DNA from: Nitrospirota bacterium
Lineage (GTDB): Bacteria > Nitrospirota > Nitrospiria > Nitrospirales > Nitrospiraceae
Assembly: GCA_028876065.1 (NCBI GenBank)
Contig: JAGWTI010000028.1
Coordinates: 1-37,324 of the forward strand
Length of the DNA stretch: 37,324 nt
Direction: 5' to 3'
Part shown: piece by piece, positions 1 through 37,324 of the stretch
How the letters are laid out: every line of letters starts with the position of its first letter
Numbering within the stretch: position 1 is the first letter of the stretch
The notes under the pieces: generated by a model
Told to the model about the DNA's origin: nothing
Databases searched by the model: none
What the model saw: the letters and a program-made list of their open reading frames with translations, nothing else
Program-made: the position numbers and the translations under genes

Positions 1-13
1 GCATAGGACCGCC

Positions 14-325
14 ATGACGCTCGACGAATCTTATGAAACCACTCGACATGCGAAGCCGGTCCGATGCCCCCGATGCAGGAAAGCGTCACCCGTCCTGGTA
101 TTCGATTCCCCGATAGGGGGCATGGTCTGTCCCTGCTGCCACGAGAAACTGATTTCGCTTCGAAAGCTTGCTTCCGTGCTGACCGGTGATCGAGGCGTCA
201 CGACACCGGATACGCGACGGAAAAAAATAGGCCTCCTGTCCACAATGTGGAAAAGTCACCCGGGTGTTGCTGTTCGGCTCTCCCCGGCGGGCACAGCACA
301 TAATGCAGAAAGGAACGACTCATGA
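14..325 (+). CDS. small zinc-ribbon protein, function unknown
   Basis: A 103-residue protein. The N-terminal half carries two Cys-x2-Cys knuckles (CPRC near residue 18 and CPCC near residue 39), the spacing expected of a zinc ribbon. The C-terminal half is basic and has no recognisable domain. An AGGA lies 5 bases before the ATG, and a TAG at 4-6 could be the stop of an upstream gene, so the operon probably continues left of the window. Its TGA overlaps the ATG of the next gene (ATGA), which suggests translational coupling to the ForE-like gene. I do not recognise the family. A role in assembling or binding a metalloprotein would be a guess from context only. Confidence 0.6.
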   Translation: MTLDESYETTRHAKPVRCPRCRKASPVLVFDSPIGGMVCPCCHEKLISLRKLASVLTGDRGVTTPDTRRKKIGLLSTMWKSHPGVAVRLSPAGTAHNAERNDS

Positions 326-1011
326 GCCCATTGGATAGCGCAAAGCGTGAACGTCTGATCGATGTAGGTCCGGCGGGATTCCATCCGCCATGTGCGATGC
401 AGCTTGGTGTCACTCATCCCGATTCCGGATTCGGGCTGTTGTACGGTCACCACGCCCCGGAGGATGAGGTCATCGCCGAGTCCGCAAGGCAACTGTTTAC
501 CCGGAAGAATCCGACGATTTTCCCGGGGCCGTTGTATTTATGGGCTTGGAATCCGGAATGGATGGCGAAAGGGCAAGCGTTGTTAAAACTCGCGGCGGAG
601 ATCCCGAACGTCATGATCATTCCGATGCCGGACTATCGGCCCAAGTACCCCAAGATCGATCCGGAAGAGGTCCTCAACCCGAACCATCCGAACCTGACGA
701 TCTGGGGAAACAAAATCGAAGTGGCCCTGTTCATCGGCATTCACTGCCATTACGCCAACCTGGCGTTGCGGATGGTGCGGGCCGGAACGAACTGCCTCAC
801 GGTTGCCTTCTGCCACGACATTCACGAAGACGCGATGCTCAGCGTGCAGGATCTCGATGTGAAGCAGATGGACCACATTATTGACATCTTTCGAACCGTC
901 CGGAAGGAACTGGGCATCGAGATGCCGAAAGACGGGAAAACGGTCCGGCTGACTGGGACACAGGTCCGCGCGAACCATGGGGTTGAGCGAGTGAATCCAC
1001 GGCCGGCGTAA
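322..1011 (+). CDS. ForE-like (CO-dehydrogenase beta/epsilon-related) subunit, copy 1
   Basis: A 229-residue soluble protein. Conserved blocks are NPTIFPGPL (63-71), MPDYRPKYPKI (102-112), NPNHPNLTIW (119-128) and GIHCH (139-143). The same blocks recur in the gene at 3969-4547, so the two are clear paralogues. From memory, this family is named carbon monoxide dehydrogenase beta-subunit family in Nitrospira genomes and corresponds to the small epsilon subunit of five-subunit 2-oxoacid:ferredoxin oxidoreductases of the reductive TCA cycle (ForE type). I infer that role from family and neighbourhood. Compared with copy 2 it has a C-terminal tail of roughly 30 residues. AAGGA precedes the ATG, which overlaps the upstream stop. 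Confidence 0.65.
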   Translation: MSPLDSAKRERLIDVGPAGFHPPCAMQLGVTHPDSGFGLLYGHHAPEDEVIAESARQLFTRKNPTIFPGPLYLWAWNPEWMAKGQALLKLAAEIPNVMIIPMPDYRPKYPKIDPEEVLNPNHPNLTIWGNKIEVALFIGIHCHYANLALRMVRAGTNCLTVAFCHDIHEDAMLSVQDLDVKQMDHIIDIFRTVRKELGIEMPKDGKTVRLTGTQVRANHGVERVNPRPA

Positions 1012-1063
1012 AGGTTGCGAGTTCGGCGTGGGAAGGAAGACCAAACAGAACAGGAGCACGAGG

Positions 1064-1354
1064 ATGGCGGTACAAGCTGGACGCTCGGTGGAACCACCAG
1101 CACTCGTGCGCCATGCGCCGAGCGAGGAATGGATCGCACGAATCGGTCTGCTTCAGGATGCCTTGGCGGTTTGTCCCACCGATGTCTTGGCACGGTGCGA
1201 ACTGGCGATGTTGTTGGAGAAGCTGGGGCAACCGGAAGAGGCCCTGTGTAATTGGAACGCGGTCCTGGCCTGCGATCCCAACAGTCTGAAAGCTCGAGAA
1301 GGGGTGGCTCGATGCCGGCAGCGAACCGGGCGGCCCCTGCAGTCCGCTCTGTGA
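1064..1354 (+). CDS. small TPR-like helical protein
   Basis: A 96-residue protein. The segment running from about residue 30 to 80 has the pattern of two tetratricopeptide-like helical pairs (small residues at the A/G positions, then LEKLGQPEEAL and DPNSLKAREG). TPR proteins usually act as binding scaffolds. The start was chosen at the ATG at 1064 because AGGAG (1052-1056) sits 7 bases upstream; a GTG at 1028 would add 12 basic residues. Its TGA overlaps a GTG of the next frame (GTGA), consistent with operon coupling. The partner is unknown; the neighbouring oxidoreductase-like proteins are the obvious candidates. Confidence 0.6.
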   Translation: MAVQAGRSVEPPALVRHAPSEEWIARIGLLQDALAVCPTDVLARCELAMLLEKLGQPEEALCNWNAVLACDPNSLKAREGVARCRQRTGRPLQSAL

Positions 1355-1362
1355 GAGAGACC

Positions 1363-1635
1363 ATGCCCACGATCTGGGGCCATCTTGAGAAAGTAGACGA
1401 ACTGTCGGCCCGTTCTCCGCAAATCCAGGTGAGGACATCATTGCCTGGCGGAATCGTCATTCGGGTTCGCGCCAACATTGGGGCACAGACTCTCATCGCC
1501 AGAGGAACCGAGCCGGTTGCTGCGTCGGGTCTACGGGAGGGCGAGTTCGTGGAAGTGTCCTATCGGCATGGTAGGGAGGGAAGGCTGGATGCCGACACGA
1601 TCTACGTTCGACCGGAACAGACCGTCGCCGGCTAG
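1363..1635 (+). CDS. small beta-rich (DUF5666/OB-like) protein, copy 1
   Basis: A 90-residue protein from the ATG at 1363. It opens with M-P-T-I-W-G-H and alternates valine-rich strands, ending with L-x-E-G-x-F-V-E-V-S and a final strand. This pattern resembles DUF5666-type small beta-barrels. The gene at 1691-1978 is a paralogue with the same opening (M-S-A-I-W-G-H) and the same G-x-F-V strand, which supports this start over the GTG at 1351 that overlaps the previous stop. There is no signal peptide, so it should be cytoplasmic. No function is known to me. The tandem pair inside an oxidoreductase-like operon suggests an accessory structural role, which is inference. Confidence 0.6.
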   Translation: MPTIWGHLEKVDELSARSPQIQVRTSLPGGIVIRVRANIGAQTLIARGTEPVAASGLREGEFVEVSYRHGREGRLDADTIYVRPEQTVAG

Positions 1636-1690
1636 TCCGGTCACGGGCGATTCGGTCTTACCATTCGTCAGCATTGGATAAAGAGGGGTC

Positions 1691-1978
1691 ATGATGTCGG
1701 CAATCTGGGGCCATGTCGAATCGGTCGTGAACCAACCGAAATCTCCTCCCAGCCTGGTGCTGACCGCGAGGACACCAGTGGGGGCGCGCCGCACCGAGTG
1801 CATCGTGGGAGTGGGTGCCAGGATTTTGAAAGACTTTGAGCGGCTGAACCTCGACGAAATTCGTCCCGGCGATTTTGTGGTGGCGACCCTTGCGGAGCAT
1901 TCCGGATGGCTGGAAACCGAAAGGATCGAGGTCATCACGTTTCGAAACGATTCGGTGATGGGAGTTGGTGAAGGGTGA
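1691..1978 (+). CDS. small beta-rich (DUF5666/OB-like) protein, copy 2
   Basis: A 95-residue paralogue of the preceding gene. The opening IWGHVESV matches IWGHLEKV of copy 1, and the segment around IRPGDFVVATL matches LREGEFVEVSY. Two consecutive ATGs (1691, 1694) are possible starts; the second aligns with copy 1. GAGGGG lies a few bases upstream. The pair arose by tandem duplication and has since diverged strongly. The roughly 110 bases after it hold only a short inverted repeat before the next tiny gene. Function is unknown. Confidence 0.6.
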   Translation: MMSAIWGHVESVVNQPKSPPSLVLTARTPVGARRTECIVGVGARILKDFERLNLDEIRPGDFVVATLAEHSGWLETERIEVITFRNDSVMGVGEG

Positions 1979-2016
1979 TGCCGACCGTCGCTAACCAGGT
2001 ACGTCCAGTGACCAGG

Positions 2017-2043
2017 GCGGAGCGCCACGTAGTTAGGCTCCGC
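2017..2043 (+). other. short inverted repeat in the operon gap
   Basis: GCGGAGC (2017-2023) and GCTCCGC (2037-2043) form a perfect 7-bp stem around a 13-base loop, in the largest gap of the first operon. No T-run follows, so a terminator is unlikely. It may affect mRNA processing or stability before the lysine-rich peptide gene. Confidence 0.25.
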
Positions 2044-2087
2044 GAGCAGACGGGGTGATCACCATCACCACAACACAGGAGTAACTC

Positions 2088-2183
2088 ATGGCAGCCAAGC
2101 GTAAGGCAGCGGCGAAGAAGTCTAAGCCGGCAGCGAAGACATCCAAGAAGACCACCGCGGTGCGAAAAATGAAGAAAAAGTAA
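2088..2183 (+). CDS. 31-residue lysine/alanine-rich peptide
   Basis: A tiny gene read directly from the sequence: ATG at 2088, TAA at 2181-2183, 31 residues made almost only of Lys, Ala, Ser, Thr, Arg and Pro (for example AKRKAAAKK and a terminal MKKK). A perfect AGGAG (2077-2081) stands 6 bases before the ATG, the strongest ribosome site in this operon. The composition resembles the basic tail of histone-H1-like nucleoid proteins, and the methyltransferase at 36270 has a similar Lys-rich N-terminus. It could bind nucleic acid or an acidic protein surface. Being conserved in frame with a good ribosome site argues against chance, but no homologue can be checked here. Confidence 0.5.
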   Translation: MAAKRKAAAKKSKPAAKTSKKTTAVRKMKKK

Positions 2184-2199
2184 TCCAGGAACCGCCGTC

Positions 2200-2484
2200 A
2201 TGCTCACGAAGAGAGAGACCGACGTCCTGGTCGTGCAGTACCCGAGAGGCTGTACCGCGATCGTCTGGTTCGATCCGGTCGCAGGGTCGATCACGACGAG
2301 CCATGCTGGTCTGCGCGCCACGCTTCGACGGGGAGTCCAGAGCTGGGAGGGGTGTCTTGTCTTGCCTCACGATGGGCACGCTTTCCTGGCTGCGGCGTAT
2401 GACCATCTGTTCCTCAACGGGTATGCCGTCCAGTGGACGAAGGTGACGGCGGTCCTAGAGGTGGGAAATAGGTATCGTGTCTAG
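2200..2484 (+). CDS. unknown 94-residue protein
   Basis: A 94-residue protein with no recognised domain. It looks like a mixed alpha/beta fold with alternating hydrophobic segments near the start (VLVVQY, AIVWFD) and no membrane segment or signal peptide. AGGAA lies 8 bases before the ATG. Its 3' end overlaps the next gene by 8 bases, so it should be translated together with the alpha-like oxidoreductase protein. I do not recognise it. Confidence 0.5.
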   Translation: MLTKRETDVLVVQYPRGCTAIVWFDPVAGSITTSHAGLRATLRRGVQSWEGCLVLPHDGHAFLAAAYDHLFLNGYAVQWTKVTAVLEVGNRYRV

Positions 2485-3982
2485 TACGAAACAGATCGAT
2501 ATGGCCCCGTTTTCAGCTTGGCTTCCCGCGCATCCCAATCAGGACTTCGATCTGGCGGTGAAGATCGTCGGGAGAAGTGCATCGGGTCTCATCGATGAAC
2601 TTGCGACCGTCGCCCAAGCCTTGACCCTTCACGGTTGCCAGGTGATGGTTCAGACCGGCAGGCTGAATGGCGGCTCAGGTCACTTGGTACTGCGCTTCAG
2701 AATTGCGACGCGCCCGTTCTATTCGATGGGGCATGGATGCGATGTGGTCGTGCATCTGGATCAGGACCCTCCCGAATTCGGGCGATTCGGTCTGTCGTCT
2801 GGCAGCGTGCTTGTCTGGGAGCCGCCCGAACAGTCGCCTCTTCACCCTCACCTGCCTGACGGGATCATTGCCTACCCGGTTCCTCTCCGGGAGCTGAACG
2901 CGCAGTACAGCCGGGAAACAGGGGGGAAGGGGTTTGCGGCGATGGGAGTGCTGGCCCATCTGCTCGGCTTCTCCGAGGAGGCCCGGATGGTCTGCCTGAA
3001 GTCCCTCTCGGCATCCCGTTTGTTCGAGAGCGGGTATCAGTTTGCTTCCCGCTCGCTCGTCAAACATGACATCCATTCCCTTCCGCTCGCCGCGCGAAGA
3101 GAGGCGCGCGTCGTACTGGGCCCGGAGAACGCCGTGAAACTCGGGCTTGCCGCGACTCATTGCGAGTTTGAAACGGACTGCGCTGGCGAGCTGGAACGAT
3201 CACCGACACAGTGGATAGCCCGGCACCTCGCTATGGCCGACAAGATGGTCTCGGTGCTGCACAGCGCGCAGTTTCCGGACGTCCAGGCCTATCGAGGCCC
3301 GCAGGGGAAAGTCTTCGCGCTGTTTCGTGGAGATGACGTCTCAATCTTGTCCTCGCTGACTGGCTGTTCCGACCCCAGAATCCTTGTCGCGGCTGACGCG
3401 GTCGACGCATTGCGACTGTTGGTCGTAGGACATCGATTGATCGAGACGCACCGGGCCGGTGTGGTGGGAGTCGTGGTCGAAGAGGCCCTCACGGCACGTC
3501 TCGAAAGTGTCGGAGTCGGAGCATTGGCGGCGGCGATGAGCGGGAAACAAGTGGATGCCGCAGACGGATTCGAAGGAGCTGAAGAAGATGGGGCGTCGGC
3601 CATGTGGGCCGAGCGTGAGGGGGAGGACGACGCGGAGGTGGGATTCATCGCCTGGGGGACGACCCAAGGTGTCGTTCGAGACGTACTGACGCTCTGTCGG
3701 AATCTCGGCATGAGCATCGCCGCCTTGTATCCCAAGCAGATGGTGCCGTTGCCGGTAGCGCAGTTGGAGTCGTTCGCGGCTACCGTAAAACGCGTGGTGG
3801 TGGTGGAGTCCGGTCAGACGAGGGCGCATGCGGATCGCATCGAGGAGGCCTGCTCGTTTCGACCCTCTGTGGTCATGCCAGATAAGGGAACAGCTCTGAC
3901 GCCGATGGACTTGTTTATGAGGGAAGACCTTGGAACAACACACGACAACAGATCGAAAGGAGTTCAGGATGAGTCAGCATGA
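2477..3982 (+). CDS. degenerate 2-oxoacid:ferredoxin oxidoreductase gamma-alpha fusion protein
   Basis: A 501-residue protein with the layout of KorA/PorA gamma-alpha fusions. Residues about 24-205 match the gamma domain (VGRSASG where the family has GQAGQG, then NGGSGHLVLRFR). About 212-345 occupies the place of the pyrimidine-binding alpha domain, and the C-terminal 110 or so residues match the transketolase-C-like domain (AWGTTQGVVRDVL, then VVVVESGQT). The middle domain lacks the usual YPITPS and TSGPG motifs and is shortened, so catalysis of 2-oxoacid oxidation is doubtful. An acidic linker near residue 360-395 is unusual. Start is GTG at 2477, overlapping the previous gene. It is flanked by the two ForE-like genes, which supports the family, but no TPP-binding beta subunit is present. 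Confidence 0.6.
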   Translation: MSSTKQIDMAPFSAWLPAHPNQDFDLAVKIVGRSASGLIDELATVAQALTLHGCQVMVQTGRLNGGSGHLVLRFRIATRPFYSMGHGCDVVVHLDQDPPEFGRFGLSSGSVLVWEPPEQSPLHPHLPDGIIAYPVPLRELNAQYSRETGGKGFAAMGVLAHLLGFSEEARMVCLKSLSASRLFESGYQFASRSLVKHDIHSLPLAARREARVVLGPENAVKLGLAATHCEFETDCAGELERSPTQWIARHLAMADKMVSVLHSAQFPDVQAYRGPQGKVFALFRGDDVSILSSLTGCSDPRILVAADAVDALRLLVVGHRLIETHRAGVVGVVVEEALTARLESVGVGALAAAMSGKQVDAADGFEGAEEDGASAMWAEREGEDDAEVGFIAWGTTQGVVRDVLTLCRNLGMSIAALYPKQMVPLPVAQLESFAATVKRVVVVESGQTRAHADRIEEACSFRPSVVMPDKGTALTPMDLFMREDLGTTHDNRSKGVQDESA

Positions 3983-4547
3983 AATGACCGTTGGTTCGGA
4001 AGGCTATTTGGCCACTCCCGTTTCATCACGGGGGGTCGTGCTGCCGTCGAAGGGAGAAGGCCTTGTCTTGGGTAAGGTCGTTCCTGAGCAGCAGGCGATT
4101 GACGAAGCCGCGCGGCGGCTCCTCAATGCCAAGAATCCCACAATTTTCCCCGGACCATTGGTGCTGTGGGCCTGGAATGAACAGGCCAAGCAAGAGGCGA
4201 AGGTCATCAAGGAATTGTCCATGGCGATCCCGGCCAAGCTCATTCCGATGCCTGATTACCGGCCGAAGTACCCGAAGATTGTTCCGGAGAAGGAGATCAA
4301 CCCGAACCATCCGAATCTGACCATCTGGCAGAACAAGATCGATGTCTGTCTCTTCGTCGGCGTCCATTGTCACCAGTCCAATATCGCGTTGAAAATCATC
4401 CGGGGCGGGACCAACTGTTTCACCATCGCGCTCTGTACCTTCAATGGCGATGACGAGGCCCACATCACGATCCGTGACCTGACAGCCGCCACGATTCAGC
4501 GTATAATGGATTGCGTTGAACGGTTGAAGCGGACTAGACCCTCCTAG
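3969..4547 (+). CDS. ForE-like (CO-dehydrogenase beta/epsilon-related) subunit, copy 2
   Basis: A 192-residue paralogue of the gene at 322-1011, with NPTIFPGPL (56-64), MPDYRPKYPKI (94-104) and NPNHPNLTIW (111-120). The start is the ATG at 3969, preceded by AAGGAG (3957-3962) at 6 bases; an in-frame TTG at 3930 has no comparable ribosome site. It overlaps the end of the alpha-like gene by 14 bases. By family this is the small epsilon-type subunit of a multi-subunit 2-oxoacid:ferredoxin oxidoreductase; the reaction it supports cannot be told from sequence. A near-consensus promoter for the next gene lies inside its 3' end. Confidence 0.65.
   Translation: MSQHEMTVGSEGYLATPVSSRGVVLPSKGEGLVLGKVVPEQQAIDEAARRLLNAKNPTIFPGPLVLWAWNEQAKQEAKVIKELSMAIPAKLIPMPDYRPKYPKIVPEKEINPNHPNLTIWQNKIDVCLFVGVHCHQSNIALKIIRGGTNCFTIALCTFNGDDEAHITIRDLTAATIQRIMDCVERLKRTRPS
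4479..4507 (+). promoter_or_regulatory. sigma-70 promoter inside the 3' end of the ForE-like gene
   Basis: CTGACA (4479-4484), a 17-base spacer and a perfect TATAAT (4502-4507): 11 of 12 consensus bases at optimal spacing. The predicted start near 4514 gives an untranslated leader of about 90 bases before the ATG at 4605, which has GAGGAG just upstream. It would let the cupredoxin-like gene be expressed separately from the upstream operon. Confidence 0.6.
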
Positions 4548-4604
4548 AATTGGTATCGGTCTGTCGCTCATTAGGACATATTCATAGAACCAGAGGAGAT
4601 CGCT

Positions 4605-5534
4605 ATGAGATACGTATGTGCTGCGCTGATCGCCGCGCTTTTTGGAGCCGGGGAAGTGGCCTGGTCGTATGAGGAAATTACCGTGACGGACGGCGGTAAC
4701 CTCAGTGGAACCATCTCCCTCGAAGGCCAGGTTCCCAAGCCGAAAGGCTATAACCTCACTACGTTGCCGGACCAATTCTATTGCGGGCGCATTTCTGACG
4801 GGCGAGGCTGGCGCATCCTGCAGCCGTTCCAGGTCGGGCCGGCCGGACAGTTCCGCGACGTGGTGGTCTATCTCGAAAACATCGACAAAGGGAAACCCTT
4901 CGTCGAAGGGAGTGTGCCGCAAATCGAAGCGAAGGACTGCCTCTTCGTCCCGTTCACGACAGTCGTGCGGGACGATCAAACGGTGACGGTGGTCAACATG
5001 GACCCCGTCATGCACGACATTCAGGCCTATGAAACCTCGCATTTGGGTCCGCGCGTGCTGTTCAACGTGCCGCTGGCGATGAATCCGGCACACCCGCGCA
5101 ATTTGAAGGATCGCAGCGATGCCGGGATGTACCATAAACACATGGCGGGCCCGCCGTCGAAGCAATTGGTCAATCTCAGCAAGGGCCGCCGGGTCTTCGT
5201 CATGCAATGCGGCTTCCACGCCTACATGGAGAGCTGGGGCTTGGCCGTCACCAATCCGTACTTTGCCAAGACGGACGAGCAGGGCCGGTTCACCATGACC
5301 GATGTGCCGCCGGGCACCTATCAGCTGGTCATCTGGCATCCCTATATCCGGAGCCGGATCGAGCAAACCGTCACGATCGGCCCGAAGGGGACCGTGGAGG
5401 CCCATATCGCGGTCCCGGCCCCGACCGGGCGGCTCTACGCCAACGAGGTGTTGGATCATGCGTACGTTCGCTACAACGTGACCGAGGAAGCGAAGAGGGA
5501 CATCGATCCGATGATCAAAAAGCAGAGCCACTGA
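4605..5534 (+). CDS. exported cupredoxin-like protein with carboxypeptidase-regulatory-like domain
   Basis: A 309-residue protein with an N-terminal signal peptide (hydrophobic residues about 4-20). The central part has a plastocyanin-like copper signature: a histidine in VMHDI (H137) and C202-x2-H205-x2-M208 in QCGFHAYM, the order of ligands of a type 1 copper site. After it, about 222-272 looks like a carboxypeptidase-regulatory/CNA-B beta-sandwich (TDEQGRFTMTDVPPGTYQL). I infer a periplasmic copper protein, possibly an electron carrier. It has its own strong promoter, a good ribosome site, and a hairpin 6 bases after the stop, so it is probably a single-gene transcript. The last 40 or so residues are duplicated as a remnant just downstream. 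Confidence 0.65.
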   Translation: MRYVCAALIAALFGAGEVAWSYEEITVTDGGNLSGTISLEGQVPKPKGYNLTTLPDQFYCGRISDGRGWRILQPFQVGPAGQFRDVVVYLENIDKGKPFVEGSVPQIEAKDCLFVPFTTVVRDDQTVTVVNMDPVMHDIQAYETSHLGPRVLFNVPLAMNPAHPRNLKDRSDAGMYHKHMAGPPSKQLVNLSKGRRVFVMQCGFHAYMESWGLAVTNPYFAKTDEQGRFTMTDVPPGTYQLVIWHPYIRSRIEQTVTIGPKGTVEAHIAVPAPTGRLYANEVLDHAYVRYNVTEEAKRDIDPMIKKQSH

Positions 5535-5540
5535 ACACGG

Positions 5541-5573
5541 AGTGGTGCGGGGCGCGAAGCACCCCGCACCACT
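5541..5573 (+). terminator. strong hairpin after the cupredoxin-like gene
   Basis: AGTGGTGCGGGG (5541-5552) pairs perfectly with CCCCGCACCACT (5562-5573) around a short loop that can add two further pairs. It starts 6 bases after the TGA. There is no U-run on its 3' side, so it is either an atypical terminator or a 3'-end stabilising hairpin. Confidence 0.5.
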
Positions 5574-5753
5574 ATGGGGAAGACGCTGGCGATGCCGATT
5601 CCCGTTCCGACGGGCCGGCTCTACGCCAACCAGATGGCCGATCGCCCCTGCACCCGCTCTGACATTACGGACGATGTCCGGAGCCGGATCGTCCCCATCT
5701 TCATTCGCCAAGAACGAGAATCTGTACACCGACCGCATGCCCAGTGGTTGTGA
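5574..5753 (+). pseudogene. 3'-end remnant of a second cupredoxin-like gene
   Basis: An open stretch of 59 codons whose first part reads PVPTGRLYANQMAD and then DITDDVRSRI. This matches the C-terminus of the upstream protein (PAPTGRLYANEVLD and NVTEEAKRDI, residues 271-300) at protein level and partly at DNA level. No signal peptide or copper motif is present and there is no ribosome site, the reading frame beginning directly after the hairpin. It is best explained as the tail of a lost tandem copy. Bases 5754-5883 after it show nothing further that I can support. Confidence 0.55.
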
Positions 5754-5883
5754 CTCCTCCTCGCCGGCCATGCGGTCGGTCTTCGTCTTCCTCCGGAGCA
5801 CCATATATGGGGACCGGACGCAACGCGGCGCGTGGACCGCTCCGGCCGATTCGTGGCTTCGTCAACTTGCTGAGAGGGAATGC

Positions 5884-6537
5884 ATGACTAAAGAGGAGAG
5901 CCTGAATCGCCGCATCGATGTGTTGGCCATCGGATTGTTCGGCCTGGCCGTCGGAGCGCTGACGTTGGGCATGGCGCAGCTCAAGCTGATCGGCGAAGAG
6001 GACAAGGTCGGCGTGTTCGTCATCGCCATCATCTTTGGCGGGCTGGTTCAATTATTGGCCGGCTTCACCGATATTCGCTACAACGAGCAACTGGGCGGAA
6101 CCGCCCTGACCATGTACGGATTCTATTGGCTCACCGTGTTCGGTGCCGAATTGCTGAGCGAAAGCACCGCCTTCAATTTCGACGGCTTGTTGTACGTTCC
6201 GATTAAACTGGTATACTTAATCTTCTCGGCGGTCATGGTCTACCTGACCGCCTATCGATCCGTCGCATTGAGCCTGTTGCACTTGGTCATCACGCTGACG
6301 TTCCTGGCCGCCGTGTGCGTCGGGCTGGGGTTGATCTCGAAGACGCTCCCGGGACTGGGCCACCTGGCCATCGGCGTGCTTGCGTTCTATCATGCCATTG
6401 CGAGCCTGTCGCAGGCGTTCACCGGCCAAGCCCTGGTCCCGCTTGGCCCTCCGGTCTTGCGCCGTGATCCGCTTCGTTCCGCAGCCGGTCAGGCATTCGA
6501 CCTGCCGAAGGGCTCCTTGAGCACGGCGCAGGACTAG
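5884..6537 (+). CDS. GPR1/FUN34/YaaH family transporter (acetate/succinate type)
   Basis: A 217-residue membrane protein with about six hydrophobic helices. The segments IFGGLVQLLAGFTDI and GGTALTMYGFYWL match the core of the YaaH/SatP family (usual length about 190-200), which imports acetate and related small acids or ammonium by analogy. The N-terminal NPAPLGL motif typical of bacterial SatP is not visible, so substrate choice is uncertain. The ATG at 5884 follows GAGAGGGAA; the open frame extends further left but only through the intergenic remnant. The C-terminal tail after the last helix is about 30 residues long. It precedes the hyf-like operon by 42 bases and could be co-transcribed. 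Confidence 0.7.
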   Translation: MTKEESLNRRIDVLAIGLFGLAVGALTLGMAQLKLIGEEDKVGVFVIAIIFGGLVQLLAGFTDIRYNEQLGGTALTMYGFYWLTVFGAELLSESTAFNFDGLLYVPIKLVYLIFSAVMVYLTAYRSVALSLLHLVITLTFLAAVCVGLGLISKTLPGLGHLAIGVLAFYHAIASLSQAFTGQALVPLGPPVLRRDPLRSAAGQAFDLPKGSLSTAQD

Positions 6538-6579
6538 CAGGGTGAAAGGCGCCTTCTTGCGGATGACAGGGTCGCGACG

Positions 6580-8607
6580 ATGACCGCCTTGCTCTTTTGT
6601 TTGCTCGCCTGTTACACGGCCGGCATCCTGCTCCCGCCCTGTCTGCCGGGGCGCCCCAAGGCCCAGAACGTCCTCGCCAACGGCTTGGCGATTGCGGCAA
6701 GCCTGTTCGGCGTCCTCCTCGGCCTGGCGGGGTTGCTCGCGGCCGCACCGCTGACGGCATCCATTTCTTCCACACTCCCTTTCCTCACCTTTGCCGTCAG
6801 GATTGATCCGCTCGCAGCCTTCTTCGTGTTGACGATCTCGCTGGCCGGTCTGGCAGTCTCCATCTATGCCTTGGGCTACCTCACCGAGTTCTACGGACGG
6901 TCGTCCATCGGGCTGATGGGGGCCCTTTACAACGGCTTCCTCCTGTCCATGACCTTGGTGGTCATCGCGGACAACGGGTTCTTCTTCCTGATCGTCTGGG
7001 AACTGATGTCGCTGGTCTCCTATTTTCTGGTCGTGACAGAGCATGAGAAATCAGAGGTCCGCTACGCGGGATTGTTTTACCTGATTATGACGCACGTGGG
7101 GACGGCGTTCATCATTCTGACGTTCCTGATTTTCTTCCAGGAGGCTGGCTCGTTTTCCTTTGCAGCTTTCCGGCATCTGGAGCAGCCCTTGCCCGAGGGG
7201 CTGCGCACTTTGGCCTTTCTGGCAGCCCTGGTCGGGTTCGGCACGAAGGCCGGGATCGTGCCCTTGCACGTCTGGCTCCCCTACGCGCACCCGGCCGCCC
7301 CCTCGCACGTGTCGGCGCTCATGTCCGGGGTGATGATCAAGACGGCGATCTATGCGCTGCTGCGGGTCTATTTCGATTTTCTGGGCGGTCAGTTCCCCTG
7401 GTGGTGGGGTTTTACGATCCTGGCGGTCGGCGCAGTGTCGGCCCTGCTGGGCGTCATGTACGCGCTGATGGAACATGATCTCAAGAGCCTGCTGGCCTTC
7501 TCCAGTGTTGAGAACATCGGGATCATTCTACTGGGCATTGGAGCGGGGATGACCTTTCAGGCCTATGGGCTCAAGGAGTTCGCCGCGTTGGGGCTGTTGG
7601 CCGGCCTCTACCATACGATCAACCACGCCCTCTTCAAGGCGCTGCTGTTCCTGGGCGCCGGGTCGCTGCTCTACGCCACCCACACGAGGAACATGGAAGA
7701 GTACGGAGGGCTGCTCCGGCGGATGCCCTGGACGGGGTTCTGTTTTCTGGTCGGATCGGTCTCGGTCGCCGCCTTGCCGCCGATCAATGGATTCGTCAGC
7801 GAGTGGCTGGTCTTCCAAAGCCTGTTCCTTGGCTTCCACCTGCCGGTGGTGCTGCTGAACCTGATCCTGCCGATCGCGGCCGCGATGCTGGCCCTTACGG
7901 GCGTGCTCGCGCTGGCCTGTTTCGCCAAGGCGTTCGGCCTGTCGTTTCTGGCCCTGCCGCGCAGTGCGCATGCGCGCCATGCCGAAGAAATCCCCGTCGC
8001 CATGCGCCTCGGCATGGGCGGGCTGGCAGCGGCCTGCGTCTTCCTCGGGTTGGCCCCGATGGTGGTCGTGCCGTTGCTGGACCGGGTGACCGAACCGCTG
8101 GCCGGGGTCTCGATCGAAGGCCGGGTGCTGGCGCTGGATGGCTGGGCCCTGGCCCCCACGAACGTGGAGTTTTCCAGCATCTCGACGCCCGCCATCGCGG
8201 TGATGCTGGGTGCCCTGGCCGGGCTCGGCCTGCTGCTGGCCTGGGCCTTCGGCGGCCGCCTCAGGAAGCGCGCCTACAAGACCTGGGGCTGCGGGATCAA
8301 CCTTACGCCTCGAATGGAATATACCGCGACCGGCTTCGTCCAGCCGATCAAGCGGATCTTCAGCACCCTCTACCAGCCCACGATCAAGCTGGAGACGGAG
8401 TTCCTGGAAGAGTCGCACTATTTTGCCAAACACCGGCGGTTCGAGTTCCACATCGAGCCGGTGTTCCAGAAATATCTCTACGATCCGGTGGTCCTGTTCT
8501 TTTCGGCCGTGGCCGACCGCCTCCGGATCGTCCAGGCCGGGAGCCTGCACCTCTACTTGGCCTATATTTTCGTGACCCTGGTCGTGCTGCTCCTGGTCGC
8601 TGTGTAG
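6580..8607 (+). CDS. hyfB: hydrogenase-4 component B-like antiporter subunit
   Basis: A 675-residue, strongly hydrophobic protein of the Mrp/NuoL-M-N family, fitting HyfB/HycC in length. Key features are a glutamate in a transmembrane helix (IVWELMSLVSYF), a helix-breaking lysine stretch (GFGTKAGIVPLHVWLPYAHPAAP) and a second motif around HDLKSLLAFSSVENIG. The C-terminal domain (WGCGINLTPRMEY and onward, ending in a last helix) is the extension characteristic of HyfB. It is expected to move protons or sodium across the inner membrane in an energy-coupled complex. First gene of the seven-gene module; the next gene starts 11 bases after its stop. Confidence 0.85.
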   Translation: MTALLFCLLACYTAGILLPPCLPGRPKAQNVLANGLAIAASLFGVLLGLAGLLAAAPLTASISSTLPFLTFAVRIDPLAAFFVLTISLAGLAVSIYALGYLTEFYGRSSIGLMGALYNGFLLSMTLVVIADNGFFFLIVWELMSLVSYFLVVTEHEKSEVRYAGLFYLIMTHVGTAFIILTFLIFFQEAGSFSFAAFRHLEQPLPEGLRTLAFLAALVGFGTKAGIVPLHVWLPYAHPAAPSHVSALMSGVMIKTAIYALLRVYFDFLGGQFPWWWGFTILAVGAVSALLGVMYALMEHDLKSLLAFSSVENIGIILLGIGAGMTFQAYGLKEFAALGLLAGLYHTINHALFKALLFLGAGSLLYATHTRNMEEYGGLLRRMPWTGFCFLVGSVSVAALPPINGFVSEWLVFQSLFLGFHLPVVLLNLILPIAAAMLALTGVLALACFAKAFGLSFLALPRSAHARHAEEIPVAMRLGMGGLAAACVFLGLAPMVVVPLLDRVTEPLAGVSIEGRVLALDGWALAPTNVEFSSISTPAIAVMLGALAGLGLLLAWAFGGRLRKRAYKTWGCGINLTPRMEYTATGFVQPIKRIFSTLYQPTIKLETEFLEESHYFAKHRRFEFHIEPVFQKYLYDPVVLFFSAVADRLRIVQAGSLHLYLAYIFVTLVVLLLVAV

Positions 8608-8618
8608 GAGGCTGGATC

Positions 8619-9569
8619 GTGCTGCAGAGCCTCGCTCTCGTTGTCGCGCAGGTGATCCTGTTTCTGGTCGTCTCCCCCTTCATCGTGGGAGTAATCCGCA
8701 AGGTCAAGGCGCGCCTGCAATGCCGGCGCGGGGCGAGCCTGTTCCAGCCCTACGCCGACTTGGCCAAGCTGTTCCGGAAGCAGCCGGTCGTCTCGACCAC
8801 CACGTCCTGGATCTTCACGGCCACGCCCTACATCCTGTTCGCCTCCACGCTGGCGGCGGGTCTGCTGGTCCCGGCCTTCGCCTCGCAGATGCCGCTCAAT
8901 TTTGCCGGCAACATCATCGCGCTGGTCTATCTCCTGGCGCTGGGCACCTTCTTCCTGATCCTGGTCGGACTGGACGCCGGCTCGGCCTTCGGCGGAATGG
9001 GGAGCAGCCGCGAGGCGATCGTGGCCTCGCTCACGGAGCCGGCCATGATCATGTCCATCTTTGCGATCGCGCTCACGGCCGGCTCCACCAACCTGAGCAC
9101 GATCGTGCACAAGACGGCGCTGCTGGAAGGAATCGTCACCGATCCCTCGCCGCACCTGATGGCCCTGGCGGCCCTCTTCATCGTGGCCCTGGCCGAGACC
9201 GGCCGCGTCCCCGTGGACAACCCGGCGACTCACTTGGAATTGACGATGATCCACGAGGCGATGGTGCTGGAGTACTCGGGACGGTACCTGGCGCTGGTCG
9301 AGTGGGCGGCCGGGATGAAGCTGCTGGTCTTCCTGACCCTGATCGCGAACGTCTTCGCCCCCTGGGGGATCGCCACCAGCCTGACCCCGGCGGCGATCGG
9401 CATCGGCCTGGCGGTCTACCTCGTCAAGGTCTCGGGCCTGGCGGTGCTGATCGGCGTCATCGAATCCATGTTTGCCAAACTGCGTCTGTTCCGGGTGTCC
9501 GAGTTCCTGGGCGTCGCGTTCATCCTGGCGCTGCTGGCGCTGGTGTTTTTCTACATTCTGCGAGGCTGA
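8619..9569 (+). CDS. hyfC: hydrogenase-4 component C-like (NuoH-type) membrane subunit
   Basis: A 316-residue membrane protein of the complex I subunit 1 (NuoH)/HyfC family. Diagnostic blocks are FQPYADLAKLFRK near the N-terminus and AETGRVPVDNPATHLELTMIH in the middle, the conserved loop that faces the iron-sulfur connecting subunits. The family anchors the peripheral arm to the membrane arm. The start is a GTG at 8619 with AGGAGG (8606-8611) 7 bases upstream. Its stop is one base from the next GTG start. Length is typical for HyfC. Confidence 0.85.
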   Translation: MLQSLALVVAQVILFLVVSPFIVGVIRKVKARLQCRRGASLFQPYADLAKLFRKQPVVSTTTSWIFTATPYILFASTLAAGLLVPAFASQMPLNFAGNIIALVYLLALGTFFLILVGLDAGSAFGGMGSSREAIVASLTEPAMIMSIFAIALTAGSTNLSTIVHKTALLEGIVTDPSPHLMALAALFIVALAETGRVPVDNPATHLELTMIHEAMVLEYSGRYLALVEWAAGMKLLVFLTLIANVFAPWGIATSLTPAAIGIGLAVYLVKVSGLAVLIGVIESMFAKLRLFRVSEFLGVAFILALLALVFFYILRG

Positions 9570-9570
9570 C

Positions 9571-10239
9571 GTGTTCCAGATTTCTCCTCAGCTCGGCTCC
9601 CAGCTGGTGGACCTTTGCGCCGCCCTGCTCCTGCTCACCTGCTTCGCCATCGTGGCGCAGCGGCGGCTCTCAGCCTGCGTGGACCTGTTCGCCCTGCAGT
9701 CGGTCTTCCTCGCGGCCACCGCCGCCTTGGTCGCGTTTCTCACGGGGATCCACCACATCTACGTCGCGGCCGCGCTGACCGTGGTGATCAAGGCCGTCGT
9801 GCTGCCGCGCATCCTCAAGAAAGTGATTGAGCGGCTGAACGTGAGCCGCGAGCTGCAGATGAACATCAACGTGCCCGCCGGGCTGCTGGTCTGCGGCACC
9901 TTGGTGATCCTGGCCTTCTACATCACGCAGCCCATCATCCCCCTGGGATTCCTGCTCACGCGGGACTCGCTGGCGATCGCGCTGGCGATCATCCTGATCG
10001 GCTTCTTTACGATGATCGCCCGCAAGAAGGCGGTCACCCAGGTGGTCGGTTTTCTGGTGATGGAGAACGGCCTGTTCCTGGGGGCGACGGCGGCCGCCTA
10101 CGGCATGCCGCTCATCGTCGAGCTGGGCGTCTTCTTCGACGTGCTGGTGGCGGGCCTGATCATCGGGATCTACACGCACCGGATCCAGGACGCCTTCGAC
10201 AGCGTGGATACCAGCAAACTGACCGTGCTGAAGGAATAA
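9571..10239 (+). CDS. hyfE: hydrogenase-4 component E-like membrane subunit
   Basis: A 222-residue protein with about seven hydrophobic helices. The order of helices and the C-terminal MENGLFLGATAAAYGMPLIVELGVFFDVLVAG-type region (ends with Ile-His-rich helix and a short polar tail) fit HyfE, whose C-terminal half resembles NuoK and carries membrane glutamates. GTG at 9571 follows the hyfC stop by one base; the hyfC 3' end supplies the ribosome site region. The gene order B-C-E matches hyf operons. Predicted role: part of the proton-translocating membrane arm. Confidence 0.8.
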   Translation: MFQISPQLGSQLVDLCAALLLLTCFAIVAQRRLSACVDLFALQSVFLAATAALVAFLTGIHHIYVAAALTVVIKAVVLPRILKKVIERLNVSRELQMNINVPAGLLVCGTLVILAFYITQPIIPLGFLLTRDSLAIALAIILIGFFTMIARKKAVTQVVGFLVMENGLFLGATAAAYGMPLIVELGVFFDVLVAGLIIGIYTHRIQDAFDSVDTSKLTVLKE

Positions 10240-10241
10240 CG

Positions 10242-11723
10242 ATGGCCTGGCCGCTCCTCGTGTTGATCGCGATGCCGGACCTCGCCGGTCTCGGAAGCCT
10301 GTGGTCCCGCGACCGGCGTCTCGCGGAAGCCCTGCAATGCGGGCAGGCCGGAATCCTCGTGTCCGCCGCCCTGCTCGTCGTCGAGCGGGTCGCGACGGAG
10401 GGGCAGGCCTCGGTCGATCCTTTCCTCCGGGCCGATGCGATGAGCGCCTGGATGGACCTGATCCTCGGCGCGGTAGGCGGGACCGGCACGCTCTACGCGG
10501 TGGGCTACATGGGCGAGGAGCTGGACCGAGGCCGCGTCTCATTGAGACGGTACCGGCAGTTCTTCTGCCTGTTCGACCTGTACCTGGCCGCGATGCTGGC
10601 GGCGGTGAACGTGGAGAACGTGGCGATCATGTGGATCGCCGTGGAGGGTTCGACGCTCTCGGCAGCCCTGCTGATCGGGTTTGAGCGCACGAAGGCGGCG
10701 CTGGAGGCCGGCTGGAAATACGTGATCCTCAGCTCGGTGGGCATCGCGTTGGCGCTGTTTGGAACGATCTTGGTCTACTATTCCTCGGAGCATGTGCTGG
10801 GCGTGACGAGCGAAGCCCTCCGTTGGTCGGAACTCTACCGGGTGGCGGAGTCGCTCGACCCGGCTGCGATCAAGGCGGCCTTCGTGTTCGTCCTGATCGG
10901 CTATGGCACGAAGGCCGGCGTGGCCCCAATGCACACCTGGCTACCCGACGCGCATGCCGAGGCGCCCACCCCGGTGAGCGCCATGCTCTCGGCCAACATG
11001 CTGGCCGTGGCGGTCTACGCCATCCTGCGGTTCAAGGCCGTGGTGGATCGGACGGTCGGCTCGTCGTTTTCCGGCACACTCATGGTAGGGCTCGGGCTTC
11101 TCTCCGTGGCCATCGCAGCAGTGCTCCTGCTCGTGCAGCGGGACTATAAACGGCTCTTTGCCTATTCGAGCATCGAGCACATCGGGATCGCGCTCATCGG
11201 CTTCGGCCTCGGCGGGGCAGGCGTCTTCGCCGCGCTCTGGCACCTGCTGAACCATGCGTTGGCCAAATCCGCCGCCTTCTACGCCTCGGGGCTCGTGTTG
11301 CTGCGGCACGAGCACAAGATGCTGGAGCGGGTGCCGGGGCTTCTGCGGCAGATGCCGCTCGCAGGCGGGGCCATCCTGGTGGCGGGGGTGGCGCTCTCCG
11401 GCATGCCCCCGTTCGGGCTCTTCATCAGCGAAGTGCTGATCGCGATCGGCGCCTATGCCGCAACGCCGGGGGTGGCGTATGGATTGCTGTCGCTCCTGAC
11501 CCTGGCCTTCGCCACGCTCCTCTATCAGGTGCTTAGGATGGCGTTGGGAGAGCCGCTGGAGGCGGGAATGGCCCTGGGCAGCCGAAACCAGACGTTCATG
11601 TCCGCCGCCATTTGGCTCAACCTGGCGGCGTTGTGCACGATCGGCCTGCAGATACCGGCCAGGTGCGGGACCCTGCTCGGGGCCATCGCCCCGTTCTTCG
11701 GCGGCACCATGGAGGCACCATGA
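10242..11723 (+). CDS. hyfF: hydrogenase-4 component F-like antiporter subunit, copy 1
   Basis: A 493-residue antiporter-like membrane protein (NuoN/NuoM type). It has the in-membrane glutamate (MWIAVEGSTLSAALL), the GYGTKAGVAPMHTWLPDAHAEAP lysine stretch and the QRDYKRLFAYSSIEHIG motif, all conserved in proton-pumping paralogues. Length fits HyfF. It starts 2 bases after hyfE. Its TGA overlaps the ATG of the following gene, which encodes a second protein of the same family, so this membrane arm has one more pump-like unit than the E. coli hyc-type arm. Confidence 0.85.
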   Translation: MAWPLLVLIAMPDLAGLGSLWSRDRRLAEALQCGQAGILVSAALLVVERVATEGQASVDPFLRADAMSAWMDLILGAVGGTGTLYAVGYMGEELDRGRVSLRRYRQFFCLFDLYLAAMLAAVNVENVAIMWIAVEGSTLSAALLIGFERTKAALEAGWKYVILSSVGIALALFGTILVYYSSEHVLGVTSEALRWSELYRVAESLDPAAIKAAFVFVLIGYGTKAGVAPMHTWLPDAHAEAPTPVSAMLSANMLAVAVYAILRFKAVVDRTVGSSFSGTLMVGLGLLSVAIAAVLLLVQRDYKRLFAYSSIEHIGIALIGFGLGGAGVFAALWHLLNHALAKSAAFYASGLVLLRHEHKMLERVPGLLRQMPLAGGAILVAGVALSGMPPFGLFISEVLIAIGAYAATPGVAYGLLSLLTLAFATLLYQVLRMALGEPLEAGMALGSRNQTFMSAAIWLNLAALCTIGLQIPARCGTLLGAIAPFFGGTMEAP

Positions 11724-13267
11724 TGGCGCCGGTGAGCGCGGCCGTGATGGTCTTCCTGGGAGCGCCGCTCCTGGCCGGGTTCCTGAGCCTGGCGATCAGG
11801 AAGGCGCGCCTCCTGCATGGGGTGAATCTGGCCACGATGACGGCGCTCGTGGTCGCGGACATGGCCCTGACGGGGCGGGTGGTGGCGCAGGGGCCTTTCA
11901 CGACATTCGGCGACTTCGTCTATGTGGACGCCCTGTCGGCCTTCATCCTGTTCATCATCGCAGCCATCGGGCTGACCTGTTCGTTGTATACTTGGTCGTA
12001 CCTCGATGACTATGTGGCCCGCGGGGTGGTGGCGCCGCATCGCCTCAGCCGGTTCTTTTTCCTGTTTCACCTGTTTCTGTTCGCCATGATCGCGGCGACG
12101 ATGGCGAACAGCCTCGGCGTGCTGTGGGTGGCGATCGAGGGGACCACCTTGGCCACCACGTTTCTGATCGCGTTCTTCAGACAACGCGAAGGACTGGAGG
12201 CCGGGTGGAAATACCTGATCCTCTGTTCGGTGGGGATCGCCCTGGCCCTGTTCGGCACCGTCCTGACCTACTACTCGTCCGTGCGGGTACTGGGGGATGT
12301 CAGCACGGCGCTCAACGTCACGAAGCTCCAGGAAGTGGCGGACCGACTCGATCCGCATGTGCTCAAACTCGCCTTTATCTTTCTCCTGGTCGGCTATGGC
12401 ACGAAGGTCGGGCTGGCGCCGATGCACACCTGGGTGCCCGAGGCCTACAGCGAGGCCCCGGCCCCGGTCACGGCCATGCTGGCCGGCGTACTGGAGACGG
12501 TGGCGGTCTATGCGGTGCTGCGTTCCAAGACCATCGTGGACCAGGCCCTCCCGGCCGAGTTCGCGGGGAACCTGCTGCTGCTGTTCGGGCTGGCCTCCTT
12601 CGGCTTGGCCGCCCTGTTCATCCTGATCCAGCGGGACTATAAACGGCTCCTGGCTTACTCCAGCATCGAACACATGGGACTGGCCATGGCCGGATTCGGG
12701 GTGGGAGGGCCGGTCGGCAGTTTCGGCGGACTGTTCCACCTCCTCAATCACGCGTTGGCCAAGTCGCTGGCGTTTTTTGCCGCCGGCAACATCCATCGAC
12801 GGTTCGAGACCCGCGAGATCGAGGCGGTGAGGGGGCTGTCCCGGACGCAGCCGTTGACGGCGGTCGCGTTTCTGGTGGCCGGGTTTGCTCTGGTCGGCAT
12901 GCCCCCGTTCTCCACGTTCATCAGCGAAGTTTTTGTCGTGTCGGCGCTGGCGACAGAGGCGTTTGCATCCAATACGCTGCAGCTCGGTCAATTTGTAACG
13001 GTCACGATATCCGATGACGTGCGGAGCCTCGGCGTGGTCTCGGTTTTCCTGATCTTCGCGGTGGTATTGTTCAGTGGGTTCGTCCAGCGCCTCACGGCGA
13101 TGGTCTGGGGAGCGCCGCCGGAGGGCGTGAGGTGCGGCGAGGGCTGGGATGTGGGCCATGTGCCGTTGATCGTGACGGCGCTGCTGCTGGTGGCGTTGGG
13201 CGTGGCGCTCCCCGAAGGGCTCAAAGCGTTGCTGGATCAAGCGACGAGCGTGTTGCTGGCAAGGTGA
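11720..13267 (+). CDS. hyfF: hydrogenase-4 component F-like antiporter subunit, copy 2
   Basis: A 515-residue paralogue of the preceding gene, sharing the glutamate helix (LWVAIEGTTLATTFLI), the lysine stretch (GYGTKVGLAPMHTWVPEAYSEAP) and QRDYKRLLAYSSIEHMG, so pump residues appear intact. Compared with copy 1 it has an extra segment near residues 420-440 and a longer C-terminus. ATG at 11720 overlaps the upstream TGA; a second ATG at 11723 has better spacing (7 bases) from GGAGG (11711-11715). The two copies probably arose by tandem duplication and are co-translated. Confidence 0.85.
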   Translation: MMAPVSAAVMVFLGAPLLAGFLSLAIRKARLLHGVNLATMTALVVADMALTGRVVAQGPFTTFGDFVYVDALSAFILFIIAAIGLTCSLYTWSYLDDYVARGVVAPHRLSRFFFLFHLFLFAMIAATMANSLGVLWVAIEGTTLATTFLIAFFRQREGLEAGWKYLILCSVGIALALFGTVLTYYSSVRVLGDVSTALNVTKLQEVADRLDPHVLKLAFIFLLVGYGTKVGLAPMHTWVPEAYSEAPAPVTAMLAGVLETVAVYAVLRSKTIVDQALPAEFAGNLLLLFGLASFGLAALFILIQRDYKRLLAYSSIEHMGLAMAGFGVGGPVGSFGGLFHLLNHALAKSLAFFAAGNIHRRFETREIEAVRGLSRTQPLTAVAFLVAGFALVGMPPFSTFISEVFVVSALATEAFASNTLQLGQFVTVTISDDVRSLGVVSVFLIFAVVLFSGFVQRLTAMVWGAPPEGVRCGEGWDVGHVPLIVTALLLVALGVALPEGLKALLDQATSVLLAR

Positions 13268-13271
13268 CGGC

Positions 13272-13352
13272 ATGGGAAAGATTTACTGGAGACAAAACAA
13301 CTATCCGCCCGCATTTGATCGAAGCGGGCGGTTCAACCAAAGGTCGGTATGA
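13272..13352 (+). CDS. putative 26-residue leader peptide before hyfG
   Basis: A 26-codon frame, ATG at 13272 to TGA at 13350-13352. AAGG stands 7 bases upstream, and the stop overlaps the hyfG ATG (ATGA), the same coupling used elsewhere in the operon. The first codons are unusually AT-rich for the neighbourhood. A G+C hairpin, CCGCCCGC (13305-13312) with GCGGGCGG (13324-13331), lies inside it, 17 bases before hyfG. It may be a leader whose translation opens this hairpin, or merely spacer DNA. No homology is recognisable. Confidence 0.3.
   Translation: MGKIYWRQNNYPPAFDRSGRFNQRSV
13305..13331 (+). other. G+C-rich hairpin upstream of hyfG
   Basis: A perfect 8-bp stem of only G and C (13305-13312 with 13324-13331) around an 11-base loop. 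It sits in the gap between the second hyfF and hyfG and ends before the AAAGG ribosome site. It could reduce hyfG translation unless opened by ribosomes on the short leader frame. Confidence 0.45.
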
Positions 13353-14929
13353 CCCCGTCGGAGATATTGCAGGACACATTCGGAAAGGCCATCATCAGCG
13401 CGAGCGTGGTCCACGGGTTTCCCGTGTTCGTGCTGGACAAGGAGACCTTGCCCCTTGTGGCCCACTTCGTCCACACCCATCCGGATCTGCGCGGGTCGCT
13501 CTCGCTCCTCTGGGCGGTGGACCACCGGCCGCGCGAAGCCCGGTATGAACTCTGCTATTTGTTCACGCTGGCGGCCAGGAAGGACTGGCTGTTGCTTCGC
13601 TCGGACCTGCACGGCGATGACCGGCTGTTCCGGTCCATCACGCCGCACATCCATGCGGCCAAGTGGTATGAACGCGAGGTCCGGGACCTCTTCGGCCTGA
13701 TCGCGCAAGGGCACCCGGATTTGCGCCGGCTGGTACGGCATGAACATTGGCCCAAGGGGACCCACCCGCTCAAGAAAGACTTCTCCTGGGATACGGTGAT
13801 GGGGCGGCAAGAGGGCCAGTACGCCTTTCGCCGCATCGAGGGGGAAGGCGTCTTCGAGGTGCCGGTCGGGCCGATCCATGCCGGGATCATCGAGCCGGGA
13901 CATTTCCGGTTTTCGGTCGCCGGGGAGCCGATCATGCAGCTCGAATTGCACCACTTCTGGAAACACCGAGGGGTGGAGAAGCTCTTCGAGCGGCGGCGGC
14001 TGACCGATGCCATGCCGTTGGCCGAGCGGGTGTCCGGCGATACGACCATCGGCCATAGCCTGGCCTACTGCCAGGCGGTCGAAACGCTGCTGGGGGTAGA
14101 CGTGCCGCGGCGGGCCAAGTATTTGCGCAGCCTCTTCCTCGAACTGGAGCGGCTGCACAACCACCTGGGGGATGTCGGGGCCATCTGCAACGACACCGCC
14201 TATGCCCTGGCCCATGCCCACTGCAGCCGGATGAAAGAGCGGATCATGCAACTCAATGACCGGCTGACCGGCTCCCGCTTTCTCCGGGGCGTCAATCTGG
14301 TGGGCGGCGTCGGATGCAATCTCGCGGCCGGGCAGTTGGCCGAGATCGCGGAGGAGGCCGCCGCGATCGAGCGGGATTTTTCCGAGTTGGAGGCCATCAT
14401 CTTCGCCAACGCATCCCTCACGGACCGATTGGAGGCGACGGGGATTCTCAAGGAACGCACCGCCTGGGACCATGCGGTCATGGGCGTGGTGGGAAGGGCC
14501 TCCGGCATCGATCGAGACCTCCGCCGCGACCACCCCTTCGCCGCCTATGACGAGCTGCCGGTGAAGGTGGCCCTTTACCGCTATGGAGACGTGCGGGCCC
14601 GCCTGAGGGTCCGCATGGACGAGATCCATGAGTCCATGCGCCTGATCAGGGAAATCCGTGCGCGGATTCCGCAGGGCGCGATCATGGCGGAACCGTCCCG
14701 CGTCCCGGCGGCAGGCGAATGGGCGCTCTCGGCAGTCGAAGGCTGGCGCGGCGAGATCCTCTATATGGTCATGGCCGGCGAAGAGGGACGGATTCACCGC
14801 TGCAAGGTGCGTGATCCCTCCTTCGTCAACTGGCCGGCGATCCAGTGGGCGGTCCTGGGCAATATCATCCCGGACTTCCCGCTCATCAACAAGAGCTTCA
14901 ACCTGTCCTATGCGGGGAACGACTTGTGA
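13349..14929 (+). CDS. hyfG: HyfG-like large subunit lacking Ni-Fe ligands (Ehr/NuoCD-like)
   Basis: A 526-residue fusion: a NuoC/30-kDa-like domain (about 1-150, with the WYEREVRDLFGL signature) and a hydrogenase-large/NuoD-like domain. In true [NiFe] hydrogenases the L1 motif is R-x-C-G-x-C-x3-H and L2 is D-P-C-x2-C. Here L1 reads R227-V-S229-G-D-T232-T-I-G-H236 and L2 reads D489-P-S491-F-V-N494, so all four metal-binding cysteines are absent and hydrogen chemistry is excluded by known mechanism. This is the pattern of energy-converting hydrogenase-related (Ehr) complexes and of complex I NuoD. The protein probably shapes a substrate or quinone-like site next to the HyfI cluster. Its ATG overlaps a short leader frame. 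Confidence 0.85.
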   Translation: MTPSEILQDTFGKAIISASVVHGFPVFVLDKETLPLVAHFVHTHPDLRGSLSLLWAVDHRPREARYELCYLFTLAARKDWLLLRSDLHGDDRLFRSITPHIHAAKWYEREVRDLFGLIAQGHPDLRRLVRHEHWPKGTHPLKKDFSWDTVMGRQEGQYAFRRIEGEGVFEVPVGPIHAGIIEPGHFRFSVAGEPIMQLELHHFWKHRGVEKLFERRRLTDAMPLAERVSGDTTIGHSLAYCQAVETLLGVDVPRRAKYLRSLFLELERLHNHLGDVGAICNDTAYALAHAHCSRMKERIMQLNDRLTGSRFLRGVNLVGGVGCNLAAGQLAEIAEEAAAIERDFSELEAIIFANASLTDRLEATGILKERTAWDHAVMGVVGRASGIDRDLRRDHPFAAYDELPVKVALYRYGDVRARLRVRMDEIHESMRLIREIRARIPQGAIMAEPSRVPAAGEWALSAVEGWRGEILYMVMAGEEGRIHRCKVRDPSFVNWPAIQWAVLGNIIPDFPLINKSFNLSYAGNDL

Positions 14930-14931
14930 AT

Positions 14932-15010
14932 AATTGACGACTGACGATCGGTTCATTGACGATTGGTTTTCGGAAAAATCGTCAATCCCTCCATGATTCA
15001 ATCGTCAATT
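14932..15010 (+). repeat. palindromic heptamer element between hyfG and hyfI
   Basis: Seven-base units such as ATTGACG, ACTGACG and ATTGACG run forward, then as their inverse (AATCGTCAAT, AATCGTCAATT). Two nested stems result: AATTGACGA (14932-14940) with TCGTCAATT (15002-15010), and ATTGACGATT (14955-14964) with AATCGTCAAT (14977-14986). The centre GGTTTTCGGAAA resembles the centre of the element at 30012. It fills nearly the whole gap and ends just before the hyfI ribosome site. Confidence 0.6.
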
Positions 15011-15023
15011 CCGGGAGGAAAAC

Positions 15024-15545
15024 ATGTTCCGCATCATCAAAAAGAGCCTCAAGACGGGCGTCGTGACGGGCCAACATCCGGAGGCCGCGCCGGCGGCGCA
15101 ACCGGTCCCTGCAGACGCGAAGGCCACGACGAAGCCGTTCCGACGGTCGTTGGCCATCCGCGAAGTGGACACGGGCTCCTGCAATGCCTGCGAGATGGAG
15201 ATGAACGCCTTGATGAACCCGGTGTACGACGGCGAGCGATTCGGTCTCCACGTGGCGGCCTCTCCCCGCCATGCCGACGCGCTGGTCGTCACCGGGCCGG
15301 TCACCGTGAACATGGAGCGGGCGCTGAAAGACGTCTACAAAGCCACGCCCGATCCCAAGATCGTGATCGCGCTGGGGGACTGCGCCATCACCTGCGGCCA
15401 GTTCAAAGGGAGCTACGCCGTGACCGGCCCGGTCGAGCGGCACATCCCCGTGGACGTCCGCATCCCCGGCTGCCCGCCGCGACCGGCCGAAATTCTGGCG
15501 GCCCTCGAAGACCTGCGGGAACGGCTCGGCAAACCGGCCGGCTGA
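15024..15545 (+). CDS. hyfI: HyfI/NuoB-like iron-sulfur subunit
   Basis: A 173-residue protein of the complex I 20-kDa (NuoB)/HyfI family. Four cysteines in the expected places (C53 and C56 in GSCNAC, C120 in GDC, C150 in IPGCPPRP) should hold one 4Fe-4S cluster equivalent to N2; C124 is an additional nearby cysteine. Unlike HyfG, its metal site is therefore intact. Residues 1-40 form an Ala/Pro-rich extension not needed for the fold. GGAGG (15014-15018) precedes the ATG. No HyfH/NuoI-type two-cluster ferredoxin subunit follows, so the electron donor to this cluster is not encoded here. Confidence 0.85.
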   Translation: MFRIIKKSLKTGVVTGQHPEAAPAAQPVPADAKATTKPFRRSLAIREVDTGSCNACEMEMNALMNPVYDGERFGLHVAASPRHADALVVTGPVTVNMERALKDVYKATPDPKIVIALGDCAITCGQFKGSYAVTGPVERHIPVDVRIPGCPPRPAEILAALEDLRERLGKPAG

Positions 15546-15557
15546 AGGGTTCCGGCC

Positions 15558-16181
15558 ATGCCTCGTTTGACAGAGCGGAGGCCCTCGCCTACAATCCACC
15601 CGATGAAAGAGTTGGCCATCAAGGCGTTCGAGGAGAGCGCCGACGTCAAGCGGCGGTTCGTCGCCGATCACGCCGACCGTATCGTCCTGGTAGCGCAGGT
15701 GCTCGTTCGCGCCATCCGGGAAGGCCGCAAAGTGCTGCTGTTCGGCAACGGCGGCAGCTCCACCGACGCGAGCCACATCGCGGCCGAATTCGTGGGACGT
15801 TACCACCGGGATCGATCCCCCTATCCGGCCATCGCCCTGGCCACGGACATGGCGGCCGTCACTTGCATCGGCAACGACTACGGCTACGACGAAATTTTTT
15901 CCCGACAGGTCCGCGCCCACGGGCGCAAGGGCGACGTCGCCATCGCGATCAGCACCAGCGGCAACTCTCCCAACGTGCTGAAGGGGGTCGAAGCCGCACG
16001 CGAGTGTGGATTGGTGACCATCGGCTGGACCGGCGGCGCAGGCGGCAAGCTGGCCGGGTTGGTGGACCATGCGTTCATCGTCCCCTCGACCGTGACCGCG
16101 CGCATCCAGGAAAGCCACATCACCCTCGGCCACGTCCTCTGCGAATTGATCGACGCCGAACTGATCGGCCAACCGAGTTGA
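15558..16181 (+). CDS. gmhA: D-sedoheptulose 7-phosphate isomerase
   Basis: A SIS-domain sugar isomerase (207 residues from 15558). Conserved blocks are LFGNGGSSTDASHIAAEF, the GNDYGYDEIFSR stretch, ISTSGNSPNVL and RIQESHITLGH, matching GmhA, which converts sedoheptulose 7-phosphate to D-glycero-D-manno-heptose 7-phosphate for LPS inner core. The ATG at 15558 has AAGGG 8 bases upstream; an in-frame ATG at 15603 would give 192 residues, the same as E. coli GmhA, but has no ribosome site. It lies 12 bases after hyfI and precedes hldD, the last enzyme of the same pathway. Confidence 0.85.
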   Translation: MPRLTERRPSPTIHPMKELAIKAFEESADVKRRFVADHADRIVLVAQVLVRAIREGRKVLLFGNGGSSTDASHIAAEFVGRYHRDRSPYPAIALATDMAAVTCIGNDYGYDEIFSRQVRAHGRKGDVAIAISTSGNSPNVLKGVEAARECGLVTIGWTGGAGGKLAGLVDHAFIVPSTVTARIQESHITLGHVLCELIDAELIGQPS

Positions 16182-16194
16182 CGCCGTTCCCGCT

Positions 16195-17181
16195 ATGAGC
16201 CCCGTCCATCCCATTCTCGTCACCGGCGCCGCCGGCTTCATCGGTTCACGATTCGTGGCCTCGTGCAACGAGCGCGGCCGGCCCGTCGTGTCGGTGGACG
16301 CCCCGGCCTCGTTCGGATCCAGGCCCGAACTGGCCGGGCTGGATTTCGGGCGCCGATTCGGCCTGCACGACCTCTGGCCCTGGCTCCAGACGGAGCGGCC
16401 CGAGCTGACGGCCATCGTCCACCTGGGCGCCTGCACGGACACGATGGAGATGGACGAAGCCTATCTGAAGGCCGTCAACCTCGAGTATTCGCAAAACATC
16501 TGGACCTACTGCGTCACACGGCGGGTCCCGCTCGTCTACGCCAGCAGCGCGGCGACCTACGGCGACGGCTTGCTGGGCTACGACGACGACGAGGCCCTGA
16601 TTCCCCGGCTGAAACCGCTGAACCCCTACGGCCAGTCCAAACAGGGCTTCGACTGCTGGGCCCTCGACCAGGAACGGCACGGCAGCGCCCCGCCGGCCTG
16701 GTCGGCCTTCAAATTTTTCAACGTGTACGGCTTCGGCGAGCGCCACAAAAACACGATGGCCAGCGTGGTGCTCCACGCCTTCGACCAGATCCGGACGAAG
16801 GGGCGGGTCCGCCTGTTCAAGAGCCACAAACCGGGGGTCGCCGACGGGGAACAGCAACGGGACTTCATCTACGTGCGCGACGTCGTGGACGTCCTCCGCT
16901 TCGCGCTGGAGAAGCCGCTGGCGCGCGGGATCTTCAATCTGGGAACGGGACAGGCCAGGACGTTCCTGGACCTGGTCCGCTGCGTCTTTCGCGAGCTGGG
17001 ACGGCCCGAGGCGATCGAGTTCATCGACACGCCGATCGAGATTCGGGAGCGGTACCAGTATTTCACCGAGGCCAAGATGGGCCGGCTCCGCGCGGCCGGC
17101 TATACGGCGCCCTTCACCTCACTGGAAGAAGGCGTGCGGCTGTACGTCCGCGACCTGCTCGCGCAGGCGCAGCGGATGTAG
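16195..17181 (+). CDS. hldD: ADP-L-glycero-D-manno-heptose 6-epimerase
   Basis: A 328-residue extended short-chain dehydrogenase. The N-terminal NAD(P)-binding motif is VTGAAGFIGS. The active-site region has the SSAATYG stretch followed by Y-x3-K (NPYGQSKQGFD), and KFFNVYGFGERHKNTMASV is distinctive of HldD/RfaD. It epimerises ADP-D-glycero-D-manno-heptose to the L form used in LPS core. Length fits the family. Its start lies 13 bases after gmhA, consistent with a shared transcript. The adenylyltransferase of this pathway is at 23953. Confidence 0.85.
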   Translation: MSPVHPILVTGAAGFIGSRFVASCNERGRPVVSVDAPASFGSRPELAGLDFGRRFGLHDLWPWLQTERPELTAIVHLGACTDTMEMDEAYLKAVNLEYSQNIWTYCVTRRVPLVYASSAATYGDGLLGYDDDEALIPRLKPLNPYGQSKQGFDCWALDQERHGSAPPAWSAFKFFNVYGFGERHKNTMASVVLHAFDQIRTKGRVRLFKSHKPGVADGEQQRDFIYVRDVVDVLRFALEKPLARGIFNLGTGQARTFLDLVRCVFRELGRPEAIEFIDTPIEIRERYQYFTEAKMGRLRAAGYTAPFTSLEEGVRLYVRDLLAQAQRM

Positions 17182-17202
17182 CGCGCGGCGATTATCCGCC
17201 CA

Positions 17203-17805
17203 TTGCCCGTGGACCCAGCGCACCTGCAACGTCTCTGGACCGACGTGAACCTCCGTTACTTCGACGGGGGCCTGCCTCCCATCGAGATCGTCTGGAGCCG
17301 GCGCCTGACCGCCTCGGCCGGGCTGTTCGTGAGCCACGGCGGGCCTCGGGCTCTGCCGGCTGGCCTCCGCCGGCGCCGAATCCGCCTCTCGGCCCCGTTG
17401 CTCCGGGACGGGTCCCCCGTGGCCGAGCGCGAGGTCCTGGCCACGTTGGCCCATGAAATGATCCACCAGTGGCAGTTCGACATCCTCAAGCGTCGCCCGA
17501 ACCACGGACCCGACTTCCGCCGCAAGATGGAGGACATGAACCGGGCCGGCTTGGGCGTCACCGTCCGTCATGACCTGACCGAGGCGGTGCAGAGGCTGGC
17601 CAAGTACGCCTGGCGATGTCTGGACTGCGGGCGGACCTACGAGCGGCAGCGGCGGACCATCGAGCCCCGCCGTCACCGCTGCGGGAGCTGCCGGGGCGCG
17701 CTGGGAGAAATCTCCCCGGCACAAGGCAAAAGGCAGGCGGCAAAAGGCAGCGGGAAGAACATCGGCCTTCCTCTCCAGATGGAACTCGGCTTTCGGCTTC
17801 ACTGA
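17203..17805 (+). CDS. SprT-like zinc metalloprotease-fold protein
   Basis: About 200 residues. The motif HEMIH (in THE-like context LAHEMIHQWQ) is the zinc-binding catalytic signature of SprT/Spartan-type proteases. A zinc ribbon follows (CLDCGRTYE then CGSC). Spartan-type proteins cleave DNA-protein crosslinks; the role in bacteria is less clear, though the next gene being a translesion polymerase fits DNA-damage tolerance. The start is uncertain: TTG at 17203 or GTG at 17209, neither with a clear ribosome site. The C-terminal stretch AQGKRQAAKGSGKN is encoded by six 7-bp repeat units, so the natural end of the protein has been altered by repeat DNA. Confidence 0.7.
   Translation: MPVDPAHLQRLWTDVNLRYFDGGLPPIEIVWSRRLTASAGLFVSHGGPRALPAGLRRRRIRLSAPLLRDGSPVAEREVLATLAHEMIHQWQFDILKRRPNHGPDFRRKMEDMNRAGLGVTVRHDLTEAVQRLAKYAWRCLDCGRTYERQRRTIEPRRHRCGSCRGALGEISPAQGKRQAAKGSGKNIGLPLQMELGFRLH
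17718..17759 (+). repeat. six-unit heptamer array inside the sprT-like gene
   Basis: Six consecutive 7-base units, five beginning with GGC (GGCACAA, GGCAAAA, GGCAGGC, and so on) and the last GGAAGAA, all in exact register. They encode the basic tail of the SprT-like protein. The same 7-base periodicity, with other sequences, occurs at 14932, 24425 and 30012. Confidence 0.65.
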
Positions 17806-17817
17806 CGCAGAACGACC

Positions 17818-18990
17818 ATGGCTCGGTGGCCCAGACAGATTCTGTTCGGCGACGTGGATGCCATGTTCGCCGCCGCCGCGGCGCTGGCCGATCCGTCGCT
17901 GGCCGGGAAACCGGTCGCGGTGGGAGGACGGCCGCCGCGCGGGATCATCGCCGCCGCCAGCTACGCGGCGCGGCCCTACGGCGTCCGCTCCGCCATGCCG
18001 ACGGCACGGGCCCTCGCCCTGTGCCCTCACCTGGTCCTCGTTCCGCCGGATCGCCCCCTCTATCAGCGCCTGCACGAGCAGATGCGCCGGGTGACCGACC
18101 GCTTCTTCCCCGCCGTCGAATGGACCAGCATCGACGAGTTCTACGCGGACACGACCGATCTGCAGACGCTCCACCCGGATCCGATGCGGCTCGGGCAGCG
18201 CGTCAAAGACGCGATCACCGAGGCGACCGGCCTGCGCTGCACGATCGCCATCGCCACCAGCAAACCCGTGGCCAAGATCGCCGCCGACGCGCACAAGCCG
18301 GACGGGTTGGCGGCGATCGAGCCGGGCGCCGAAGCGGCCTTCCTCGCCCCGCGGCCGGCGGCCTCGCTGCCCGGCATCGGGCCGAAAACCGCCGAGTCGT
18401 TGGACCGGATCGGCGTCCGCCGGATCGGGGATTTGTTGGAGCCGCGCCTCGAGCCGCTGCTCCGCCGCCTCTGGGGCACACGGCTGCCGTTGATGCAGGC
18501 CCTGGCGCGGGGCCTGGACGAGGAGCCGGTCGTGCCGGACCGCGAGCGCAAGAGTCTGGGCCACGAGACGACGTTCGACCACGATACGAACGATCTCGGC
18601 TTCCTCGAACAGACCCTGCGGGGATTTCTCGCCGAACTGGCGCACGACCTGCGGCTCGACGGGCTGGCCGCCGGTTCGTTCACGGTGAAACTCAAAGACG
18701 CCTCGCACAGGCTGGCGACGAAACAACACCGCTTTCCCGCGCCGCTCAACGACGATCCGGCGATGTGGCGGGAGATTCGCGAGGCGCTGCGCGGCCTCGT
18801 CTCGCCGCGCACCGAGTACCGGCTCGCCGGCGTCACCCTCGGCGATCTCGCCCCCGCCGCGGAGGGGCTCTTCGACCGGCGGCGCGGCAAAGCGTTGGCC
18901 GCCATGGACGCCATCATCGAAAAGCACGGGGCGCGCGCGATCCGCCTCGGCGGCACGTCGGAGGACGCCGAGCCTCCCCGCGCACGCTAA
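17818..18990 (+). CDS. dinB: Y-family DNA polymerase (Pol IV-like)
   Basis: A 390-residue Y-family polymerase. The first catalytic motif is GDVDAMF and the second is TSIDEFYAD, giving the Asp and Asp-Glu metal ligands; the Phe after DVDAM occupies the steric-gate position. ASYAARPYGVRSAMP matches the family fingers. Helix-hairpin-helix LPGIGPKTAESL and a little-finger domain follow. The Val-Glu usually found after the first motif is replaced by an alanine run, an unusual change near the nucleotide site. It probably performs error-prone bypass synthesis. It begins 12 bases after the SprT-like gene. No SOS (LexA) box was recognised. Confidence 0.85.
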   Translation: MARWPRQILFGDVDAMFAAAAALADPSLAGKPVAVGGRPPRGIIAAASYAARPYGVRSAMPTARALALCPHLVLVPPDRPLYQRLHEQMRRVTDRFFPAVEWTSIDEFYADTTDLQTLHPDPMRLGQRVKDAITEATGLRCTIAIATSKPVAKIAADAHKPDGLAAIEPGAEAAFLAPRPAASLPGIGPKTAESLDRIGVRRIGDLLEPRLEPLLRRLWGTRLPLMQALARGLDEEPVVPDRERKSLGHETTFDHDTNDLGFLEQTLRGFLAELAHDLRLDGLAAGSFTVKLKDASHRLATKQHRFPAPLNDDPAMWREIREALRGLVSPRTEYRLAGVTLGDLAPAAEGLFDRRRGKALAAMDAIIEKHGARAIRLGGTSEDAEPPRAR

Positions 18991-19077
18991 TCTACCTATT
19001 GCCTTCCGTGCCCGTACCTGCTACACATTGACGCACAACGACGCCCCGGCCGCGCTCGAGCCGCCCAAGGAGACTGT

Positions 19078-21284
19078 ATGGACTACCCCTGAACGCGGCC
19101 ATCAAGAAGCTCCGGTCCTGCATCACGCCCGTTGCCATCCTCCTGACGGTCGGCATCCTATGGCTTGATCTCGTCAGTCCGCTGGGCATCGAGATCCTGT
19201 ACCTCGTCCCTCTGTTGCTCCTGCTGCGCTCACCCAACAAACGCGCGGCGGCCGCGCTCGCCGCAGCCTACACCGCGCTCATCGGCCTCGGCGCCGTCTA
19301 TTCGCCCCCCGGCGTTTCCCCGCAACTCGACGTGGCCATGCGGGTCATCGTCACGCTCGTGCTCTGGGTGACGACGATCCTCATGATGCGCGCCAAGCGG
19401 GCGGAGGAGCGGCTGTTCCTGGCGCAGAAGGAACGGCAGACGATCTTCGATTCGGTGCCGGCCATGATCTGGTACAAAGATGCGGAGAACCGGATCCTTC
19501 GGGCCAACGCCACGGCGGCGCACTCGATCGGGATGCCGGTCCGCGACCTGGAAGGCCGGTCCGTGTACGATCTGCATCCTCACCACGCGAAGCAGTACCA
19601 TCAGGACGATTTGGAGGTCATCAGGACCGGCCGACCGAAACTCGGCATCGTCGAGCCCTACCAGGTCGGGTCCGGCGAGAAACGCTGGATCCGCACCGAC
19701 AAAATTCCCTACCGCGACGACGACGGCCAGGTCATCGGGGTCATCGTGTTCGCCGTGGACATCACCGATTCCGAGCAGCTGGCCGCCATCGAAGCTTCCT
19801 GGGACGGCATCGCGGTCCTGGACGCCCAGGGCGTCTTTACCTACGCCAACCAAGCCATGGCCCGCCTGCACGGATACGAGCAAGCCCAAGAACTGATCGG
19901 CAAGCCCTGGCGGACCGTCCTCGGATATGCCGAAGCGCACCGGCTCGAGCAGGAGGCGCTCCCGCAGATGAAGGCGCAGCGGCACTGGCAGGGCGACGCG
20001 CTCGGATTGCGGCGCGACGGGACCGTGTTTCCGAAGGATCTGTCGCTCACGGCCTTGGAGGGCGGCGGGATGGTCTGCGTCATGCGCGACAGCAGCGAGC
20101 GGAAACGGACGGAGGAGGCGCTGCGCGCCAGCGAAGAACACCTGCGGCAATCCCAGAAGATGGAGGCCATCGGGCGGCTCGCCGGCGGGATCGCCCACGA
20201 GTTCAACAATCTCCTGACGGTCGTGATGGGCCGCTGCCACATGTTGCTCGCGAGCCTGGGCAACGACCGGACCCAGGCCCGTCACGTGACCCAGATCCAG
20301 GAAGCGGGGAAGAAGGCCTCCGACCTCACGCAGCAAATGTTGGCCCTGAGCCGCAAGCAGGTGCTGTACCCGACCGAGTTGAACGTGAACGACGTGGTGA
20401 CGGCGATGGGGCCCGCCTTGCGTTCCGCGCTGGGCGAATCCATCAAGTTCGAGACGAAGCTGGCGCCCTCGCTCGGATGGATCAAGGCCGACCGCGGGCA
20501 GATCGAGCAAGTACTCCTGAACCTGGCGTTGAACGCGCGCGACGCCATGCCCAACGGCGGCCGACTGACGATCGAGACGGCGAACATCACGGGCCACCCG
20601 CGCATGGCTCAGCGGCTCTCGCCGGACACGCCGGGCACGCACGTGATGTTGGCCGTGAGCGATACCGGGGTGGGCATGGACGAGTATACCCGGGACCATT
20701 GCTTCGAGCCGTTTTTCACGACCAAGGGCCCGCGCTGGGGCATCGGCTTGGGGCTCGCCACGGTCTATGGGGTCGTGACCCAGAGCGGCGGGTTCGTCGA
20801 GGTGGAAAGCGAGCCCGGGCAAGGCGCTCGGTTCGAGATCCGCCTGCCCCAGGTGTCGCCGCCGGAACCGGCGGCCCCTGCGGCCCCCCTTCCGCTCGAA
20901 CCGGCCCGGGGCCACGAGACGATCCTGCTGGTGGAGGACGACCCCCTGGTGCGGGAGGTGACCCGGGCGAGCCTCCAAGACTTGGGCTACCGCGTGCTGG
21001 AAGCCGGCGGAGGACAGGAGGCCCTGCGCCTCCTTCGCGAACAGGACGGCCCGGTGCATCTGCTCCTGACCGACGTGATCATGCCGGAGATGAACGGGCG
21101 GGAACTGGCGGAGCAAGTCCTGGCCTTATACCCCCGGATCCCCGTGCTGTTCATGTCCGGGTACACGGCGGACGTGGCGCCGCTCGAAGGCAGCCTCAAG
21201 CATATCGGCGCGTTCCTCACCAAACCCTTCACGCCCGAGGGATTGGGACACAAAGTCCGCGACGTGCTGGACGAGCCCCGCTGA
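19078..21284 (+). CDS. membrane hybrid sensor histidine kinase with apparent 5' frameshift
   Basis: The kinase frame (TGA at 21282) contains an N-terminal hydrophobic region, two PAS-like domains, a HisKA H-box (IAHEFNN; His codon 20196), an N-box ([12 protein letters not shown]), ATP-lid motifs ([16 protein letters not shown]) and a C-terminal receiver (Asp codon 21072, Lys in FLTKPF). In this frame no ATG exists upstream; the first usual start is TTG at 19215, which would cut off a helix. But ATG at 19078 has AAGGAG 5 bases upstream and reads only four codons before TGA. One extra C in the run at 19086-19089 would join it to the kinase frame and restore [12 protein letters not shown] and the first membrane helices. 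It is therefore either a sequencing or real frameshift. Confidence 0.75.
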
Positions 21285-21293
21285 GACGCGCCG

Positions 21294-21329
21294 GCAAACG
21301 GGCCACGACCACGATGACGCGCCGTTTGC
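21294..21329 (+). other. inverted repeat after the first hybrid kinase
   Basis: GCAAACGG (21294-21301) pairs with CCGTTTGC (21322-21329), 20 bases apart, starting 10 bases after the kinase stop. It may be a weak terminator; no T-run follows. Confidence 0.3.
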
Positions 21330-21449
21330 GGAGCGATGACCCGCACATCTTTCGGGCGTCCGGCCGGTCAACCGGACGGGATGTTCCTTCGCATTGTTGT
21401 CGGTTTTTGCCGGTCCCTGCCCTTCGGCGTACGTCCTCCAAAAAAGCGC

Positions 21450-21478
21450 TTGATTCTTGTGAACGGATGCCGTACAGG
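21450..21478 (+). promoter_or_regulatory. possible weak promoter for the second hybrid kinase
   Basis: TTGATT (21450-21455), a 17-base spacer and TACAGG (21473-21478). The match is modest, but it lies in the 217-base gap before the second kinase with sensible spacing to its start. The rest of this gap holds nothing I can support beyond the inverted repeat at 21294. Confidence 0.2.
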
Positions 21479-21522
21479 GCAGGGGAACGCTGCCTCGTCT
21501 TATGACCAAGCTGGAGAAGGTC

Positions 21523-23472
21523 ATGCCACAGGCCACCCCGCTTTCCTTCCTGTTAGTGAGCGAGCGCGCGGAAGAGACCAAGCGGATCACGCAGAGGATG
21601 CGGGAGTTCTACCCCGGCTGCCACATCGAAGCCGCCTATACGGCCGAGGAGGCGCTGGACTGGGTTTCGAGGCGGACCTGCGATGCGGTCCTGCTGGACG
21701 AACGGCTCTCCGGCCGGAGCGGGCTCGAAATCCTGCCCGAGCTCAGACGGCGAACGGCTGACGCCGCCATTCTCGTGCTGACCGAGCACTACGACGCCCA
21801 GGTCTCGACCCACCTCGCACAGGCCGGAGCCGACCACATCCTGCCCATGCAGTCGCCCGTGTATCTGGCGGAGTTGCCCGTCGTGACGGGCACCATGCTG
21901 CAGCACCGCGACCGGCTTGCGCGCTTGGATCTTGCGGACAAGCGCGCGCGGTTCCTCTTCGAGGCCATCAAGGACATCATCTACGAGCTGGACCCCGACG
22001 GGCGGTTCGTCGCGCTGAGTCCGGCCGTGGCGACGATCCTGGGCCGCAACGCGGAGGAACTCCTCGGAACGTCCTACTCGACCGTGCTCGCGCCCCAGGA
22101 CCAGCTGGAGGGGGAACGCCGTGTCAACGAACGGCGCACCGGCGCGAGAGCCACCCGCCGTCTCGCGCTCCGGCTGGTGGGCAAGCCCGGCGCGCAGACC
22201 GTGCCGGTCGAGTGCAGCGCGACCGGGCTCTACAGCGCCGCGAGCCGGCCGCGGTTCCTGGGCACGATCGGGGTCCTGGAGCGCCGGACGAACGGGCGAC
22301 CCGCGACGCCCGCCCAGGCGCGGCCGTTCGACGAGGGGGCCTGGCAGGAAAAAGTCGAGACCGTGCGACGGTTGGCCGGGCGGATCGCGCACGACTTCAA
22401 CAACATGCTGACGATCATCACGGGGTACAGCCAGCTCATCCTGAAAACCACCGCGTCCGACGACCCCCAGCGCCATCGCGTCGAGGAAATCGCGAAGGCG
22501 GGAGAGCGCGCCGCCGATTTGACCCACCAGCTCCTGGCCTTCAGCCGTCGCGATGCGCCGCAGGAGAGCCTGGACCTCAACGGCGTCATCGCCGACCTGG
22601 AGCCGACGCTCCGACAGGTGACCGGACGGAATGTCCAGTTGACGCTGACGTTGGCCCCGGGCCTTGGCCGCATCACCGCCGCCCCGGTGCAGCTTCGCGA
22701 ACTGGTGCACCAACTGGCCGTCAACGCCGTGGAGGCCATGCCGGACGGCGGGCGGCTCACGATTGCGACCGACCAGGTCGAGTGGGACAAGGGCCAAGCC
22801 GGCCGCCAGGGCGAGGCCCGTCAACCGAGCCCGGCCGTCAGGTTGACCGTGAGCGATACCGGGGTCGGCATGGCGCCCGAGGTGCAGGCCCGCCTGGCCG
22901 AACCGTTCTTCACCACCAAGGAGGGAAAATGGTTGGGGTTGGGGCTGGCCATGGTCTACGGGATCGTAGCGCAAAGCGGGGGCGTCCTCAACGTCGTCAG
23001 CGCCCCAGGGCGGGGCACGACGTTCACCGTCCACTGGCCTCGAGCGGACGAGACGCCGCGCCCGATCGATCCGCTCTCCGCGCCGGCGCCTCTCCCGAAG
23101 AGCGCGGCCACCATCCTGCTGGTCGAAGACGAGGTCTCCATCCGGGACCTGGCGCGGACGGTGCTGGAAGAACAGGGGTATACCGTCTTGGAGGCGGGCG
23201 ACGCGGTCGAAGCCATGAAGCTGTCGGAGCAGCACCAGGGCCCCATCCATCTGCTGCTCACCGATGTGGTGATGCCGGGTCTGAACGGATTCGAACTGGC
23301 CGCCCGCCTCCGTCCCCTGCGCCCCGAGATGAAGCGGCTCTTCATCTCGGGCTACATGGGAGGCTCCGCCGCCCAAGCCGCCAAGCCGAAGGATGCGTTC
23401 TTCCTGGAGAAGCCGTTCCTGCCCGAAGCCCTGGAACGGCAGGTCCGTCAGGCGCTGGGCGAGCCCCGCTGA
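21523..23472 (+). CDS. soluble hybrid histidine kinase with N-terminal receiver-like domain
   Basis: About 649 residues without membrane helices. Order: receiver-like domain (phosphoacceptor region LLDERLSG), PAS domain, HisKA (IAHDFNNM; His codon 22390), HATPase (QLAVNAVEAMP, DTGVGMA, GLGLAMVYG) and a C-terminal receiver (Asp codon 23263, LEKPF). The N-terminal receiver has LLVSERA where the acidic pair normally sits, so it may no longer be phosphorylated. The kinase core and the last receiver resemble the preceding gene, including the ending EPR-stop, which indicates tandem duplication. The start chosen is ATG at 21523 with GGAG 6 bases upstream; an in-frame ATG at 21502 adds 7 residues. 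Confidence 0.8.
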   Translation: MPQATPLSFLLVSERAEETKRITQRMREFYPGCHIEAAYTAEEALDWVSRRTCDAVLLDERLSGRSGLEILPELRRRTADAAILVLTEHYDAQVSTHLAQAGADHILPMQSPVYLAELPVVTGTMLQHRDRLARLDLADKRARFLFEAIKDIIYELDPDGRFVALSPAVATILGRNAEELLGTSYSTVLAPQDQLEGERRVNERRTGARATRRLALRLVGKPGAQTVPVECSATGLYSAASRPRFLGTIGVLERRTNGRPATPAQARPFDEGAWQEKVETVRRLAGRIAHDFNNMLTIITGYSQLILKTTASDDPQRHRVEEIAKAGERAADLTHQLLAFSRRDAPQESLDLNGVIADLEPTLRQVTGRNVQLTLTLAPGLGRITAAPVQLRELVHQLAVNAVEAMPDGGRLTIATDQVEWDKGQAGRQGEARQPSPAVRLTVSDTGVGMAPEVQARLAEPFFTTKEGKWLGLGLAMVYGIVAQSGGVLNVVSAPGRGTTFTVHWPRADETPRPIDPLSAPAPLPKSAATILLVEDEVSIRDLARTVLEEQGYTVLEAGDAVEAMKLSEQHQGPIHLLLTDVVMPGLNGFELAARLRPLRPEMKRLFISGYMGGSAAQAAKPKDAFFLEKPFLPEALERQVRQALGEPR

Positions 23473-23515
23473 CGCGCGCGCCGGCAGGGCGCCTCGATGA
23501 AGATTCCGTCAGCGG
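23466..23515. terminator. bidirectional terminator-like palindrome between convergent genes
   Basis: CCGCTGACG (23466-23474) pairs perfectly with CGTCAGCGG (23507-23515), and an inner GCGCC/GGCGC can extend the stem. It covers the kinase stop codon and ends directly before the reverse-strand stop at 23516, the position of a shared terminator. No clear T-runs flank it. Confidence 0.4.
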
Positions 23516-23686
23516 TTATGTCGGCGGTCGGACGGAGTTCAAAAAGCCTTCCACTTCCTTGATGACGACCTCCCGCTCCTGGGGCGTCAGCTTCTCCCAA
23601 TGTTCCCGCAGCGGCTCGAAGAAGCGCCGCAGCGACGAATAGAGCGCGTACGCCTTGCCTCCTTGCTCGTCTCCCATGTCGGCCAT
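23516..23686 (-). CDS. 56-residue protein of unknown function
   Basis: Reads on the reverse strand from ATG at 23686 to TAA at 23516. The protein is polar and helical (SSLRRFFEPLREHWEKLTPQ), with charged heptad-like spacing and no membrane segment. AGGAG lies 12 bases upstream, just after the stop of the next reverse gene (20 bases between the two), so they probably form a two-gene operon. An in-frame TGA upstream fixes the start. The conserved-looking L-T-P-x-E-R-E-x-V motif and codon use support a real gene, but I do not recognise the family. Confidence 0.55.
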   Translation of the reverse strand: MADMGDEQGGKAYALYSSLRRFFEPLREHWEKLTPQEREVVIKEVEGFLNSVRPPT

Positions 23687-23706
23687 ACGTTCTTTTCACT
23701 CCTGCG

Positions 23707-23856
23707 TCATCGTCGAAACGAATCCTTGGCCTTGAGGGCGGCGACCAAGAGCTCATCGGCGAGCTTCCCCGCGCGGCGGTGACGATACCACCGGTACCCG
23801 GCGGCGCCCGCCAGGCCGATGACGAGCGCCGCGCCGACCCAGCCCCCCTCGCTCAT
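23707..23856 (-). CDS. 49-residue single-pass membrane protein
   Basis: Reverse strand, ATG at 23856 to TGA at 23707. One hydrophobic helix (GAALVIGLAGAAGYRW) is followed at once by a cluster of arginines (YRHRRAGK), so the C-terminus should face the cytoplasm. The tail is polar and helical. It precedes the 56-residue gene on the same strand. No homologue is recognised. The 96-base gap to rfaE2 presumably holds the divergent promoters, but I could not identify convincing boxes. Confidence 0.5.
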   Translation of the reverse strand: MSEGGWVGAALVIGLAGAAGYRWYRHRRAGKLADELLVAALKAKDSFRR

Positions 23857-23952
23857 GCCGCCAGTGTAGTCAATCCCCGCGCCGAGGACAAGCCGAGACC
23901 GGTTGCAACATCCCGCTAGGATTTGCCCCGGGGGTTTGAGTAAGATGTCCCC

Positions 23953-24444
23953 ATGCGGGAGAAGATCAAGAGCCGCGCCGCCTTGGCGGCGGAGTTGGCG
24001 GCCCGGCGGGCGCAACGCGAGCGGATCGTGTTCACCAACGGCTGCTTCGATTTGATGCACGTGGGGCACGTCCGCTATTTGGAAGAAGCCCGGACGCTGG
24101 GCGATCTGCTGGTGGTCGGGGTGAACAGCGATGAATCCGTCCGGGCGCTGAACAAAGGCGCGGAGCGGCCCATCGTGCCGCAGGATCAGCGGGCCGAAGT
24201 CCTCGCCGCCCTGGCCTGCGTGGACTATGTCGTCCTGTTCGGCGAGCCGGACCCGGGCCGGCTGATCGCCGAGCTCCAGCCCGACGTCCTCGTCAAGGGC
24301 GGAGACTGGGCGCCGGAGCAGATCGTCGGCCGCGAGACCGTGCAAGCCCATGGCGGGACGGTCCGGACGATCCCCCTGGTCCCCGGCGTGTCCACCACGA
24401 GCCTCATTGAAACCATCCGAAAGGGCGTGAAACGTGAGGCGTGA
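23953..24444 (+). CDS. rfaE2: D-glycero-beta-D-manno-heptose 1-phosphate adenylyltransferase
   Basis: A 163-residue nucleotidyltransferase of the cytidylyltransferase-like superfamily. TNGCFDLMHVGHVRYLEEA contains the HxGH motif, and VKGGDWAPEQIVG near the C-terminus is typical of the HldE C-terminal domain. It transfers AMP to heptose 1-phosphate, the step before HldD. Here it stands alone rather than fused to the kinase domain as in E. coli HldE; the kinase and GmhB phosphatase are not in the window. The last codons lie in a heptamer repeat, and its TGA overlaps a GTG start of mfd. Confidence 0.85.
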   Translation: MREKIKSRAALAAELAARRAQRERIVFTNGCFDLMHVGHVRYLEEARTLGDLLVVGVNSDESVRALNKGAERPIVPQDQRAEVLAALACVDYVVLFGEPDPGRLIAELQPDVLVKGGDWAPEQIVGRETVQAHGGTVRTIPLVPGVSTTSLIETIRKGVKREA

Positions 24445-24499
24445 GGCGGTCCATGGGAAAAATCTCCCGACCGTCCGCGCGTCCCGCACGACGCATCAC
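24425..24499 (+). repeat. heptamer element across the rfaE2-mfd junction
   Basis: Units GCGTGAA, ACGTGAG, GCGTGAG (24425-24445) are followed about 45 bases later by an inverse arm CGCATCACG (24491-24499) that matches CGTGAGGCG at 8 of 9 positions. The element codes for the end of RfaE2 and overlaps the proposed start of Mfd. Confidence 0.45.
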
Positions 24500-27400
24500 G
24501 AATAACGTGCCCGCCGCCCCATCATCGACAACCACTGGCTGGGACCAGACGTTCAAGCCCGTGCTCGAGGCGCTGCAACGCATCGAGGGCCGGCCCTGCC
24601 TGACCGGTCTGCACGGCTCGACGCCGGCCTTGGCTCTCACGCTGCTCGCGCAAGCCCGAGCGGAGGCGTCCTGGCTGGTCGTCGCCGCCACGGACGACGC
24701 GGCCGAACGGTTCCACGAGGACCTGCGGTTCTTCTTCGCCCTGCTCGGCCGGTCTCCCGAGCCGCTGACCCTCTTTCCCGAATGGGAAACCCTGCCGTAC
24801 GAAGCCACCCCGCCGCACGTGGAGTTGATCGGGCGCCGGATGCGGACCCTCCGCCGCCTGACGGACCGGGCCCAGACCCTGCTCGTCACTTCCGTGCCGG
24901 CGCTGCTGCAGCGATTGCTTCCGCCGGAGGTGTTTCGCTCCGCCTGCCTGCTGCTGAAACCGGGAGACACCGTCGAGCGCGAGGCCCTGACGTCGCGCCT
25001 GCTGCGCCTCGGCTATCGCCGGGCCTCGGTCGTGGAGATCCCCGGCGAGTTCAGCATCCGCGGCGGGATCGTGGACATGTTTTCCACCGCCTTTGCCGAC
25101 CCGCTGCGGGTCGAGTTCCTGGGGGACACGGTCGAATCCATCCGCTGCTTCGACACGGCCACGCAGAAATCCACCGCCAAGATGGACCAAGCCTGGCTGC
25201 TGCCGGCGCGGGAGTTGATGTACGGCGAGGCGCAGCCCGAGGCCCTGGAGGCCCTCCCGCCCGACGCGGAGTGGCGCGGCCCGAAGGTCTATCACGGCAT
25301 GGCCTCGCTGCTGGATTATTTTCACGACCAACCGCTGGTGGTGCTGGACCAGCCGAAGAGCCTGAGCGAGAAGGCCGACCTCTTTCATCAGGAAGTCGAG
25401 GAAGCCTACGACCGTCACGGGGGCCGCAACGGCCCCGATCCTTACCCGACCCCGAACCGGCTCTACAGCCGGTGGGATGAACTCCGGCAGCGGATGAGGC
25501 CCTGGCCCTGTCTCGCCACGGAGCCGCTGGCGGCCCCCGACGAGTCCTGGGAGCCGGTCGTCGCGTTTCCCGCTCAGTCGCCCGCCAGCGTCGGGCTGGC
25601 CCAGCGCGGCACGCCTTTCTCCGAAACCCTGGCCACACTGGATCAGCTTCGGACCCAGGGCCTCGTGCTGATCGTGGCCCGCAGCCGCGGCCAGGTGGAC
25701 CGGCTGTTGGCGCTCTTCGCCGAGCATGACTTGCCCGCCGTCCCCTGGAAGCCGCAGTGCTGGTCACAGGGCTCGTCGAAGAAACAGCCTTTCTACCTGC
25801 TGCAGGGGGACTTGTCCGCCGGCTTCGTCTCCGCCGAAGGCCGCTGCACGATCATCACCGAGGAGGAACTGTTCGCCAAGGGGCTGCGGCACCGGCCGGC
25901 GCCCAAGAGCAAGACGGCGACCTTCCTGTCCTCGCTGGAGGACCTGAGCGTCGGCGACTACGTCGTCCACGTGCAGCACGGCATCGGCCGGTATCAGGGC
26001 CTCAAGCGGCTGTCCGTGCAGGACTTCGAGAGCGACTACCTGATCCTGGAGTTCGCCGGCGGCGACACCCTCTACGTCCCGCTGGACCGGCTCAACCAGG
26101 TCCAGCGCTATCGCGGGGCGGAGGGCCACGGCCCCCGGATGGACCGATTGGGCGGGACCAGTTGGGCGAAGACCACGGCCAAGGTCAAGCAAGACATCGA
26201 GGAGATGGCCCACGAACTGGTGGAGCTCTACGCCAACCGCGAGGTGGTGCATCGCCGCGAATACGGCGGCGACAGCACGCTGACCCACGAGTTCGAGGCG
26301 GCCTTCGAGTTCGAGGAGACGCAGGACCAGCTCCGCGCCATCGAGGACATCAAGCGCGACATGGAAGCGCCCAAGCCCATGGACCGGCTGGTCTGCGGCG
26401 ACGTGGGCTACGGCAAGACGGAAGTGGCCATGCGCGCGGCCTTCAAGGCCGTGGAACACAACAAGCAGGTGGCCGTGCTCGTCCCGACCACCCTCCTGGC
26501 CCAGCAGCACTACGACAACTTCTCGCAGCGCTTCGCGCCCTTTCCGGCGAAAGTCGCCATGCTCTCCCGGTTTCAAAACCCCAAGCAGACCAAGGCGGCG
26601 TTGAAGGAGCTGGCGGCCGGGACCGTGGACGTCATCATCGGCACGCACCGGCTGCTCCAGAAGGACGTGCAGTTCCGGGACCTGGGCCTGGTCATCATCG
26701 ACGAGGAACAGTGGTTCGGGGTGCGCCACAAGGAACGGCTCAAGCAGATGCGGACGCAGGTGGACGTCCTGACCCTGACCGCCACGCCGATCCCCCGCAC
26801 CTTGCAGATGGCCATGTCCGGCGTCCGCGACCTGTCGGTCATCGAAACGCCGCCCATGGGCCGCCTCTCGATCAAGAGCCAGGTCCTGCGCTTCAACGAG
26901 GCGACCATCCGGGAGGCGATCGTCCGCGAGCTGGGCCGGGGCGGCCAGGCCTTCTTCGTCCACAACCGGGTCCAGACCATGGAGAAGATCGGCGCCTGGC
27001 TGCAGCAGCTGGTGCCGGAGGCGCGGATCGTCATGGCCCACGGCCAGATGGACGAGCGGCTGCTGGAATCGGTCATGCTGAAGTTCGTCCAGCGCGAGGC
27101 GGACGTGCTCGTGGCCAGCGCGATCATCCAGTCCGGCCTGGACGTGCCCAACGCGAACACGATCCTCGTGAACCGGGCGGACACCTTCGGGCTCGCGCAG
27201 CTCTACCAGCTGCGGGGCCGGGTGGGCCGGGCGGGCCACCAGGCCTACGCCTACTTCTTCGTGCCGGACGAGGGCACCCTGACCGGCGACGCGCAGAAAC
27301 GCCTCGTGGCGATCCAGGAATTCACGGAGCTCGGCGCGGGCTTCCGGATCGCGGCGGCCGACCTGGAGATTCGCGGCGCCGGCAACCTGTTGGGCAAACA

Positions 27401-27944
27401 GCAGTCGGGGCATATCGCGGCGGTGGGGCTGGACCTGTACCTGCAGATGGTCGAGCAGGCCGTGCAGCAGTTGAAGGGCCAGGTGGTCGAGGAGGAGTTC
27501 GACCCGACCCTGCACGTGAACGTGTCGGCCTTCATTCCGGACGACTATGTGCCGGACGCCCACCAACGGCTCTCGCTGTACAAGCGCCTCTCGACCACGG
27601 CGCAAGTCGGCGACCTCGCGCTGCTCCATGGGGAGATCCAGGACCGGTACGGGACGCTCCCCGACCCGGTCGAGCGCCTGTTCGAGGTCATGCAGATCCG
27701 TCTGCAGGCCAAGGCCCTGCGCCTGGCCTCGGTGGACGTGAAGGCGACGGCGGCGGTGCTGACGTTCGACCAGAAGGCCCCGTTGCCGGAGGCCGGCATC
27801 CGGCGGGTGATGGACCGGTACCAGCGGCGGTTCCGGCTGCTCTCCCCCCTGGCCTTCGAGCTGCAATTGCCGGCGGGCGACTGGCTCACGCAGTTCCCCG
27901 AACTCAACAGAGCCTTGCAAACCCTCCACGTCTGTGATACCTAG
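24441..27944 (+). CDS. mfd: transcription-repair coupling factor
   Basis: A 1167-residue SF2 translocase with full Mfd layout: UvrB-like N-terminal domains (about 30-330), an RNA-polymerase-interacting CarD-like domain (LEDLSVGDYVVHVQHGIG), helicase motif I (GDVGYGKTE, 26397-26423), motif II DEEQ, ATPIPRTL, QLRGRVGRAG and a C-terminal TRCF domain. It displaces stalled RNA polymerase and recruits UvrA. Motif II is followed by Trp (DEEQWFG) where Arg is usual; one base change (CGG to TGG, codon 26712) would explain it. The start is unclear: GTG at 24441 overlaps rfaE2, ATG at 24453 or GTG at 24507 are possible, since the first residues are encoded by repeat DNA. Confidence 0.9.
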   Translation: MRRSMGKISRPSARPARRITNNVPAAPSSTTTGWDQTFKPVLEALQRIEGRPCLTGLHGSTPALALTLLAQARAEASWLVVAATDDAAERFHEDLRFFFALLGRSPEPLTLFPEWETLPYEATPPHVELIGRRMRTLRRLTDRAQTLLVTSVPALLQRLLPPEVFRSACLLLKPGDTVEREALTSRLLRLGYRRASVVEIPGEFSIRGGIVDMFSTAFADPLRVEFLGDTVESIRCFDTATQKSTAKMDQAWLLPARELMYGEAQPEALEALPPDAEWRGPKVYHGMASLLDYFHDQPLVVLDQPKSLSEKADLFHQEVEEAYDRHGGRNGPDPYPTPNRLYSRWDELRQRMRPWPCLATEPLAAPDESWEPVVAFPAQSPASVGLAQRGTPFSETLATLDQLRTQGLVLIVARSRGQVDRLLALFAEHDLPAVPWKPQCWSQGSSKKQPFYLLQGDLSAGFVSAEGRCTIITEEELFAKGLRHRPAPKSKTATFLSSLEDLSVGDYVVHVQHGIGRYQGLKRLSVQDFESDYLILEFAGGDTLYVPLDRLNQVQRYRGAEGHGPRMDRLGGTSWAKTTAKVKQDIEEMAHELVELYANREVVHRREYGGDSTLTHEFEAAFEFEETQDQLRAIEDIKRDMEAPKPMDRLVCGDVGYGKTEVAMRAAFKAVEHNKQVAVLVPTTLLAQQHYDNFSQRFAPFPAKVAMLSRFQNPKQTKAALKELAAGTVDVIIGTHRLLQKDVQFRDLGLVIIDEEQWFGVRHKERLKQMRTQVDVLTLTATPIPRTLQMAMSGVRDLSVIETPPMGRLSIKSQVLRFNEATIREAIVRELGRGGQAFFVHNRVQTMEKIGAWLQQLVPEARIVMAHGQMDERLLESVMLKFVQREADVLVASAIIQSGLDVPNANTILVNRADTFGLAQLYQLRGRVGRAGHQAYAYFFVPDEGTLTGDAQKRLVAIQEFTELGAGFRIAAADLEIRGAGNLLGKQQSGHIAAVGLDLYLQMVEQAVQQLKGQVVEEEFDPTLHVNVSAFIPDDYVPDAHQRLSLYKRLSTTAQVGDLALLHGEIQDRYGTLPDPVERLFEVMQIRLQAKALRLASVDVKATAAVLTFDQKAPLPEAGIRRVMDRYQRRFRLLSPLAFELQLPAGDWLTQFPELNRALQTLHVCDT

Positions 27945-27990
27945 CTGAGCGTTTGTTTGCGGCTCTGGACAAGGGATTCGACCGAGAGAC

Positions 27991-28932
27991 ATGGACGCAC
28001 AACACAGCGGCGAGCATCCGGCAGGAAAGCGGGGACGGGTCACGCCGACGGGATCCGGCATGTGCCGGAGCATCGTGCTGTGCGCATCGGTCCTGTTCGG
28101 CCTCGCCGGCTGCGACCTGGGCGTGGACGAATCCCCCGTGTTGGTGATCGTCAACGGCAAGCCCATCACCCAGGACGAATTCGAGTACCGCTGGTCCGAA
28201 CTGCCGGCGGCCGTGCAGGCCCGGTATAAAAGCGAGGGGGGCCGGCGCAAGTTTCTGGACGATTTGATTTCGCGGGAGCTGTTGCTGCAGGAGGCGCGCA
28301 AGCTCGGGCTGGACCGGACCCCGCGCGCGACCGAACGGCTGGAGCGCGCCAAGGAGCAGCTGGCCTTGGACGAGCTCATGAAGGAGTCGGTCACCGCGCA
28401 GGTGGACCTTTCCAAGGAAGAATTGGAAGGCTACTACGCCCTGCACCAGGCCGAACTCCATGCGGCGGACCAGATACGCGCGGCGCACATCCTGGTGCAC
28501 TCCGAGGAGCAGGCCAGGGACTTAAAGCGGCAGCTGGACCTCGGCGCCGACTTCGCCAAGCTCGCGGTGCGCTTCTCGCTCGACCAGGCCACCAAGTACA
28601 AGGGGGGCGACCTGGGGTCCTACCGGCCCGGGTGGGTCGAGCCGGCCGTGGATACGGCGCTGTTGGCCCTGAAACCCGGCATGGTCAGCGAGCCGGTGCA
28701 AACCCCGTCGGGATTCCATCTGGTCAAGCTGATCGGCCGAGAGCCGGAGAGCGCGGCGGAAGTCGCGGCGGTGCGGGAGCGGCTGCGGCAAGAACTCTAT
28801 GCGGAAAAACAGCGCCAGCGGTTCGAAGCCCTGCTCGCGAAGCTGCGGGGAACGGCGGCGATCCGAATGGCGGATGCGTCCCGTTTCGTCACCGAGGACG
28901 CCGGGCCGCTTCCCGTCGCCCCGGCTCCTTAG
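27991..28932 (+). CDS. parvulin-type peptidyl-prolyl isomerase, probable lipoprotein
   Basis: Up to 313 residues. A SurA/PrsA-like N-terminal helical domain is followed by a PpiC rotamase domain (AAHILVHSEEQA, then GGDLGSYRPGWVEPAV and SEPVQTPSGFHLVKL). From the internal ATG at 28060 the protein starts with a short hydrophobic stretch ending in LAGC, a lipobox, so it is probably a lipoprotein folding exported proteins; the ATG at 27991 would put 23 extra residues before the signal. Both starts lack a strong ribosome site. It begins 46 bases after mfd and is followed by surA, so the two chaperones likely share a transcript. Confidence 0.8.
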   Translation: MDAQHSGEHPAGKRGRVTPTGSGMCRSIVLCASVLFGLAGCDLGVDESPVLVIVNGKPITQDEFEYRWSELPAAVQARYKSEGGRRKFLDDLISRELLLQEARKLGLDRTPRATERLERAKEQLALDELMKESVTAQVDLSKEELEGYYALHQAELHAADQIRAAHILVHSEEQARDLKRQLDLGADFAKLAVRFSLDQATKYKGGDLGSYRPGWVEPAVDTALLALKPGMVSEPVQTPSGFHLVKLIGREPESAAEVAAVRERLRQELYAEKQRQRFEALLAKLRGTAAIRMADASRFVTEDAGPLPVAPAP

Positions 28933-28993
28933 TCATGCCCGGTCCGGCTCGATAGGCAACCGGTCGGCGGGCCGGCCGGGTCCTTCTCGCTCC

Positions 28994-29983
28994 ATGTTGC
29001 CGGACATCGCGCCCATGCACAGACGGTCGTCTTACCCGCTCCGTCACGTCTTTCGGACAGCGGCCGGCGCGCTGCTCGTCCTGCTGGGCGCGGCCTTCCT
29101 GTGTCCCCCGCCGGCCGACGCCACGGTCCTCGCGGACCGGATCGTGGCGGTCGTCAACGCCGAGGTCATCACCCTGTCGGAACTCAAGGCGGAAACGGAG
29201 CCGGCCGAAACCCGCCTCCGCTCGCAGTACCGAGGCGCCGACCTGGACCGCCGCATCCGCCAGATCGAGCTGGAGACCTTGACCCGGATGATCGAGACGA
29301 AACTCCAGTTGCAGATGGCCAAGACCCGAGGCGTCGAAGTGACGGAGGATGAAGTGAAGAGCACGTTCAAGGAGATGCAACGCCAGGGCGAAAAACTGGA
29401 CGAATCCAATCCCGAGATCCGACGCGGCATCCGCGAGCAACTCCTGCTGCTGAAAATCGTCGACCGTGAAGTGCGCAGCACCCTGCTGGTGTCGGAAGTC
29501 GAACTCCAGCGGTACTACATGCAGCATCAAAGCCGGTTCCTCCTGCCCGACGAATACCGGATCAGCCAGATTCTGTTCATTCCCCGATCCAATGAAGACC
29601 GGGCCCAGGTCCGAGCCAGAGCCCAGGCCGCCTATGCCGAGCTGAAAAACGGAGCCGAGTTCGGGGACATGGTCATGCGCTATTCGGACGGGCCGGAAGC
29701 GACGAAGGGCGGCGCCCTCGGGTTCGTCCGCCAGGGGGAACTCCTGCCGCCGATCGAACGGGCCCTCGCCTCGCTGGAAGTCGGACAAATCAGCGAGCCG
29801 GTCGAGACGCCGATGGGGCTGCATATCCTCCGCCTGGACGAGAAGATCCCGCCCGGTTTCCGGCCCTTCGCCGAAGTCCGGAACGAGATTCACGGGCTCG
29901 TCTATCGGCAGAAGAACGAGGACGGGTTCCAAACCTGGCTCAAGGAGCTGAAGAACAAGGCCTACATCGAGGTGAAATTCTAG
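28994..29983 (+). CDS. surA: periplasmic chaperone/peptidyl-prolyl isomerase SurA
   Basis: A 329-residue exported protein. The signal peptide lies near residues 13-40 (TAAGALLVLLGAAFL, Ala-rich cleavage region ADA). The SurA N-terminal domain begins DRIVAVVNAEVITLSEL, a hallmark of the family. A single rotamase domain follows (SQILFIPRS and GGALGFVRQGELLPPIERAL), whereas E. coli SurA has two. It assists folding of outer-membrane proteins. Starts at ATG 28994 or 29015 are equally possible; no good ribosome site is visible. A heptamer repeat array follows its stop. Confidence 0.8.
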   Translation: MLPDIAPMHRRSSYPLRHVFRTAAGALLVLLGAAFLCPPPADATVLADRIVAVVNAEVITLSELKAETEPAETRLRSQYRGADLDRRIRQIELETLTRMIETKLQLQMAKTRGVEVTEDEVKSTFKEMQRQGEKLDESNPEIRRGIREQLLLLKIVDREVRSTLLVSEVELQRYYMQHQSRFLLPDEYRISQILFIPRSNEDRAQVRARAQAAYAELKNGAEFGDMVMRYSDGPEATKGGALGFVRQGELLPPIERALASLEVGQISEPVETPMGLHILRLDEKIPPGFRPFAEVRNEIHGLVYRQKNEDGFQTWLKELKNKAYIEVKF

Positions 29984-30011
29984 CGTCGCAGGAGAAACGC
30001 GGGAACGGAGT

Positions 30012-30095
30012 GTTCAGTGAACGGTTTTCAGTGGTCGGTTCCGGAAACTGAGAACTGAATACTGATCACGCTTCACGAGGAACGATTCACGAGAT
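30012..30095. repeat. twelve-unit heptamer array after surA, running into engB
   Basis: Twelve 7-base units in unbroken register. The first ones contain TTCAGT or CGGT (GTTCAGT, TTTCAGT), the middle unit is TCCGGAA, then come ACTGAGA and ACTGAAT, and finally ACG-starting units (ACGCTTC, ACGAGGA, ACGATTC). The left CAGT units are inverse to the right ACTG units, making a broad palindrome. The last units encode the C-terminus and stop of EngB on the reverse strand. Confidence 0.65.
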
Positions 30096-30681
30096 CGCGG
30101 ATCGCCTTCCAGAGTTCATCCCGCCCCTCGTGCGTCGCCGAGGAATAGGCCACGCACCGATCCGACGCGGACAAGTGGAACGTCTCCCGCACGGCCGCCA
30201 GGCTCGCGTCGCGCTCGCGGCGCGAGAGCTTGTCGGTCTTCGTCAGCACCAGCACCGGCCGCTGCACGTGGTCGCACAGCCAGCCATAGGTGGAGGCGTC
30301 GTGCTCCTCCGTCCCGCGCGCATCCAGGAGCAAGAACAGGGCGTGGAGCTCGTGCCTGGCCGTCAGGTACCGTTCGATCATCGGCCCCCATTGCGCAATC
30401 GCCGACTTGGAGGCTTTCGCGTACCCGTAGCCCGGCAGGTCCACCAGGTAGAAACTTTTCAGGCGGGCATCCGCCGTCGTCACGCGGAAGAAGTTCACGG
30501 CCCTGGTTTTTCCCGGCGTCCGGCTGACTTTCGCCAGCGCCTTCCGGTTGAGCAACGAATTGATCAGGGACGACTTCCCCACGTTCGACCGTCCGACGAA
30601 GGCCACCTCGGGCGTCCGGTCCTTGGGAAAGTCCTCCGGCGTCACGCAACTCCGGAGAAACTCCGCGGTGAGGATTTTCAT
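30073..30681 (-). CDS. engB: ribosome-biogenesis GTP-binding protein EngB/YsxC
   Basis: A 202-residue GTPase. Motifs are G1 GRSNVGKSS, G3 DLPGYGYAKAS and G4 TKTDKLS, the arrangement of the EngB (YihA/YsxC) family that assists 50S subunit assembly. The ATG at 30681 gives the typical N-terminus; the reverse frame is open further upstream but into the mtgA promoter region. No strong ribosome site is seen. It is divergent from mtgA and convergent with surA, and its last few residues come from a heptamer array. Confidence 0.9.
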   Translation of the reverse strand: MKILTAEFLRSCVTPEDFPKDRTPEVAFVGRSNVGKSSLINSLLNRKALAKVSRTPGKTRAVNFFRVTTADARLKSFYLVDLPGYGYAKASKSAIAQWGPMIERYLTARHELHALFLLLDARGTEEHDASTYGWLCDHVQRPVLVLTKTDKLSRRERDASLAAVRETFHLSASDRCVAYSSATHEGRDELWKAIRDLVNRSS

Positions 30682-30705
30682 GGTTCGATCGCCGAGGGCC
30701 GATGG

Positions 30706-30734
30706 CTGAAAGCCGACGGCTACTCCTGTATCAT
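30706..30734 (+). promoter_or_regulatory. probable promoter for mtgA with leaderless start
   Basis: CTGAAA (30706-30711), 17-base spacer, TATCAT (30729-30734), preceded by TG. The expected transcription start is about 7 bases later, at or next to the mtgA ATG (30741). No ribosome site precedes that ATG, so a leaderless message fits. Confidence 0.35.
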
Positions 30735-30740
30735 CCGCCC

Positions 30741-31448
30741 ATGGTGAAGTCAAATCCTCGCCGCGGGCCGGCGCGCTTCCTGGTTCGGCTGGCCCTGCTG
30801 GCGGCGCTGGCGCTGGGCGGGGTCGCCGGCTACTGGTGGGCGACCTTTCCGGACATCGCGCGCCTGGCCAAGACCAATCCGTCCGCAACCGCCCTCATCG
30901 AAGCCCGCGCCGCCGAGGCCAGGCGCGAAGGCCGGCCGTTCACGCCCCGGTGGACCTGGATGCCCCTGTCGCGCATCTCGCCCCACTTGCAGAAGGCGGT
31001 CATCGTGTCCGAAGATGCCCTGTTCTTCCAGCACGAAGGGTTCGACTGGGGCGGGATTCAGGAGGCGACGATCCGCAACATCAAATCGGGCAAGCTCTAC
31101 CGCGGCGGGAGCACCATCACCCAGCAACTGGCGAAAAATCTGTACCTCTCGTCCGAGAAGAAACTCCTGCGCAAAGCCCACGAGGCCCTGATCGCCCGTT
31201 CGCTGGAACGGCACCTGACCAAAAAACGGATCCTGGAAATCTACCTGAACGTCGCCGAATGGGGACAGGGCATCTATGGAGCGGAGGCGGCGGCCCAGCA
31301 TCATTTCGGCAAGCCGGCGGCGAAGCTGACCGCAGAGGAAGCAGCCCTGCTGGCGGCGATGCTGCCCTCGCCGCTGCGGTACGACCCCTTGAGGGTGACG
31401 CCCTATCTCGCCTATCGCCGCGCGCAAATCCTGAGATGGATGCAATGA
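30741..31448 (+). CDS. mtgA: monofunctional peptidoglycan glycosyltransferase
   Basis: A 235-residue GT51 enzyme. One N-terminal membrane helix ([17 protein letters not shown]) is followed by the catalytic motif 1 with the active Glu ([17 protein letters not shown]), [16 protein letters not shown] and [20 protein letters not shown]. There is no transpeptidase domain, and the length equals typical MtgA. It polymerises lipid II glycan strands at the inner membrane. The start at 30741 is supported by position right after a candidate -10 box. The SMR exporter gene follows by 19 bases. Confidence 0.9.
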
Positions 31449-31467
31449 CCGAACCGAGGAGCGTCGT

Positions 31468-31788
31468 ATGGCCTGGACCTATCTGATCGTCGCCGGGATA
31501 TTCGAGGTGGCCTGGGCCATCGGGCTGAAATATACGGACGGGTTCTCCCGCCTCTGGCCCAGCCTGGGCACCGTCGCGGCGATGGCGGCCAGCTTCTGGC
31601 TCCTTGCCCTGTCGCTCGCCAGCCTGCCGATCGGCACAGCCTACGCGGTCTGGACCGGGATCGGCGCGGTGGGCACGGCTTTGCTGGGGATAGCCCTGTT
31701 CGGCGAGTCGGCCGACCTGCCCAGACTGCTCTGTATCGGCCTGATCGTGGGCGGGATCGTCGGACTGAAGCTGGTCTCGCCGAGCTGA
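31468..31788 (+). CDS. sugE: small multidrug resistance family exporter (SugE/Gdx type)
   Basis: A 106-residue protein with four membrane helices. The conserved helix-1 glutamate is in [18 protein letters not shown], and [14 protein letters not shown] is typical of the SugE/Gdx branch, whose better-studied members export guanidinium ion. The segment [20 protein letters not shown] is the family signature. AGGAG stands about 8 bases upstream. Guanidine riboswitches often precede gdx genes, but only 19 bases separate it from mtgA, so none is present here. It probably shares the mtgA transcript. Confidence 0.85.
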
Positions 31789-32116
31789 TCGGAGCGGCTG
31801 AGAGACGGTGCGAGCGTGCGGCGGCGGCAGGATGCGTTGATGTGCGACGCCTGACCTCGCCTTACCGCTGGCCGCTCGCCTTATCGGACTAGGCGGAACG
31901 GCTCGCGGCACCCTCACCGCTATTGAGAAGCTGTTTCCCGCCGTGCCGCCCGCCTCAGCCCGCATCCGTCCCATCCGCTTGACGGGGACAAGTCGCTTGT
32001 AGACTTGTCCCCGTCATGGAGCGATCAGGCCTCGAAATTGGACCCGCCCCGCTGAGTACTATTTTCTCATCTACCTCATTGCGCCATGGCTTCGCTTGGA
32101 CTACCATGGGCTCCCA
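31789..32116. other. 328-base gap at the edge of the defence island
   Basis: No gene is supported here. The left part (31789-31980) is GC-rich without clear structure. It then holds the palindrome at 31981-32015, and a weak promoter-like pair TTGGAC (32038-32043) and TATTTT (32060-32065) with 16 bases between, which could drive the restriction gene. Base composition falls toward the right side, matching the following genes rather than the left ones. Confidence 0.5.
31981..32015. repeat. perfect 14-bp palindrome (REP-like or bidirectional terminator)
   Basis: GACGGGGACAAGTC (31981-31994) and its exact inverse complement GACTTGTCCCCGTC (32002-32015) flank a 7-base loop. It lies between the SMR exporter and the restriction gene, just at the change from core to accessory DNA. 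It could be a REP-type element, a terminator, or the end of a mobile element; no transposase or target duplication was seen. Confidence 0.6.
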
Positions 32117-34765
32117 ATGAACCACCTCCACCAGCAAATTGCAGCCCGTGTAAACACATGGCGCCTGGAAGACTACTCCTGTCCTGAATACCCCGCCCTT
32201 GCCGAGATTCTGGAGTGGGCCCATGTGCCGGAGACAGGCCATGCGCGGTTTCTACGACGGCCTCAATTGCGCGCACTGGAAACCTATTGGTATCTGCGCC
32301 TGATCAAAAAGACGCCGCACGTCTTCGATCTCTACCGGAAGTTCTATCCTAAGCAATCCGAGCTTCTTTCGGCGCTCGGGCTCGATCATGGCGATATCAA
32401 GGAATACGTTCTGGACGAAGGATTTGATGCGCTCTTAAAACGCATCAAGACTGACGATGCCTTCGTCCGCGATTTCGACCTCGAATCGCTCCGCGAGACA
32501 CTGACCCTCGATTACTCCAGCTACATCCTGGCCTTGGCGATGGGCGCTGGGAAGACAATCCTGATCGGCGCGATCATCGCCACGGAATTTGCCATGGCGT
32601 TGCAGTACCCTGATGGTCCGTTTGTGCAAAACGCGCTGGTTTTTGCGCCAGGCAAAACGATATTGGAATCGCTCCGCGAGTTGATCGATGTCCCCTACGA
32701 TAAAATTCTTTCCCCTCGGCTGTACAAGCCCTTTGCCGCCTCGATCAAATTGACCTTCACCCGTGACGGAGAAAAGGACGTGCCGGTCATTCGAGGGTCC
32801 TCGTTCAACGTCGTGGTTACGAATACCGAGAAGATCCGTATTCAGAAGGAGGCGATTCGAAAATCGGACCTGGGTGGCCTGTTCTCGCCGGAGCGGGAAG
32901 ACGAAGCCCGCTCCGAGGTCGCGAACCTTCGCCTTCAAGCAATCGCCAGCCTACCGCACCTGGCCGTCTTTTCCGATGAGGCGCACCACACTTACGGCCA
33001 GTCGCTCGATGCCGAACTCAAAAAAGTTCGGAAGACGGTAGACTACCTCGCCGCCACGACCAACGTGATTTGCGTCGTCAACACGACCGGCACGCCCTAT
33101 TTCCAGCGCCAGCCGCTCAAAGACGTGGTGATCTGGTACGGCCTTTCCGAGGGCATCAAGGACGACATCCTGAAAGACCTAGCCGGGAACATTCAGGCCT
33201 ACGACTTCTCAGGCGACGCTAAGGCCTATGTGGCCCACGTCATCGAGGATTTCTTCAAGGACTATGGCGCGGTGCGCCTACAGAACGGCGCACCGGCGAA
33301 GCTGGCCCTGTACTTCCCGCAGACCAACGACCTGAAGGAATTAAAGCCGGTGATCGACCGAGCGCTTGTGAAGGTCGGCCAGAGCCCGGCCCTCTGTCTG
33401 GTGAACACCTCCGATGAAACCCTGACCAAACAAGCCGACATCGACGCTTTCAACCGCTTGAACGATCCGTCTGCCGCGCATCGGGTCATTCTTCTGGTCA
33501 ATAAGGGCACCGAGGGCTGGAACTGCCCGAGCCTCTTCGCCTGCGCACTGGCCCGCAAGCTCAAGACCTCCAACAATTTCGTGCTCCAAGCCGCGACCCG
33601 CTGTTTGCGCCAAGTGCCGGGCAATTCGACCAAGGCGCGCGTCTATCTCTCCTCGGACAACTTCACGATTCTCGACAAGCAGTTGCAAGAAACCTACGGC
33701 GAAGCGATCGCCGATTTGAACCGCATCGGGCAGGAAACCCGTCACGCCCGCATCGTGCTGCGCAAGCTCAATCTCCCGCCGTTGGTGGTGACACAGCTTG
33801 TCCGCACCGTGGTCAGGAAAGAGGGAGCCGTCACGCCGTTGCGCCTGGAACGACCGAAGATCCAACAAGCCGGTGGACTCACGAAGTCGGTCTTCACGAT
33901 GGCCGAACAGGAAGCGACCTTCAGCGTCCTACGCCAAGTGGACCAGAGCATCACCATTGAAACCGCCCCAGAAGTGACCGACGCCTACGCCGCTTCCGTG
34001 GACCTGGCCGCTCGCTACCGGCTGGACCTCTGGACCGTGTACGACGAACTCAAGCGGCTCTACAGTCGGGACGACATCCCGGTCGCCGACCTCGACGACC
34101 TCGCTCGTCAGATTGAAGCGCAGACCCGCGCCTACGAGGTGAAAGAAGAGCGAGTGGAAGTGGCGCTGGCGCTGGTCAAGCCGGACGGATTCACCAAGGA
34201 CGTTGATGCTTCGAGAACGGAGGTCTATACGGCCGACATCATATACCCCAAAGATCGTGAGCACCTGCTCCTCTCCTGGGAGACGATGAAGAAACACAAC
34301 GCCGGCGACTTCGGATTTCACTACAGTCCCTACGACTTCGACTCCAACCCCGAAAAAAGCTTCTTCGAGCAGATGCTCGACCACTTGAATCTCAACGCGG
34401 GTGAGATCGAAGACATCTACTTCACCGGTGCCGTGACCGACCCGAACAAGACCGACTTCTATGTCGAGTATAAAGACGATAAGGGCAAGTGGCGGCGCTA
34501 TACCCCGGACTTTGTCATTCGCCGAAAGCCAAGCAAAGGCGGAAAATCGGACAACGGCAAGGTGTTCATCGTGGAGATCAAGGCGGAACGCGAGCGGGCG
34601 CACCCTATAGACGGCGAGACCGGGCGAAAGGCCCTGGCCATACGCAAGTGGGAGACATTAAACCCCGACCGCCTGAAATACCACATGATCTTCACCGCCA
34701 CCGACACAGTCACAGCCGATCAGTTGCAAGGTGCACGAACGTTTACCGAAGAGGCTGAGACGTGA
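32117..34765 (+). CDS. type III restriction-like helicase-nuclease (Res)
   Basis: About 882 residues. An SF2 helicase core is intact: Walker A AMGAGKT near residue 155, DEAH box FSDEAHHTYG near 290, and motif VI QAATRCLRQVPG near 495. The C-terminus has a PD-(D/E)xK nuclease pattern: PDFVI (nt about 34506) followed by IVEIKAE, so cleavage ability appears preserved. This is the layout and length of Res subunits of type III restriction systems, which need a Mod methyltransferase to recognise DNA. The start is ATG 32117 (an in-frame TTG at 32096 is possible); no ribosome site is clear. The mod-like gene is three genes downstream, the reverse of the usual order. Confidence 0.8.
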   Translation: MNHLHQQIAARVNTWRLEDYSCPEYPALAEILEWAHVPETGHARFLRRPQLRALETYWYLRLIKKTPHVFDLYRKFYPKQSELLSALGLDHGDIKEYVLDEGFDALLKRIKTDDAFVRDFDLESLRETLTLDYSSYILALAMGAGKTILIGAIIATEFAMALQYPDGPFVQNALVFAPGKTILESLRELIDVPYDKILSPRLYKPFAASIKLTFTRDGEKDVPVIRGSSFNVVVTNTEKIRIQKEAIRKSDLGGLFSPEREDEARSEVANLRLQAIASLPHLAVFSDEAHHTYGQSLDAELKKVRKTVDYLAATTNVICVVNTTGTPYFQRQPLKDVVIWYGLSEGIKDDILKDLAGNIQAYDFSGDAKAYVAHVIEDFFKDYGAVRLQNGAPAKLALYFPQTNDLKELKPVIDRALVKVGQSPALCLVNTSDETLTKQADIDAFNRLNDPSAAHRVILLVNKGTEGWNCPSLFACALARKLKTSNNFVLQAATRCLRQVPGNSTKARVYLSSDNFTILDKQLQETYGEAIADLNRIGQETRHARIVLRKLNLPPLVVTQLVRTVVRKEGAVTPLRLERPKIQQAGGLTKSVFTMAEQEATFSVLRQVDQSITIETAPEVTDAYAASVDLAARYRLDLWTVYDELKRLYSRDDIPVADLDDLARQIEAQTRAYEVKEERVEVALALVKPDGFTKDVDASRTEVYTADIIYPKDREHLLLSWETMKKHNAGDFGFHYSPYDFDSNPEKSFFEQMLDHLNLNAGEIEDIYFTGAVTDPNKTDFYVEYKDDKGKWRRYTPDFVIRRKPSKGGKSDNGKVFIVEIKAERERAHPIDGETGRKALAIRKWETLNPDRLKYHMIFTATDTVTADQLQGARTFTEEAET

Positions 34766-34806
34766 AAGACCCTTGGTCGTTTGAGCTTCCGATCTGGAAT
34801 CTCAAA

Positions 34807-34950
34807 CTTGAAATCACACGCTGTGATTTCAAGAAGGAAAGGCGCCGTTTAAGGTCGCAACGCGCGACCTAAAAGAGCTGAGCAGAGACGAAAGGCATTG
34901 GACCGATAGCACGAGAAGAATCTGAGCTTTAAGGCGCCTTTTGGTCCCAT
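34807..34950 (+). ncRNA. candidate structured RNA in the defence island
   Basis: The 204-base gap after res has several strong stems: CTTGAAATCACA (34807-34818) with TGTGATTTCAAG (34822-34833), 12 perfect pairs around three bases; AGGTCGC (34852-34858) with GCGACCT (34864-34870); and an outer pair AAAGGCGCC (34838-34846) with GGCGCCTTT (34933-34941) that encloses the second hairpin. The right arm runs into a T-stretch like a terminator. It could be a regulatory leader of the following gene, an attenuator or a small RNA. No known RNA family is recognised. Confidence 0.35.
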
Positions 34951-34969
34951 AAAACTAGGATACGCGGAT

Positions 34970-35458
34970 ATGGCAATTCGTCTGAGCGAAGCAGAGATTT
35001 CCCGCCTGCTGGCCGAACGAAAATCGTTGCCGCCCGACTACCGCGAACGCATCCAGACAAAACCCAAGCATGGCCACAAGGAACGCGAGATGGACGTGAA
35101 AGGAGCCGGTGGGTCCGAGTTTCGACTGATTTTCCGGCAGAGCGAGTTCAATCCGCTCGACTTTTCGGTTATCCTAGCCTATCGGCCGCCCAAGACGAAC
35201 CAGCTCTTCAGGCTTCGCCGGTACAATGGCAAAAGCCATGAACATACGAACACTATCGAGGGCCAAACCTTCTACGACTTTCATATACACACGGCAACCG
35301 AACGGTACCAGGACGAATCGGGACTGCGAGAGGACGCTTATGCGGAGCCAACCGACCGTTTCGCCGACTTTCGCGGCGCGATCCGCGCGATGATCGAGGG
35401 CTGTGGATTCGACGTGCCCCCCGATACGCAAGGGGCTCTTTTTGAGGAGGGCCTATAG
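34970..35458 (+). CDS. defence-island protein of unknown function (DUF6978-like, tentative)
   Basis: A 162-residue soluble protein. The middle part has alternating strands around [21 protein letters not shown] and [16 protein letters not shown], then [13 protein letters not shown]; the His-rich part could hold metal or a nuclease-like site, but no known catalytic motif is certain. From memory it resembles proteins labelled DUF6978 that occur beside DUF1828 proteins; this label is unverified. AGGAT lies about 10 bases before the ATG. Only two bases separate it from the next gene, so the two proteins likely act together. Confidence 0.55.
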
Positions 35459-35460
35459 CC

Positions 35461-36240
35461 ATGCCTATTGAGACGATCGAGCAGGATTTCAAGCAAAAGG
35501 TCTGCGAGAGTCTCCGTCTCGCCTCGGAAGGCGTGAATCGCTACCGAGTGTTCACGCCATTCCTGTTCGAGGATGGCGACCATTTGGCGATTGTCCTCAA
35601 GCGAGAACAGGGCCGCTGGATTCTTTCGGACGAGGGGCATACCTATATGCACCTCACCTATGACCTGGACGAAAAAGACCTCCAGCGTGGCACGCGGCAA
35701 AAGATCATTACGAGTGCGCTCTCCGCCTTCGCAGTCGATGACCGTAACGGCGAACTGATCCTCGGCATCCAGGACAACCACTACGGAGATGCGCTCTACA
35801 GCTTTGTCCAAGCCTTACTCAAGATATCGGACGTGACCTATCTTTCGCGTGACCGCGTCCGCTCCACGTTCATGGAAGACTTCCGCACGTTTATGCAAGA
35901 GCGGGTGCCCGAATCGCGCCGGCGTTTCGACTGGTACGATCCAGCGCACGACCCCGAGGGCAAGTATGTGGTCGACTGTCGGATCAATGGGACGGCGCGC
36001 CCGCTCCTTGTCTACGCCTTGTTAAACGACGACAAGGTTCGGGACGCCACCATCGGCCTGCTCCAGTTTGAGCGGTGGGGGCTGCCGTTCCGTTCCGTCG
36101 GGGTGTTCGAAGATCAAGAAGAGATCAATCGGAAGGTCCTGGCCCGGTTCAGCGATGTCTGCGAAAAACAGTTTTCCAGTCTCGCGGCCAACAAAGACCG
36201 CATCGGTCGATATCTAGACGAAGCCTGCGAGCAAGGCTAA
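35461..36240 (+). CDS. DUF1828/DUF1829-like protein
   Basis: A 259-residue protein. The N-terminal 90 or so residues ([32 protein letters not shown]) match my memory of DUF1828, and the C-terminal half (about 150-240, with a [22 protein letters not shown] segment) of DUF1829. These domains occur together, often near restriction or mobile genes; biochemical function is not known to me. GAGGAGGG precedes the ATG by about 11 bases, overlapping the previous gene's end. No signal peptide or membrane helix. It ends 29 bases before the methyltransferase. Confidence 0.6.
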
Positions 36241-36269
36241 GAATCCACGACGGTGAGGCCGGTGCTGCG

Positions 36270-37324
36270 ATGGCAAAAATAGCCAGAAGAACAGTCCAGG
36301 TGGGTAAGTCGAAAAAAGAAGGGGCCATCTTGAAGAAGGCTGCGCCTGCGCCGGTGAAGAAGACCGAGGTCAAGATCACCGCTGCCAAGGGGCGGCCCAT
36401 GCTGACCTGGGTCGGCAAACGGCCTCTGTCGCACGTCACGGCCTTTCCGGCTCAGCACGTCGAGGCGGTCGATCCAACCAGATCGTTAAGCGGCAAGCCG
36501 GCACACCCCGACCTCTGGAAAGACTGGCCTGCCGCCTATCCCAAGGGTGGATTGCTCTTCCATGGCGACAACAAGGAAGCGCTGGCGCATCTGCTCGCCA
36601 ACGGCTTCCGTGGCAAGGTCAACCTGATCTACATCGACCCGCCCTTCGATTCCGGCGCGGACTATGTGCGGAAGGTCTCTCTGCGCGGCGCGAAGGGGAC
36701 AGCCAAACTGGACGGCGAGAACTACACGCTGGGCGAGCAGATTCAGTATACCGACATCTGGGCCAACGACAACTACCTTCAGTTCATGTACGAGCGGTTG
36801 ATGCTGCTCAAGGAATTACTGGCGGAAACTGGAAGTGTTTTTTTACATTGTGATGATGTCAAGAACTTCTTCCTGCGAGGGATTCTCGAAGAAATTTTCC
36901 CGGGTGGATTTAAGAACGAGATTATTTGGAAGAGATCGACCTCTACTGGCTTGGCACAAAAACGGTGCGGCACATTGCACGACACAATAATTTGGTACGG
37001 CAAGGGTGACGAACATACATTCAACATGCAGTACCACGCGTATGAGGAAGAGTACTTGAAACGTGCTGTAAAAGATGGCACTGGTCGGCTCTACATTCCG
37101 ATTCCCACAGGAAACCCAGGACCGCGGCCAAATTTGTATTACGAATACAAGGGCTACTGGCCGCATCCCAACGGCTATAAGTGGACAAGAGAAAAAATGG
37201 AGGAGTTCGACCGGCAAAAGCTCTTGATCTTTCCTGAAGCCAAAACTGGAAGAATCCAATTCAAACAATATTTAGATGAGATGGAGGGGGTAAAGCTACA
37301 AGACATCTGGACTGACATCCCCGC
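36270..37324 (+). CDS. type III-like DNA methyltransferase (Mod), truncated by window end
   Basis: At least 351 residues, open at the right edge. After a Lys-rich N-terminal tail of about 45 residues comes GGLLFHGDNKEAL and the catalytic motif IV DPPF in NLIYIDPPFDSGADY, then LHCDD (motif V region). This order, with DPPF before the SAM-binding FxGxG (expected beyond the edge), marks the beta-class N6-adenine/N4-cytosine methyltransferases, including Mod of type III systems. It should methylate the island's own recognition site and provide specificity to Res. ATG at 36270 is 29 bases after the DUF1828-like gene. From about 36830 the DNA turns visibly AT-richer within the gene. Confidence 0.8.
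   Translation, partial: MAKIARRTVQVGKSKKEGAILKKAAPAPVKKTEVKITAAKGRPMLTWVGKRPLSHVTAFPAQHVEAVDPTRSLSGKPAHPDLWKDWPAAYPKGGLLFHGDNKEALAHLLANGFRGKVNLIYIDPPFDSGADYVRKVSLRGAKGTAKLDGENYTLGEQIQYTDIWANDNYLQFMYERLMLLKELLAETGSVFLHCDDVKNFFLRGILEEIFPGGFKNEIIWKRSTSTGLAQKRCGTLHDTIIWYGKGDEHTFNMQYHAYEEEYLKRAVKDGTGRLYIPIPTGNPGPRPNLYYEYKGYWPHPNGYKWTREKMEEFDRQKLLIFPEAKTGRIQFKQYLDEMEGVKLQDIWTDIP

Follow-up and report, generated by a model that had tools for sequence, protein, structure and literature searches.

The window analysed here, a stretch of 37,324 nucleotides, is contig C16 of the genome of an uncultured Nitrospirales bacterium, 3.41 Mb in 158 contigs. It contains a cluster of hydrogenase-4-like genes in the order HyfB-C-E-F-F-G-I, with two HyfF-like copies. 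Two PF02552 genes and a KorA-like gene are located upstream of the cluster. The features discussed below are as follows.

322..1011, forward strand: orphan Por/For-delta-like protein 1 (PF02552), 59% identical to the delta-type gene of the 2-oxoacid:ferredoxin oxidoreductase operon on contig C23
2477..3982, forward strand: KorA-like protein with PFOR domain II and a weak gamma-like N-terminus, without an adjacent TPP beta subunit
3972..4547, forward strand: orphan Por/For-delta-like protein 2 (PF02552), 56% identical to the delta-type gene of the operon on contig C88
6580..8607, forward strand: HyfB, antiporter-like membrane subunit, pump Glu/Lys residues kept
8604..9569, forward strand: HyfC, NuoH-like membrane subunit, exact start codon uncertain
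9571..10239, forward strand: HyfE membrane subunit, GTG start
10242..11723, forward strand: HyfF-like antiporter subunit 1
11723..13267, forward strand: HyfF-like antiporter subunit 2
13349..14929, forward strand: HyfG-like (EhrL) large subunit, 526 aa, with NuoC-like and NuoD/hydrogenase-like domains and without [NiFe] ligands
14027..14056, forward strand: L1 equivalent R227-V-S229-G-D-T232-T-I-G-H236, from the alignment with HycE, HyfG, NuoCD and 91 homologues
14813..14830, forward strand: D489-P-S-F-V-N, a conserved segment common to NuoD and HycE, not a metal loop, first taken as L2
14894..14926, forward strand: true L2 equivalent S516-F-N-L-S520-Y-A-G523-N-D-L at the C-terminus, from alignments with HycE and the homologue set
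15024..15545, forward strand: HyfI, NuoB-like small subunit with four [4Fe-4S] cysteines

Several other genes are found in the window. A small TPR-like protein is encoded upstream of hyfB at 1028-1354, as is also the case in N. defluvii and N. moscoviensis. The putative exported protein at 4605-5534 combines cupredoxin-like residues (VMHDIQAY, CGFHAYM) with a carboxypeptidase-regulatory-like domain, and in many Nitrospira loci it is conserved at the same place, upstream of HyfB. The membrane protein at 5884-6537 resembles the acetate transporter YaaH, with a score of 42 bits that falls below the NCBIfam cut-off of 50. Positions 19215-23472 encode two hybrid PAS histidine kinases with receiver domains; such kinases flank hyf in many Nitrospira loci, possibly by chance, kinases being abundant. 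Positions 32096-36240 encode a helicase that includes a TnsA-like segment and, after it, a DUF6978 and a DUF1828 protein, of which the DUF1828 protein matches a candidate phage-defence family (PDC-M24B).

The large subunit was aligned to E. coli FHL HycE (7z0s_E) with an HMMER profile and as a single sequence, and a multiple alignment was made that also took in HyfG and NuoCD of E. coli together with NuoCD and NuoD of the window genome itself. The open reading frame and the reading of L1 as R227-V-S-G-D-T-T-I-G-H236 were both borne out, with S229 and T232 occupying the L1 cysteine columns. The L2 loop was not where the original prediction had placed it. HycE S-L-D-P-C-Y-S-C-T-D-R corresponds to S516-F-N-L-S520-Y-A-G523-N-D-L in both the HMMER and the multiple alignments, whereas D489-P-S-F-V-N is aligned with R-A-A-T-Y-A-N of HycE and R-A-P-S-F-V-H of NuoD. 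Since DPCYSC of HycE falls on the C-terminal NLSYAG (N518 to G523), the ligand positions are S229, T232, S520 and G523, and residues S491 and N494, proposed earlier for an analysis of covariation, are irrelevant to the site. The claim that all four cysteines are replaced nevertheless stands, with S520 and G523 in the L2 cysteine columns, and the two CxxC motifs (L1 and L2) of group 4 [NiFe] hydrogenases are absent from the window HyfG.

The substitutions are shared by the relatives. S229 and G230 are kept in all 91 Nitrospirota homologues and H236 in 90/91. The C-terminal positions are covered by fewer sequences, and in these S520 is kept in 85/85 and G523 in 84/84. Position 232 is more variable, with T in 81, S in 8 and G and D in one each. 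E182, which is aligned with E21 of MbhL, is also kept in HyfG. Twenty-two homologues match the window HyfG at 71-87% identity, and the closest named records are Nitrospirota and Nitrospira assemblies, including Candidatus Nitrospira defluvii (77%) and N. moscoviensis (75%). Among all sequences compared, only E. coli HyfG and HycE and locus L149 (CGICGFVH, DPCFSC), a true [NiFe] enzyme of the same phylum, have cysteines in these columns. Because the same residues are invariant across homologues, the loss is due neither to chance nor to sequencing error: an entire conserved clade has lost the [NiFe] site. As no frameshift is present and the residues are conserved in relatives, the idea that L1 or L2 had been misread through an error of sequencing or frame was rejected. 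Cysteines contributed from adjacent positions were also rejected; those in L146 (SGCSS) and in some distant members (GCDM) fall in non-ligand columns and are absent from the window clade. Two adjoining Ehr (energy-converting-hydrogenase-related) clusters (L142 2865-16913 and L143 1-11675) differ in L1, which is of the SGDTT type in one and of the SGTSS/SGTDS type in the other. An AlphaFold2 model of HyfG (from A1) had pLDDT values of 20-45 over residues 125-208 and 492-526, and was for this reason left out of the reading of the cavity.

A maximum-likelihood tree placed all 38 Ehr sequences in one clade (support 100/100), which joins HycE/HyfG (95/87) rather than NuoD, with deep joins less certain on account of long branches. 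The profile scores also group the window HyfG with HycE/HyfG over NuoD, and its best solved relative is FHL HycE (E 1.3e-98). The dN/dS values between homologues were 0.08-0.16, which corresponds to purifying selection. The protein ends three residues (NDL) past the L2 equivalent, so the cleavable C-terminal extension of HycE/HyfG is missing. No match to HypD was obtained in the 158 contigs of the genome. Of the 37 Ehr-positive genomes in the set of relatives, 28 lack HypD, the window genome among them, and HypD does not co-occur with Ehr (Fisher p = 0.80). The absence of the four cysteines, of the maturation extension and of a HypD match supports the earlier view that the complex cannot be a hydrogenase.

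In complex I, a Tyr in L1 and a His in the N-terminal loop of NuoD bind the quinone head group. In the multiple alignment and the homologue set these columns hold G230 and I181, D-Y of L1 being replaced by S-G and T-H-G of the N-terminal loop by I-I-E. Thus, with both the cysteines and the NuoD quinone residues replaced, the cavity is not a NiFe site, and it is not a quinone site of the standard kind either. The original prediction had likened HyfG to both Ehr complexes and NuoD. The likeness to NuoD extends to the loss of the cysteines but not to the quinone residues or to the tree and profiles. The likeness to Ehr is in agreement with the label used in PMC10284858 and PMC12342949.

The four cluster cysteines of HyfI are kept in 87/87 homologues, HyfB retains the NuoM-type set of Glu, Lys, Lys and Glu, and both HyfF copies retain the first and last Glu and the first Lys of this set. 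The membrane subunits score as hydrogenase 4, and the clusters are intact in most loci that hold them whole. The window thus encodes a group-4-hydrogenase-like complex without NiFe ligands, in which antiporter-like membrane subunits are combined with a NuoB-like small subunit that has its cluster cysteines, and we assign it to Ehr with near certainty.

No open reading frame with a CxxCxxCxxxC motif was found in the window or in 26 of 28 other Ehr loci tested. In the two exceptions, the motif is located at the locus end, outside the clusters (L143), or antisense inside the hyf genes (L154). The positive controls, E. coli hyf (HyfA, HyfH) and the true hydrogenase locus L149, both contain the motif. 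Ferredoxin subunits of the HyfA/HycB and HyfH/HycF types were found in none of the Ehr clusters examined. Because no such open reading frame is present, the electron-input module of hydrogenase 4 is missing from the locus, with the proximal cluster kept; ferredoxin-like subunits could be located elsewhere in the genome.

The upstream PF02552 genes belong to a family that in Aquifex is the delta subunit of the five-subunit PFOR/OGOR (PMC10052474). The other PF02552 genes of the genome are located in two 2-oxoacid:ferredoxin oxidoreductase operons, with all five subunits found in the C23 operon and four recognised in the C88 operon, and each window copy is most similar to a different operon. A second copy of the Por/For-delta-like pair at 322-4547 is present on contig C113 of the same genome. 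Por/For-delta genes adjoin the Ehr cluster, upstream or downstream, at no fewer than 17 loci (the window, L036, L039, L046, L051, L063, L072, L073, L074, L078, L084, L088, L098, L148/L174, L152, L155 and L175), and these extend to a distant family of the phylum. The KorA-like gene was found in 10 of 100 genomes, nine of which are Ehr-positive (Fisher p = 0.0005, relatedness ignored); genome G038 has the gene and no Ehr. Since the Ehr loci of N. defluvii and N. moscoviensis contain neither the delta-like genes nor the KorA-like gene, we consider this module to be accessory. A CODH has been reported beside the hyf-like operon of Ca. N. nitrosa (PMC5596200). Genes like the PF02552 genes of the window are likely to be behind that remark, and their identity as Por/For-delta suggests that the remark be corrected. 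Coupling to a CO dehydrogenase was rejected for the window: its PF02552 genes are paralogues of Por/For-delta, and the open reading frames scanned included no recognisable CODH catalytic gene.

We propose, with a probability of about 40% for the explanation as a whole, that Ehr would still be an ion-translocating oxidoreductase, coupled to the proton or sodium motive force. A soluble low-potential partner would dock where HyfH would otherwise sit and exchange electrons with the HyfI cluster; candidates are a ferredoxin or a five-subunit pyruvate/2-oxoglutarate:ferredoxin oxidoreductase, and the orphan delta-like proteins may assist the docking. The emptied, polar NiFe cavity would bind a small organic molecule as acceptor or donor. 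This would most likely be a quinone or quinol, in a different pose from that in complex I, although quinone binding is a guess because the NuoD Tyr and His are absent. The complex would probably be run in reverse, feeding the reductive TCA cycle with electrons of low potential. For this specific partner and direction we have still less confidence than for the whole scheme. The proposal is consistent with the clade-wide replacement of cysteines, the single Ehr clade under purifying selection, the preserved HyfI cysteines and pump residues, the lack of HyfA/HyfH and HypD, the Por/For-delta neighbours and the co-occurrence with the KorA-like gene. It also agrees with the published Ehr assignment (PMC10284858, PMC12342949) and with the route of ferredoxin reduction for the reductive TCA cycle in Nitrospira being not known (PMC8407350). 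The two Nitrospira loci without delta/KorA-like genes and the KorA-like gene of G038 argue against it, as does the fact that the usual candidate for ferredoxin reduction is the 2M complex I (PMC6606698). Ferredoxin-like subunits encoded away from the locus would also count against it. A more specific version, in which PF02552 adaptors replace HyfA/HyfH and dock a pmf-driven Ehr on POR/OGOR, is a long shot; if true, it would provide a low-potential electron route, missing so far, for CO2 fixation by nitrite oxidisers.

The same preserved HyfI cysteines and pump residues, and the same lack of HyfA/HyfH, would also suit a forward ion pump that conserves energy by re-oxidising a low-potential carrier present in surplus, with quinone or some other acceptor taking up the electrons, for example under O2 limitation or on organic substrates. 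The general suspicion is that Ehr complexes link charge translocation to redox reactions in the cytoplasm (PMC6349859). However, the hosts use high-potential donors and are short of low-potential electrons (PMC8407350), and the cluster has no donor gene as a constant neighbour, so we regard forward pumping as improbable, at about one chance in four by our judgement. The loss of the NiFe site, the NuoD-type quinone residues and the electron-input subunits might instead suggest that the large and small subunits are merely structural and that only the antiporter arm works, as a non-redox ion transporter. This is less probable still, given that the HyfI cluster cysteines are kept in every homologue and that the HyfG cavity loops are among its most conserved parts.

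Annotation as hyf has linked the genes to the hydrogenase part of a formate hydrogenlyase-like complex (PMC5596200, PMC6131200), an idea in line with the HycE match and the hydrogenase 4 scores of the membrane subunits. It is very hard to reconcile with a cluster without NiFe ligands, maturation extension and HyfA/HyfH in a genome without HypD, nor was expression of the N. moscoviensis complex raised by H2, as stated in PMC12342949. That HyfG is the relic of a decaying hydrogenase, as the lost catalytic ligands might imply, is refuted by conservation: dN/dS is approximately 0.08-0.16, the clusters are mostly intact and the same substitutions occur clade-wide.

The proposed mechanism bears on the source of low-potential reductant in Nitrospira, which are widespread nitrite oxidisers. 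Testable handles are provided by the corrected active-site residues (S229, T232, S520, G523), by the lack of electron-input subunits and by the Por/For-delta genes that recur next to the cluster.

An Ehr complex of the Nitrospira type without a nickel-iron site is already known. Such complexes, with function unknown, have been published (PMC10284858, PMC12342949, PMC12542776), so the loss of the cysteines is not in itself new. The hyfBCEFGI gene set of Nitrospira is described in PMC5596200, about half of Nitrospirales genomes encode Ehr (PMC12342949), and the concept goes back to Marreiros et al. 2013, as cited in PMC10284858 and PMC12342949. In the literature searched we found no mention of the missing HyfA/HyfH, the comparison with NuoD residues, the Por/For-delta association, the corrected L2 or the HyfI cysteines in 87/87 homologues. 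The window complex shares the organism group, the missing NiFe ligands and the gene set with the published complexes; we found no difference and consider it to be another member. With FHL and hydrogenase 4 (HycE, HyfG; 7z0s) it shares the membrane subunits, a fused NuoC-NuoD-like large subunit, EPGHFR and the L1 His, but it lacks the four cysteines, the maturation extension and HyfA/HyfH. NuoD and NuoCD of complex I belong to the same fold family, have no NiFe ligands and also end just past the L2 equivalent, whereas they contain D-Y and T-H-G, and the window HyfG groups with HycE/HyfG. Two other proteins of the NuoD type are encoded in the genome, one on C89 as a fused NuoCD and one on C11 as a separate NuoD, and the complex on C11 is probably the genome's putative 2M complex I. 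The pmf-driven electron transfer from quinol to ferredoxin proposed for the Nitrospira 2M complex I (PMC6606698) is the role that we suggest for Ehr, but the two are different complexes, with a large subunit of the NuoD type in the former and of the Hyf type in Ehr.

Follow-up and report, generated by a model that had tools for sequence, protein, structure and literature searches.

Cyanobacterial STRRs are intergenic heptamers arranged as direct tandem repeats, and REP and MITE-like elements are short, non-coding intergenic palindromes that occur in many copies and form families of similar copies. Heptanucleotide repeats are reported to be over-represented in bacteria, with slippage only a proposed reason in the available text of the two studies concerned (PMC4679880, PMC4692102). 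TAACTGA direct repeats are found in Beggiatoaceae, Cyanobacteria and Bacteroidetes, where they occur patchily and related heptamers interrupt some of the sets (MacGregor 2015, PMC4679880). In Geobacter, class 3 sites consist of five tandem heptanucleotides with the consensus MTYCTGA, and the available description calls the Geobacter site classes mostly paired. The G-rich heptamers of Xanthomonas and Nostoc are intergenic, lie between the same genes in related strains and vary in length and sequence, and some of those in Xanthomonas form inverted pairs, all of which applies to the arrays described here as well (PMC4692102). A model for one protein reading heptads is the omega repressor of plasmid pSM19035, whose parS/operator arrays hold 7 to 10 contiguous 7-bp units (PMC4498918).

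The array at positions 30012-30095 of the analysed stretch of DNA (37,324 nt, hereafter the window) is classed here as a variant of intergenic heptamer repeats with the behaviour of a dispersed palindrome, outside the STRR, TAACTGA and REP families. Unlike REP and MITE-like palindromes it has heptad arms, a Y1 transposase is absent from three of the genomes that carry such arrays, and no target duplication was recognised. With the TAACTGA repeats (PMC4679880) it shares period 7 and an intergenic, dispersed occurrence, and TAACTGA itself equals an ACTGA unit with the spacer TA. In the available text of that study the whole heptamer is fixed and direct, with one inverted case, whereas here two positions are nearly free, the arms are inverted and many words are in use. 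TA is just one among many spacers in the ACTGA matches of the array's own genome (G000; other G numbers denote relatives), and the window copy has GA, AT and TC after ACTGA and thus lacks the TAACTGA unit. Most TAACTGA repeats of the main genome described there lie just upstream of start codons, whereas here arrays are fewer at divergent junctions; the window copy lies between convergent genes, and arrays at tandem junctions lie near both stop and start. The Geobacter class 3 sites, compared by consensus only, have the CTGA core and degenerate positions in common with the present arrays but differ in the other bases, and the available account of their 16 aligned sequences does not describe flank-sharing copies or word switching. 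The Xanthomonas and Nostoc words are of the G-quadruplex, GGGNATC type, and a constant-plus-free pattern is not described in the accessible part of that paper (PMC4692102). The omega repressor heptads sit at plasmid promoters, unlike the arrays here (PMC4498918). A literature search, with most subscription journals outside its scope, returned no description of such arrays in Nitrospira.

Table 1. Positions of the heptad arrays and neighbouring genes in the window.
Feature	Position	Strand	Basis
Left arm: four heptads NNTCAGT / NNACGGT / NNTCAGT / NNTCGGT	30012..30039	+	Sequence; word family recurs in genome
Centre TCCGGAA, palindromic TTCCGGAA if the preceding base is included	30040..30046	.	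Sequence
Right arm: three heptads ACTGANN (ACTGAGA ACTGAAT ACTGATC)	30047..30067	+	Sequence
Second-word segment, ACG/CACG-type heptads	30068..30095	+	Sequence
surA-like chaperone gene (SurA_N + PPIC rotamase), upstream of array	28994..29983	+	ORF, own gene call; Pfam SurA_N, Rotamase
engB-like GTPase gene	30073..30681	-	ORF, stop and start triplets, MMR_HSR1, orthologues in relatives
Second inverted heptad pair of the window: GGCGTGA... then ...GCATCACG	24425..24510	+	Sequence

The 84 bases form twelve 7-base registers, in the order GTTCAGT, GAACGGT, TTTCAGT, GGTCGGT; TCCGGAA; ACTGAGA, ACTGAAT, ACTGATC; ACGCTTC, ACGAGGA, ACGATTC, ACGAGAT. Two heptad arms, (NNTCAGT)n and (ACTGANN)n, face each other in inverse orientation across the centre TCCGGAA, and heptads of CACG type come after the right arm (Table 1). 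Centres of the TTCCGGA/TCCGGA/TCCGGAA kind were found in 7 of 28 non-redundant arrays. An earlier note had proposed that period 7 is held for the full 84 bases. This is borne out by a lag-7 identity of 40/77 (window mean 19.6, sd 4.2) that none of 20,000 dinucleotide shuffles reached, and the period-7 maximum of the whole window, 43 matches from position 30009, falls here. Tandem Repeats Finder did not list the array at scores down to 30, and its words vary along its length. The description of the array as partly palindromic stands in the sense of word order, with TCAGT on the left and ACTGA on the right, and does not extend to folding as a single DNA strand, which is no better than in shuffles (z -0.83). 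Searches of Rfam 15 gave no match for the window, and just two tRNAs among 16 loci.

The array lies between two convergent genes, surA-like and engB-like, and the engB stop triplet (30073-30075) falls inside its CACG units, which encode the last engB codons and the TGA stop on the minus strand. Since the GTPase domain of engB is intact, the array adds a tail and a stop and the gene is not destroyed; the idea that it replaces the 3' end of engB thus applies to the last few codons and the stop, but not to the domain. Comparison of engB ends, which the note had recommended, did reveal change among relatives: at the surA-engB junction of G002 the CACG segment is present but 14 nt shorter, and in G003 the word is TCAGC. 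Two further observations concern engB. At the divergent engB-transglycosylase junction of G003 (L174), an extra TCAGC heptad array that is absent in G000 lies upstream of engB. In G001 (L079) the downstream neighbour of engB is another sequence, not surA, and the end of engB bears AGGAGTGAGGAGTAA, which also has period 7. The second array of the window (24425-24510) sits where a coaD-like gene ends, ahead of an mfd-like gene; the coaD-mfd junction of G003 likewise carries heptads, which belong to that word class but differ in individual bases.

The word family recurs elsewhere in the genome. With at most one mismatch, ACTGANNACTGANNACTGA has 46 matches in G000 against 1 for the reversed control, one of them (G000:C16:30047-30065) being the right arm of the window array, and TTCACGNNTCACG has 134 against 8. 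The view of the array as a modular element of heptamers rather than a simple microsatellite is upheld by this recurrence in inverted pairs. Many further period-7 arrays were also found in the genome check that the note had made the touchstone of its proposal, which clearly came through. Word-blind counts on sampled stretches, rather than whole genomes, gave 39 period-7 runs in 309,007 bases of G000, 37 in 332,401 bases of G003 and 26 in 160,000 bases of G014, the last from the 8 of 20 regions chosen neither at array matches nor at engB. Periods 4, 5, 8, 10, 11 and 13 gave 1 to 10 runs each in the same samples, and period 7 is therefore far above other periods not divisible by 3 in the three sampled genomes. 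Between genes, period 8 slightly exceeds periods 10, 11 and 13, with 6, 6 and 4 runs in G000, G003 and G014 against mostly 1-2 and up to 5.

Based on our own gene calls, the runs are mainly intergenic (32/41 in G000 plus the window, 31/37 in G003, 91/98 across the full set of 20 G014 regions). When only junctions of 60 bp or more are counted, arrays occur at 3/29 divergent junctions in G000, 1/30 in G003 and 3/34 in G014, and at 20/136, 16/116 and 63/168 non-divergent ones. Pooled, they are rarer at divergent junctions (7/93 vs 99/420 elsewhere, p = 0.0002), a deficit that is carried mostly by G014 and is not significant in G000 (p = 0.39) or G003 (p = 0.09) alone. Convergent junctions hold arrays in 6/21, 0/17 and 11/19 cases, respectively, so that a convergent preference is not general. 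An array at a tandem junction typically lies close to both neighbouring genes, with medians of 8 nt for the stop and 14 nt for the start (119 arrays).

The words themselves are diverse (GCTGA, ACTGA, CGTGA, GTGAT, GAATG, ATGGC, GAGGC and others), and within a junction the word of the right half is the inverse of that of the left half. On average, the halves share 5.19 inverse 5-mers in G000 (16 junctions), 8.30 in G003 (10) and 6.22 in G014 (51), compared with 1.87, 2.26 and 1.75 after right halves have been exchanged between junctions; the observed value exceeds all 500 swaps in each genome. When 33 TCAGT/ACTGA arms were aligned on the seed of the right arm, which leaves the left arm unconditioned, left-arm agreement was about 0.55 in the pentamer columns and about 0.38 in the two spacer columns (our own averages of column values), and most G000 copies differ in their spacer bases. 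Spacers do not pair across arms: the value is 0.304, compared with 0.368 (sd 0.040) for swapped arms, in 28 non-redundant bipartite arrays. Across all words, support for a rule of five constant plus two free positions is partial. The two columns with the least conservation lie next to each other in 16/31 imperfect cores of G000 (two near-perfect cores left out) and 16/30 of G003 but in 37/102 of G014, where chance is one third, and the rule is therefore claimed for the TCAGT family only.

In this family, pentamers change more slowly than spacers. At seven orthologous junctions, 29/255 pentamer and 27/74 spacer positions differ, in counts that are not independent and come from units registered by hand. 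For G000/G002 the differences are 11/110 and 14/32, and for G001/G002 18/145 and 13/42, whereas flanking four-fold sites differ by roughly 0.2-0.4 and 0.13-0.24, respectively, in frames judged to be coding; frames with almost no four-fold differences were judged to be antisense shadow frames and set aside. The pentamers thus fall clearly below this neutral yardstick in G000/G002 and modestly below it in G001/G002. Spacer change is uneven, with sites C (9/12) and G (7/10) almost fully rewritten and site J at 1/14, a pattern more consistent with some arrays having been replaced than with change at a steady rate.

Orthologous junctions differ in the state of their arrays. Nineteen junctions, each with sequence from at least two genomes, were scored by eye (sites O and Q, for which a usable second genome is lacking, were left out); most G000/G002 pairs were chosen through arrays at both loci, and joint presence is biased accordingly. 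The word is identical in all compared genomes at sites B, F, H, I and J. At C and G, one pair keeps the word with rewritten spacers and other states occur elsewhere. At least one relative carries a different word at A (engB, TCAGC in G003), D, G (GAGGC in G014), K, L and N, as is the case at four more G000/G002 junctions (L126/L237, L126/L238, L068/L225, L074/L223). One relative lacks the array at C (another repeat in G003), E (G003), M (G000) and P (G000). At E, the array-free junction of G003 measures 52 against 123 bp, and at P, G000 is array-free where G002 carries about 73 bp of inserted sequence. When E and P were read by eye, no clear target-site duplication could be made out, the cleanest array-free site included. 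Among junctions met in the G003 sample, heptads are present at D, K, M and N (at M as a remnant only), none are found at C and E, and L is uncertain. Flanks are mostly 77-97% identical in DNA, while the arrays are present, absent, rewritten or differently worded in close relatives. Such array differences account for some unstable intergenic lengths and gene C-termini, such as that of engB, and these junction states make slippage, a mobile repeat or a recognised site a testable choice.

Copies that share more than their heptads occur in two relatives. In G002, 9 copies have nearly identical spacers and similar flanks and lie inside a longer palindrome with AAAAAG...CTTTTT stems, and in G022, 6 copies among 30 loci examined have common spacers, with flanks that differ from the G002 set. 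Pairwise identity of the copies stays above background for roughly 140 bp in G002 and 90 bp in G022, but not beyond. Similar dispersed copies with inverted-repeat structure, as in MITEs, are thus present in G002 and G022 and were not demonstrated in G000; copying is seen in these two relatives only, and dispersed families are seen for the TCAGT/ACTGA word and not for other words. Also encountered was a longer repeat between genes (L003, L007, L210-L219), a palindrome of about 150-200 nt whose stems are CAAAAAG...CTTTTTC-like; some copies hold the TCAGT palindrome centrally, and L100 and L177 are without heptads. Among six genomes searched, the Y1 transposase (PF01797) is absent from G001, G002 and G003, all same-genus array carriers, and present in G000, G014 and G022. 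The Y1 domain is therefore not the common mobiliser of the arrays, and membership in the REP/RAYT system was rejected on this absence.

In our judgement the chance is about even that the window array belongs to a numerous class of short palindromes between genes, which carry heptad arms, behave like mobile repeats and gather at gene ends. This reading is preferred chiefly because the G002 and G022 copies look like dispersed repeats. Also in its favour are the 46 matches against 1 in the own genome, the excess of period-7 runs, the inverse arm words, the array-free orthologous junctions at E and P, the slower change of pentamers and the scarcity of arrays at divergent junctions. It is weakened by the absence of the Y1 domain from three array carriers, the failure to recognise a target-site duplication, the differing spacers of most G000 copies and the slippage-like (TTCACGC)n arrays. 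Such elements would behave as non-autonomous dispersed repeats, MITE- or REP-like, and in the TCAGT family their arms would combine a conserved pentamer with two nearly free bases, the word being inverse between arms. Copies would be inserted or copied into gene junctions, mostly at gene ends and perhaps by transposition, and insertion there may be tolerated because a late stop codon can come from the array itself; such tolerance could also explain their location. The unit number would shift in steps of 7, and old copies would retain the pentamers, as putative recognition units of a factor that binds or moves the arrays, while the two spacer bases drift. Heptad recognition by a putative protein could go further, although we consider this extension doubtful: one or more factors would read pentamers spaced exactly 7 bp in inverted arms and move, renew or use the palindromes, with junction arrays repeatedly rebuilt. 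If so, rebuilt arrays would keep their architecture and take new spacers or words, and renewal rather than simple inheritance would be the rule.

The main rival is ordinary heptanucleotide slippage, which we regard as possible though on balance unlikely. Here, 7-nt units would be favoured, arrays would survive in permissive gene-end spacers, arms would arise by template switching and words by mutation, with no recognising factor involved. The over-representation of heptanucleotide repeats in many bacteria, ascribed to slippage in the available text of PMC4679880 and PMC4692102, is in line with this, as are the 14 nt length difference at the engB junction, the location of arrays mainly outside coding sequence and the perfect (TTCACGC)n arrays of G000, with up to about 13 units. 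However, slippage and decay would treat all seven positions alike, and this conflicts with the slower change of orthologous TCAGT pentamers than of spacers (29/255 vs 27/74); template switching would copy spacers too, yet spacers pair across arms no more than in swapped arms (0.304 vs 0.368), and the copies in G002 and G022 have common non-heptad flanks. Chance or composition alone as the source has a practically negligible probability, given 0/20,000 shuffles, 46 matches against 1 in the control and the orthologous copy in G002.

Alternatively, the arrays could act in the transcript as functional hairpins, located between cistrons or at the 3' end of the mRNA, where they would terminate transcription without the help of a U tract or serve to protect or process the 3' end; selection would then keep their position and leave the words free. 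Junctions with arrays do fold better relative to shuffles (mean z -2.61 in G000, -1.67 in G003 and -2.23 in G014; n=16, 7, 45) than array-free ones (-0.47, -0.77 and -0.65; n=88, 73, 87), arm words covary between arrays, orthologous junctions often carry an array of a different word, and arrays are rarer at divergent junctions. The spacer bases are nevertheless unpaired across arms, the window copy folds at shuffle level as DNA and many junctions have no array at all, which together with the lack of enrichment of T tracts of at least 5 (0.06, 0.14 and 0.08 with arrays vs 0.11, 0.07 and 0.09 without) makes this explanation improbable. An intrinsic terminator, hairpin plus U tract, was rejected on the T tracts, though hairpin potential is raised. 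It is very improbable that the arrays serve as all-frame stop elements in which TGA at period 7 closes every frame. Many words do hold TGA or TCA, and the triplet most often conserved at the period is TCA (12/33, 7/30 and 32/102 cores), but a conserved TGA is missing from most cores, C often takes the place of the pentamer's middle T, and genes ended by arrays are not clearly TGA-rich (12/16, 10/19 and 23/49 vs 155/281, 127/262 and 193/323).

The suggested likeness to cyanobacterial STRRs is a matter of degree. The window array has a tandem period of 7, as any heptanucleotide simple repeat or STRR, but it is not one head-to-tail heptamer with all seven positions alike, because its words change within the array, its arms are inverted and pentamer and spacer contrast. 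The likeness is true of the direct (TTCACGC)n arrays of G000, and does not hold for the window element, which is bipartite and inverted with two nearly free positions per unit and whose type of palindrome forms the core of dispersed repeats in two relatives. Perfect (TTCACGC)n arrays, which look like slippage, were observed at G000:C116:13246-13335 (L069, L129), C107:52395-52463 and C92:17382-17429. Two junctions with (TTCACGC)n in G000 have G002 orthologues that carry TCAGT or TCAGC arrays.

Across genomes, the ACTGA-triple match (at most one mismatch) occurs at least once in 34 of 61 genomes (the own genome and 60 relatives), concentrated in the own family, and several of the 34 have just one or two matches, near control level. 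A phylum-wide search of 395 genomes for the exact bipartite core matched 6 (G000, G003, G014, G022, G258, G410), with a strict pattern under which G001 scores none despite its 22 looser matches, and the reversed control alone matches two other genomes of the phylum. Among named genomes, the CCGG-centred core was found at 8 loci, 7 in Nitrospira or Nitrospiraceae MAGs and 1 in an Acidobacteria MAG, and the host of the window array is on this ground probably related to Nitrospira. The densest TCAGT/ACTGA genome seen is G022, with 198 exact three-unit matches in 2.3 Mb.
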